From positions 61,391,146 to 61,455,145 of the forward strand of contig CM048852.1 of the NCBI GenBank assembly GCA_026545225.1: a stretch of DNA of 64,000 bases, given 5' to 3'. Shown here one piece after another: positions 1 through 64,000 of the stretch (its first letter is position 1; each line of letters starts with the position of its first letter). This stretch comes from Cornus controversa. Its lineage: Eukaryota; Streptophyta; Magnoliopsida; Cornales; Cornaceae. Under the pieces are notes generated by a model. That model ran no database searches. It was not told the DNA's origin and saw only the letters and a program-made list of their open reading frames with translations. A program made the translations under genes and the position numbers.

Positions 1-868
1 CATCTATATTTTGGAGAACGTCTACAATGCACCTGGTGACACTAGTTAAATCTTATCCATATGTGTACAATACGCGTTGTGAGGTCCTCTAAGCGTGTAC
101 AATATGTTGAAAATTAATCTCCCTTCGTTCGCCACAGCGGAAGCATATCATCACATCTACAATCACACAAGCATATATGGAGATAACAATCAAACACATC
201 TACGCACAACACAATATTTACATGGTTCACCCAACTCTAGGGTTATGTTCATGGAGAGAAAGATTTCACTATATTGAGAAAATAATATACAACATGCGAA
301 AAGCATGCCGCCTACCACACACATTCTTTCACTCCCTCTTGACATCTTCCCCCAGAATTACATATATTATCTCCTCTCCTCACAACATTCACCAACCACT
401 TACATATTTCCTCTCTCTCTCCTTCTCTTTCCCTTTAATCCCTCTATTTATAGTCTCCAAAACCAATTTCTTCTTGAATAATGATTTTCATACCTTGTCT
501 AACAAGAAATTACCAATTCAATCACAACTTTAAAATAGATGTATGCAATTTTCTCTCCAAGTCGTTAGCCTTGCTTCACAAGTCTTTGGGCTTCCAAAAT
601 AGAAAAGGAAATTGCCGTAACTGAATTTATGCCACAAACCCAACAATATCTCCACATTGGCTCAAATTTCTCATTACGCAAATTACTCTGACATCCTCTA
701 AAGTTTGACTTAATTACTCTCAAATTAATTTTTTTACAAAATTACTCTGACACCCCAGACTAACAATTCGTTAAACAAAATCACATCCAATATACAATAC
801 CCACAAGTTATAATATTTTTGTGTAAAAATAACCTCAATTTCTAATACTTTGACTAAGATTAACATGT

Positions 869-908
<40 letters not shown>

Positions 909-1605
909 TATTCTCCATCAATGTCATACCAACACTATCGCTATCGAGAGTAGTTTTGACATTTTAATTTTTTTGATGTTAATTGATTCTAACGAACCTG
1001 ACTGTCAATTAACGGCATGGGTACCTAGCAACCAAACCTCAGGGGAGGTTGGTTGACCACCTTATTTTAAAAACTTTAATTCAAAAGTAATTAGGCAAAA
1101 TCTCAAAGAAGTTAGAGTAATTTTCCCATATTTAATCAGATCATCCTAAGTGGCATGCAGGGTTTGATTGTCATCCATAGGGTAAAACTATATATGCTTG
1201 GGTATCAGGCCTTTAAACAAAACAATATCATGCCATGAAACTGATGAAGGAATTGGGAAGGCAAATAAATCATTTTCAAAATTATTCTTTTCGTATATAA
1301 ATATATAAATTTATATACAATTGGATAGAATGCGAAGAAAAATATGGAGGTTGTGGTTGAACAGATTCTACTCTCAACAGGTAAGTTACTCAAATTTCTA
1401 AAGCTATTTTAATGGGTGGTTTCTTATATATCATTGCAGGATATACGTAGTGGAGCAGGTGGGGGTTAGAGTTTGACTTGGATCAGATTGAGGTTTTGAC
1501 TGAAAATAGTGAGTTAATTATGCTGTAGTGGTGGTCTGGCTATGGTAATTCGCGTTTGTAATGTGAAGAAAAATATTAATTTTAAGAATAACATTGGGTT
1601 GTTAT
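1..1605. other. AT-rich intergenic sequence, no gene recognised
   Basis: Short ORFs occur (95-277, 177-533, 850-1056) but they lack recognisable domains, and two of them overlap in different frames across pyrimidine-rich low-complexity sequence. A (TA)n tract lies near 870-911. Phrases resembling 'attactctgacacc' recur around 690-750, which hints at an old dispersed repeat. Nothing else is supported. Confidence 0.6.
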
Positions 1606-1614
1606 CTTCTATTA

Positions 1615-1825
1615 GAGCAATGTTACACGTCTCGACTAAATATCACGAATTTTAACTCGAATCTATGTGGCAGTTGATATAGTCCATTATTTTAGGAGAT
1701 AAAATTAAATGGTAAGTTATTATTGGTGGAACTCCCCCATACACGGAGTCCTTTTGGTATTATCACCTGTCACATATATTCGAGTTAAAATTCGTGAAAT
1801 AAAATTGTGACGTTTAGCATTTCTC
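1615..1825. mobile_element. MULE-type MITE with 9-bp target duplication
   Basis: A 211-bp non-coding element. The left end reads GAGCAATGTTACACGTC and the reverse complement of the right end reads GAGAAATGCTAAACGTC, which gives imperfect 17-bp terminal inverted repeats. The 9-bp word CTTCTATTA occurs directly before (1606-1614) and directly after (1826-1834). A 9-bp duplication is typical of Mutator-like elements. A sibling with the same ends and its own 9-bp duplication lies at 37569-37749, and longer relatives lie at 18001 and 32621. Confidence 0.85.
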
Positions 1826-2199
1826 CTTCTATTAATGGTTGAATTATACTATCTCAACACAACCTTGTTCCAACCACTCTATTATATGCCTACCAGTCCA
1901 TCGTTTTTTCATACGTTAAAGACAAAAACATTTAGACAAAGAATAATTTTCGAAGATGTTGCTAATTATATGGCAAATTGATGAGTTTAAGTTTATGGAT
2001 CGAGTGCGTATTATTTTTCTATTGGAATGTTATAATAAACTCACTACAAGAAAATGGGCTTATAGGGGCCAAATTTTAGCCGCCACCTAAACCCTTTTCT
2101 AACCTCATTTCACGTGCTAGGGTCACTATATGTATATCATTTCTCTCTCCTCCCGTGAATATTGGAAAAGGGAACACGATTTTATTTCACCAGACAATA

Positions 2200-2452
2200 C
2201 TTACCTACTCACCAGTGTGTAGGTAAACCCTCCTGACCACTGATGTGTCCCAATAAAAATTGAACACGTCAGTTTTAAAGTGTAATAAATGAGGTCAATC
2301 TCATTTATTATACTTATTTATTACATTTTAAACCTCATTTATTATACTTATTTATTGCATTTTAAATTTAATTTTGTAATTAAAGCTGATGTGTTGATTT
2401 TTTATTGGGACACATCAGCGGTCAGGGCGCGTACCGGTGGGGTGGGCAAGGG
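2200..2452. repeat. Hairpin/MITE-like inverted repeat inside the CACTA element
   Basis: Left arm from about 2200 through CCTGACCACTGATGTGTCCC (2232-2251). The right arm ends GGGACACATCAGCGGTCAGG (2407-2426) and extends weakly to about 2452. The best-conserved part is about 45 bp per arm. The loop has two direct copies of a TCATTTATTATACTTATTT word (2301 and 2336). It is probably a MITE inserted in, or a fold-back part of, the CACTA element. Confidence 0.6.
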
Positions 2453-2482
2453 ACCTCGATTCGCACTTCGACGTTTTTAGTC

Positions 2483-2590
2483 ATTTTGCAGCTATATGAG
2501 ACTCAAACTTTTCAAATGGACGGCTGATCTATGAGTGAAAAGGGGGTTCAGTCATTTTACAGCTATATGAGACTCAAAGTCTTCCAGATG
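2483..2590. repeat. Short tandem duplication in the CACTA interior
   Basis: The phrase TGCAGCTATATGAGACTCAA near 2488 recurs as TACAGCTATATGAGACTCAA near 2559, each preceded by TCATTT. The two copies are about 71 bp apart. An open frame on the minus strand across 2552-2743 has no recognisable domain, and I do not call it a gene. Confidence 0.6.
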
Positions 2591-5500
2591 ATTCCAAGGT
2601 AGAATGTGCACCTCCGAACGTAGATCGCTTTCACGCCCACCAACAATGTAAAATCTTTCTGTTCCAGGTGTTGGCCATATTATCATAGGTAGGCACCGCC
2701 CTCGGAAAGAAAGGTTTACTATGCCCGCCAGAGGGAGAGGCAATAGTTGTAATGAGCTTTAAAAAGGGCAAGGGCTTTATTAAATATATGTAGTTTCATT
2801 CAAAGCTTAATGCTTCCAAAATAACACCTGAAAGTGCTACGCCAGGTTCAGCCTCTTTGAGCACGAAAGTTCGAAGTGAACTACTAGTGATTCAACAACC
2901 CCAGGTAGAGCATTACCAACCCGAAGCCCTGATGACACCCGGTAAAATTGGCTTCATCAAGTAGTACAACTCGACGAACTGAAAGACTCGTTTTCACATT
3001 ACTAGTAAGTATTGTCCTTATTTCACCATTCCACTCTCTCACTAGCCTATTTCTCTCTCTAGATCGATCCTCCGCCAGAATTTCATCACTCTTACACTGT
3101 CTCTCTCATTCAAACTCTGTTTTCCACCAAATGGAGACCAAATTCAGTGGAATCGATCGTCTTATCAGTTTGATTTCCTTTATTTTTGCCCTAGATTTGC
3201 TTGAAATTTCTTTGTGCATTGATAGTTTTGGATCTATTGAATCAACAAAAATGTTGGAGAGAGAGTGTGTTCTTAGAGAACGACTCGTGGAGCCTTGGTG
3301 GTTGTGATGCGTGTAAGGAGGTGTTCGTGTCCAAGGAGCTCTTCAAATGCAAATCCTAACATCTACTTTTTGTTCACTAGTCACCGTCTCAAGTCCGACT
3401 AGTTTCGATCTTCAGGTGAGTGAGTCTTTTCTCGTCGATCTCATTCGAGTCTCAAACTTACATTGCTCTTTCTCTCTCAATCTCTTCAACTTGTGACTTT
3501 TTCTTGTGCTTTGAATTTTTCTTTGAATTCATGTTTCAGATGCGCGTGAATTAGATTGTAAGTACAAGTTTGTCAAAATCATTCATTGAGAGAGAGAGAG
3601 AGAGCAATGTACACACGCCCTGTTTTGCAGAGCTCTCTGCAATTAATGGGATGCAAACCGCAACATGCGTTTAAGGTACTATTTATAAAAATTAAATTTT
3701 AGTGTTTCTTCACCATCTGTCTATGCTTCTATATATTTCTCTAATTTTTCTTAGTCCATTAATTATATGTTTTAGTATATGATGTTTTCTTTGTATTTTC
3801 ATAGTTTTGTTCACTTATTTACATGTGATTGTATAGATTAAATTTGCATAATTTTTCTTTTGAACATAGAGGAAGGACAATGACATTTTCTTCCTTTTGA
3901 ATATTGTGCTAACTCAAGATGGTTTTGTTAATCAACCAAATTGGTGCCAGATTCTTGCGTTAAAAATACATTGATGAGCATTGCTTCTTGTCCGTGGGCT
4001 TCACAATTGTCATCTTAGTATTGTAGGACTGAGTTGAAATCATGCTTATTGATTGATAGTTCACTGCGAATATAATAGAGGGTTTAAGCTTTTACTAGAA
4101 AAGTTAGAATCATTTATCCTATTATATCTCCGCAGTTCTGCACTTGGTGCTGCATTTTTTACTGAGAACATGTAGAACAAATTTTCATGAAACATCTCAA
4201 ACTCTCTCATTCTAAATTTAGTTTACTTTTAACTATTAGTGGTTGATCACCTATCACAGCATAAATATGAGATATCAAGGTGAATGATAAGGAGAAAAAA
4301 GGAAAAAAAAAAAAAAAGAACCAGAATAATATATAAATTTTTGGTGAATCTTTCACAGAAGTTAATAATAAAAAAAAACAAATTTTTTTTTGGTGAGTCG
4401 GCATAACGAATATGAAGGGATCAAATGCTCTTTAGAATAACATTTTATGGACATTTTCAGAATGCATTAGCTATTTGGGTTAGTCCTAGTAAGCTTTCTG
4501 TATGGAACATAATTTAGCATAGGATTGGTGATTGAAGTCAATTATGTACTCAATGTGGACCAGACTATATTTGAGTGTTACTACCCAATTTTAATACCTA
4601 CAAACACAAACACATGTATATTCTTGTACTAAATTGGATCATTTGTTTAGCTAAGATTTATCCTTCTTGAGTGATAGGTGAGAATTTTTTTTTATGCTTT
4701 CTCTGTTTGGTTGTCAAAATGTAACACGAAATGTACTCTCCCCCCTCCCCCCCCCCCCAAAAAAAAAATACAATATTTTACTTTTTAAATGACCATCCAT
4801 TGTGACAAAATCATGCCTTTTTCTTTAGCAAATTTGAAAATTTCACGGCAAATAGATGGTTGATGAGTGAGTGGAACCTCCCAAATAGTGTGCTCAGAGG
4901 TTGAGTTGAGTCTTCTCTTTTTCCAATTCTACAATGACCACTCCAGGTGCTGTCATTTATGGGTTTTTGGAAATTTGACCTGCTTTGTCTATGGAGTTCT
5001 AGATTCTTAGTCATGAAGAGGCTAGAATTGGTTATGCCTTCAAACTCATGTAACTGCTCTATCATGTTCCGGTCTGATAATCATAAAGATTTGAAGCACT
5101 CTGGCTTTCTGATTCTGTTTATACTCTGTTGAGGTGCTTTTGGAATCTGATGCTGATTGCTGACTCTTATGGTAAATAGATTTCTGCAGATAGTTTCAAG
5201 TTCTGTTATATTTTATTTATTGTTTTTCTTGTTTCTGAGCAACCAAACAAAGGTTGGAGTATACTAAATAGGAAATTGTTTAAATTAGTGATGTGTATCA
5301 AATTTATATTCTCCTTTGAGCAAATGAAATATTGTTTAAAAGTTACCTTCGTCATAATTTAATAGGTATATATCGACATCCACTAATGAATGGCGTAATT
5401 AAATTGTAACCATATATCATATGGAAAGACAACTGAGCATGTAGCTTTATTGGTTGAGGTTTCAGTCCCAGTTAATAAACTAGTTTTTTTGAATGGTACA

Positions 5501-6678
5501 GAGTAAATTGAGGCTGAAAGTGAAATTCTTGGCCTCAAGATTATTTTCTTGGCATCACAACTCTTTATCTTTGATAAATCAGGCATCTTTTCCATTTTGT
5601 TATTTGATTAAGCAAAGTAAAAACATCTAATGTGGGTAGTTTCTTAATATGTTACAGGCCCTCTTAACAAGGCATAAATCTACTAGTGCTGAATTTCTTT
5701 CTAGAAATTGACTGGGTAAGTGTTAGTTTTACTTAAGAACACTCTACATGTAACACATTCAAAGTTGGGATACGTTGTTGAATTTCTTCTTTATGGTACT
5801 GATCACACTATACTGGCAATGCGTTGGGATTTAATCTTTTGATTGCATTATGAATTAGACATCAAAGGGAAGAAAGAATATTTTTCCTCTAGTGTTTGTC
5901 TTTGGCTAATTATGTAGTTCATTCATTCATTTGGATTTCTTTCTTACTTTTTTTTAATTGTTATCTTCAATTTAATTTGTTTCATCACTTTATTCAACAA
6001 TTAAATTTTAGATAATGTCATTGTCCTACATTTTAGTTGGAGATAGACTTGGTGTTATGGAGCATGTTTTTTGAGAAATAATTGATGCAAGATTTCTGAA
6101 AAATTATCAATGTTATTATTTAATTTTCTTTGATTTTTTATTTGCAGGTTTCATATATAGAAGGAGTGGTAGTTGTAGGATTACTAAGCAATTGTCATAT
6201 TGAAGTGAATATATATTTTTATAGTGATGGTGTATTTTGAATATTTTTCATTTTAAAATAGTTGATGTAATTTTTATTTTATTTCAATTTTTTGTTGTAT
6301 TCTATTTATTCTTGGATGACAGAATCGAGTAATATGGGAGTAAACCGCAGGTTTTGTTTGGTGAGACATATTTTCAATTTTTTTTTAATTATATCTGAGG
6401 CTTTTAGCGGTGGTTATGACTGCTGCTATAGCCAAAATTCTATTTTTGACTAATAAGAACTAGCGGCGGTTATGAGTGCTGCTATAGCCAAAAATTCTCT
6501 CTTTCAAACCTAAGAATTAGCAGCAGTTTTGACTGCCGCTAAAGACCATTTTTGTTGTAGTGACTCTAGTTACCCAATGACTTGAATACAAATATATGCA
6601 TACTGCATGATATACTGATAGAGCCTTCTTTCCTTTGGCCTCTCCTATCTAAAGGGCATTCTTATTAATTAGATTTTG

Positions 6679-6830
6679 GGCAAAATACACTTACACCCCC
6701 TGAGGTTTGCTCTATCTACATATATATTTATAATTTGGCAGAACTTACACTCACGCCCCCTGAGGTGGTTTGATTTATGATTACACTTAACCCCAATACA
6801 ATATGTATTGTCTGTTTTACCCATCCATTT
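6679..6830. repeat. Dispersed repeat of the 'gcaaaat...cccctgaggtttg' family
   Basis: It begins GGGCAAAATACACTTACACC and has two CCCCTGAGG blocks. It matches the tandem pair at 16180-16556 in word order, including the stretch ending TGTCTGTTTTACCC. This is an old member of a small non-coding repeat family; termini are not defined. Confidence 0.6.
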
Positions 6831-7430
6831 ATTGAAAAGACATTTTTGACCTCATTTTTCTTTTTCAATTAGACAAAGCTACTTTTACTTCCCTTTTAAC
6901 CTTAAGTCACACACACACATATTGTTGCAGCACTAAAAATATATTGTAAATTTTATTAAAGATATTTTTAATATATGTTATATTACGTATCTTACTAAAT
7001 AAATAAATTTAAAATTAAATAAAATTTACTATATGTTATATTATGTATATTACAAATTTACTAAAACAAATAAATTTTTAGTATATTGGAATTCTTATTT
7101 TTTACGTAAAATACGTAATATGTATTAAAATATAGTTAATAAAATTTGTTATATATTTATAGACATATATATATTAATATTCTTTATATAGAGACAAGTT
7201 CAAAGTGAAGAAGTTTGATCTAAATAGAAATCAAATAAACCCTAGTGGGGTTGGACAAGGTCTTGTCTGCTAGTATCATCCAGCCATTCATGAAAGCTAT
7301 CTTGATTCCTCTTTATCTTATTTGGGCTGGTTAGTGATTTATCTTTCCTTTAATTTATTTTATAGATAATTTTTCTTTAGTATTATTAACAAAAAATAAA
7401 GGAGTGGTATAACTTATATTATTTTAACTA
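6831..7430. other. Very AT-rich intergenic sequence with first copy of a dispersed segment
   Basis: No coding potential seen. Positions about 7185-7373 carry the first, most divergent copy of a segment that recurs at 9023-9340 and 10558-10889. Shared phrases include AGTTTGATCTAAAT, GACAAGGTCTTGT, CCAGCCATTCATGAA and TATAGATAATTTT. Confidence 0.6.
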
Positions 7431-7975
7431 ATATGTTATAATATATATCTTCAGACACCAAAGAAAAAATTAATATCATAAAATTAGATATTCAAATTAA
7501 ATGGTTTAAACTCATTAATTAATCTAATTGAGTTTTTAGACACATGCCTAACTAATTAAAATTTGAGAAAATATAAGAAAATGATCTACCTTATATTACC
7601 TATAACTGTTATATGTTATACTATAATCTCGAGACACTAAAGAACAATTTAATATCATAAAACTAAATGTTCAAAATAAATGGTTTAAACTCATCAATTA
7701 ATTTAATTGAGTTTTTAGACACTTGACTAATTAATAAGAATTTGACAAAATAGAAGAAAATGGTCTAACTTATATTACTTATAACTGTTATATGTTAGAT
7801 TATATATCTCGGGAAACTAAAGAACTACTTAATATCATAAAACTAGATGTTCAAAATAAATGATTTAAACTCATCAATTAGTCTAATTAAGTTTCTAGAC
7901 ACTTGATTAATTAATTAGAATTTGACAAAATAAAAGAAAATAGTCTAACTTATATTACTTATAACTTCAATAGAT

Positions 7976-8013
<38 letters not shown>

Positions 8014-8165
8014 GTTATATGTTATACTATATATCTTGGGACACTAAAGAACAACTTAATATCATAAAACTATATGTTCAAATTAAATGGTTTAAACTCA
8101 TTAATTAATATAATTAATTTTTTAGACATTTGACTCATTAATCAAAATTTGGCAAAATAGAAGAA
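7413..8165. repeat. 180-bp tandem repeat, four copies
   Basis: Copies can be anchored on ATATGTTATA-type words at 7431, 7611, 7790 and 8017. The first two periods are 180 and 179 bp. The last step is 227 bp because a (TA)n expansion at about 7977-8010 sits between copies 3 and 4. Each unit carries AATATCATAAAA, GGTTTAAACTCAT and TTTTAGACA in the same order. The size is in the range of plant satellite monomers, but four diverged copies make this a small local array. Confidence 0.88.
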
Positions 8166-8825
8166 TATATAATCATATATAACTGGTTCACCAATCACAT
8201 GCAAGCAAGGTCATGGTCAAGTATGACACAATAAAGCCCATATCGGTGTAATTATCACATGAATTTGATATAGAAGAGTTTTTAGTGAATTGTATTGATT
8301 TCTTGAAGACCATTTGGCATAAGTAATGATTCATTTATAAATTTTAAGCCCATGTCTTTATTTAAAAAATTAGTAATTATTTTTTTACTAAATCAATGAA
8401 TACTAATAGATTTAAGAATGAAATAAATGAACATTTATACTATAAATAACATATTAGAACATAAAATTAAAAAATAATAATACATGTCAAAACAAATAGT
8501 GTGAAAAAATGGTAGAAGAACTCTTCCCATATATGTTTACATATTTTTAACATTCTAAAACAAATATACAATATTAAGAATTATATTTTATACATTTGAA
8601 AATAAATTAATAAATATTAACAATAAGCTGGTATTATTATTATTTTTTAAATCTTATACAAGTATTTTGTAGTGATTAGTTTTCCAAAATAAATTAAGTA
8701 AATATAGTTATTGGTTCACTGTTACTAGAAAGAATGTGTTGGCATTATGGTTGGAGCCTCTGCATTTAAAAAATTGGAGCAAGGTTTAATACTTCATAGC
8801 AACAACTATATTTTTATATATATCA
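8166..8825. other. AT-rich intergenic sequence
   Basis: No gene, RNA gene or element termini recognised. The one open frame beginning at 8747 runs into the iterated repeat at 8830 and is not a credible protein. Confidence 0.6.
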
Positions 8826-8827
8826 AG

Positions 8828-9022
8828 TTAGATGTCGGGTTGCTCGGGTTCTCAAGACGAGTTGGGCTCGGGTTGAGATTCATAACAGCCCAAACCTGGC
8901 CCGACTTACATTCGGGTTCCAAAATTTTAGCCCAGGCTCGACCCATGATTCAATATGCATAGCCCAGGCCCGAAAATTTTCGGGCTGGGTTCGGGTTGAA
9001 CCCGTCCGAGTTGCAACCCTAC
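8828..9022. repeat. MITE-like repeat with iterated CGGGTT/GGGCTCGG core
   Basis: The core is made of repeated variants of GGGTT, GGGCTCGGG and GCCCGA in both orientations (for example CGGGTTGCTCGGGTTCTC and TTTTCGGGCTGGGTTCGGG). It ends GAGTTGCAACCCTACATAA, resembling the CAACCCTA end of plant hAT-type MITEs. No clear target duplication was found. Confidence 0.55.
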
Positions 9023-9340
9023 ATAAAATTACCAATATCTTCCAAAATCATTCTTTTTTTTTTCTAAATGATTTTTGTCTTTTACGTATGAAAAAAATTG
9101 TTTAAAAATAAGAATCTGGTTATTCTCGTTTAGATGAAAAGAGAAAGTGACATATATATATAGACAAGGTCAAAGTGATGAAGTTTGATCTAACAAAGTG
9201 ATTCGGAGACTTGTAGTTAAATGGTTTGACAAGGTCTTGTTCTGATAGTATTGTCCAACCATTCATGAAAGTCATCTTTATTCCTCTTTGGATTGATTCG
9301 TGATTTTATCTATCCTTTTATTCTATAGATAATTTTATCT
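9023..9340. repeat. Dispersed segment, copy 2
   Basis: Collinear with 10558-10889 over about 300 bp, sharing TAAAATTAC, TTAAAAATAAGAATCTGGTT, GATGAAAAGAGAAAGTGA, GACAAGGTCTTGTTCTGATA and CATCTTTATTCCTCTTT. Copy 2 lacks about 20-30 bp present in copy 3 after GTTTGATCTAA. No coding content. Confidence 0.8.
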
Positions 9341-9723
9341 ATCCTTTCTTTTGAATGGACACTGGCTTTCCATCACCTCCCATTTGAAGGAAAGTTTCCC
9401 ATCATTCAGCAACTGCATTATGCTTATAGACATTTTCTCTCTCTAGTTAATGACTTAATTTCTTTGTAATATGCTGTAATCTGATCAATCTGCTCACAAC
9501 CAAAATGGAGGTCGAGGCTCACCTACTTATAACCTGCCCCCTCACTACTAAAACTGGAGAGAGAGAGAATCTCATACAGTATATGCATGGTTGGTTGTAC
9601 GTGCATGAGATTTTGACACCTTACCTTGATATATATAGCCATTTAGATCGAACAAACTTAATTTCCATCCCTTCCTCTACTCCTTTTTATCTTATATCTT
9701 GTCGTAGAGCGAGGTCACATGCA

Positions 9724-9955
9724 CTTGACTTTATTTATCACTCTTAAACACACACACACAGACACACATATATATTATCCGTTGATGCTAAAATTCTCAC
9801 AATCTGATTCGGAGCTTCTTTTTAGTGAAACAGATGTGACTGCTGCATTTGCGGGGTGCTAGTCGAGTACTCTGACACTACAATTTAATACAAAATTACT
9901 TTTACCATAACTTGATTGCTTGACTTTATTTATCACTCTTACACACACACACACT

Positions 9956-10009
<54 letters not shown>

Positions 10010-10145
10010 CGGTTGATTCTAAAATTCTCACAATCTGATTCGGAGATTCTTTTTAGCAAAACAGATGTGACTGCTGCATTTGCAGGTGCTAGTCGAGTAC
10101 TCTAACATTGCAATTTAATACAAAATTACTTTTACAAGTATTAAC
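9724..10145. repeat. Tandem duplication of a ~195-bp unit
   Basis: Unit 1 (9724-9918) and unit 2 (9919 to about 10145) share CTTGACTTTATTTATCACTC, ACAATCTGATTCGGAG, GATGTGACTGCTGCATTTGC, GCTAGTCGAGTACTCT and CAATTTAATACAAAATTACT. Unit 2 has a long (TA)n at 9959-10007 where unit 1 has a short CA/TA tract, so the microsatellite expanded in one copy. Confidence 0.9.
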
Positions 10146-10500
10146 TTGATTGCACTCTGTCGCTGCGGTCACATCTCTTCTATTTTGCACGAAAAAAACT
10201 CCAAACAATGGAAAACAAGCCAAGGCCGAACTACAAGCAAAGAAGCGAGAAAACAAGCCCAAGCATAGCCCAAGCCCAAATGAGACCAAATATGTTAGAG
10301 GGCAAAAACAGTCGGTATTGACTATCAACCATTCCGGTGGTCCAAGCAAAGGGCAAACGATGATTTTGCCTACATATGTTAATCTGGAGGCATCGGGGGA
10401 GGTATGAGGACGCAATTCGAAAGATCCCAGTCAAGCAAACCACGCCTAAATGATGCAGAGTCTTTCAATTTACAGGAGTCCCTTTCAGCCCATACATAAC
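10146..10500. other. Slightly GC-richer unclassified sequence with overlapping ORFs
   Basis: Open frames occur on both strands (plus 10150-10407; minus 10089-10415 and 10231-10443). The plus frame is Lys/Asn-rich and reads through iterated AAGCCCAAGC-type words. No known domain is evident and the frames overlap one another, so none is called a gene. Confidence 0.4.
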
Positions 10501-10557
10501 ATTCCAATAGAAAAATTATAGGCACTCAATCCATAAACTTAAACTCGTCAATTTGCC

Positions 10558-10889
10558 ATAAAATTACTAACATCTTCCAAATGTTTTTCTTCTAAATGTT
10601 TTTTTTGTCTTTTATGGATGAAAAGAATTGTTTAAAAATAAGAATCTGGTTACTCTCATTCAGATGAAAAGAGAAAGTGATATATATATATATAGACAAC
10701 TTCAAAGTGATGAAGTTTGATCTAAATAAAAATCAAACAAACCCAAGTGATTCCGACACTCATAGTTAAATAGTTCGACAAGGTCTTGTTCTGATAGTAT
10801 TGTCCAGCCATTCATGAATGCCATCTTTATTCCTCTTTATTGGGTTGGTTCATGATTTTATTTATCTTTTTATTCTATAGATAATTTTG
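10558..10889. repeat. Dispersed segment, copy 3
   Basis: Second full-length copy of the segment at 9023-9340, in the same orientation. Similarity ends near ATAGATAATTTTGC at about 10889. Confidence 0.8.
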
Positions 10890-11993
10890 CTCGACACGTG
10901 TCCGGTTGTGGCGAACACGGAAGCTCCCTAAAACTTTTGAAGAGACTTTTGTATCCTCAAATACGTAATACATAAACCCAAACAATTTTGCACCATTAAT
11001 AAGCAACAACAGTTTACAAGTTCTCTGAAACAAATTAAACTCTTCCATCAATGATTGTATAACTTTGCCTTTTGGTAACAAGAAAACTTACTAAATAAAT
11101 GGCAAAAAAACCTAGCTATCGTTATCATTATTCCATGATGATACTGAAGTCCAAGATACTAGACAATAATCTTCTCTAGTTATGTACATATGTAAAAAAT
11201 TAGCTAATGTAACACATATTGAAAGAGAATTGTAGAAATATTCATAAACACCACGTCATAGCATTTTTGGCCATGAAAACAATGGGCTTTAAGGCACAAA
11301 GCTTTTAGTGGCAAAACGCCTAGTTTGATGTAGTCAAGTGTGACCTCTCGGAAAAGATATAAGATAACATAAGATAAAGAGGAATAAAGAGAGGGATAGA
11401 AATTCGTGTGGATTGCTATGTATCAAGATAAGGTATCATAATCACCTGCACCAATTATGGTGCACAAAGAACCGGTGGAACTGAAATTAAAATCATAGCA
11501 ACTTGTTCACCATAATTTCGATTCTAATTTTTAAAATCTGTTCACTACGGTTCCAATTCTAGTTTCAAGTTCAAGAACTAGAATCGAAACCGTGAGAAAT
11601 ATATACATATATAATCTATAAATAAGATTAATAAATATTTTCTACGCTTCTAACATATAATAATAAGAGTTCCCATAAAATGATAACATATAATAATGAT
11701 GTTAAAATAAATGAGATTTCAAGAGGGTGCTTTACGACCTCTATCTGGTGGCCAAGGACCATGGCGTTCCAAAGAATTACGAGGCAGTTGTTCTTGAGTA
11801 TCTAGAGACTAAGACTACTGCAACTGCTACTATAATATATTCTAGGATCCTCTTCCTCTTTAGGGAGCTCATGATCAAGAATTAATCATTGGCTAGGTGC
11901 CGGCGATCCAAATATATGACCGTATGTACTGAACTGTAGTGTACTCTACCTGAGGTTAATTGGCAGATGAAGCTGGGTCACACTAATTAAGAT

Positions 11994-12034
<41 letters not shown>

Positions 12035-12200
12035 TCAAATTCAAATCAAAATTAAATAGATCTCAAAATTACAGACTAGTATTGAGTTAGACTGGATTAT
12101 GTTGTATTATAATTTTTTTTAAGTCGGAACTTGCATATGTAATTGGAGTGGGCTGAGTACATATTTTTAGGTTTTGTTTTATTCTCTCTTTTATTTATTT
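10890..12200. other. Intergenic sequence with an AATCGAAACCG-type repeat and (TA)n
   Basis: Positions 11435-11605 carry alternating TTTCGATTCTA, CTACGGTTCC and GAATCGAAACCG words like those at 26620-26740, which marks a dispersed MITE-like family. A (TA)n tract occupies about 11997-12033. No gene recognised. Confidence 0.5.
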
Positions 12201-12279
12201 TTTAGGATTTTATTTGTTTTTCTAAAATGAAAAATAAAATTAAAGAGAAAAAAAAATAGAATAGGATTTTGGTAGTTTT

Positions 12280-13430
12280 CAAGAGAGGAGCCGCTAGAGA
12301 GAGGAAGTGAGAGGGAGAACCTCACTGGTTCTAGAGAGAGAAATCGAGAGGGAAGAGAGAGGAAGGAGGTCTCGGCCATGGTGGCTTCCTTAGGCTGCTG
12401 AAGGTGCCTGATGGTAGCTGGCGGTGGCACCGACGTATGTTCGGGCAGCCTGTTTTGGGTGGCCGTTCCAGCGATGGAGGAGTGGTGCTGGCGCTAGGAT
12501 GGCTCGGCTTAAGGTGGGCTGTCGGCTGGTGGTGCCGACAAGGCATGTGGCTCACGGTTTGGGTCATTAAAGCTTCATGGGTGGTGAGTTTGGTGGTTGA
12601 TGGCTGGCTGAATGTGGTAGCTTGCTGGTCGTTAGAGGTGGCTATTGGGTTTTCTCGGCGTCTCGTGGTGGCGACTGTGGGTGACTCATAGCGGGCCAAG
12701 GTGGGTGGTCGGCGGAGGTTCATGGCGACCATGATAGTGGCAGCTTTGGGCAGCGGCGGTGCTATGAATTGATGGTCTTGTTTGGATGAAAAACGAGTTC
12801 GGCAACTTGTGGGTTCGGTTTTAGGTGGTGCCGACAGTGCGGCTGTTTGGGCAGCCATGCATGGTTTCATGATGGTGGTTTTGGGTCCTTGTAGTGCCGG
12901 CTTTGGGCTGTGGTGTCTCCTTGGCTGGTGGCTGAAGGTATTCGGATATTAGGTGGCTGTAAAGAAATGTACATAGCATTAAATAGTTAATGTGATGATG
13001 ATGCATGGCCATGGAAAAAAAAAACAGTGAGTTTGATTATGCTTAGCTTCGGGTACTTTGCTTGGTGAAGAACATGAATAGTGTGTGCATGTGTATATAT
13101 ATAATATATATATACAATTGGATGGCCATTGATGGGTTTACCTCATGGTGGGCTGGTTTCAGTTTAGGCTGCATTATGGGTTTGATTTGGTGCATGGAAA
13201 ATGGATTGTGTGTTTTGGGTTGATGAATTTGAGTTGAGGTGACTTTGACTGTGGGCTTAAATATTTGGACTGGGCTGGAATTGGGTATAGACCCAATCTC
13301 ATTTAAAAATAGGGACTTCTTATTGGGCTTTGGATTCTGGAGCAGCTATGGACAATATGAATTTTCGGATAAAAATCCGAGACAAGTTGATACTTACTCT
13401 TTCCTCCTATTCACCTATATTTAATTTACG
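12280..13430. other. GC-richer block, possibly LTR or leader of a decayed retroelement
   Basis: Purine-rich GAGAGAGGAAG repeats lead into a G-rich stretch (12380-12940) rich in GGTGGC and GGCTG words, followed by TGGGCT-rich sequence. Overlapping open frames on both strands (plus 12404-12691; minus 12331-12870) result from the skewed composition; their translations are low-complexity Gly/Val/Trp or Pro/Ser/Thr-rich. The composition resembles long plant LTR or leader regions, but no ends, primer-binding site or protein domain were found. Confidence 0.35.
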
Positions 13431-13540
13431 TATGTTATATACATGTGCATACGTGATTTAATGTGTATAAAATTTATATATATAAATTCGATGTGTTAGT
13501 ATTTTTAAATACTTACTTGCATTATATATATATATATATT

Positions 13541-13742
13541 GATGACTATGGACATGGTGATTTAAATTATTTTATTTGAAATTATGTTTTGCAATTTAAA
13601 TCATGATTGATAAAGGGGATTGTGTTATAATTTATTTACGTGATGATTATGGACATGGGATTTAAATTGCTTTATTTGAAATTATGTTTTGCAATTTCAA
13701 TAGTGGTTGATAAAGGTGATTGTGTTGAAATTTATTCACGTG
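13541..13742. repeat. Tandem duplication of a ~101-bp unit
   Basis: GATGACTATGGACATGG at 13541 recurs as GATGATTATGGACATGG at 13642. Each is followed by TTTATTTGAAATTATGTTTT and then GGTTGATAAAGG-like sequence. Non-coding. Confidence 0.85.
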
Positions 13743-14499
13743 TTTGATATTTCAGTTCAATTGGTGTATTATTTTATGTGCATTATTTGTTAATGTGCAT
13801 GTGTGTGCTAGTTAACTTTTCTGTACAATTAAATGTGCTCGTTGACTAAATTGTGCATTTAAATTGTGTCATTTTATGTATGCAATGGTAATTGTTATTT
13901 GTACTCATGGATGTATAATTGGTACATTTAAATTATGTCAGGTTATGTGCACAAATTGTACACGGTTACTTGTACTTGCCAATATGTTTTGTCCATTTAA
14001 ATTCATTGAATGTTAAATGTTTTATGATTAAATTGTAATATTGGATGGTATTACTTATTTATATATAAATTAAATTATTTTGAGATTATGACGCAAAAGT
14101 CAACTTGCTGTGGCAGTGAAAGATTGTTCAGTATTGCTAGTTTTACTGGCCTGATGTGTTTTATACATATCGATGTTGTTTGTTCTATATTTTATTATCT
14201 TGTTCATGTCCAGTTGACTCCATAGTGCATGCATGCAACTATATATATATATATAATCTGTGAACAAATAGGAATTCTCTTTAAAATTAATGTCACAATT
14301 TTTGGTGTGTCAGTCAGGGGAGGACACAGGAGTATGAAAAAAAAATTGAGGGTCAAATATCAATTTCTTTATATATATATTTAAATTTAATTTTGGGTAA
14401 AGTGCAAAAAAAACTCCTGAAATATTGCTCTTTTACAAATAACCCCTTAAACAGTTAAACTACAAATTGCCCTCCTAATAATTTGTTGCAATTAAGGAC

Positions 14500-15280
14500 A
14501 TAACTTGATTAATTGGTAAGTGTATCAATTAAAATTACTACACTTCGTAAGAGAACGGATTCCTTGCAAAATAGGGCTATCGAAAGTGGTGTCGAACCTC
14601 AGTGATTATGGTCTGAATGAGTTGAATAACCGGAACTAATTTTAATTAAATTTTAAAGAAAAGAATTCTGGTTTTTATATCTAACTAAATTAAATATTCA
14701 ATAAAAATAAAACAAGAGAAAATAGATAGTGTAGAAAATATGAGATGTAACTTCACAATCAATGATCAATTGAACTAACTATGGAGAATTATACTATGCA
14801 TAAGTGGTGTCGGTGGCTACAAGCTCACCTTCATCCATCAAGAAGATAACATATAATTAAGACTAAGTCATGGACTATCTTCGATTGGCATGGGTCATCT
14901 GCCTAATTAATTACTCTACTCTGAGGTGCAGTATGGTCTATCTTTTCTAAGCATATTCCATCAAACATTTTAATGATTTATTCAGTGCTTATCATTGTGT
15001 AATAATCGCTCTTATAATCACAAAAAAATAACATGACAACAACCACAATCGACCAATTCAATGACAGTGCCCAGTTTGATTTGGTCTTTACACTATATGG
15101 TTTTATTTTTCTCAGTATTTTTGTTTGGTTATAGACCTTGTGCATTTTTGTCTTTACAAGGTTATTATTATATTTTTTTGGATAAAAATTAACAAGATTA
15201 TGCTGTATCCATTGTTTATACATATTTCAATGTCTATTCATGAAGAGGACAAATTTATAAAAAAAAATCTCCAAAAAGAC
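14500..15280 (-). mobile_element. Probable LTR fragment, minus orientation
   Basis: On the minus strand the 14500-14660 part reads as a U5-like end: GGTTCGACACC, then a spacer, then ACGAAGTGTAGTAATTTTAA. This parallels the end of the clearer minus-strand LTR at 19422-20736, which has GGTTCGACCTCG followed by GTACACTTGCGAG. No protein-coding interior, partner LTR or target duplication was found, so the left and right limits are approximate. Confidence 0.4.
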
Positions 15281-15288
15281 AAGAAAAT

Positions 15289-16062
15289 AGGTATGGGTCG
15301 GGTCTTTTATACGGGTCGGGTCTTATAAATGGGTCGGGCCCATATTCAGATTTGAATAATTTTTGATATCTTAAAGTCCGCACAAAAATAAAAATAAAAA
15401 AGTCGTCTTTAAAAGAGCAAATAAAAATTTATTGACCCGATCATTTATGAAAATATGTCGGGCTCTGTAAATAGGTCGAGTATTATAAACGGGTCGAATT
15501 TGACAGGTCTTTTATACGGGTCGAATTTGACCCAATTTAACTATTTTGTGTCACAAGTTTATTTATTAAAATTTTAAAGTATAATTAATGAATGTCAAAA
15601 AGGCAAGGGTGTCCAAGTTTAACAAAGTCGGTCACAAATTTTTAATCGGGTCGGGTTTGACCCATTTCTTTAGATAGGGTCGACCCATTTGTTCGAATCA
15701 GATTGACCCGTTTTATCTGGACTTGGGGTGGTTTGACTAATCTGGGTCAAGTTAGCCCATTTATTTGGGTTGGCCGACCAATCTGGTTGAGTTAGATCAA
15801 ATATGAGTTTGTGGGTTAACCCGACCTGTATTTGAACCGCCCACCTGCCCATATTCAGCCAATCCAAACCCTCCCATTTTTGCCACCCCTAGCCACTGTC
15901 GTGTCTAACCGGGTCAAACATGGGGTGATTGATTGACCCGATCCATATTCAACCCGCCCATATTTAACCCGCTACAAACGGGTTGAATATGGGTCACAAC
16001 CCATATTCAACCTACCCATATTCGACCTAATCCAAACCCGCCCAGTTTGCCACCCCTACTAA
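15289..16062. repeat. Cluster of GGGTC-iterated MITE-like repeats
   Basis: The stretch is built from words such as GGGTCGGGTC, GGGTCGAATTTGACC and TTGACCCG in both orientations. Two segments end in TTGCCACCCCTA (near 15878-15890 and 16049-16060), the characteristic right end of TAGGGGTGGCAA-type hAT MITEs. At least two elements are therefore adjacent or nested. The left termini are too eroded to place, and no coding function is seen. Confidence 0.6.
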
Positions 16063-16179
16063 AAGCAATAACTTAGCATATGTAGTTTTAGAACTTAAAT
16101 TTATTATTTCTATAACACCATCAAATTTTTGTTGTTGTTGTTTTTATTAAATCAGAAAAGAGAACAACAAAAATCTAAG

Positions 16180-16556
16180 GGCAAAATGCACTCACACCCC
16201 TTGAGGTTTGCCCTAAACACACTTATATACAAAGTTTGCTTAAACTTACACTCACAGCCTTGAGATTTGGAGTTTGACAGCACACAACCCCCAATTGAAA
16301 TCGATCGATCAAAGAATTATTTGAAATGCCTGTTTTACCCTTCACTAACTGAAAAAATATTTTGTCCTTTTAGGCAAAATGCACTCACATCCCTTGAGGT
16401 TTGCCCTAAACACACTCATATACAAAGTTTGCTTAAACTTACACTCACACCCCTGAGGTTTGGAGTTTGACCATACACAACCCTTAATTGAAATCCATCG
16501 TTCAAAAAATTATTTGAAATGTCTGTTTTACCCTTCACTAATTGAAAAAATATTTT
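16180..16556. repeat. Tandem duplication of a ~193-bp repeat unit
   Basis: Unit 1 starts at GGCAAAATGCACTCACACCC (16180) and unit 2 at GGCAAAATGCACTCACATCC (16373). They share TTGAGGTTTGCCCTAAACAC, CAAAGTTTGCTTAAACTTAC and GTTTTACCCTTCACTAA. Frames starting at 16267 and 16460 translate the two copies in the same way, which explains two similar hypothetical peptides. They are not genes. A third relative lies at 6679. Confidence 0.9.
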
Positions 16557-17110
16557 TAATATTACTTTTCACGTTAAAATACCATATTGCTCCCAACTTT
16601 TCTTTTTCATTTGACAAAATTACCCTTATTACCTTATTGCTTTTCTCCCTCCTCTCTCACCCTCAAAGCTCACTTCTCTAATTCTCTCTCTCCTTTTTTT
16701 ATTTCTTTCTCTCTCTCCTCACTCTGTCTTTTTTCTCTCTCTTCCTTCATCTCCCTCTCTTTCCCGAATCACTCTCTCTACATCTAACACCCTTCTCTTT
16801 TTTTTTTTTTTTTTTTGGTAAAGAAATTTCAAATTTCTAAGTTCCATACAAAAATGAAAGAAATCATAGAAATTTTAATAAAAATATTTACAAAACTATT
16901 AACTTTCACCGTTAATGAAATAAATCATTGAAATGATAGAGAGAGTGACACAGAAAAAGGATAATAATAAAGGGTGTGTATTGATTGGGTGGTATCCAAT
17001 TCCATTAACGGTTATCAAATTCAAGTATACTACTACTACTACCATACGAAAACGAACCATGCACAAACGTACATGAGAAAGTAGATTCTCTCTCTCTCTC
17101 CTTTCGGTGG

Positions 17111-17117
17111 CTATAAA
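17111..17117 (+). promoter_or_regulatory. TATA box of the cystatin gene
   Basis: CTATAAATA begins at 17111 in otherwise unremarkable sequence, 138 bp before the cystatin start codon. A start of transcription about 30 bp further on (around 17140-17150) would give a leader of roughly 100 nt. The call rests on motif and spacing only. Confidence 0.6.
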
Positions 17118-17186
17118 TACCTAAGCCTCAATTTCTCATTTCCATCACAAATCAAGCCCATTGATTTTAGATAGTAGAGAGAGAAA

Positions 17187-17273
17187 ATGTCAGTAACCGT
17201 GCAGAGAAGTGAGGAGACCCTCCATGTGGGATTGACAAGAAGGGTCCTATGGTTGGCGCGTGGAATCCGGTAA
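17187..17273 (+). other. Upstream ORF overlapping the cystatin start
   Basis: The first AUG after the TATA box is at 17187, in an AAAATGTC context. It opens a 28-codon frame ending in TAA at 17271-17273. This frame is shifted relative to the cystatin and overlaps its start codon by 25 nt, so ribosomes that initiate here would bypass the cystatin AUG unless scanning is leaky. The cystatin frame is also open for about 14 codons upstream of its AUG, back to a TGA. It is therefore possible that an older upstream start was disrupted by a frameshift. Confidence 0.55.
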
Positions 17274-17524
17274 ACCCACAAGACCCGCAAGTGCGAGAGA
17301 TTGCAGAGTGGGCTGTGAACGAATATGACAAGGAGACAGGGGCCCAATTGAAGTTCCTGAGCGTGGTTATGGGCTGGACCCAAGTCGTTGCTGGCATAAA
17401 TTACCGGCTCATTATCATGGCTCAAGACGGCGTCGTTCCGCACAAATACGAGGCATTTGTTTGGGACAAGCCTTGGGAGGGATTTAGGAAGCTCACGTCC
17501 TTCAAACCACTTTTGAAAGACTAA
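17249..17524 (+). CDS. Phytocystatin (cysteine proteinase inhibitor), single exon
   Basis: The product is a 91-residue inhibitor of papain-like cysteine proteases. It carries all the inhibitory landmarks of the cystatin fold: Gly3 in the N-terminal trunk, the phytocystatin helix signature IAEWAVNE at residues 18-25 (consensus LARFAV-type), the first hairpin loop QVVAG at 45-49, and the second loop Pro75-Trp76. The C-terminus LTSFKPL is also typical. Length and layout match the short single-domain 'cysteine proteinase inhibitor 5/B-like' group. Many relatives carry an N-terminal signal peptide; none is present from this AUG, so the product would be cytosolic unless an upstream exon or start was lost. 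Trp21 replaces the usual aromatic Phe/Tyr. The gene has a TATA box at 17111 and an AATAAA-like signal near 17567, and it is preceded by an overlapping uORF. Minus-strand ORFs here are shadows. The family is certain; whether it is expressed is not. Confidence 0.9.
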   Translation: MVGAWNPVNPQDPQVREIAEWAVNEYDKETGAQLKFLSVVMGWTQVVAGINYRLIIMAQDGVVPHKYEAFVWDKPWEGFRKLTSFKPLLKD

Positions 17525-18000
17525 ATAACAAGCAAATGTTATCTAAAACCAAGTGTTATTAGTATAATAAATAAATGCTACCAGAACTAAAATAAAAAGG
17601 TTGTTGCCTAGACCTAGACCTCTTATTCGGCATGTAATGCCTACACATGGTATTGTAATGTATAATAATAATCATATCATATTTTGTTTCTCCGGGGTGT
17701 GGTGAAGGTAGTGGAAAATATTCATTTCATTTTTTTTAATTTCTTTCTTTTAATTCTTATCTATGTACAAATATAAAGGGCATCTCATCATATATATATA
17801 AGCTTTCTTTTAATTCTTTTCTATGTACAAATATAAAGGCGCGCACCTAAAAAAATTAAAAGAGGTCAAGCTTCATTTACCGTAAGTCATGCATGGATCA
17901 ATTTAATTTTTCCATTTTTTTTTCTTTTAGTTTGACTGAAGTAAACTACGGGCATTTTAATTTGAACGACATGATATAACTTGTACACTATTTTTTTATA
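17525..18000. other. Cystatin 3' flank
   Basis: AATAAATAAAT near 17567 and TAATGTATAATAATAAT near 17656 could serve for polyadenylation. The phrase CTTTTAATTCTT/ATCTATGTACAAATATAAAGG occurs twice (about 17745-17780 and 17805-17840), a short tandem duplication of about 60 bp. No further gene. Confidence 0.6.
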
Positions 18001-18956
18001 GAACAATGCTACACATCTCAAATGTATGTTTTGAATTTGTATCTCGAATATGACGTGACAATATAAAAAAGACATAAATATCATCTATTTTGATACATAT
18101 TATATTTTTCATAATTTTTAATATTTTATCAAACTAAATGAATCTCATTAAAGGAAGAAAGAAGAACCCTAATCAAATTGGGTTTCTCTCTTTAATTTTT
18201 TATTTTTATTTTTATATTTATATTTTTTATTATATATACATATATTCATTTTTGCACTCCCTCCACTTCTCTCTTTCTTTACTAAGTCTTTCTTTATAAT
18301 TCAACTGTAATCAAAAATATCAAATCAAAATAAAATTATAAAAACTTTAAGTATATTATGTGTTTATTTAATTATTCACGCATGTTGATAATGGAGAAAA
18401 TTAGAGTTTTATTCAAGAGAAATAGTTCCAAGCTTATGTTAAAGAAATTATGAAAAAAAATTGTAATTTCATGTCTCAATTATTTGAAGATTTAATGGAA
18501 AGAATCTTTCAAATAAAGATTAGGGCATAAAATTTAATTTAAATTATACGTTATTGAGTTATGTTATGATTTGAATTTTATAATGATATGTTTTTGCTAT
18601 TTTTTCGCTTTTTATTTTCATATTCTCTCAAAATAATTACATATAGAAAGTTGTCAAATAATTAGTCACTTAATGGCAAATAATCAGCCACCTAATTCGA
18701 GATACTAAGGCCCTATTTGACAGAGCTTTTGCTTCGACTTTTACGCAGAAGAAAAAGAGAAGCATAAGCTAAATAAGGAAACTGGTACCCCCCAGCTTCC
18801 TTTAAACGCTCTTTTTAGACTCCGAATATCTTCCGCCTTATCAATCCAAACACTCTCCAAAATAACTTTTGAGCTTGAAAAGCCGAAAGTTGCTTTCAAA
18901 AGCCAATCCAAATAGGGCCTAAGTCATGAATTATATTCATGATGTTTAGCATTTTC
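18001..18956. mobile_element. 0.7-kb MULE-like element, copy A (carries a Tourist MITE)
   Basis: The left end is GAACAATGCTACACATCTC. The right end on the opposite strand reads GAAAATGCTAAACATCATG, so the element shares the AATGCTA-ACATC terminal motif with the small MITEs at 1615 and 37569. Apart from an inserted 211-bp MITE (18709-18919), the sequence is collinear with the reverse complement of 32621-33346 along its whole length. No open reading frame of note. The flanking 9-mers no longer match clearly, so the insertion is old. Confidence 0.8.
18709..18919. mobile_element. Tourist-like (PIF/Harbinger) MITE
   Basis: Terminal inverted repeats GGCCCTATTTG and CAAATAGGGCC bound a 211-bp non-coding element. 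TAA flanks both sides (18706-18708 and 18920-18922), matching the TWA target duplication of PIF/Harbinger elements. The empty site is visible in copy B (32621-33346), where the same flank reads without interruption. Insertion therefore postdates the split of copies A and B. Confidence 0.88.
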
Positions 18957-19299
18957 CTTTTTCATATTCAAATTGTGATCATTTAAAGGAAAACTCATAC
19001 AATTGTGATTTCTCCTTAGCCCATTTTGAAAAGGGAAAGAAGAAAAAAGAGAAAAAATGTCAGGAATCATTCAGAAGATTGAGGAGAAAATCCATATAGA
19101 AGGGTTAGTGGACAAGGTAAACAACATGATCCATGACAAGTAAAGAGAATAAAAAGAAGAAAAAGGAAAAGAAAAGGAGAAGAAAGAGAAAAACAAGCAA
19201 GATGTCAGTAGCGACAGTAGTAATGACAATGATAGCGATTAGATCTTTCTGTTTCTTCTAACCCATTTGTATATATATATATACACACACACAAGGGAG

Positions 19300-19400
19300 T
19301 ATCTACAGAAGCACTAATGGGTACACTAGTACCCACTTGATTTTATAAAAAAAAATTTATATATATAGTAAATATATTTTTTATACATATTGTATATACA
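19300..19400. repeat. Short direct repeat, copy 1
   Basis: GGGTACACTAGTACCCACTT at 19319 followed by TGATTTTATAAA and an AT-rich tail. It closely matches 20814-20890 in direct orientation, with the solo LTR lying between the two copies. Confidence 0.8.
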
Positions 19401-19421
19401 GAGATGATGTTGTTTTAAAAT

Positions 19422-20736
19422 TGTTAAATAACTCGCAAGTGTACGAATCTATTAAAGTATAGTTCGGCAAGAACGAGGTCGAACCCAAGGGAATGCTTTC
19501 AGAAGAAAATTAACACAAATTCAAATTAATTTAAAACTAATCTAGTTTAAACAAAAGTTGATTGATTTGAGATAAATTAAACTAACATATAAATAAAATA
19601 ACACTATTGAAATCAAATAAAGAAAATAACTAAGGTTTTGGATTCCACCACCATTAAATCCATGAAGTTTCTAATATTCATTTATTAATTCCCAAAGTTA
19701 GAGTAGCAATCAAGAAATCAATCTATTGCTTACTTAAGATTTAACAATAAAGCACTATGAAAAATATATTAAAAGGTAGATTTTCCTTCGCTTCACTTGT
19801 GTAAAATTCTAAGCATCCTATGTATCCAATTTAATGAAAAACATAAGATCAAAGATTATCACTTTTAAAAAATACAAACCCAAGCTTAGATTAATTATAC
19901 TACCTTCTAACTACCACATATACATGATATAGATGGTGAAAGAACTATAAAATAATTAATCACAAGAAGCGAAAATCATAAGAATTTAAATCATACACAT
20001 GAGAATCAATTAATGAACAAAAGAACTTCACTTCATTAATGGAGGTTTCCTCCTCAACCTTAGTTGAGGAATTTAGTTACACATGGTAGAAGAAGAAGAT
20101 AACAAAATAATAAAAGACATAATAAATAAATAAAACCCGGATTGTCTCTGTCTTCTCTGCCCTGGCCTCCACTTCTTTTTCTCCCCCAAAACAGCCTCCA
20201 ATTCACCTCTTTATACCCCAATAGAATACATAAAGTCCTAATCCAATTAGGAGATAAAGTCCTAATCCAATTAGGAAATAATTAGGGTTTTCCCGCAGCC
20301 CTAAATAGGTATATTTTTCTGCTGACATTCGGCCCAAGTTTTGACCCAGTAGAAGTCCGATTCATGAAATTTACGTGAAATACAAAAGTGTGCAGAATCG
20401 AATTTCGTTCAACCCACGCGGGAATTAAGTCGAATTGATACTCGAAAATAAGCTTTTCAATCCACTTTCCAAAACGGGATTAAAACTGGATTCAGTGTAG
20501 AATTGGGCTTTAGGCCCGTAATCTTCTTAAGCAGTTGTAATTCTCTTGAACCTCTTCCTTGGGCTGATTTGAGTTGAAATATGGAGTTGAATGGACCCAT
20601 TAGATGTAGGCTTCATATAACCTTCTTGGATATCATCTTTGAAAGCCCAAAATCATAGTTTTATCTGAAATAATCATTAAGACCCTGAAAAAGACAGAAA
20701 ATACAAAAACAGAGTAAAATCACATATAACCTATCA
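19422..20736 (-). mobile_element. Solo LTR of an LTR retrotransposon, minus orientation
   Basis: On the minus strand the block begins TGATAGGTTATATGTGATTT and ends GCGAGTTATTTAACA, giving TG...CA ends about 1,315 bp apart. Near the middle it has a TATA-like GGGGTATAAAGAGG (plus-strand 20206-20220), with the U3-like part before it and a transcribed-like part after it. Close to the end it carries GGTTCGACCTCG and GTACACTTGCGAG, a combination common at the 3' end of plant LTRs. No primer-binding site, gag or pol lies next to it, so it is a solo LTR or truncated remnant. A convincing 5-bp target duplication is not visible. A 23-bp direct repeat containing TCCTAATCCAATTAGGA lies at 20230-20280. 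Confidence 0.7.
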
Positions 20737-20804
20737 CTAAGAGAATAAAATATGCAAATTAAGAGGCTAGAATGCGTAACATTCAACGCCGATCAAGAGA
20801 CACT

Positions 20805-20890
20805 AGCTAGTGGGTACATTAGTACCCATTTGATTTTATAAATTTTTTTTATATATATTGTAAATATATATTTTATACATATTGTATATA
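20805..20890. repeat. Short direct repeat, copy 2
   Basis: GGGTACATTAGTACCCATTT then GATTTTATAAA and the same AT-rich tail as 19319-19400. Each copy contains a TAGTACCC/GGGTAC palindrome. Confidence 0.8.
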
Positions 20891-22277
20891 AAATTATTTT
20901 TAGGATTACACTTTAGAAGCTTTCTAGGTTTTTGGTTCAGTTGTTCAGCCCCTTCTTCCAATTTCCTCTACTGCTCTGCAAGACTGCAACTGGAAGTTTC
21001 ATATTCGGTGACCTCGAAGCTCATCACCTCCGGCGAATTTCAGTGACCTCGAATCTTAACCCTCGAGGCAAACTTCGGCAACCTCGAAGCTCATTACTTG
21101 GGCATTGACAGTAAGTTTTTTACCTCTCATGTCATTGTGCCACTTAAAAATTAAATCCCGACTTTTTTTCTCTAATTGTTTGTGACATTCCGAAACTATT
21201 CCTCAATTTAATTGATTCTAAGCATCAAATAATTACCAATTCAAAGTTTTAGTAGAACTTGAGAGTCGGTCTTGGAAGCACATTCACACAACCGTGGATA
21301 TTTTCTTCAACATTGCTTCCAAATAGATCTCTATTAATTAATTGCATATTCAATCAATTCCAAAACAGAACCCTAGAATTCCACTCTGATACACCCAGAT
21401 TAGTCTCTATTTTTGTACACACACCAACAATCCCAGTTGATCTTTTGTTTGGTGTTAAAATTTGGTGATTGGTGGAGTTTCCAGTGACTAAAATTTTGAT
21501 ATGAAAATTTGGGGCTTATATGTTGTGTATGTTGTAATTATTTGTTTGTTTGGAGTGTGAATTTGGATATTGTGGATGAGGAGGGTGTAAATTTACAGCA
21601 TAATTCTAAACCTTAACACAAATATGTCTAATTCCATGTCCACATCATAATCCAGTCACTAGTATTAAGAAAGGTGTTGGAGCAGATTGTTGGTTAGGAT
21701 TTGGGGATATAGCAAAATTCGGTCAGAAAGTGATACTTGAGTCCATAGTTCATGCAGCTTTGGGGAAGGTTTCCAATCATGGGTGTACTGCTGTGGTAAT
21801 TGGAAATGGTTGAATCATTTGCAAAACATAATTATTGAACTTGCTTTCTATTATCTTGCTTTCAAATTTTTGACAACATGATACATTACTTTACTGAATA
21901 TGATTCTACTTTATGTTTTAGCTTCAAGAAATCAAAATCATGATTTTGCTTTTGGTGAAAGTAAAAGTAAGAATTATTTCTTGTTGGTGAACGGGCCCTT
22001 AATAACTCTCTCATGCATGTCAACAATCTATTTTTTAGTATTTATGTGTGTGTATATACAAATGATTCTCTGAGAATCTCTGAGTATTAATTTTTATTGA
22101 TTGAAATTTTGAGTATTTTGTGATTTGTGAGTAAATATTGAGTATTTTATGATTGAATATTGGGGAATATTGATTGGGTATTTATTATTCATTATTTCAG
22201 AGACAGTAATAATAGAAAAGTTTTTTAGTAGAGTGAGATTATGACATTCTACAAATGTAGGCTCTACTTCTTCAAAT
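20891..22277. other. 5' flank of the decayed hAT element, with short iterated words
   Basis: Between 21010 and 21110 the phrase GACCTCGAAGCTCAT(C/T)AC recurs with related GACCTCGAA words, a small degenerate tandem repeat. It ends near a GTAAGT donor-like site, so it may be an untranslated exon of the element at 22278. A conceptual peptide at about 21670-21830 has no hit that I recognise. Confidence 0.4.
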
Positions 22278-24600
22278 ATGGTCTCTATTTCTCAAAATGT
22301 AGATTCCCCAAATGCTACCCTGAACAACCCTCACCCAACTTCCATATTGAATATGATCCTGGTTTACGAAAAAGTATCTATGAATACGATGTTAACATTA
22401 AAAAGAATGTTTGACGAGCATATTTGCAACAAGGCCCTTGTCAGCCTAAAAATCATGATTTTCTTTGGAGGGATTATGGAACAGAGAAGTGTAGATTTAT
22501 TCCTTCATGGTTCAAAAATTATGATAATTGATTGGAGTACAACATATATAGCAAAAAATACTGCATTTTGTTTGTTTTGTTATCTTTTCAAACCCGATCA
22601 TGGGGTAAAAGGGGTGGTGAATCATTTGTTGGAGAGTGGTTTAGAAATTAGAGGAAGAAGAAAAGACTTGATGTTCATGTTGGAGACCATGGCAATATTC
22701 ATAATATATGCCAAAGGGCTTGCCAAGATCAAATGAACCAACAACAACACATAGAAGTTTGTTTATCTAATCATTCTGATAAAACTCGAATTGATTATCG
22801 TATTCGTTTGACTGCATCAATGGATTGCATTAAGTTTCTTTTGCACTAAGGATTGGCTTTTTGTGGTCATGATGAATCTAAGGAATCAGTAAATCAAGGA
22901 AACTTTCTTGAACTCTTACGATTTCTTGCCGACCATAGTGAGGAGATCAATAGAGTTGTATTATGGAATGCTTCTGAAAATCACAAATTGACATCACCAG
23001 TGATTCAAGGAGATATTATTAGTGTCATTGCGATTGAGACAGCAAATGTAATCATTAAAGAGGTTGGCGATGGACTATTTGCTATTTTAGTTGATGAGGT
23101 CTGTGATATATCCATAAAAGAACAAATGACTATTGTTTTACGTCTTGTGGATGATAGAGGGTTTGTCATTGAGTGCTTTCTTGGTATTGTGCATGTTAGT
23201 AATACTACTGGCTTATCACTTAAGGCGGCTATTGAGGCTCTTTTTTTCAAACATGGATTAAGTATATCAAGTCTACACATGCAAGGTTATGATGGAGTTA
23301 GCAATATGTAAAGAGAATTCAACGGTCTTAAAAGTTTGATTATGATGGAGAATCAATCTTCTTTTTATATTCATCGTTTTGCTCATTAACTTCAGTTGAC
23401 ACTTGTAACTGTTGCAAAAAATCACTCAAGATTGCTACATTCTTTGAGACTGTTACAATTTCGTTAAATGTTGTTGGAGCTTCATGCAAGCGTAGAGACA
23501 TACTTCGAGATAAACAATTTAAAAATTTTATCCAATGAATTGGCGATGGTGAGATCTTGACTGGGACAGGTTTGAATCAAGAAACAACATTGAAACGGGT
23601 AGGAGACATACGTTGGGGTTCTCATTATGGTACACTTATGAGCCTCATTGCCTTATTTTCCTCGGTGATTGATGTACTTTTAGTTATCAAAGAGGATAGA
23701 ACGCTTGTAAAGCAAAGAGCTCAAGCAGAGAATTTATTAATACTCATTCAATGTTTTGAATTTGCATTCTTCTTGCACTTAATAAAAACTATCTTGAAAA
23801 TTACAAATGATTTGTCACAAGCATTACAGAGGAAAGACCAAGACATTGTAAATGTCATAACTCTTGTTAAAGTAACCAAGCAACAACTCTAAATCATGAG
23901 AGATGATGGATGAGAATCATTGTTGAATATTGTGTCTTTGTTTTGTATTAAGCATAAGATCACCATCCCAAACATGGAAGACTTGTTTGTAGTTCAAGGA
24001 ATATCACGTCGCAATGTTAAAGAAAGTACAAATCTTCGTTATTATTGTGTTAAATTGTTTTATACAGTGATAGATTTGCAACTTCAAGAGTTGGATAACC
24101 GTTTTAATGAGGTGAATACAGAGTTGTTATTGTGTATGACTTTTCTTGATCCAAGCAATTCATTCTCTACATATGATAAGAGCATGTTACTTCAATTTGC
24201 TAAGTTTTAGCCCTCTGAGTTTCCAACATTAGAGTTAATAACACTTGAGCATTAACTTGGTAATTATATTTTGGATATGCGTTCCAACAACCAATTTTAT
24301 GAAGTTATGGGGGTTAGTGGGCTTGTTAAAAGATTGGTTCAATCGAAGAAACATCGCACATATCTATTACTATATGTGCTTGTGAAGTTGGCACTACTCT
24401 TACTTGTTGCAACTGTTACAGTTGAAAGAGTATTTTCTGCAATGAAAATAATCAAGACTTAACTACGCAATTGATTAGGAGATGACTTAATGAATGATTG
24501 TTTGGTGACATATATTGAAAAAGAAGTACTTGAGACTATTAACAATGAAGATATTATTCAACGTTTTCAGAATATGAAATCTCGAAGAGAATTGTTATAA
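22278..24600 (+). pseudogene. Decayed hAT-type transposase (zinc finger MYM-type protein 1-like)
   Basis: Successive fragments in different frames read as one protein: 22278-22736, 22853-23311, 23557-23892, 23920-24210 and 24271-24600. The early part has the TTF-type/DUF4371 layout (PSWF-like motif, then the ILVDEVCDISIKEQM region resembling a catalytic segment). The end has the hAT dimerisation signature, with VATVTVERVFSAMKIIK near 24411-24459, continuing through an in-frame stop into a C-terminus that ends at the TAA at 24598. There are at least four internal stops and two frame changes, so the gene is dead. Terminal inverted repeats and an 8-bp duplication were not located. The same family also includes some domesticated plant genes, but the damage here argues against function. 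Confidence 0.85.
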
Positions 24601-26600
24601 ACAATAGTTACAATATCATGTTATTTTGACATTTTGTTGTGTAAAAGATATTAGATATTTATATATACTATTTTATTTTGTCGTATTTTTAGTACTTAAA
24701 AAAAAAAAAATTTGCTTGAACTCCTATGTTCGTACCCACTTGTTCAAATTTATAGTTACGTCCCAGTATATATATATTCACTCTCTTCGTTCAAAGTTTA
24801 TGGTACTTGTTTTTTTAGACACGAGTACATGCATTTTTGCAACAACAAAAAATGTATATGCATTTTTAATATACATGCTATATATGCGATCCAAGATTGT
24901 GTAATTTATGCATGCATAGTCCACACTTGCTTAAATTAATCATAAATGTATTAAATGTTGTGCATGTATACATTTACTTTGATAAGTATATGTATTGTAA
25001 GAGAGATATAAATATTCATGTACTCTTAGCATTTGTTCTGCGGTGGATTAAGTAAAGTTTAAGATTTCAATTGAATATTTATCTCTGATTCTCTCTCAAA
25101 TATCAAATACTGTGTTTGTTTATTAAATATTAATGCAAGGTATATACTGCTTAATAATGATATTGATGGATCTGGATTGGGCTACTGGAGGTAGCTACGG
25201 GCCTCCACTCAATATTTTAATTTTAATCATAAATACATGATTTATAATAATTATAATGTCCCAAAAAAAGCAATTTACCATGTTTGCATCCAATTTGACA
25301 GAGCCGAATACTCTCTAGCTAGCAGAGACTGTACGAGAAACTAAAGTTTAAAAATGTGTCGGCAAATCTTGGTTCATCATGGGTGACGCGGGATGCGCCT
25401 TGTTGATTGTGTCACGCGGAATATTAGGTCCCACCCTTATTTTGGGTGACTCCAATGTGTAGAACATGAACCAAAAGCAAGGCTCATACAAGTCCTCGTT
25501 TCACATCTTTGGGTTATGTCTAGGCTGATTGGTATGGACGGCCATAATCATGCATTTAATTTTGATAAATTATTACGTGGGATCATTGGTCCTGAATGAA
25601 TTACAAATTGACATCAAATTAAAATTTTGAAGAAAAAAAAATTATCATATTTATTTACGTGTCAAATCAATTGTGATTGATCGGAACGAGAATCATGTAA
25701 TAATTTATAATTTTTCATGGAACAAGATCGAAAAAATTCATGAGATCAAGTAACATAATAAGAACCACTTGTTAACTCCTCCATGGACAAACGAGAGTCA
25801 CTTAACGAAGTAATCACATCAGCCATGCAACTCTCTTATATAATTATATAGAAGTCTTCACTCTCTTAGAGGTTAAAATCTTATTACTTATATATATGAT
25901 ATTTAAATATATATATAAATGATAAATTAATAAATTAGCTATTTAAATGGGCAAGGCGGTCTTAACTTGCACGAGTTTTTTCTCCAAAAATTCATTCTCG
26001 ACCAAATATCATAAATGAACCCTTCAAAACTGACTTAAACGGGACGGGACGACAAAGGGAAAGGAACCTACCCGTCGAGGCGGAGTAAAATTTCATCTCT
26101 ACATGCATCTTTGTCTTTATTATTTATTTAGCTTTCTTAAAATTTGCTCTACTTGTACTCATGCTTCAAGTAGTTGTACCTTTACTTTGCATTTTAATAT
26201 CATATCTTTAGTTGCTCTTTCTAATTCTTAGCTTTACATTACTTCCACATTTATTTTGCATGCCCTTTCAATTCACAACTATTGTAATCTCTCTCTTTTC
26301 ACCGGTAATCTTTATTTAAATCCAAATACAATGAAACTTGCATTTCAATGATTTTTTTACTCAATCTTCGTACCCACAGTGGAACGAGGCTGTATGATGA
26401 TGGGTGAAATGTCAGCATGGGTCTTTATATTACACCCTACCACCTCCACCATCTACATACGGATATTTTTCAGAATATTCATGTGCACAGTCCACTCCAC
26501 TTGTACCATCGCCATACCCAGTTGACCACTAACCACGAAGCAAAATATTAAGCCTTTGTTACCAAAGCACGAGATGCAACTCAAAAGGAGGAATCTCTCT
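24601..26600. other. Intergenic sequence, no gene recognised
   Basis: AT-rich with (TA)n-like stretches. Short ORFs at 24626-24939 are Tyr/Cys/Ile-rich and overlap in two frames. Nothing with domain, splice or RNA-gene character was seen. Confidence 0.55.
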
Positions 26601-26614
26601 TGCCAACAAGAGGT

Positions 26615-26745
26615 GCAGAATTACTGTAACCGAAATCGAAACTAGAATCGTAACTTTTTCACTACGGTTTCGATTATAAATTTTAAAAATGATTCATTAC
26701 AGTTCTAGTTTTCGATTCCAAGTTAAGGAATCGAAACCGTTAAAA
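26615..26745. repeat. MITE-like repeat with AATCGAAACCG words
   Basis: Alternating CGAAATCGAAACTAGAATCG, CTACGGTTTCGATT and GGAATCGAAACCG match 11435-11605. Termini unclear. Confidence 0.5.
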
Positions 26746-27001
26746 AAAATATTTATATATAATATATCAATGAATAATAATAACTTCTAAATTTTACAAA
26801 TATATAAATATAAAGTATAAAATATATAATATATAAATAAATACTAATACCTTCTAAATTTTAGTCTTCTATTTATATTTAAAGTATAAAATATATAATA
26901 CATAGACAGATACATTTAGCTTCTAAGTTTTAATATTTTATATATTTATATAATATAAGATATATAAATAAATACTAATAGCTTCTAATAATTGTTATAA
27001 T

Positions 27002-27200
27002 TAGGGGTGCACAAATATGAGTATGTATTTTATCAATATTTACAAAAAAAAAATTGAAAAAGAACAGTTGAAAAATTGGAACCAAATTGAACTGAACTCA
27101 ACGATTTCAATTTTTATTCCAAAATTAAGAAACCGTTAAAAATGATTTTAATTTTGATTCTATAAAAAATTATATAAAATCGAACCGTATGCACCCTACT
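27002..27200. mobile_element. hAT-type MITE candidate
   Basis: The left end TAGGGGTGCACAAATATG and the right end CGTATGCACCCTA match the TAGGGGTGCA/TGCACCCCTA termini of plant hAT MITEs. The interior repeats AATTGGAACC and AAATCGAACCG-type words. The flanking 8-mers do not match convincingly. Confidence 0.55.
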
Positions 27201-28919
27201 CACAATAGTTTAATGAACAACCACGTCTATTTAGGGGATGGTATACCACTTGAGTTTAAGTCAAGTACACTGGCATGAGGCGAGGGTTCCAAAAATGTGC
27301 AAACACCCCCTCTCTAGATTCTTCCATCTCTATGAATCAATACCACCTCCTATTCCTGCTCTCTCAAATTGCCTCTCGTAGTCTTTCTCCCTCTCCTCTT
27401 CTCAAGTAAATTAATTATTTCACCACTAATGTATAAAAATATTATTTTTTTATTTTAAAACTTTTTTGGACATTTTACACCAACAATTCATAGAGATCTA
27501 GTGGTGAACTTCTGAATAGGTTGACATCTTATAAGTGTGTGTTAGACTGAACCATCCTGCACTTAGATAAGACTTTGACTAGATGCATAAATGATCCCTA
27601 AGCACACTATGAGCAAAAAATTCTTTGAGTTGTTGATGAGTGACCATTTAAAGTTAATTTGGTAAAAAAAGTATTTCGTATTTATTAAACATTTTAAAAA
27701 TAATTTTTAGATGATGAAATTACCATTCAATATAAATAAAGTCCTTGAATTCATTCTCCTCTCTCTTTCTCATTCATCAATCTCTTTTTTTTCTTTTTAA
27801 TTTGTCAGTCTATTAATTAAAAAGATAGTATTGATATACATGCTAGCAGTTAATGTTTTAATTCTTGATTAATAATATATCTATCAGCTTGCTCTAAAAT
27901 AAATCAACCATGTTAATTACATCTATTCAACCCCTCTATAGGTTCACTCTACTTCTGTACAGAACTCACAAGATTCAGTTGATTAGATTGGATAAACCAT
28001 TAAAAGATTTATGATACTTTATGTTGGAGATTTCATTCTATTAATATTTTTTTTATTTGCAGAATTTTTAATATGACAAAAGAATTCTTATGGATATAAA
28101 TTGTACAGGAAGCTCTGTGCAAAACAAGACCACCATAAAAAAACAAAATCACTACGAGATCCAACTAAATGAGAAAAAGATTTTAATTATTGTCACTCTA
28201 AGTTATTGTTTCTTATTCTAATTGTTACTCCAGTATTCTAGTTGCTATCACCAAATAACAACTTCTAGCATCACTTACAAATAAATAATTAAAATAAAAA
28301 AATGTTCTCCACTTTTACATATTATTTGAATCCAATTTTACAATAAATAAGAATATAAATAATACAATATTTGAAAATAAAAATAAATAATTATTAGTTA
28401 AAAGTTATTTCTAAATATTTATTTGGCAACTTAAAAGAGTGGCTACTTATTAGGCAACTCTTGAAGTAAAATGTTTAATTGATATTAATGTAAAAGGTCA
28501 ATTTGTCAAATTATAAATAATTTATTAGAGGAAGGATATTTATGTAATAAGTGATCCAATGGTCATTCATCAGCAATTAAGTTTTAATTTTGGTGCCTAA
28601 TAATCTTTTTCTAACTTTATGGTCACTTTAGAGTAATTTTGTTTAGGATTGATCACCAAAATCTAATTTGTCCTAAATTATATCCTCGGCTACTATGCTT
28701 AATGTTCAAAAAAATTTTTGCTCACCATTAAGCATATCATTAATGATTAAACGTGCACTTAGAGTTTACTTGGACATTTTAAAAATAAGCAAAAGTTAAA
28801 GAAAATTTAGGGTAATAGACATGAATTGTGTTGATTTTTTTTTATTAACCTACCCTTTAAAAAAAAGAAAAGAAAGGAAGAAAACTGAATTTTTATTACT
28901 GGGCAAAACCTAGTCACAC
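27201..28919. other. AT-rich intergenic sequence with a diffuse inverted repeat
   Basis: No gene. Segments at 27590-27655 and 28556-28740 are inversely related: ATGAGCAAAAAATTC vs AATTTTTGCTCA, and TTGATGAGTGACCATTT vs AATGGTCATTCATCA. This suggests an eroded 1.1-kb element with complex ends. Confidence 0.4.
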
Positions 28920-28924
28920 ATATA

Positions 28925-29225
28925 GATGGCGGAGAAAATTAGAGTTTTTATTCAAGAGAAAGAGTTCCAAGCTTATTGTTAAAGAAATCATTTTTTTTTT
29001 TAGTTTCTAATCTCAATTATTTGAAGATTTAATGGAAAGACTCTTCCGAAGGAAGATACTAGCAAAAAAATTAATTTGAAACCTAAGTTATTGAGATATG
29101 TTAGGGTTTGAATTTTATAATGATAAGTTTTTATATTTTTTCTCTTTTTTCTTTTCCGTATTTTTTCAAAATAATTACTTTTAAAATATAAAAAATTGTC
29201 AAATAATCAACCACATAATTGTTTT
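28925..29225. mobile_element. Fragment of the 0.7-kb MULE-like family, copy C
   Basis: Matches the interior-to-right part of copy A (18390-18690) in the same orientation: GGAGAAAATTAGAGTTTT, GAGTTCCAAGCTTAT, GAAGATTTAATGGAAAGA, TTTGAATTTTATAATGAT. Both terminal repeats are missing. Similarity stops shortly before the hAT-like MITE at 29251. Confidence 0.8.
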
Positions 29226-29250
29226 TTTTCAATATTTATATAGTCTAGAC

Positions 29251-29944
29251 TAGGGGTGACAATTTGTGTTCCCGTGTTGTGTTCGTGTCATGTCGATCTA
29301 TTAATATTTTACTAAACAGCTCAACATTAATCGGACTTATTTAATAATCGTATCAGAAATCCTTAACACTAACACAACCTGTTTATTAAACGTGTTATCC
29401 GTGTCGACCCGTATAACCCGTTTAATAAAAATATCTTATAATAGCACGGTTTGTTTAATACCTTTTTTAATCCGTTTAACTTATGTCATATGAGTTTCTC
29501 CACTCCTAAAAATCTCTATAAAGATCATATAAAAAAATAAAATACATATGAATACATAAATTCTAAAATCAAACTATATTATAAATTTGTATCTATATAT
29601 AAACTCAAAAACATACTAAAGTGATTCAACAACTGAGAAGACACTATAACAATCTCATCTTACATTTTATAGACACATCAGTCCTGTAAACAAACAAATA
29701 GATTATAGACAATTGCAATATATATAACTATGTATATATAAGTTTGCATAAAATCATAATATATGAATAACTCATGTTGTAATCGTGTCACGGGTTAGAC
29801 AGCTTAAATCTAAACTTAACCCAATTTTTACGTGTCGTTATTGACTCATTTATTAAACGTGTCGGCTTACCTCAAACTCAAACCCACTTAATTTATGTCG
29901 TGTTCATATCGTATTGTCGTGTCGTGTTCAATTTTATCACTCCA
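29251..29944. mobile_element. hAT-type MITE with CGTGT-iterated core
   Basis: Begins TAGGGGTGACAATTTGTG and ends TTTTATCACTCCA, imperfect inverted termini of the TAGGGGTGNCA class. Both flanks of the core are made of iterated GTGTTCGTGTCATGTCG-like words (29265-29300 and 29895-29930), with CGTGTTATCCGTGTCGACCC inside. No coding sequence. No clear 8-bp duplication. Confidence 0.6.
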
Positions 29945-30363
29945 AGACACATGAAAATTTTTCACCAGAGGCATCACGAAATTTTATAACAAGTCCGCTT
30001 AAGATCAGGTGAATTAAAGAGGTGAATCGGAATAAAGGTCCCACTAAATCACAATAATTTTGAAAGTTTTACCCCCTATGCTAATGAAACAGTTAGAATT
30101 AAGCGGTCCAATTTACCCTACTTGTTATACCAGATTTTTATATTAGATATATGTAAATTAAGGCTTGCATATGCCATATATGATATACTGGGAAATTATT
30201 ATCTTTTTATTTTATTTTATTTGTAGCAGTGGGGTTCCATGTCATCATGTCCATGACAATATAAATAAAATATGTTTAATATTGGTAGCAATTTTCATGT
30301 ATTGCTAGGAGTGGTATGTCAATTGATGTAATATACCTATAGGGTACAGCAATGGCATCTTAA

Positions 30364-30590
30364 GGTTAGTTTGGTATGCAAGAATGGAGGTGAAATGAAA
30401 TGGTCATTTTATTTTTGATTTTTTTTTTCTTGTTTGTTGTGCTATATTAGAAATGGAATGGTCATTCCTAGCCATTTTCTTGAAATGCTCATTCCAACAA
30501 AACCATTTCTCTTCTTCAGCTATAGAATGGTCATTTCATTTCCACTTCTTATTAAAATCACCCTTTCTTTTTATTAATTTATCTTCCTCT

Positions 30591-30629
<39 letters not shown>

Positions 30630-31136
30630 GTAATTAGCGTTAATTTCTCCCTTTATATATATAATATGTATGTTATATACCTGCAACACGCCTATATATA
30701 TATATACATGTCATATGCTTATATATATAACTTGCAATATTTTAAGTTGAGAAAGAAAAGGAAGGTTCTTGTTTTATCACTTTCAGCTTTTAATAAAATA
30801 TTAATTTTTTTCGTATAAAAGATTTTATTAATTTTTTGACTAGGATAAAAAGTCGGATTATATCTTGATTTAGAAAGTTTTAATAGAATGGGTAATAAAA
30901 AAAAAATTACATGATAATTAAATTAAAGTTGGCCAAATGTTTAATTTTAAAACTAATTATGTTTTATGGAAATGTATAACATATTGAAAGGTATTATCAT
31001 TTCATTTCTACATCATTCTCTATATGTAACCAAACATTAGAATGACAATGGTCATTCCATTTTATTCTCATTCTCATTTCATTCCCAACTTCATTCCATT
31101 TCCATTCCATTTCCATTCCTGCGTACCAAAATAGTC
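30364..31136. mobile_element. Tourist-like MITE, ~770 bp
   Basis: The left end GGTTAGTTTGGTATGCAAGA is followed by GAATGG and GAAATGG words. The right end on the minus strand reads GACTATTTTGGTACGCAGGA, also followed by GAATGG words. TAA precedes and TTA follows, compatible with the TWA site preference. The interior holds (AAT)n at 30601-30629. Confidence 0.6.
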
Positions 31137-31178
31137 TTAGTATTTTCTAAATGAAGATGGGATGGAGAAGGAATCAAT

Positions 31179-31402
31179 ATCTGCCCTATTCATTAGCTTA
31201 TTTATATACCAAGCTCGGGATTCCTTCATGCTTGGGTTAGAACCTAATGGGCCTGCAGGCTGGCCCGACTATATATATATATATATATATATCCCTCAGG
31301 TCAGGTTTATTCATTAGCTTATTTATATACCAAGCTCGGGATTCCTTCATGCTTGGGTTAGAACCTAATGGGCCACCTGGCCCGACTAGCAATAGGGCAG
31401 AT
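31179..31402. repeat. Direct duplication bounded by a 12-bp inverted repeat
   Basis: ATCTGCCCTATT at 31179-31190 is answered by AATAGGGCAGAT at 31391-31402. Inside, a ~65-bp phrase occurs twice (31189-31253 and 31309-31373; it contains TTTATATACCAAGCTCGGGA and TTGGGTTAGAACCTAATGGG), separated by a (TA)n tract. Confidence 0.85.
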
Positions 31403-32620
31403 ATATATATATATATATATAAGTGAATATATTATTAACATAGCTAGTATAGTGTTCAAGTCTCGGAATCAAAACCAAGACATCTAGATACCGAAGTAAA
31501 ATCTTTTTTATTCTTCACGACTTATACGAAACATCAAGAAATCTATTTTGTCAATTTTTTTATACCCAAAAAACTATGATTTTCATTGTAGTCACTGTCC
31601 ACTAGGATCTCATATTAGCATAAAATCTTAAAATTAATGGAATTAAGTAGTTTCCTTGGCAGCCTCTAGATGTAGATTGTTGAAACCAAAGTTTGTTTGT
31701 TTGAATATATATAATTTAGAGGTATGAAAGAGTACAAAGAACAATAAAAATAGATATAATATAATAATGCTAATAAAAGGTACATTCTTCATTTTGAGTC
31801 AATTCTTATGAAGCTTTGTAACTTTTTCGGACTCTCTTCTGTCTTTAAGCTCTCTTGTGATTCCCCGAGATTCTATTTCATTTTCTCTACAAAAAAAAAG
31901 AAACCCATCTAAAATTTCCTTGTTTAGGATGATATTTTTCTTTTTATGAATTTCCACATGTATGAAGACACACAATAAGTTAAAATTACACACAAGAACT
32001 AGATCATCACTTGTACAAGTGAAAGGAACTACAGTAGTTCTGTTCTGCTACTTCAACCTTGTCTATGGTTACTTTCTAACTTTCTTCTTATTTTTCTTTT
32101 AAACCTTTGTCACTTACCGATGTAAGAAGATCTGCGAGTTGAAGAAGTCATCCATGAATGCGTGTTCGCAAAAACTTGAATTGACAAACATGAACACGCA
32201 TTAATTTGAGTCTTAAAAGTAATCATTTTGTGCAAAATAATCATCAAAGTTAAGTCAATCCACCTTGCACCGGAGTAATGCATTTTTTACAGAGATTCTG
32301 TACAAAATTTTCACATTTGCAAATATAACAAGAGTATTGGCATCATTTTCCTGATTGCTTGTAAGCGTGCCATAGTCTATATATTAAGTATGATTTTTTT
32401 TTTTTTTTATTTAAAAAAAGGATATGTGAAAACTCTGTTTTCTGATTTAAGCAAATGCATGAATGTACCCCGTTGCTTTTGCTATGAGTGCTAATCTGCC
32501 TCTACGTCCATGGAAGGTGTTGTATGAACCACCTCCTCGTGTTGAATCTTATTCTACTACATGAGCTTGTAAGATTTTTTTTATGACACGTGATTTGGTC
32601 ACGTGATATATTTTGATTAG
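31403..32620. other. Intergenic sequence, no gene recognised
   Basis: AT-rich. The minus-strand ORF at 31799-31993 is Lys/Phe-rich with no domain. Nothing else to report. Confidence 0.55.
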
Positions 32621-33346
32621 GAAAATGCTAGACATTATGAATATAATTCATGAATTAGTATCTTGAATTAGGTGGCTGATTATTTGGCATTAGGTGACTG
32701 ATTATTTGACAATTTTCTATATTTTAAAAGTAATTATTTTGAAAGATTATAGGAAGGAAAAAGAGAAAAAATAGCAAAACTTATTATTATAGAATCTAAA
32801 TCTTAAAATAATTCAATAACAGAGAATTCAAATTAAATTTTATGTTTGCATCTTCTTTTGAAAGATCATTTCTATTAAATTTTCAACTGAGACAAGAAAC
32901 TATAAAAAAAAAATTTCATAATTTTTTTAACATAAGCTTGAAACTATTTCTCTTGAACAAAAACTCTAATTTTTTTTCATTATCTACATGTGTGAATAAT
33001 TAAATAAACATATAATATACTTAAAGTTTCTTATAATTTTATTTTGATTTGGTATTTTCGATCAAAGTTAAATTATAAAGAAAGATTTAGTAAATATAGA
33101 GAGAAGTGAAGGGAGTGCAAAAGAGAATATTTGTATATATAATAAAATAATAATAATAAATGAGAGAGAGAGCCCCAATTTGATTATGGTTCTTGCTTTC
33201 TCCTTTAATGGGATTCATTTAGTTTGATAAAATATTAAAAATTAAGAAAAGTGTAATATGTATCAAAATAGAGGATATTTATGTCTTTTTAATATTGCCA
33301 CGTTATTTTCGAGATACATATTTGAGATGTGTACGTAGTGCTGCTC
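32621..33346. mobile_element. 0.7-kb MULE-like element, copy B (inverted relative to copy A)
   Basis: Starts GAAAATGCTAGACATTATG and ends near GAGATGTGTACGTAGTGCTG, the reverse of copy A's left end with a few inserted bases. It is collinear with the reverse complement of 18001-18956 but lacks copy A's Tourist insertion. No open reading frame. The 9-bp flanks are too diverged to prove a target duplication. Confidence 0.8.
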
Positions 33347-35540
33347 ATATATTAAAGTTTTACAGAGATGCAACTATAAGAATTCAATTATTATAGTTAC
33401 ATCAATTCAATATCTTCACCAAAAACATCTGTACCTAGAAACGCTTGTGAAAGCAACTTGTGAAATGAAAGTCATGAACGTTTAATAATGAACTAGTAAA
33501 AACTTTGAATCCACAATGTATTGTCAAAGATAAATCTGATATTTTAATGATAATTAAATGAGTGATCTAATCTTTGTCGTACATGTATTTATAATAAATA
33601 AAAAAAACCTTAACAATATAAGTAAACTTAATAGCATCAAGAAATTGTCTAAAACTTTTTCTAAAAATTATGAAAAAATTAGAATAAAAAATAACAAATA
33701 CCAAAAAATCAGAATAATCCAAGTTCATTTAAACTTCCAACCAAAATCACAAAATATTTAATTGTCTTCCTATAGGACGAAAAAACGTGATTTCCAATCT
33801 TAAACAATTGAATTTGGCAAAAAAAAAAATGATATGGGCCATTAGCTTGTTTATTAGGTCGTTTTCAGTCGAGAATGAGTCTTTTAAAGTCAAAACAATC
33901 TCATCGAATTGCTTCAGAATTTTTTTGATAAACTGCCATACATCAAAAGGAGTCAATTATAAGCCTGCAATAACCAACTATTCTTTTTATTAAACCAGGA
34001 TTTAAATTCATAGGATATATAAAGAAGAAGAAATACGATACTGTTATATTATTAGCATTTTATGAGAACATATTTTCCTTCTATAAATGTAAGATGAAAT
34101 TAAAGAAGCATCAAATGATCAATTGAAACTAAACCATATCTCACTCTTCAATGGTTGCACTGCAACTTCACTAGAAAATGATGCTAGCACTTCCCACCAC
34201 ACAATATTATGGTTGTCACTACAATAAAACAGCGTATGAGCTTAGTTTCACACACACACAAAAAAAAGCTAAATCTTCAGGTTGATAGATTCATCTAACA
34301 TTAGTACTCCAAATGCTTAGAAATTGGCACAATGGAGCACAAAATGTATAAATTTCTATGAACTTAATTATAAACATAAATTTGAAGAAAACTTTAGAGT
34401 ACTCTTGGGAGACAAAATGCTCTAATTTGGAATTCCCTGAAACTGGAACTAGTATTTGATTGTAACGTCTATGTTTATTAATGGTTTGCTGTAGTATATG
34501 TGTTTATTAATGGTTCCATTGGTGCAGTGACATATATAGCCCTGTCTGTTGGTCTGTATTAACACATTACAATCAAGGAATAGGTCAGAAAATTTGACCA
34601 AGGCCAATCCATTAGAGGGACCCTCAAGCATAGAGTTCACCAATAGAGAAGTGGCCTCTCACATAACACAGCAGACACAAATGGTACACATTTGTTGTTG
34701 CCTTGCCCTAAACTATTTTTTATTTTTGTTTTTTGGGTTGCTGGGCAAGCACTAAACCCAACCCATGGCCACTTAGAAGCACCACAATTATTGACCAAAT
34801 CTGACCAAGTGTACATGTTTTAAGTACATATATGTTGTCACTATAGTTGGCCAAGTAAATGGTGAATGCTGTCACTATTCAACTTCTTTACGCAATATTT
34901 AATATTCTTAAAGCACCACCATCTTCACACTGACGTTCCCAAAATCATGATATCATTCTCCTTGTACTTTGTAGCCTTAGTTATAGCTAGAGACAGAGAG
35001 AGAGAGAGAGAGGGGGGGGGGGCATCTGGATGCTACTTCTCATATTGATGCACTGCAACATATAAAAAATAGAATTAATTATAGTTAATTTTGTTATGCC
35101 AAAACTCTTTGGTGATGCTCTCACAGAAACAATAAAAATTAGTTCTTTGTGCATATAATATATGTATATAGTTTAATAGAACAGTGAAAATGACTTGCAA
35201 GAAAAACTCATAAAAGCAACTTCAATATTTCTTAAATATATACATACAACTGTATCTTAGAAGTTATACAAGTCGAACGCCGAATAGAACAAGTCAGCAT
35301 TGTTTTTTACACCAACATGTGGCACTCTCTTGTTAGAGCCGGCCATGCTTTGAGCTTCCATATATTTACACTGACACCACCTTATTCATCACTTCTTGTT
35401 TCTTCCTCTTCTTGGGTTTTGCCTTTCCTTCAAAACCCTTCAAGAGAAAAAAAAAAACCAGTATGATCAGTCTCTACAGTCGCTGAAGCATAAGCAAAAG
35501 TTCTGATCAACAATCCATTTGAAGCATAGAATTAAGCTAA
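33347..35540. other. Upstream intergenic region of the VAPYRIN gene
   Basis: No transposon termini or gene recognised. Overlapping ORFs on opposite strands (33558-33993, 34449-34755) are composition artefacts. A (GA)n tract followed by a G10 run lies at 34991-35022. The last 250 bp are pyrimidine-rich (TTTCTTCCTCTTCTTGGG), as in many plant leaders. TATATTTACA near 35360 could be a weak TATA element. Confidence 0.5.
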
Positions 35541-35544
35541 AGAG

Positions 35545-37158
35545 ATGGACAGACTCATAAGCTTAGAGCCATCAAACCTTGTCCCGATCAGGATCGAACA
35601 AGGAGACAAGTGTTACGGTGAGCTCACATTGCGCAACGTCATGTACACCATGCCCGTCGCCTTTCGGATCCAACCTATGAACAAGTCGCGATACACGGTC
35701 CGGCCTCAAACGGGGATCATATCGCCCCTCAAGACTCTAACCCTAGAAATCACTTATCACCTCCCTCCCAATGCAACCCTACCCGACTCTTACCCTCACT
35801 CCGAAGACTCCTTCCTTCTCCACAGCGTCGTGGTCCCCGGTGCAGTGGTGAAGGACCCTTCATCGACCCTTGACTCGGTCCCTAGTGATTGGTTCACCAC
35901 AAAGAAGAAGCAAGTGTTCATAGATAGTGGTATTAAGATCATGTTTGTTGGCTCACCCGTGTTGGCTCAGCTCGTCGCCAATGGTTATATGGATGAAATT
36001 AGGGAAGTGCTGGAGAAGAGCGAGCCGGCTTGGAAGGCAGCGGACTCGGTTGACAAGGATGGACACACATTACTTCACTTGGCGATCGCACAAGCTCGGC
36101 CTGATCTTGTACAATTACTTCTCGAGTTTGAGCCTGATGTGGAAGCTCAGAGCCGGTCAGGCTCAAGCCCTCTCGAGGTGGCATCTGCCTCGGGAGAAGC
36201 GTTAATCGTTGAACTGTTGCTGGCTCACCGAGCGATCACAGAGCGCTCAGAGTCCTCCACTTGGGGTCCCCTCCATCTCGCAGCCGGAGCAGGTCACATG
36301 GAGGTTCTTAGGCTGCTTCTACTCAAAGGGGCTAACGTCAACGCGCTCACAAGAGATGGAAACACGGCCTTACACCTTGCTGTGGAAGAGCGAAGAAGGG
36401 ACTGTGCTCGGCTGTTGTTGGCTAGTGGTGCAAGGGCTGACATTCACAACACCGGAGATGGTGACACGCCGCTGCATATCGCTGCAGGCCTAGGTGATGA
36501 CAACATGGTGAAGCTGTTGTTGCAAAAGGGAGCCAACAAAGAAATCAGAAACCGGCATGGGAAAGTGGCATACGATGTGGCAGCCGAGTATGGGCACGCT
36601 AGGCTTTTCGATGCGCTTAGGCTCGGGGACAGCTTGTGTGTGGCGGCACGAAAGGGTGAGGTGAGGACAATTCACAGGCTTCTTGAGAATGGAGCAGCAA
36701 TCAACGGTCGTGATCAACATGGATGGACAGTGTTGCACCGGGGCTCATTCAAGGGCAGGATAGACGCTGTCCGAACTCTTATTGAGAAGGGTGTGGACCT
36801 AGATGCTAGAGATGAAGATGGTTACACTGCACTCCACTGTGCTGTGGAGTCAGGACATGTTGATGTAATTGAATTGTTGGTAAAGAAAGGAGCCGATATA
36901 GAAGCTCGGACCAACAAGGGTATGACTGCGATGCAGATAGCCGAGTCACTGCACTACTCGGGGATCACTAGGATACTTAGTCATGGAGGTGCTACCAAAG
37001 AAGGAGTGTCGCAGGCTGTGGTGCCGGCTACACTTCCATTCGGGAATGGATTCGTGGGTCGGGAGATAGAGACAGGGAAGCTTAAGAAGAAGGCTAATCA
37101 TCGACCAAGATCACTTCGGACTAGTATCGATCGTTCCATGCCACTAGCAGTGCTCTAG
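35545..37158 (+). CDS. VPY: VAPYRIN-type protein: MSP domain plus ankyrin repeats
   Basis: An intronless 537-residue protein. Residues 1 to about 125 form an MSP (VAP-like) domain, opening [20 protein letters not shown] and including the PVAFRIQP and [10 protein letters not shown] strands. Residues about 136-487 can be divided into eleven ankyrin repeats, several with clear TALHLAV, TPLHIAA or PLHLAAG helices. A basic tail of about 50 residues follows. This order, the near-identical N-terminus and the length (Medicago and Petunia proteins are close to 540) mark it as VAPYRIN. From family knowledge, VAPYRIN is a cytosolic/puncta-associated protein needed for arbuscule formation and for infection-thread growth in legumes, and it binds exocyst and vesicle components. 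The frame is intact and markedly GC-richer than its surroundings. The start AGAGATGGAC is the first AUG of the conserved N-terminus. A VAPYRIN-like paralogue is the alternative, but it is less likely given how well the N-terminus is conserved. Confidence 0.95.
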
Positions 37159-37559
37159 CTAGCTAGCTAGCTAGAATGCATGAGCTATGAGTTTTTTGCT
37201 TCGTCACATGAGAACTCAAATTATTCTTTCTAAGCTGAAATTTGTGGAAGAAGTTGTAGACTCAGATATATATGTTCATTAATTATTAGTATATGCAAAG
37301 TCAATATTTTTATTGTAAAATTCTTAAAACCCAAAAAAAAGATATGTAATTTTGACTTCATCTTTGAAAGATGATCTCCATGTCATTCTGCCAAAGGTGG
37401 AATTAATTTCAATATCCAGCAATTTGTACTTTGTAAGATACAATAATAAAGTTGATTGTATTGATCATAATTCATATATAGATCGGGTCCTTTTCTTGTA
37501 CACTCTGCAAGAAGAGTCCAAAGACTCGAGGCTAGCTAGATGACTTGTAACTATATATA
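37159..37559. other. VAPYRIN 3' flank
   Basis: A CTAGCTAGCTAGCTAGCTAG tract lies right after the stop codon. AT-rich sequence with several TTATTAG/TATTGTAAA-type near-polyadenylation motifs follows. No gene. Confidence 0.55.
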
Positions 37560-37568
37560 TATCTTTTG

Positions 37569-37749
37569 GAGCAATGCTACACGTCATGAAAATATTTCAT
37601 AAATTTTTATCTTGAATGATGTGGCAATTAAATGGTGAGTTAGTATTTGTGGGATTTCCCCCATACACGGAATGTCAATAATATTATCACTTGCCACATC
37701 ATTCATGAAGGCAATTCATAATAAAATTTCATAACGTTTAGCATTTCCT
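37569..37749. mobile_element. MULE-type MITE with 9-bp target duplication
   Basis: The left end is GAGCAATGCTACACGTCATG and the right end reads AGGAAATGCTAAACGTTATG on the minus strand. The 9-mer TATCTTTTG flanks both sides (37560-37568 and 37750-37758) without mismatch. It shares the central CCCCCATACACGGA phrase and the ends with 1615-1825. The clean duplication indicates a fairly recent insertion 0.4 kb downstream of VAPYRIN. Confidence 0.87.
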
Positions 37750-37759
37750 TATCTTTTGG

Positions 37760-38609
37760 GGATGTTCTTTGGTGTTTTCTATAAGCCAAAGAAGAATACA
37801 ACAATAACCAACGAGAACAACTAGGAAAAACAACACCATATACAAATATTTCTAGAATATAGATCTTGCAGGTACCATAGTATATAATATAATGTGCTAT
37901 CTCACAAGCTTCAATATTTCTAATATATTAACAAAGAAAGGCCTGTTTGAGAGACTCATGGAGGGGAACATCCATGCTTGCTGATTTGATGATTACTCCA
38001 ACGTACTCTCCATCTTTGCCATGTGTATATATGTGTGTTTGTCAATTATATTAAATCACAGTAGATAGATATGGTATTCAAGGAATAGGATTTATATATA
38101 TTCAATGATACGCAATAAGTTTTGGAAAAAAGATACAGCAATTGGAAGAACAAAAAAAGGAAAAATTAAATACAAAATCAACCAAATTCAAATATGTGAA
38201 ATGTTAAATACTCTCCATGTGTGATCAGAGTTGATAACCTAGCAGTTTGAGGCAAATTAGAGACATCGACATTAATCTCCTAAATGCATTTTGTGTGTGT
38301 GTGTGAAAAATTGACGTAACTTTTTCCTAGGACGTTGGATCAACGCATTTTTAGTGTAATCAGAAAATGATCTAGGATTAACAATGGATTTTAATTTGGT
38401 GACCATTAAAATCAAGTTGGGTGATATTTTGTTTGTTCCGGACATGAAAACATTTTGTTTGTTCCGGACATGAAAACAGATTCTGCTTCCTGTTAATTAT
38501 ATGTTTGCATTTTGTTAAGAATTAGAACCCGCCAAGTAATGCAAAGGGAGCCTAGTCAAAATGAGACATGTTTTTGGATGGAACAGAGGAACAAGATATA
38601 TATATATAT
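37760..38609. other. Intergenic sequence up to the Copia element
   Basis: No gene seen. GTTTGTTCCGGACATGAAAA occurs twice (about 38429 and 38458), a ~29-bp tandem duplication. A (TA)n tract just before 38610 was the Copia integration site. Confidence 0.6.
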
Positions 38610-38845
38610 TGTTGAGTAATTAGATTTTGTTTTTAATAACTCCTATTTATTAAGAAAGTAGCTATTAATTTGAAAGTTTCTTCTCCATGATCCACGATCT
38701 GTTAGAGCTAATAGTGGAATATTTGTTTTTCAGTTTTTTTTCCCTTTCTCTGTAAGGCTATAAGCCAACCAGTTTGCAATTAAAGTAAATAAGAATTATT
38801 CTACAATTCTTGCAGAGTTGTGTGCTAAGTCTCTTTCACCTAACA
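38610..38845 (+). repeat. 5' LTR of the Copia element
   Basis: TGTTGAGTAATTAG at the left end and TTTCACCTAACA at the right end. The tRNA-complementary site follows after 5 bases. Confidence 0.93.
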
Positions 38846-38978
38846 TATTATGGTATCAGAGCCTAAGGAACCGCAGCTTCCTTAGTGAGATTGAGATTGA
38901 AAAAGAGTGAAACACAAGTGAGAGTGAGATTGTAAGTGTGAAACACGAGTGAGAGTGTCAAGAAAATATTCTGAAAGA

Positions 38979-39680
38979 GTTCTTGCTGTGGCAACAGATA
39001 GTAGCTTTGTTCAACCTGCCATACCTCGGTTTGATGATTTTTATGACCATTGGTCGATGTTGATGGAGAACTTTTTGAGATTGAAGGAATATTGGAGCTT
39101 GATTGAAACTGGAATTCCCACAGTTGCAGATGGAGCTCAACCTACAACAACAGAACGCAAAGTCATTGAAGAAGCAAAACTCAAGGATCTAAAAGTTAAG
39201 AATTATCTGTTTCAAGCCATTGACAAAATCATCATTGAAACCATCCTCAACAAGGAGACATCCAAGAGCATTTGGGAGTTAATGAAGTAGAAGTATCAAG
39301 GATCTACAAAGGTGAAACGAGCTCAGTTGCAAGCACTTCGCAGAGAATTTGAGATACTGCAGATGAAGGGAGGAGAAACTGTAGATCAATACTTTGCTGG
39401 AACATTAACCATTGCCAATAAGATGAAAGCTCAGGGTGAAAATATGGAGCAAATTGTGATTATCGAGAAGATTTTGAGATCAATGACTTCAAAATTCAAC
39501 TATATAGTCTACTCTATCGAAGAATCTCACAACCTCACCACGATGAGCATTGATGAGCTTCAGAGTAGTTTGCTTGTTCATGAGCAAAGGATGCAAACTC
39601 CTTCAGTAGAAGAGCAGGTTCTTAAGGTGACACATGAAGACAGAAGTGGAGCAAGGGGCAGAGGAAGAGGAGGCTTTTGA
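38979..39680 (+). pseudogene. Copia gag fragment
   Basis: Reads as the UBN2/gag-polypeptide of Copia elements: ATDSSFVQPAIPRFDDFYDH, then WSMLMENFLRLKEYW, then, after a TAG stop at 39288, the QYFAGTLTIANKMKAQGE and ILRSMTSKFNY segments. It finishes in an Arg/Gly-rich run broken by a TGA at 39678. Relatives usually begin with Met directly before ATDS. Here that codon reads GTG, so the normal start appears lost. The earlier ATG at 38949 is in frame but adds residues foreign to the family. Confidence 0.85.
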
Positions 39681-40518
39681 GGTAGAAGAAGAGGAAGAGG
39701 TAGACAGCCATTCAACAAAGCTTTGGTGGAATGCTACAATTGTCACAAATTAGGACATTTTCAATATGAATGTCCTGAATGGGAACGAGGTGCCAATTAT
39801 GCAGAATTAGATGAAAGTGAAGAAATTCTCTTGATGGCACATGTTGACTCCAATGATGACAAGAGAAAGGAGGTTTGGTTTCTCGACTCGGGATGCAGTA
39901 ATCACATGAGTGGAAACAAGGAATGGTTTACTGATATTGATGAACAATTTTGTCAATTAGTAAAGCTTGGCAATGACACAAAAATGGCAGTAACTGGTAG
40001 AGGCAATGTCAAATTTCATGTCAATGGAAATACACAAGTCATCACAGATGTGTATTATGTGCCAAAATTAAAAAATAATCTCCTGAGCATCAGACAATTG
40101 CAAGAAAAAGGAGCTACAATATTGATTAAAGATGGGGTGTGTGGAGTTTATTATCCAAGGAAATGGTTGATCATGCAAACTACAATGTCCACCAACAGAA
40201 TGTTTGTCATTCTAGAGACCATGATGTTTACAATCTCAACCTGCTTTCAAACTGTTTCTGAAGATAACACACATCTGTGGCATTGTCGCTATGGGCATCT
40301 CAGTTTCAAGGGATTGAAGACCTTGCAACATAAAGAGATGGTGAAGGAGTTACCTACAATGAAGATGCAGAGTAAGCTATGCAAAGATTGCATAATAGGG
40401 AAGCAACACAAGAAATCTATACCAAAGAAAAACTTAATTGTGGTGAGCTACACACAAGCTGCAACTGGTGCATTCAGATCTCTGTGGACCTATCACACCA
40501 GCTTCAAGTAATGAAAGA
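39681..40518 (+). pseudogene. Copia zinc knuckle, protease and integrase N-terminus
   Basis: Contains a CCHC knuckle (CYNCHKLGHFQYEC, C-x2-C-x4-H-x4-C, near 39732-39773), the aspartic protease core LDSGCSNHMSG (Asp codon at 39885), and the integrase zinc-binding part LWHCRYGHLSF...LCKDCIIGKQH. Past 40435 the frame shifts by one base, and the LVHSDLCGPITPASSNE segment can be read up to about 40518. The sequence then changes abruptly to the nested block. Confidence 0.9.
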
Positions 40519-42242
40519 TGTCACACCTCCAAATTTAAATACTTGGAACTCTAGTCCAGCACTTGAATTTGGTGTGCGACTTGAAATACAAAACGTCCTT
40601 CTTACCATACATTAATCAATAAACGTACATATTACAATCAAAATGTGATCATCTAGATCATCCATTACAAAATTTTCATTTGGAGACCTCATCCCTCATC
40701 ATGAGAGCCAACTATGTACAACAAAAAATAAATACATGCTAAGAAATTTACATGTAAATGGCCTCTATCGTCCTGTACCGCGCTTCCATTTACTCGGTAC
40801 CTGAAAATAAAATGGGGTGAGCTCAACAAGCTCAGCAAGAATTGCAAAACACTATCATTGCTCAACAAATTGACCTTACCTTAAATTTCTACATATAAGG
40901 ACTCGTACAACAATCTTTGTTGATTAGGTTCACAAAATTTTTTCTTATGATAATTAAACTCTAATTAATTATCATATCCACAATTTCTTTCACACACAAA
41001 TTTTTCTTATGATAATTAAACTCTAGTTAATTATCATATCCACAATTTCTTTCACACACAGGAACTGTATTCTTAACAATTTTTTATTAAGCTAATCGTC
41101 TAGATTAACTTAACATAACCTCACATGAGCCCCGGGCTCCCCTCAAATAAATGGCATGCTTAGCCAACAAGTGGTGCGCACCACATAGTCCCGGACTAAG
41201 GAAGCTCGCACATGTGATTGGGTTTGTACATATACTCACTTAGATGGTCCCGGATCATGTCCACACAATAAGGGCACGCTTCGCCCAATGACCATAACAA
41301 ATGGGTTGTACACACCCCATAGGTAGGTCCCTGACCATACCTTAGAAAATTCTTTAGATATTTATTTCATTTTCATACATTCAAACTTTTAAGATTTACC
41401 AAATGTTTCAACATTTAATAAATCAAACCGTTCTTTTAATGTGATCCATAATCACATTAATTAATCACTTTAGGATTTCACTACTTAAATCTTTTCTAAA
41501 CTTAATTATTTTAGCATAATTAACTTTATTATGCCAAAATGTACCACTCAAGAGTTTTTCATAATTTTTAGAGCTTAAAGGATATTTTTTCCTAATTCAC
41601 TCTAAATTAAAACTAAAAGGAAACAAACATTCTTTACCAACATAAAATCTTTTATAATTTATTAAATAATTTTCACATTTAATAAATTAAATGAGCGAGT
41701 TGTGCATGTTCATAAAGCTTAAACGTCACTAATCGAATCTTTAATCCTTAGGACCAACTATTCTAACTTAACAAGCTCTATTACGTTAAAACAAATGATT
41801 CCATAAATTTACACAATTTGGAGCATTCGAGAATTTTTTCCTAGAACCAACTATTCTAGCATAATTAGTTCTAAATGCATAGATATAGAATTTCAGAAAA
41901 AAAAAACGTAATTTATGGAGCGTCAAAAATATTTTTCCTCCAAGTTCTAATTTCAACCCCAAAAGAAATTCTTTACATTTCTTTTAAATGACATTGGGTC
42001 TATTCTTAATTTCAGCCCAGTCCAAAGTCATGCAACCATTTATTTCTTTTAGATGATACTGGGCCTATTTTTAATTTTGGCCCAGTTCAAATCATTTAAC
42101 TCAAGACTGAACCCATTCACTTTTACTAATTTCAACTCTTGGGCCAATCCATTCTCTAAACCAAAATCATAACTATTCCATTTCAGTCAACTCAAACAAC
42201 CCAACAACTTCCATCAACCACTTTAGAATAACAACCCACACA

Positions 42243-42287
<45 letters not shown>

Positions 42288-43125
42288 ACCCAACTGATAT
42301 AATCAAAGACCCACCATTTTCGACACCCAGCAGGATCTCCTCAAGGACCCATCTTCAAAAGTCTAATGCCATGCATATCAATCCACCACAAGTAAACCAA
42401 CTTCTAGATAAATTAATCAATTCATCCATATATATATATATATCTATATACTACCAAAAAAAAAATAACCATACAAAACAAAATGCAAAAATATGTATAT
42501 CTCAGTATATATATCAACATCAAAATGCTCTAACATTGCTAATTTACATGCATTGATAAAAAAAAATTAAAAAAAAAATAACCACCAGGATTACACATAT
42601 ACAACACTGTACAATATATATAGCTATATACATAATCACATGCATCAATATATTTACACCCACAATGAAGATTCAAAGAATACCTAAGTCTCATGCAAGT
42701 ATCAATACCTTAAAACAAATTAATACCCATCACTAGCTATATATAACAATCCATATATATAAACAACCCAAAGACTAATCAAGCAACTCTTAATCCAAAA
42801 TTTTCTTGTTAAAGTCTCACCCTTAAAACAGTTTCAAATCAAAATTTTTACTAATTTAAAACATGGTTATCTAGATATATAAAATATATATAGAAGCATA
42901 AGGCAAGATTCAACTTGCCTCAATGAAGATTTTCTTCTCTTCTTCTTCTTCTTCTTCTTCTTCTTCTCTGTTTCTCTCTATAGCCGAGACTATACTTTAG
43001 TCTCTTTTTCTTGCACACTCTACCTCCTTACATTCAATTGTCAAAACAATGCTAGCTTTGGTACACATGTCACACATGCACCAGCTTGTCTGCCACTATC
43101 CAATTCAAAGCTTGCCTCACAAAGC
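40519..43125. mobile_element. LTR-like block nested in the Copia element
   Basis: The non-Copia sequence starts TGTCACACCTCC, like the left end of long Gypsy-type LTRs. It contains a GGGGTGAGCTCAACAAGCTC phrase, CCCGGGCTCCC/AGTCCCGGACTA blocks, a 62-bp tandem repeat (40935-41058), (TA)n at 42245-42284 and (CTT)n at 42940-42967. No protein is encoded. The size fits a solo long LTR, but a TG...CA right end and a target duplication are not clear. The Copia sequence between integrase and RNase H is missing across it, so insertion was accompanied by deletion. Classification is tentative. Confidence 0.5.
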
Positions 43126-43572
43126 TTTTATTCTCAGTTCTTGTACAGTTTTATGGTCCTCTAAGAAGTAACCAGTGGTCACATTGTTTACAACTGAAGC
43201 TGAATTTATAGTTGCTGCCTCTTGTGCTTGCCAAGGAGTTTGGATGCGAAGAGTTCTTGAAAAACTTGGTCATGCTCAAAATGAAAGCACTATTATTCAC
43301 TGTGACAACAGTTCCACCATTAAGCTAGCTATCCAAAAATTCAGTATTTCATGGCCGGAGCAAGCATATAGATATCCGTTTTCATTTCCTTCGTGACCTT
43401 ACAAAAGATGGAACAGTAGAGCTTGTGTTTTGTAGCACTCAAAAATAGATAGCAGACACCATGGCAAAACCATTAAAGCTTGAAGTTTTTGAAACACTGC
43501 GTGAAGGACTTGGGATGTGCAGAGTACCAGAATAAACTAATTGCAATTGTGCAATCAGTTTAAGGGAGGATA
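43126..43572 (+). pseudogene. Copia RNase H end
   Basis: TVLWSSKK, a TAA stop, then PVVTLFTTEAEFIVAASCAC is the conserved Copia RNase H region. After a frameshift near 43345 the frame continues as HIDIRFHFLRDLTKDGTVEL and, past another stop, the IADTMAKPLKLEVFE tail, ending at a TAA near 43533. A polypurine tract (GGGAGGA) follows. Confidence 0.9.
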
Positions 43573-43806
43573 TGTTGAGTCATTAGAGTTTGTTTTTAAT
43601 AATTCCTATTTATTAGGAAAGTAGCTATTAGTTTGAATGTTTCTTCTCCATGATCCACGATCTGTTAGAGCTAATAGTGGAATGTTTGTTTTTCAGTTTT
43701 TTTCCTTTCTCTGTAAGGCTATAAGCCAACCAATTTGCAATTAAAGTAAATAATAATTATTCTACAATTCTTGTAGAGTTGTGTGCTAAGTCTCTTTCAC
43801 CTAACA
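43573..43806 (+). repeat. 3' LTR of the Copia element
   Basis: TGTTGAGTCATTAG to TTTCACCTAACA. Collinear with 38610-38845. Confidence 0.93.
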
Positions 43807-43840
<34 letters not shown>

Positions 43841-43844
<4 letters not shown>

Positions 43845-43900
43845 CCTAGTAGAAAACACACACACACATATATATATATGTGTGTTTTCTACTAGGTTAA
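43841..43900. repeat. Perfect-armed hairpin next to the Copia insertion
   Basis: The 20-nt arm TTAACCTAGTAGAAAACACA (43841-43860) is matched by TGTGTTTTCTACTAGGTTAA (43881-43900). The loop is mostly (CA)n(TA)n. Confidence 0.9.
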
Positions 43901-44459
43901 TTTGGAACTACTTACAGAAGATTTTATTGCATCAACTACTTGGGCAGCCTCAAACTAAGGTCTTATACATGTTCTCTCAGTAGTAAGAATCCAAGTAAAA
44001 TTAATACATGGAATTAACAAAGAACTCATATATACTCTAGTTGTGAAATGACCAAGAGGCCTAAAAGCTTATAGTTGAGCTTGGCTTTACCTTTTTCATA
44101 CTTGAGTGCTTAAAAGATTGTTTTAGAGTAATGTCTTAGTAGTGACATTAGAGTTTCTCATTGTATGTATACAACGTCCAGATATAAATATTTCCAGCCT
44201 TATCAATTATGTTTAGCAACAAAACAAATTGCTTAGTCTGCATACAGTTATATATATATATGAGAATAATTAATATTGTTTCCTTGTCTCGATCTGCAAA
44301 TATGAATTCCACACGTGAAAAAACACTATATCATGAGGATACTGTTGGTGTTCTTATCCTTTAAAAGTTTGACTTTTATCACTCGCCACTTGTTTTCTCA
44401 CGAAGCCATAATACCATTTAGGTAACCTAAAAAAGGCACATTAATTACACTACAAGATT
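43901..44459. other. Intergenic sequence, no gene recognised
   Basis: No domain-bearing ORF, RNA gene or element end seen. Confidence 0.55.
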
Positions 44460-44965
44460 TTTACATGTCGCCTAGAAAACATAAACACTTCACCGAGAAT
44501 GTCGTATTCGTATTGGACATTCGAACACCATGTTGAACACTTCGTAAAAGTGTCTTGACATTTTACTTTTTATGACACTTCTTGGACACTTTTCAAAGAC
44601 GCATGGACACTTCATAACAGTAATGTATATTCAAATATTTTGAATGAAAATTATATGAAACTAAGTTATGATTAAAATCTAAGCTAAATATATGTAAAAG
44701 AAAAAATAAGTCTGGTTCTTTAATTTATTTTAATCTATTTGTCTATTTTTGTTTATAAGTTTGTTTGGTTCTTAATTGCTTGATGATGAATTGGAGTATT
44801 TCTATAATGTAGTATTTTTTATTAAATAATTAATATATATTATTATATTATATTATTATTTTATAGTCGTATCCTCACCGTGTCTGTATCTTTTTTTTAA
44901 AAATTTCTCTTATCGCTGTGTCAGTGTTGTGTCGTACCCATATCCCGTATTCGTGTTTGTGCTTC
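44460..44965. repeat. GTGTC-word dispersed repeat, copy A
   Basis: Carries GACACTTCTTGGACACTTTT-type iterated words, then CTTAATTGCTTGATGATGAATTGGAGTAT and ends CCGTGTCTGTATC...GCTGTGTCAGTGTTGTGTC. The same order occurs inverted at about 48930-49140 and forward at about 52390-52560. Confidence 0.65.
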
Positions 44966-45129
44966 CTTGCATATCATCTATAGTATAGTAATAAAAAAAA
45001 AACCTAATAAACCTAGGGTAAAAAGCGTTAAAAAAAAACATACATGATGTGACAAATTATATTTGTATAATTAGAAACACGTGATGTGACACATTACATT
45101 ACTAATATGTCTATTTCTTATCTCCTATT

Positions 45130-45560
45130 GACAGGGTGTGGGAAGTGCTATATATATATATATATATATGATTTTATCTTCAAATAACATGAGACATTTT
45201 AGAATAAAATTGAAAAATAAAATCGTCCGAGATTCAAAACGAACAATATCATACAATGTGGTGAAATGAATCGTTATAAATGATATTAGAGCTGGACGCA
45301 GTCGGAGATGGGAGGACGTTAAACAGACCCAAACAGACTCCTCAACGAGTTTTTAGAGAGAGTGATTGTGACATTTCAGATCGCTTGAGTGTGAAAAGTG
45401 AAAGTGTTATATATGTATGATTCCATCTCCAAATAGCATGACACCTTTTAGAATAAAATTCAATAACAAAATTATACGAACTACGATCGAAAGTGAATAA
45501 TATCATAATTTGTGGTATAGCGAATTTCTTAATGTGAAGGCAAGAAGGCATCCATCAGCT
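45130..45560. repeat. Degenerate tandem duplication, ~260-bp step
   Basis: Two stretches share TTTAGAATAAAATT, CAAATA(A/G)CATGA(G/C)AC and AATATCATA in the same order (about 45170-45260 and 45420-45510). Non-coding. Confidence 0.6.
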
Positions 45561-45989
45561 GGTCCGAATGACCATGGTCCACTTGAAGGAGCATAAATTT
45601 TCTTCTCCCGACAAGAGGATGTTGGTTTGCTAACCCAAACTCAGTTCAGACGTACCTTCATGGCAAACCCACCCCACCAACCCATTCGTATTTCGTACTG
45701 ATCTAGATATCCAAGTCCAACCACCCGAATCTAAGAATTGTGCAACTATATCATCATTTTCCAATTGACCAACCCATGCCAGAGCCTTCACCTACTTTGG
45801 GACATGATCAACTTATCCAATCTGAATCACACGACTCTGAAATGCAATAGAGAAACTTTTGGATATTCACCACCTCAGCCCAACTCCAAATTAATTAATC
45901 CTATTTCTCTTTACCCCAACACGTATAATAAATAACCTACCCCCTCACCAACTCCTCCAACCAATCAATGATCATGATCACCACATGAT

Positions 45990-46027
<38 letters not shown>

Positions 46028-47400
46028 CCAAAATTAAGATTTTTAAACCTAATCCTATTTACACATATAAAGCCAACCAAAAAGGTGTTCCTTCGACCTT
46101 AAAATCATTTTGGCTGATATGTAGCCACGAATTAAACATGCATGGAGCTAGTATCTCCTGCTCTCAAATTAAACATGATCCTCCTCTCAAAGAGACTTAA
46201 CTTTTTACTTGCTTTGAAAGTAGAAAAAATACAACATGGCAATGCCACTCCACTTTCATTTACACACTTGTAAAACTTAAGAGATGACATAATTACTTTT
46301 TTAAAGTAGAGTGTAAGTAATTTTTTAGGTTATTATGAAGTGTATTGTTTTTTATTATTTAAATAAATAAATAAATAAGTAAGTGTATTGCGTAAGTGAA
46401 GATGTGGAGGGGTGTTTATATATATATAAGGTCTATATGTGTGTGAATTACCGAAACAAAAAGGTGTGTGTGTGTGTGTATATATATGGGGTTCCCATCT
46501 CACCTACTCACCCAACCAACCAAATTGCCTGACTAGTAGTAGTCTTTTGGACATTAAAGAAAAGGGTGTTTTAGGAAGTTCAATAAATAGATACTCCCCT
46601 GTTAAAAATGTAATCTTGCCAACCATATTGCCAAGTAGTGGGCTGCTTAGTCTTTCCCCACCAACTCAAGCCACCAACTTTGATGGTAACTTCTTCACAG
46701 TTTTTCACTCGTAGTTACCACAAAGCAATGGAATTATGTCCAAGCGCTTGTGAAGCGCGTGACAATAATCTCAAGCGAATGTAGTCAACTATTTAATCCA
46801 TGTACATTTTAAGGACTTTCGTTTCATCAATCGCATGTTAATTAAAAGTCTCCGCTGTACCTTTTTAGTTGTCTTACATTAAGTGTTTCATTTAATGAGA
46901 TAATCCATCAATCACATGTATGTTTGTTTGTTTTTTTATTTTTTATTTATTTTGGAAGTTAAAGCAATACTCACACACACGATCTCCACCGAAGCTTGAA
47001 CCCTAGACTTTTCATACGAAAAGTTTTGACCAATTGGTCTTTGGTAATCACATGTTTCCTTACAACATCGGAAACATATTATCAATATTGTACGGAAGGA
47101 GAAAATATTGAATATTCTCAGTATCATATCTTTTTACATATTTCAAGTGAATTGATATTTCTTATAATTAAATAAAATGAAAAAAAATTATCTATTAGAT
47201 GTGTAAAAGATATAATTCTCCTGAGATATTCAATAATTTCTTGTGCGAAGAGATATCATTTTACAAACCTCATCATTTATGTCATATGATGTCCTACGTA
47301 AGAAATGACTTTTGGTGCATCAAAATCAAGTCATTTTTAAACATACTGTAGACATTAAAAAATTACATGATAGATCCAAAATATAATTTGGGTTTATCTT
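45561..47400. other. Intergenic sequence, no gene recognised
   Basis: Holds (TA)n followed by (GA)n at about 45990-46027, (GTGT)n near 46464, and an iterated AATAAATAAATAA stretch near 46364. ORFs at 45738 and 46439 are short, with no domain. Confidence 0.5.
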
Positions 47401-47639
47401 CAGTTTAACCCACTTTAAAATGTGACTTAATGATTCAGATAATTTGAACCCAGAACCGCACAAATAATTGGGTCATAGGCTGATCCAAATTATCTAAAAA
47501 TGTCTAGTCCCAACACAAATAAATGGGTCATGGGTTAATCCAAATTGTCTGAAAACGTTCAAACCCACTTGAAAATGGGTCAAATGGCTATATATATATA
47601 TATGTATGTATGTATATATATGTGTGTATATATAATTAT

Positions 47640-48322
47640 CATCAAAGATAATTATTATGTATATTTTGGATAATTATCACAATTCTCATAAAGGATAATT
47701 ATAGGATAATTATCAGAAGAAAAGAAAGTTACAAATCTACCCCTCCAAGAAGTCTATAAATAGAGATAGAGGGTGAAGAGAAGGGGGAGAGATTCTAACA
47801 GAATACTGAAGCTCTACCAGACTCTGCTTTCAATCAACACTTGAAACTCTGAAGACATAAGTTCATCCATCCTTCAAAATTTTGAAGAAAACAACAAGCA
47901 CATTCAAAATCGGATTCCACAAATTAAAAGAATTATCAACAAGACTATTCGAGATCAAGCTTCTTCAGCCCTCGATCAGAAATTCTCACCGATTTTCTTC
48001 AACAACAAACACTTGAAGAGAACTCTTAACAACCCGATTTAAGATCAAGCTCCAGTATCCCTTGAATCCGAATCACCAAGGAGATCGAATTAGAATAATT
48101 TATCTTTCTTTTATAAAGATCCACAGAGAATTATACCAATTTTTCTAAAAATTAATAAAAGTAATTATTTGCTACTAATTTTCGTTCCTAGATTTTCACC
48201 AAGGACATCGATTCAGAGGAATTTATCTTTCTTTTGTAAAGATCCATAGAGAATTATACCAATTTTTCTGAAATTAATAAAAATTGATTATTTGTTACTA
48301 ATTTTCGTTCCTAGATTTTAGG
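47640..48322 (+). mobile_element. LTR relic with TATA box and duplicated U5 end
   Basis: GGATAATTAT words lead to CTATAAATAG at 47754-47763, a strong TATA box. A leader-like segment rich in CAAGCTTC/CCTTGAATCC follows. The end is a unit present twice: 48073-48195 and 48196-48319 both start TCACCAAGGA, contain ATTTATCTTTCTTTT and GAATTATACCAATTTTTCT, and finish TTTTCGTTCCTAGATTTT. It resembles a solo LTR. Outer limits are approximate, and no primer-binding site or coding region follows. Confidence 0.6.
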
Positions 48323-48929
48323 ACACAATTTATGTGTACACACACAACACATTACATCGAGATAATGTGTTGTATTATCGATATAATAATATTATATGTA
48401 TGTCATTTTGATACACACTGAACACTTTACATTAAGATAATGTGTTACGTAATAATGTTGCATGTGTTACATCTTAATGTAATAAGTGTTGCATAACATT
48501 TTGATACGACCATAAAATATTGCGAATTTGAAAATGAGGTAAGTTAGATTGATAATCAATTGTAAAATTTATGTCAAATTTTTTTTTATGAATTCTCATT
48601 TAATTGGTAAAAATTTATGTGACTAACCTTATTCATATAAGATTAAGATAACAAAGATCATAATGATATGATGATAAAAACACAAGGTTAATTTTGATGC
48701 ATTGGAAAGTAATGGAATTCAACTTAAACAAGGGAGAATGCCATTTCTATATGTGTCTTTGTCCATGCAGATTGCAAGTTTGTCATGATACTTCCTTTTT
48801 ACATTAAATATTTTTTTAAAAATGTATTTTTGAGTTAAAAAAATAACACGATTAGTAAAACAATATTATGTATGTTAATTTCTAATATGACTTTTAACCT
48901 CTTACATATGGGACCAAAAATTGGTAATA
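48323..48929. other. AT-rich intergenic sequence
   Basis: Iterated ACATTA/TAATGTGTT words at 48340-48500 form a weak imperfect repeat. No gene seen. Confidence 0.5.
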
Positions 48930-49660
48930 ATCGATGAAGTATGGACACGGTAACACAATAATTTTTTTTAAAAATTCGAACACAAACATGGCAAGGATAC
49001 GGTTACGAAATAATAATATAATATATTACTATATTCTACAAGTTAACCAATATTCACAATACCATAATTCTAACAATAAAAAATGATTAAGTTATACAAA
49101 TATTTCAATTCATTATCAAGCAACTAACATATTTTCAAAAAAGGGTGTTGTCATTGGGTAAACTCACTGCTAGAACCTTACACATTACTCATTTTTCTAA
49201 TAACAAATAAATAAATTTAAATACAAAATACTAAACAAAACAACATGACTTTATGTTAAATAAAGTTCCATTGACCTTTTATTTTTATTTTTTGTTTCTA
49301 AACTTATTATTTAGAAATTTTATTTAACTGTTTTTTTATTTTTCTAAATTATTTAGAAAACACTATATTTATAAAGAAACTGACATAGATCATATTAAAA
49401 GATATATATGTCATTATAGTTCTTCTAAAAAGTCAAGTTGTCAACTTTTAGAAGATGAGAGACTGAGATGCCCCAAAAAAAAGTTCAGAAGGTCTTTTTG
49501 CTACTTTGTAAAAGTTCAAGGATTTTTTTTGCAATTTTAAAAATTACAAAATATACCATGCTATGTTCTCCTCGTGTCTTATTCATGCCCTTGTGTGTTA
49601 AAAAAATATCAGACACTTGTAAAGAGTGTTTGACACATATCCGACACCGCCATAACACCC
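48930..49660. repeat. GTGTC-word dispersed repeat, copy B (inverted)
   Basis: On the minus strand 48940-49140 reads GCTTGATAATGAATTG, then CCGTATCCTTGCCATGTTTG, then TACCGTGTCCAT, in the order of copy A. The 49560-49660 part adds CAGACACTTGTAAAGAGTGT words. Confidence 0.6.
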
Positions 49661-50923
49661 CTAGATGAAACGTCTTTGCTTTTTAGGTAATATAACCTTT
49701 TGTTAGGAATGGAATGAATTTTTATTTTAACAATCTTTCCTAGTGCACCAAAGAGAGCATAAATCACTACCAGAGCCTCACTTAATGGAGGGATGATCTC
49801 CCCCTTCCCAGTGTATTGGATTTGGAGAGGATTTCTTTTTTTTGTTTTTTTTTTCATTATTTTCACAAGTTTTAATAAAAATGTATTTTTTAGTAAATTG
49901 TAATTTTTTTTTTATTTTTATAGTATTTTTAGACATTTAATACTTTCGAAACAAAGAAAACATGATACACCAAACTAATATTTTGTTTACTACCAACTGT
50001 TGTAAAAGTTTTAATTGAAACTAGTCATCCATCTGCTCAAAATGGTTAAGCTATTTATAAAACAACTATATATTTTAACAAAATTTAAAAATATTAGTTT
50101 CTAATTCAAAATTTTTAAAATTTTCAAATATAATCAACTTGTCACTAAGATGGAAGGCGGACACACGGAGCTTCACAATTTTGCCCATACATCACCGACA
50201 GGTGCTACCCCGTGCCAACATGAAACGCTTCAAGTAACATGGTGAATATTGGTCCCCACAAGCCTCTATTGCATCAATGTTTCAATGTGGACTCAATTGA
50301 ATTGGAGTCGATTATTTCTACTGCTAATAAATTTATATGAACTTTATATACATTTTTCACAATTTTTTTTTTTTTTTTATCAATAATGTTCTTATTTTTA
50401 ATGTTGGATAGCCAATTGACACCACGGACCACTTTTCTCTTTAGTGGGTCTCTCTCCAATCTTTTCGGTAGCGATATTTGTTAGGGCATCCACTATGGGT
50501 TCTTCAAATTTGGTTCTCCAAATTTAAATTTTAGCTAGCCACTTCAGCATTTTAGCCAGCCACATCATCATGTCAGAATCTCTAAATTTTGACTCTACAA
50601 CAGGTTCTCTAGATTTGAATTTTATTCAGTCACATCATAATCTCTAAATTTTGACTCCACAATAGGTTCTCCAGATTTTCATTACCCGCACAATTAAATA
50701 ATCTTACACAATTAAATTAATCTTAAAATTTTATGTATATACATACTTATATTAAAAAATTTTATACTTTTTTAACTTGAAAAATTCATAGTTTTTTCAT
50801 TTTAAGTAAAAAAAAAATAGCCTGAGTGGTACTCAAATTAAAGCTCTTGAAATTATCTTTATAACAGAATTCGTTTCATCAAAAAATTTAATTTGTAGTA
50901 AAAGTTATTAAGATTTAAGTAAA

Positions 50924-50961
<38 letters not shown>

Positions 50962-51328
50962 CGAATTTCTAAAAAAATAAAGACAAAAAATATATATATA
51001 CATTTGGTTAGCTATGTGCTTCGCTATTTTAACTAACTCATTATGCCAACCCATTGATGCTCGCCTTACAATCAGTGGTGAAACATGTTATTATACTCGA
51101 TGACACTAATTACTAATAATTTTTGTTATTAAAATAAGTGATATCAAAATAGATAATATTTGATAATAGCGTATCACTTATTTTAATAACGTGAATTATC
51201 ACTCATAATTACAAATGTTGCTATCCAAATAAACTACGAAAAATACTATAAAGAAAGGATTTTTAGTCTACCGCCACTTCCTATAAGTTAACCACTTCAA
51301 ATGACTAGTTTTGTAACGCGCCTCGTCA
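49661..51328. other. Intergenic sequence, no gene recognised
   Basis: (TA)n at about 50925-50958. 50500-50690 has two similar phrases (CACATCATAATCTCTAAATTTTGACTC and TCATCATGTCAGAATCTCTAAATTTTGACTC type), a local ~80-bp duplication. Short ORFs are not credible. Confidence 0.55.
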
Positions 51329-51337
51329 TAATTTTAA

Positions 51338-52049
51338 GGGTAATGCTACTCAGGCATAGGGGTGACCACGGATCGGATTGAATCGGATTATGCATAATCC
51401 TAATCCGATCCGCGGATCACGGATTGACGAAAATCTAATCCGATCCGATCTGTGGCAATCCACCAATCCGATCCGATCCGATCCGTGATTGAACGGATCG
51501 GATCGACGGATTGGCCTAGTACTCTTATTTGAAAATTTTTTTTTCTACTTCAAAAATTCAAAAAAAAAAATTGTCCAACAAACACAACACTTTTTAAATG
51601 AACACAATTGTTAAATAAATAAATATAATATATATTGAGTTTTTAGGTTTACCCATGTAAGTATGTAGCATATTATATTATTATACATATAATTACTAAT
51701 TATATATATAAATATATTGCCACGGATCGGATTGCGGATCGGATCGGATTTCTGACCCTCCAATCCGCAATCCGATCCGTAGCTAACGGATTTTAATTTT
51801 TTAATCCGCCACCAATCCATTAGCTAACGGATCGGATCAGATTCGTCCGGATCGGATCGGATTGGATTGGATCGGATTCGCGGATTTTTTGTGCACCCCT
51901 ACTCAAGCAGAATACTTAGGCAGAATTCGTAAGCAGAAACATTTATATCTATTGGATGCATGTGGTAGGCCCCACCACACACACTCACCACATGCATCCA
52001 ATGAATGTAAATGTTTCTGCCTACGAATTCTGCCTGAGTAGCATTACCC
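51338..52049. mobile_element. MULE-type MITE carrying a nested hAT MITE
   Basis: Outer ends GGGTAATGCTACTCAGGCA and TGCCTGAGTAGCATTACCC are perfect 19-bp inverted repeats. The 9-mer TAATTTTAA flanks both sides (51329-51337 and 52050-52058), as for Mutator-like elements. Removing the nested element leaves about 159 bp. The AATGCTAC part of the terminus is shared with the elements at 1615, 18001 and 37569. The right half has a second internal palindrome (CACCACATGCATCCAATGAA against ATTGGATGCATGTGGT). Confidence 0.92.
51357..51901. mobile_element. hAT-type MITE with GGATCGG-iterated core
   Basis: Ends TAGGGGTGACCACGG and TTTTTTGTGCACCCCTA. The 8-mers CTCAGGCA (51349-51356) and CTCAAGCA (51902-51909) differ by one base, an 8-bp hAT-type target duplication within the outer MITE's left arm. 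Both flanks of the core are long runs of GGATCGGAT/ATCCGATCC words on both strands, while the middle (51520-51715) is ordinary AT-rich sequence. Non-coding. Confidence 0.9.
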
Positions 52050-52249
52050 TAATTTTAATCGTACTATTCCCAACCACTAAACTAAATAGTCTCTCTAGCA
52101 TGCATCATCACACTGACATACTGCGACATGAAAAACAATTGTTTTATTTTTGTAATTTTGTCTCACGTCAACGCCATAGACACCTAACAATCTCAATGCG
52201 GTACTACAAAATATTATGACAAAAAAAAGATAGAACTCTTACTCAATTT

Positions 52250-52570
52250 TTGTTATCAATTTATGTGACAATTATCGAAATTTATATAGGATGACAATCT
52301 GATCTAAATATATGTAAATGATAAAAAAATGAACAAAAAATTAAAACATTTTATTTGAATAGGTTTAGTTATTTAAATTATTTGTTTATTTTTGTTCTTA
52401 ATTACTTGATAATAAATTGAAGTATTTATGTAATATAATCTTTTTTTTTTGAATGATAAATATATATTAATATATTATATTATAGCCGTATTATTGCTGT
52501 GTTATGTTTTTTTTTTTAAAATTTTATTGTCCTGCCCGTTGTGTCATAATATTATTTATGCTTTACTTAT
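52250..52570. repeat. GTGTC-word dispersed repeat, copy C
   Basis: Shares CTTAATTACTTGATAATAAATTGAAGTAT and TATAGCCGTATTATTGCTGTGTTATG-type sequence with copy A (44460-44965), same orientation. Termini unclear. Confidence 0.6.
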
Positions 52571-52660
52571 TAATTAAAGACTTTTAAGCACCTAGTTTTT
52601 TTGTGTGTATATATATAAAGAGGAGAACGATACGAGTTTTGAAAGGTCGCGTTTGGGTAA

Positions 52661-52667
52661 ATTTATA
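52661..52667 (-). promoter_or_regulatory. Mirror-image TATA box in the left palindrome arm
   Basis: ATTTATA on the plus strand is TATAAAT on the minus strand. It sits in the left arm exactly opposite the METE TATA box and would direct transcription leftwards, away from METE. No gene is visible on that side. Whether it is active is unknown. Confidence 0.5.
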
Positions 52668-53288
52668 GAAGAAGAACGGTGGTTTGGTAGATCTGAGGAA
52701 AGGAAAAGCTAATTCTTGATGTTCTGTTGATTTAAGTGAAAACGTGCGCGAGTGTACGGTGGCTTGTATGGACATGCATACATACATATATATTGACCTT
52801 TTTTCCTCTTTCTCATAGGATATTCTATTAGTAACTCACGTATTAAAATATTGTCGCCGGAGGGAAAGAGGAAAAAAGGTCCATATACATATTAGTAACT
52901 CACGTATTAAAATATTGTCACCGGAGGGTTTGAGGAAAAAAGGTCCATATACTATGGACCTATTTTCCTCTTTCCCTCCGGTGAAGAAAAAAGGTCCATA
53001 TATATATTAGTAACTCACGTATTAAAATATTGTCACCACAGGGAAAGAGGAAAAAAAGGTTCATACAATATTCCCTCTTTCCCTCCTGTGACAATATTTT
53101 AATACGTGAGTTACTAATGGGATATCTTACGAGAAAGAGGAAAAAAGGTCAATACATATATATGTATGCATGTCCATACAAGCCACCGTACACTCGCGCG
53201 TTTGCTATTAACGTTTTCACTGAAATCAACAGAACATCAAGAATGAGCTTTTCCTTTCCTCAGATCTACCAAACCACCGTTCTTCTTC

Positions 53289-53295
53289 TATAAAT
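53289..53295 (+). promoter_or_regulatory. TATA box of the methionine synthase gene
   Basis: TATAAAT within CTTCTATAAATTTACC, with a start expected near 53318-53328. A pyrimidine-rich leader ending at a GT donor at 53390 follows. ACCAAAC at 53268-53274 fits the loose MYB/SMRE-type pattern seen in phenylpropanoid and methyl-cycle promoters, but such a 7-mer also occurs by chance. Confidence 0.65.
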
Positions 53296-53319
53296 TTACC
53301 CAAACGCGACCTTTCAAAA

Positions 53320-53389
53320 CTCGTATCGTTCTCCTCTTTCTCTAAGAGCCATTCCCAGACCTCCCCTGTTCTTCTACCTGCTCCTAAAG
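53320..53389 (+). other. METE 5'-UTR exon and start of a 1.2-kb leader intron
   Basis: CTCCTAAAG|GTACGT gives a donor at 53390. The likeliest acceptor is GGTGAACCAG at 54593, five bases before the start codon, giving an intron of about 1.2 kb. A second CACAG acceptor near 54527 is possible. Leader introns before the AUG are common in plant methionine synthase genes. The transcription start is inferred. Confidence 0.6.
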
Positions 53390-54598
53390 GTACGTTCTCT
53401 CTCACGTCTCTCCGTCACTTACACTCCACATTTTTCGCACATTTGCTTTGTATTAGAAACGTAAGTCTCACCCGATTAATTATTATCCTATTTTCCTTGT
53501 TAATCTCTCTTAGTTTTTTCGGAAATCTTGAACCCACTTTTGGAAAAGAAGAAATCGAAGAAGTTTGTATAAAATTAAATTACACTTTCTTATGCTCTGT
53601 TATTACTTTATTGTCTTTAAGTTTCATCAAAAGTTTGATATTTCCAATTAGATCTACTGGTGAGTGGTGGGTTTACTTATAGTTTCATTCTTTCATATGG
53701 GTTTCTTAATTCAATACTAATGACAGATGATGTGGTGTTTTCCTGTTATTGCTTCATTGTTTTCCTATACATATATTATACATATGTAGATATGCTATAC
53801 GTATAATTATATGTGTGAATATGTTAGATCTAGTGTTCTGGGGTGTTGGAATTTGTAGATTTGGTTTTGGATCTTTGCTTGTTGAACTACATCTGATTTG
53901 GAAGTGGCTTTTGAGAGTTATGGATTCTGTTAGATCTGTGGGCATCTTTTGTCTTCCTTTTTTAGTACACTTGGCTCTGTTTTTGCATTTTAGATCTTTA
54001 TTTCATGCTTAGATCTAATCATTACTTACTTTATTTTTTCAACTAAAGTTCTTCATTTGGTTTGTGTGTTTTTCTTTATCTCATCGTTTTATAATTAACC
54101 AAATGTTAGTTACGTGCTCTACACTGTCAATTATAGCATTAATTATTTGATTTTGTTAACTAAAGTTGTTCTACACTTTTAGTTATAGTAATAAATTTTC
54201 ATTTCAATCCGCAATGTATCACTTTTGGAATACTTTTTTAATGCTTTTGAAAAGGTAAATTTGGCTTGGTTTTCCTCAAAGTGGGAAACTAGTAACATGT
54301 TTGATCCTACAGTTTGAATGCCCAATGGCCCCGTGGTCTTTAGGACCCATGTTTTAAGCACATTCCTGAAATTAACTGAACAAAAATGAAATGAATTGAA
54401 TTATAGAAATTCTTGCAATATAAATCTTCTTCCTTTTTAAATTATGCTACATTGACTATGTCTATGCATGTGTGCTATATATGTGGATCTATTACTTACT
54501 CAAATGTGCATATATATAATACACAGATTTTTGTGTCATTAACAATTAGTTGTTGAATAAAGGCAACTGAATTTTGGTTGATCTGGTGAACCAGAACA

Positions 54599-57500
54599 AT
54601 GGCCTCTCACATTGTTGGATATCCTCGCATGGGCCCAAAGAGAGAGCTCAAGTTTTCTTTGGAGTCTTTCTGGGATGGGAAAAGCACCGCCGAGGATTTG
54701 CAAAAGGTGGCGTCTGATCTTAGGTCGTCCATCTGGAAACAGATGGCTGGTGCTGGCATCAAGTATATTCCCAGCAACACATTCTCTTACTATGATCAGG
54801 TGCTTGATACAACTGCAATGCTTGGGGCTGTTCCCCCTAGATATGGTTGGACCGGTGGTGAGATTGGATTTGACACTTACTTCTCCATGGCTAGAGGAAA
54901 TGCCTCTGTACCTGCTATGGAAATGACCAAGTGGTTTGACACCAACTAGTAAGTGATGAATCTATCCTCATAACATACTGTCACTATTTTGATACTGACA
55001 TTTGTGTACTGATGAATTCTTGTATATGTATTGATCCAGTCATTTTATTGTCCCTGAATTGGGACCTGATGTGAAGTTTTCATATGCTTCTCACAAGGCT
55101 GTAAATGAATACAAGGAGGCGAAGTCGGTATGTTCTTTGGAACAGTTATCCTTCCCTTATATTTGTCTCCCTGTTTGTATTAGTAACCAAGCATTTAGGT
55201 AACTTATGAATGTGTTTAGTCCATTCATTAAGATAAGCGGCATAAAGGTGGCGAAGTTAGTGAGTTAAGCCACTGGTGCAAGGTTTAATTTTGGGTTAGA
55301 CATCCATTTATGTCTGGGCCAAAGTTAGAAAAGATAATAGAAACTGGAATAATTTGTGTGACCTTATGAAAGATTGAAATATTTGATAGTAGCTCAAAAT
55401 TTATATGATATGTGTAATATTCAATGAAGTTTTAAATTTTGGACCTATAGATCTGCCATTGAAGCATTTTACTGTATTCTTGTCATATTGTTTATAGAAA
55501 TGTGGTTGAAGTGCTTTTATTAAGAAATGGTTTATTTGTGGATTACCATGATTACTATTGCCATATACCCAATACTTCCTATTATATTTTAGCTTCCGTG
55601 TGCGGAGTTTTAATAATAGTTAGTACAATGTGACAGTGTTCTTTTTCCTCTCTCTCTCTCTCGGTAGGGGTTATTGGTCGGGCTCTTGGGGGGTGTCTTT
55701 GGTTTCCAAATTGTATCAGATAAATTTAAGGCTTCTAAACACTATGTCATTTTCCCTTACTGATACTATTCTAGTTTATTTATGCTATACCTTCAAATCT
55801 CTTAGAAAGAATCAGATCTTGACTCTCTTCTTTCATGCAGCTCGGAGTGGATACTGTTCCAGTTCTTGTTGGCCCTGTCTCCTACTTATTGCTATCTAAA
55901 CCTGCAAAGGGTGTTGAAAAATCGTTCTCTCTTCTTACCCTTCTGGGCAAAATCCTTCCAATCTACAAGTAAGGAATTGAACTTTTCTTTTGGTACCATC
56001 AGTGAGTTTCTGCATATATTCATTCATGTGATGTCTCTATTTGCTATTATAATGAAAAATTCCAGGGAAGTTGTAGCTGAGTTAAAGGCAGCTGGTGCGT
56101 CATGGATTCAGTTTGATGAGCCTACCCTCGTGAAGGATCTTGAGTCTCACCAATTGCAAGCATTTACTAGTGCCTACTCTGAGCTAGAATCATCTCTATC
56201 TGGCCTGAATGTTCTCATTGAGACCTACTTTGCTGATATTCCTGTTGAGGCATACAAAACCCTCACTGCTCTGAAGGGTGTCACTGGGTTTGGTTTTGAT
56301 TTTATTCGTGGATCAAAGACTCTTGATTTGATCAAGGGTGGATTCCCTTCAGGCAAATATCTCTTTGCTGGAGTTGTTGATGGAAGGAACATCTGGGCAA
56401 ATGATCTTGCTGCATCCATCAGCACTCTGCAGTCTCTTGAGGGCATTGTGGGAAAAGGTATCATTGTTCACATGATTTGTTGCATGGCTTTATAATTTTA
56501 ATCCCTGCAGATAATTTAGTTCATATATAATTCCGTCTTGCAGACAAGCTTGTGGTCTCCACCTCGTGCTCGCTACTCCACACTGCTGTAGATCTAGTTA
56601 ATGAGACTAAGCTGGACAACGAACTCAAATCATGGCTTGCATTTGCTGCTCAAAAAGTTGTTGAAGTGAATGCCCTTGCAAAGGGGTTGGCTGGTCACAA
56701 AGATGACGTATGGTTTTTTTTATTCGTCCATTGCTTCAATACTTGATCAAAATGAAAGATGACAGAAATACTGATCCATGAGCTTTCTTTATTTTTGTGC
56801 TTTTGATTTATGTGGATCAGATTACTCACTTTTGTGGGTTCATTTTCAGGCATTCTTCTCTGCTAATGCTGCAGCTCAGGCTTCAAGAAAGTCCTCTCCA
56901 AGGGTGACCAACGAGGCTGTTCAAAAGGCTGTAAGTAATTGACTCTGTTTCCATTCTTTAGCCTGTCAATTGGCTATGCTGCAGAAATCATTTTGTCATC
57001 AAGTACTCACTTTGTCTTTTTGGTTTCTCAGGCTGCTGCTTTGAAGAATTCTGACCACCGTCGTGCTACAAATGTTAGCGCCAGACTGGATGCTCAGCAG
57101 AAGAAGCTTAACCTTCCAATCTTGCCAACCACCACCATTGGATCTTTCCCTCAAACAATTGAGCTCAGAAGAGTTCGCCGTGAATACAAGGCTAAAAAGT
57201 GAGTCATTCCAAACAATTTTCCTAGTGTTTTGCCATACACCGTCTGTTGCTCTACCCCAGTTCTGATAGTACTGTTCTCTCTAGGATATCTGAGGAAGAT
57301 TACATTAAGGCCATAAAGGAGGAAATCAACAAGGTTGTCAAGCTCCAGGAGGATCTTGATATTGATGTCCTGGTTCATGGAGAGCCTGAGGTAAGTTTTG
57401 ATTTATGCACCAGCTAGTGGAATAAAAGCAATAAGATATAATTCCTTGCTTCTTAAGGTTAATTTAAGACTACACATTTACATTCCATGAATTCTTTATT

Positions 57501-58610
57501 TGCAGCAGGAGCCCTTTCTTCTTACTATTGTGGTTTGTTTTCTTTTTAGAGAAATGATATGGTTGAGTACTTTGGAGAGCAGCTGTCTGGTTTTGCCTTC
57601 ACTGTCAATGGATGGGTTCAATCTTATGGATCTCGTTGTGTGAAGCCACCTATCATCTATGGTGATGTGAGCCGTCCGAAGCCAATGACTGTCTTCTGGT
57701 CTTCTATGGCTCAGAGCATGACTGCCCGCCCTATGAAGGGAATGCTTACTGGCCCTGTGACCATTCTTAACTGGTCCTTTGTCCGAAATGACCAGCCCAG
57801 GTATTTTAAAAACCTGCAAAAGAGGGGGAAAGTACAGAAAGGAAATCATTGTTATATTAGTTTATCTTTCTGATATTATTATTTTGTAACACGTTATTAT
57901 TTCTCTATTCCCAGATTCGAAACTTGCTACCAGATTGCATTGGCCATCAAGGATGAAGTGGAGGATCTTGAGAAAGCTGGCATCAATGTCATCCAAATCG
58001 ACGAGGCTGCTTTGAGAGAAGGCTTGCCTCTTAGAAAGTCGGAGCAAGCTTTCTACCTGGATTGGGCTGTCCACTCCTTCAGGATCACCAACTGCGGTGT
58101 CAAAGACACCACCCAGGTTTTTCTCTCCACCATTCACTCCCATTTTTCATATCTTGACTTGGGTTATTTGCTTTTTTATTCCCATTTTAGTTATCAATTT
58201 TCTGTCAATGTACTGATCGCTCATCTGTTGATAACTGACAGATCCACACCCACATGTGCTATTCAAACTTCAATGACATTATCCACTCAATCATTGACAT
58301 GGATGCCGATGTAATCACCATTGAGAACTCGCGTTCTGATGAGAAGCTCCTCTCAGTCTTCCGCGAGGGAGTGAAGTACGGTGCTGGAATTGGACCCGGT
58401 GTCTACGACATCCACTCCCCCAGAATTCCATCAACAGAGGAGATTGCTGACAGAATCAACAAGATGCTTGCAGTGCTCGAAACCAACATCTTGTGGGTTA
58501 ATCCTGACTGTGGGCTAAAGACTCGCAAGTACACCGAAGTGAAACCAGCCCTTCAAAACATGGTCGCTGCCGCCAAGCTCCTCCGCACCCAGCTTGCCAG
58601 TGCCAAGTGA
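54599..58610 (+). CDS. METE: Cobalamin-independent methionine synthase (11 coding exons)
   Basis: Transfers a methyl group from 5-methyltetrahydrofolate-polyglutamate to homocysteine, the last step of methionine synthesis and the step that recycles homocysteine for S-adenosylmethionine. No transit peptide is seen, so it is the cytosolic type. Coding exons: 54599-54948, 55040-55127, 55841-55968, 56066-56457, 56544-56707, 56850-56930, 57032-57198, 57285-57390, 57550-57800, 57915-58116 and 58242-58610. All are GT-AG and phase-consistent. They total 2,298 nt, or 765 residues, the usual plant length. The N-terminus [20 protein letters not shown] is canonical. Zinc ligands fall where expected: His647 and Cys649 (HTHMC), Glu671 (ITIEN), and the Cys of [10 protein letters not shown]. 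The homocysteine-binding IGSFPQT segment is in exon 7. The gene is intact. Its promoter lies in the palindrome at 52617-53339. Confidence 0.97.
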
Positions 58611-60214
58611 GCGATTTTGAGAAGAAAAGTGGAAATTCAGCTTCTTCACAGAATCGATTATTTCCAATTAAAACTGCATTAAAGGAAAATCCTCTATTGA
58701 TTATAATTACATTCCAATTAAATTGTAGTCTGCCCCATCTGCATTTTGTTTTCTTTCTCATTGTTTTGTGGATTTTTATTTTAAATATATGACGTGTTCT
58801 AGGGCTTTATTTTACCTTCAATTTGTTTGAAAGGCATCAAATTGATTAGTGTACCTCTATGGATGGAAAATTGAAGAAATGTTATCAACAGTTTGTGTAT
58901 TGATAATTTGATCCATGTGGGATGTGTGTTGTTATATCTTTGCCATCTCTTCATTGATATTAAAGCCTCCGAGTGGTGTTGGTTCACCTTTTTTGCCTTC
59001 AATTTACTCGTACCATTTGCAGATCTGCCTGTGTTTAGAATTTAGATGCACTTCTCGCGCGCGCGTGAGAGAGAGAGAGCAAATTAATTATTCATTCCAA
59101 AATTGAGAGAAAATTTGAACTCTTAATCCAGTTCACTATTTTGGTTGCATTTTATAATTTATTTAAAAATTCAATCCTCTTGTTCAAATAGTTAGAATCA
59201 GAAAAGTAGATACTTGTAATTTACTGTAAAATATATTTAGATAGTGATGGCCCATTTGATATTATTCTTTAAATTTAATAAATATGTTTGAAAGAGTTGT
59301 TGCAAAACCACACAGTAGGGACTCTTCCTTGTTATGGCCTCGACTTTGCAGAGCTTTGGCTCACGACGGTTCCTCTTCTCTAATTTAATGCATACGCTTT
59401 CCATAAAATAAAAAATAAAAAGTAAAAAACATTTAAGATTTTGTACTTTTATATTTCTTTTAGGTATGGACAATATTATCATTGTAGCTTTTGTTAACCG
59501 CAGATATGGGAAAGGTGTACTGTTTTTTTATTTTTTAATGTGCCACTGGTGCTTATTGTTCCTCTATATATATAGAAAGGAGTTAGTGCTTTATGGAATG
59601 CATTGAATTCGTATTCTAATTACAATATAATTAAATTCGTATTTATTTACAAAAAGAGCTTTTAAAACTCAATGAATTAATAATAAATGAACTATCAGAC
59701 TTAGAACCACCATTGCTTGTGTATTGCTACGGAGCCCACCCGAGAAATTGGAAGAAAAATGGAAATACTATCTGGTTTATATTGTGAGGGATAATTTGAA
59801 ATTTGATTAGGAGTGAAAAAAACTTGGTCTAAAAATGAATGGTTAAACTTATTTTTTTTGTTTTGATTGGTATATAGAACTACATATGCACACTGTCTTT
59901 ATTGAAATTCGAACCCTGAAAAGGTCAGGACGTTTTTGTCGCTGGACCAATTAGACTTTGACTGGTTAAAATAATAAAACAAGTCATAAGCAATGCTCGA
60001 TTTGTTCGACTAAAATTAATTTAAATGATCATTTAATATAATAATAAGGTGATTTGAGCCATTTTACATCATTAAGAAGTTTAGGCATATAGAAATTACT
60101 TCACCACCGACTGTCCCACCGGGAAGGCTAAAGATAATTTGACAACCTCACTGACCATATTTTTTTAAAAAGTTTCGTATTTGACAAATCTCATGGAGTT
60201 GAGAGATATTCACC

Positions 60215-60252
<38 letters not shown>

Positions 60253-60398
60253 TATTATTATTATTATAATAGTAATACATAAGGGCATGTTTGGGGTGCT
60301 TAAAAAGAGAAATGCAGAGATAATATATCCTAAATTCGAAACCTACGTCGGTCATCTTTAATCTCCGTTGTTTTCCCTCTTTATGTACGAGTATTACT
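58611..60398. other. METE 3' flank and intergenic spacer
   Basis: TTTTAAATATATGACG near 58780 and AATTAATTATTCATT near 59080 are candidate 3'-end signals. A GCGCGCG/(GA)n stretch lies at 59055-59080. (TAA)n followed by (TTA)n at 60216-60270 makes a perfect trinucleotide palindrome. No gene. Confidence 0.55.
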
Positions 60399-60591
60399 TT
60401 GTCCTTAAGTTTTGTTGAAGACCTCGCAACGGCTTACTTTTTAAGCAAGTCCTACATCCGCCAAATCTCTCTCTCTCTCCCCTCTTTCTACAAATCTAAA
60501 CCCCCTCCTCCAGTTGCAGCCAATCCCTCCTCATTTTCTCTCTCTACTCGTCAACAATTAGACCTCTTTTCTCTCTCTAGATTTCTTTAAA

Positions 60592-60865
60592 ATGTACAAA
60601 TCAAAGCTTCAAGAGCTTTGTCATCAAGAATCATGGAACTTACCAGAGTATTCGCCGTCAAAAATTGGCTCCGACCACAACCCTCGCTTCACAGCCACAG
60701 TCACTGTAAACGGCATCGTGTTTGAGACACCCGATCAATACCGATCCTCCAAGGAAGCTCAGAACACAGCGGCTGAGATGGCTTTTCATCATTTCACCAT
60801 CCCCAAACCTCAAAAGAAGTTGCCAAATAAACCGCTCTGCAATGCCTCATTTCCTTCATCTTCTG
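60592..60865 (+). CDS. Double-stranded RNA-binding protein, first exon (partial gene)
   Basis: This exon encodes one double-stranded RNA-binding domain from the very N-terminus: MYKSKLQELCHQESW (helix 1), DHNPRFTATVTVNG (strands), and SSKEAQNTAAEMAFHHF (helix 2, with the conserved AQNTAAEMA face). That covers residues 1 to about 68. It resembles the plant DRB family, closest in pattern to DRB4-like proteins, which partner Dicer-like enzymes in small-RNA processing. That subfamily assignment is from memory of the family pattern. A donor G|GTATATT ends the exon at 60865 (274 nt, phase 1). The open frame to 61005 simply reads into the intron. Later exons, including a second domain, were not found before 64000, so the gene probably continues past the window. 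An upstream pyrimidine-rich leader (60465-60590) fits a 5' UTR. Confidence 0.85.
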
Positions 60866-62360
60866 GTATATTAAACATTGTTTCCTTCTCTCTCTATTTA
60901 TGGAATATACATGTGTGTGTTTTTTACATATCTATTTGTGTGCACATAATTATGAATATCAAAGCATTTTCCAGTAATCTGTTACGCTTTTTTTCTGTTT
61001 CATGAAGTAGATTGTTAAGAGAAAAGGTAAAACCCTAGTATTTTTATTATATGTTTTTTTCAGCTACCTTTGATTCTTTTAATTTAAATTTTGTTTAATG
61101 GTTCTGCTTAGTAAGTTTGTTGTTGGCTTTAATGGTTGCTGTTCTGATTTTTTATGTGAAATTTTGTATTTTCTTTATAGATAATTTTTTCTCTTTTAAT
61201 ATATATTGGGCCTAAGTGTGTAGTTCCTACCTTTTACAAAGTCGTGGGGTCCGTGGGGAGCCTGAGTAAAGTAAAACTTATGTATGATAGACATGTATAT
61301 TTTGTACACCCATTTGAAATGATTCAAAATACATAACACAAACTAGTAAAAAAATTTAAAGATGAACTTTTTGGCAGATAGAAGAGGTTTAGCTAAATCA
61401 ATATACACATATCCTTTAATTTTGTACATGCATTCAACCAAATCAAATATCCTGCAAATGTGCAATAATTAAAGGCTATAATTATGTAGATTTGAAATAT
61501 AAACTATGTTACCATAATAAGCTATATCATTTAGATTTCAAATAAAAATGTTGTCATCATAGTATTATAAATAAAGTGTCATGTAATTTTAGTCAATTAT
61601 AATCTTACGAATCCTGAATAACAAATGTTTGATATAATTAAAAAATATGGTCTGTCTCATAAGACAGTGTCCTGAATAACGAATATTTGATATTAAGTAC
61701 TTAAAAAGATGGTCTGTTCTCATAAGACAATGATTTGGTACAGAGCATGTTAACCATGGGTATCTAAAATAAAAGAAGATGATATGATTAGAAGATTATA
61801 AAACAAACACGATTACTCAGAGCCTGGCACCTACTAAAAGGTGTGCTTGAGGGCTTTCTGTGTGTCTGATTGAAGGGGCCTCACTCATTATAAAATAGGG
61901 CAGTATAGATAACTCTTGACCAGCTTGGGGCTTTTCCAAGGTCTGAGCAACAATATGGCTTCCCCCATGTTCGAAGACAGGAAGAGGGTCATGGTAGTTA
62001 GTTGACCAACATATAACTAATAGCCACATCTTTTGCATTGAATTGTTTGCTTGCGTTATTTATGGATGAACTTGCATATTTTTAGATAATGTCATTTGGT
62101 ATATGTTGCTTGCTGTAGATATATTTTAACAACAAAATTATAGTTGGGGACAATTTTAGGCTACATCTAATGAGGAGATACTATAAAATCTAAAATTATA
62201 GTTGGAACTTGATGATCTAGAGGTACCCAATAGTGTCCATTTTAATTATCTTGAATTGATTATTCACGAGGAAGGGAGATTGAATTGGATATGGAATTAG
62301 AGTGGTACATATGATGAGGAGAAAAAATGGGTTATGCTCAATATAGAATTATTAATTGTA
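60866..62360. other. Presumed first intron of the dsRNA-binding gene
   Basis: AT-rich with no second dsRBD exon visible. 61611-61735 contains two ~70-bp copies of a phrase with CCTGAATAAC(A/G)AATRTTTGATAT and GGTCTG(T)TCTCATAAGACA. A minus-strand ORF at 61817-62038 has no recognisable domain. Confidence 0.5.
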
Positions 62361-62369
62361 GAAAAGGAT

Positions 62370-62530
62370 AAAAGAATGAGATAGATGACTGGCATTACAA
62401 GAAAGAGAAACATATTAGAAATGAATGCACAAATGAGAAGTTAGAAGTGGCATTGATTGAATATAAAATAAGGGGAAGTTGTTTGAGATGGTTTGGGCAT
62501 GTGCAACATAAACCAACTAATGCACAGTGG
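62370..62530 (+). pseudogene. RTE-type LINE reverse transcriptase C-terminal fragment
   Basis: In one frame from about 62413 the conceptual peptide includes RNECTNEKLEVALIEYKIRG followed by SCLRWFGHVQHKPTNA. This matches the conserved tail of plant RTE/LINE reverse transcriptases (RNEDIREK...LRWFGHVQRRPT-type). The upstream WMTGITRK part is in a shifted frame. Only this tail is present, on the plus strand within the presumed intron. Confidence 0.75.
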
Positions 62531-62945
62531 AAAATAGTTTTTAACATTCTAAAGAATTTTCTGAGTTAGTCTTTTAAATTTATCCTTGGACTAGAATTTT
62601 CTATGAGTAACTCTTTGTTCGTAAGTTTTTCCCCAAAAGCTTAAGTTTGATGGATGATCATTTCTTATTTTCTTAGGCACTTATTCAAAGGTTGTGTTAT
62701 ATGCATTTCTGGATTGAATTTGTACCCTAATTTATATTTTATTATTTTTCTTCGGGCTTTCCTAATCTTAGTTGGCATGAAGATTTTAGCTGCTTGGAAT
62801 TCAATCACCGGAAAAATGGGCTTCTTGAATGCTCCACATGATAATAACTTAGTTTAATTGTGAGAGAGAGTACTAATTATCTTGGCCTCTTCATCATATT
62901 TCTTCATTAATTTGTATTTGTTTTTATCTTTTTTATTTACACTTT

Positions 62946-63351
62946 TTCGTTTGGAGGAGGTTGGGGGGGGGGGGGGGGGGGGGGGGGGGAGGAAGAAAGA
63001 AGGAGTGTGTGTGTGTTTGTTATGGTAGGGGCCATAGTTTGGTGCAACAATGGTAAGATTTCAGGTTGACCAGTCCAGTCCAGTCTTCCTAGCATTCCGC
63101 ATATATGGTACTGTCACTGGTAATGACATTTTTGTTTCTAGTAGGTGTCCCCAACCCTTCGTTTGGAGGAGGTTGGGGGGGAGGAAGAAAGAAGGAGTGT
63201 GTGTGTGTTTGTTATGGTAGGGGCCATAGTTTGGTGCAACAATGGTAAGATTTCAGGTTGACCAGTCCAGTCCAGTCTTCCTAGCATTCCGCATATATGG
63301 TACTGTCACTGGTAATGACATTTTTGTTTCTAGTAGGTGTCCCCAACCCTT
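62946..63351. repeat. Tandem duplication of a ~192-bp unit containing a poly-G tract
   Basis: Unit 1 (62946-63157) and unit 2 (63158-63349) both start TTCGTTTGGAGGAGGTTGG and end TAGGTGTCCCCAACCC. By eye they are identical except for the G run: 27 G (62963-62989) in unit 1 versus 7 G (63175-63181) in unit 2. Both carry ACCAGTCCAGTCCAGTC. The event is either very recent or an assembly artefact. Confidence 0.92.
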
Positions 63352-64000
63352 TTTGGGTTGTGCTGGACTGTGTGATTCAACTGAATAATTGTTGGGGCAT
63401 GGTTAGAGAACCCTGCATTTTAGTGCATATTTCTTTACTTCCTTGGTCTTTCATTTCATCACATTCCAAAAAAACTTATTCAATTACAACAAATTAACCG
63501 CTAGTGCACCTTCAAACTCACAAGTGGCAGCGCTAATGGGTGGCAAAAGAGGCACCTTACTCCATTTTCTTCATCATATCTGCAAAGTAGCAGAACTTAA
63601 CTTTTGTTACCACAATGGCCTTGGGGCTTGAATAAATCTCTATCTGTTTTGTATGGAAATATTGCAGCGAGTACCATTGGAATCGTGTAATAATTTAGCA
63701 TTATATTTTCTTTTGTGCTTAACCAACTCAATATGTTATCTATAACGTCATGTGTGGTTTACTAGGTTAGTCTTATAAATATGTTTTTTGTTCTCTGAGT
63801 CTATGAATTGCTGTTAGGATAATGCTTGTGGGTTAATGCAGAGAAACAGAATGGAATGCAATTCTTATAAGATACAATTCCAAATTTGTTGTGCATAAAA
63901 AGTTTACATTGTTTTTATCGGTTTCTCATACACTGCAAGTTTTCTACTTGACATATGAATCTTGATATTAAACCTTCCACCAGAGACACGCTGAGGCCCA
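63352..64000. other. Right end of window, no confident exon
   Basis: Expected to be intronic or intergenic. ORFs at 63297 and 63443 have no domain. A CACCAG acceptor-like site at 63984 leads into AGACACGCTGAGG, but joining it to the exon at 60592 in phase 1 gives a stop codon, so it was not used. Confidence 0.45.

What the first reader, a model, noticed from the sequence alone, without database searches (positions are those of the whole stretch)
52617..53339. METE promoter is one arm of a 0.72-kb palindrome, giving two outward-facing copies of the same core promoter
Seen: ~260-bp arms, mirror TATA boxes at 52661 (minus) and 53289 (plus), and a centre made of direct and inverted copies of a ~60-bp unit. 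The right arm leads straight into the intact METE leader. The left arm faces no visible gene. Inference: the inverted promoter copy could drive an orphan leftward RNA, alter METE dosage, or seed small-RNA/heterochromatin effects at a housekeeping gene. Palindromes of this size are also unstable, so its persistence is notable.
Basis: partly seen in the sequence, partly recalled or inferred. Interest (0 to 1): 0.75.

Follow-up and report, generated by a model that had tools for sequence, protein, structure and literature searches.

The report
Inverted promoter duplication upstream of METE
A dogwood-like plant carries a backwards copy of the start-up switch of its methionine-synthase gene just upstream of the real one, most likely a copying accident at hairpin-forming repeats; it is real and tidy, but probably of modest importance.

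Summary
The palindrome is real. Arms 52617-52874 and 53071-53339 align over 258 columns with 11 mismatches and one 11-bp gap; the outer 94 bp, with TATA box and presumed start site, are identical. The right arm runs into a METE gene with an unbroken 765-codon spliced reading, near a VAPYRIN-like ORF as in several other plants by locus tag, so the right arm is taken as native and the left as added. The plant is probably Cornus-like (VAPYRIN-like protein 94% to Cornus florida).

The centre holds copies of a MITE-like unit U with ~19-bp inverted ends. The source promoter is flanked by one 11-bp inverted word, in U and in the METE leader; the leader copy spans the palindrome edge (reached near the edge in 36 of 5000 shuffles). 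No flush target-site duplication. Best reading: an inverted duplication by template switching at U, not a transposon or assembly error.

Both promoters face outward, so they should not themselves make a hairpin RNA. No leftward gene was found in a partial scan. Leftward transcription, small RNAs and relatives could not be tested; the genome search did not complete.

The parts
52617..52814 (-). Left arm, inverted copy P' of the METE proximal promoter including core promoter and presumed start site; begins with AAAGAGGA (52617-52624) and ends with TCCTCTTTCTC (52804-52814)
   Evidence: 4 mismatches in 198 aligned columns to the source; first 94 bp identical
52661..52667 (-). Mirror TATA box (TATAAAT on minus strand)
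   Evidence: sequence; identity of outer 94 bp
52791..52886 (+). U1: MITE-like ~95-bp unit with about 19-bp terminal inverted repeats
   Evidence: I7; nhmmer E 2.1e-30 at 52792-52886; U1 is itself in the model
52868..52949 (+). U2: direct copy, tandem with U1 at 64-bp period
52953..52984 (-). U3: truncated inverted copy, hairpin partner of U2 (32-nt arms, 3 nt apart)
   Evidence: I8, I6
52983..53060 (+). U4: direct copy
53071..53155 (-). U5: inverted copy in the right arm; hairpin partner of U4 (48-nt arms, 17 nt apart)
   Evidence: (I4)
53131..53141 (-). Inner copy of the 11-bp word (GAGAAAGAGGA on +), in U5, flanking the source promoter
53131..53339 (+). Right arm source segment P: taken as the native METE proximal promoter, to roughly +20
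   Evidence: continuity with METE
53289..53295 (+). TATA box of METE
   Evidence: sequence
53332..53342 (+). Outer copy of the 11-bp word TCCTCTTTCTC in the METE leader, spanning the palindrome edge
53320..53389 (+). Presumed METE leader exon (start inferred about 30 bp below TATA; presumed splice donor AAAG|GTACGT)
   Evidence: start and splice inferred, no transcript seen
54599..58610 (+). METE coding region, 11 coding exons, 765 codons, the ten coding introns GT-AG
   Evidence: solved structure 1u1h matched over 1-765

Best explanation
It is a local inverted duplication of the native METE promoter. Shown by sequence: copies of a MITE-like repeat unit (U) lie upstream of the promoter, and the promoter segment is flanked by a perfect 11-bp inverted word, GAGAAAGAGGA in U5 and TCCTCTTTCTC in the METE leader; the leader copy spans the palindrome edge. 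Inferred: a replicating or repairing strand switched template at this word, copied the promoter backwards, and switched back inside the U repeats, leaving flank - inverted promoter - U cluster - native promoter - METE. Likely present function (inferred): the right copy drives METE. The left copy has every core element the right one has, so it could start a short AT-rich non-coding leftward RNA into the METE/VAPYRIN-like intergenic space; it is more likely neutral than selected.
For: The arms are a reverse-complement copy with sharp edges at 52617/53339. TCCTCTTTCTC occurs 3 times in the 64-kb window (52804 +, 53332 +, 53131 -), each at an edge of the inverted block; 52804 and 53131 correspond to each other in the duplication, so the independent coincidence is that the leader edge carries the U word. 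In 53205-53480 it is the only word of 9 bp or more shared with the central repeats. A shared word of 11 bp or more within 6 bp of that edge arose in 36 of 5000 dinucleotide shuffles of the leader. Outside the palindrome 78 of 63234 window positions begin an 11-mer shared with the centre, 3 of them with 4 or more G/C. Mismatches cluster right after the word: 4 of 198 columns up to 52814, 7 of 60 beyond (Fisher p 0.004; post hoc). No flush target-site duplication. METE reads as complete. VAPYRIN-like and METE proteins carry consecutive locus tags in Camellia fascicularis (020483/020484), Tetracentron (017930/017931) and Eucalyptus globulus (007297/007296) and nearby ones in Asimina (005714/005710); a Nyssa model joins ankyrin repeats to METE in the window's order.
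Against: No relative's promoter DNA could be read, so which arm is ancestral rests on gene continuity and locus-tag adjacency. That adjacency is not universal in the two capped lists (120 rows each): for example Actinidia eriantha, Paulownia fortunei, Acer negundo, Ziziphus, Theobroma and Xanthoceras have the listed METE and VAPYRIN-like proteins on contigs of different length, perhaps other paralogs or assemblies. The leader is pyrimidine-rich: a word of 11 bp or more anywhere in its 92 nt arose in 69 of 2000 shuffles. At the outer junction only a run of 8 of the 11 letters is present, and it is part of the copied arm. On the left flank the only shared words of 9 bp or more are TA runs at 52608-52617. 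The mismatch clustering depends on the cut: p 0.008, 0.003, 0.043 and 0.004 for cuts at 52770, 52776, 52790 and 52814, and could reflect faster mutation in U: 8 of 9 differences beyond 52776 are transitions, 0 of 2 before it.
Confidence: 0.68

Rival explanations
1. A transposable element (MULE/foldback type, long terminal inverted repeats) inserted just below the METE start and now supplies the METE promoter from its own terminus.
For: Long inverted ends, AT-rich target, and a TATA-like run (TATATATAAAG) just left of the arm edge that could be an older promoter (read by eye).
Against: No flush target-site duplication for element ends in 52600-52625 x 53330-53349; the longest direct repeat is 5 bp (AAGAG) and does not sit at matching ends of the arms. 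The outer edge coincides with a word shared with the internal repeats, which a transposon end would not need. No arm copy elsewhere in the window; copy number in the genome could not be tested.
Confidence: 0.15
2. A functional paired promoter kept by selection: the left arm makes a leftward non-coding RNA, or pairs with the right arm in a loop, and tunes METE.
For: The outer 94 bp holding the core promoter are identical in both arms while the inner part differs. The U core, with a CACGT motif, is present in four full copies.
Against: A young copy or gene conversion explains the identity equally well. The leftward RNA has no long ATG frame in 51900-52640 (longest 32 codons, cut by the end), and no leftward gene was found in a partial scan. 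No expression data.
Confidence: 0.1
3. Assembly artefact (chimeric or adapter-less read-through producing a false palindrome).
For: Such artefacts make inverted repeats (recalled); no raw reads were available.
Against: Arms differ by 11 substitutions and an 11-bp indel, and the centre holds non-matching repeat copies; a read-through artefact would mirror around one axis.
Confidence: 0.04

Closest known systems
Short-range template-switch mutations, four-point model (PMC7954356 passages; PMC8794818 abstract and outline)
   Same: A reverse-complement copy of a nearby segment, able to form a hairpin, explainable by two switches.
Near-gene inverted repeats / MITEs of plants with chromatin and siRNA effects (Arce 2023 and Gagliardi 2019, seen only as cited in PMC12595863, passages)
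   Same: Inverted repeat within 3 kb of a gene, MITE-like unit upstream of the start.
   Different: Here most of each arm is the gene's own promoter and both arms point outward, so no own promoter reads through the repeat; siRNAs not tested.
MULE or foldback transposons (recalled)
   Same: Long inverted termini around a repeat-rich middle.
   Different: No flush target-site duplication; one end is a gene leader.

Membership tests
Template-switch inverted duplication | Adjacent reverse-complement copy with sharp ends | tested here: met
Template-switch inverted duplication | Microhomology at the switch points | tested here: met
   Source segment flanked by a perfect 11-bp inverted word, leader copy spanning the edge; 36 of 5000 shuffles near the edge, 69 of 2000 anywhere in the 92-nt leader stretch. 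Moderate, not conclusive.
Template-switch inverted duplication | Unduplicated ancestral allele in a relative | not testable with these tools
   No plant DNA collection; own-genome search not answered (10 attempts)
MULE/foldback transposon | Flush target-site duplication | tested here: not met
MULE/foldback transposon | Dispersed multicopy arms in the genome | tested here: inconclusive
   None elsewhere in the 64-kb window (E up to 1e-3); genome not searchable
MITE (unit U) | Short element with terminal inverted repeats | tested here: met
   (I7), 19: centroid hairpin of about 19 bp plus a 5-bp outer stem, shuffle z -6.18
MITE (unit U) | Target-site duplication and dispersed copies | tested here: inconclusive
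   Flanks are TA-rich, so a TA duplication cannot be judged; all 8 nhmmer hits at E up to 10 lie inside the palindrome; genome not searched
siRNA-producing near-gene inverted repeat | 24-nt siRNAs from the arms | not testable with these tools
   No small-RNA data

The most novel reading that the evidence does not exclude
The inverted copy is a live second METE promoter: it fires leftward, and the two identical cores compete or loop together, so that one template-switch event created a divergent promoter pair that sets METE dosage and opens a new non-coding transcription unit in the interval shared with a VAPYRIN-like gene.
Probability: 0.12. Interest if true: 0.5.

Novelty: new member of a known kind. 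Interest (0 to 1): 0.27.

Why it matters
It is a clean natural example of what looks like one small copying accident duplicating an entire core promoter in the opposite orientation. It gives a testable case of how new divergent transcription can start at a housekeeping gene, and of hairpin-prone repeats seeding promoter rearrangement. If the left copy is silent, it shows that an inverted promoter copy is tolerated.

Tried and rejected
Transposon insertion: looked for target-site duplications; none flush. Leftward gene: 7 of the 14 listed minus-strand ORFs (list cut at 14) were scanned with Pfam; two sub-cut-off matches (UPF0137, Gal11_ABD1), taken as chance. Structured RNA: 0 Rfam matches at gathering score in 44001-59000. 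Methylation decay of U: the transition excess suggested it, but the three positions that other U copies can polarise (52856, 52858, 52872; read) do not show C-to-T, so it was dropped; the remaining six could not be polarised. Relatives by DNA: exact scans of viral contigs for a 26-mer and of genome contigs for a 23-mer gave 0; by their descriptions these are viral and prokaryote collections, so this says little. Literature: six phrases for an inverted promoter duplication gave 0 papers; this is an exact-phrase search of open-licence PMC, not proof of absence. Other paper searches: (listings only, except the four papers opened).

Full report
What is there. The inverted repeat is real and its edges are as reported. 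Arms 52617-52874 and 53071-53339 align over 258 columns with 11 mismatches and one 11-bp gap, the left arm lacking the 11 bp. The outermost 94 bp are identical and contain TATAAAT at 53289-53295 and its mirror at 52661-52667 (read). In the whole window 20 inverted pairs of at least 45 nt within 5 kb were found; the two halves of this repeat are the only ones longer than 60 nt with at least 90% complementarity. The DNA strand folds at -308.9 kcal/mol against a mean of -69.5 for 20 shuffles.

The centre. Between and inside the arms lie copies of a unit U. Its full form (U1, 52791-52886) has ends TTGACCTTTTTTCCTCTTTC ... GAAAGAGGAAAAAAGGTCCA, a MITE-like hairpin. U1 and U2 repeat at 64 bp; U2/U3 and U4/U5 form closer hairpins (32-nt arms 3 nt apart; 48-nt arms 17 nt apart). 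Over 45 shared bases the four longer copies differ from each other at 2 to 5 sites. A profile search of the window found 8 hits at E up to 10, all inside the palindrome.

The gene. METE reads as 11 coding exons, 54599-58610, 765 codons, with ten GT-AG introns, plus a presumed leader intron with donor AAAG|GTACGT at 53390 (no transcript seen). It matches solved structure 1u1h (recalled as the Arabidopsis enzyme) over residues 1-765 and a Nyssa sinensis model at 96% (best 120 of 7991 hits listed). The ankyrin/MSP ORF at 35545-37155 is VAPYRIN-like, 503 of 537 residues identical to Cornus florida, so the plant is probably a Cornus or close kin (inference).

Which arm is old. In Camellia fascicularis, Tetracentron sinense and Eucalyptus globulus the VAPYRIN-like and METE proteins carry consecutive locus tags, and in Asimina nearby ones. 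A Nyssa model joins ankyrin repeats to METE, in the window's order. An Acer model joins a dsRNA-binding part to METE, but in front of it, whereas in the window the dsRNA-binding ORF (60562) follows METE, so neighbourhood but not order is shared there. Not all plants agree: in Actinidia eriantha, Paulownia fortunei, Acer negundo, Ziziphus, Theobroma and Xanthoceras the listed copies sit on contigs of different length, perhaps other paralogs or assemblies. Locus tags usually follow gene order; this was not checked on DNA. METE thus appears to be at an old locus, and the arm continuous with it is taken as native.

How it arose. The word TCCTCTTTCTC occurs three times in 64 kb: 52804 (+), 53332 (+) and 53131 (-). 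The last two flank the source promoter as a perfect 11-bp inverted repeat. The first is the counterpart of 53131 in the copy, so it is not an independent coincidence. At the outer edge of the copy (52617) a run of 8 of the 11 letters remains. In 53205-53480 this is the only word of 9 bp or more shared with the central repeats; on the left flank the only such words are TA runs at 52608-52617. Shuffling the leader gave a shared word of 11 bp or more within 6 bp of the edge in 36 of 5000 trials, and anywhere in the 92 nt in 69 of 2000. Arm mismatches are 4 of 198 up to 52814 and 7 of 60 beyond (Fisher p 0.004); cuts at 52770, 52776 and 52790 give p 0.008, 0.003 and 0.043, all chosen after looking. 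This fits a promoter segment copied backwards between pre-existing U repeats, but faster mutation within U could also do it. The template-switch literature describes such reverse-complement products (PMC7954356, passages; PMC8794818, abstract and outline).

What it does. Shown: both arms hold the same core promoter sequence, facing outward. Inferred: METE is driven by the right one; the left one may make a leftward RNA. Of 13 ATG frames in 51900-52640 the longest is 32 codons, cut by the end of the stretch. Because both face outward, neither reads through the repeat, so the pair should not by itself make a hairpin RNA. Inverted repeats near genes are common in plants and many make siRNAs (634 of 885 in an A. 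thaliana accession within 3 kb of a gene, around 486 of those with 24-nt siRNAs; PMC12595863, passages), so a small-RNA test remains worthwhile.

Limits. The own-genome search did not complete in ten attempts. No plant DNA collection, reads, RNA or methylation data were at hand. Copy number, presence in relatives and activity are therefore open.

Noticed in passing
51899-52041: Separate MITE-like hairpin (54-nt arms, 91%) about 600 bp left of the palindrome, next to a CGGAT-rich repeat stretch at about 51721-51895.
   Followed up: no
28935-32973: Imperfect inverted arms (three segments, 78-83%) about 3.5 kb apart, possibly a DNA transposon with long terminal repeats; flanks printed but not analysed.
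   Followed up: no
38928-43393: Copia-type retrotransposon pieces between the VAPYRIN-like ORF and METE: 39681-40508 matches zinc knuckle, Pol_BBD and gag_pre-integrs; the ORFs on either side look related by eye only.
   Followed up: partly
35545-37155: Uninterrupted VAPYRIN-like ORF (MSP domain plus ankyrin repeats), next to METE by locus tag in several but not all listed plants.
   Followed up: partly
22245-23892: ORF pieces resembling a hAT-type transposase (recalled resemblance, no family search run).
   Followed up: no
52929-52931: U2 has TTT where U1, U4 and U5 have AAA; a three-base change of the kind a short template switch could make in one step (the single step is inference).
   Followed up: no
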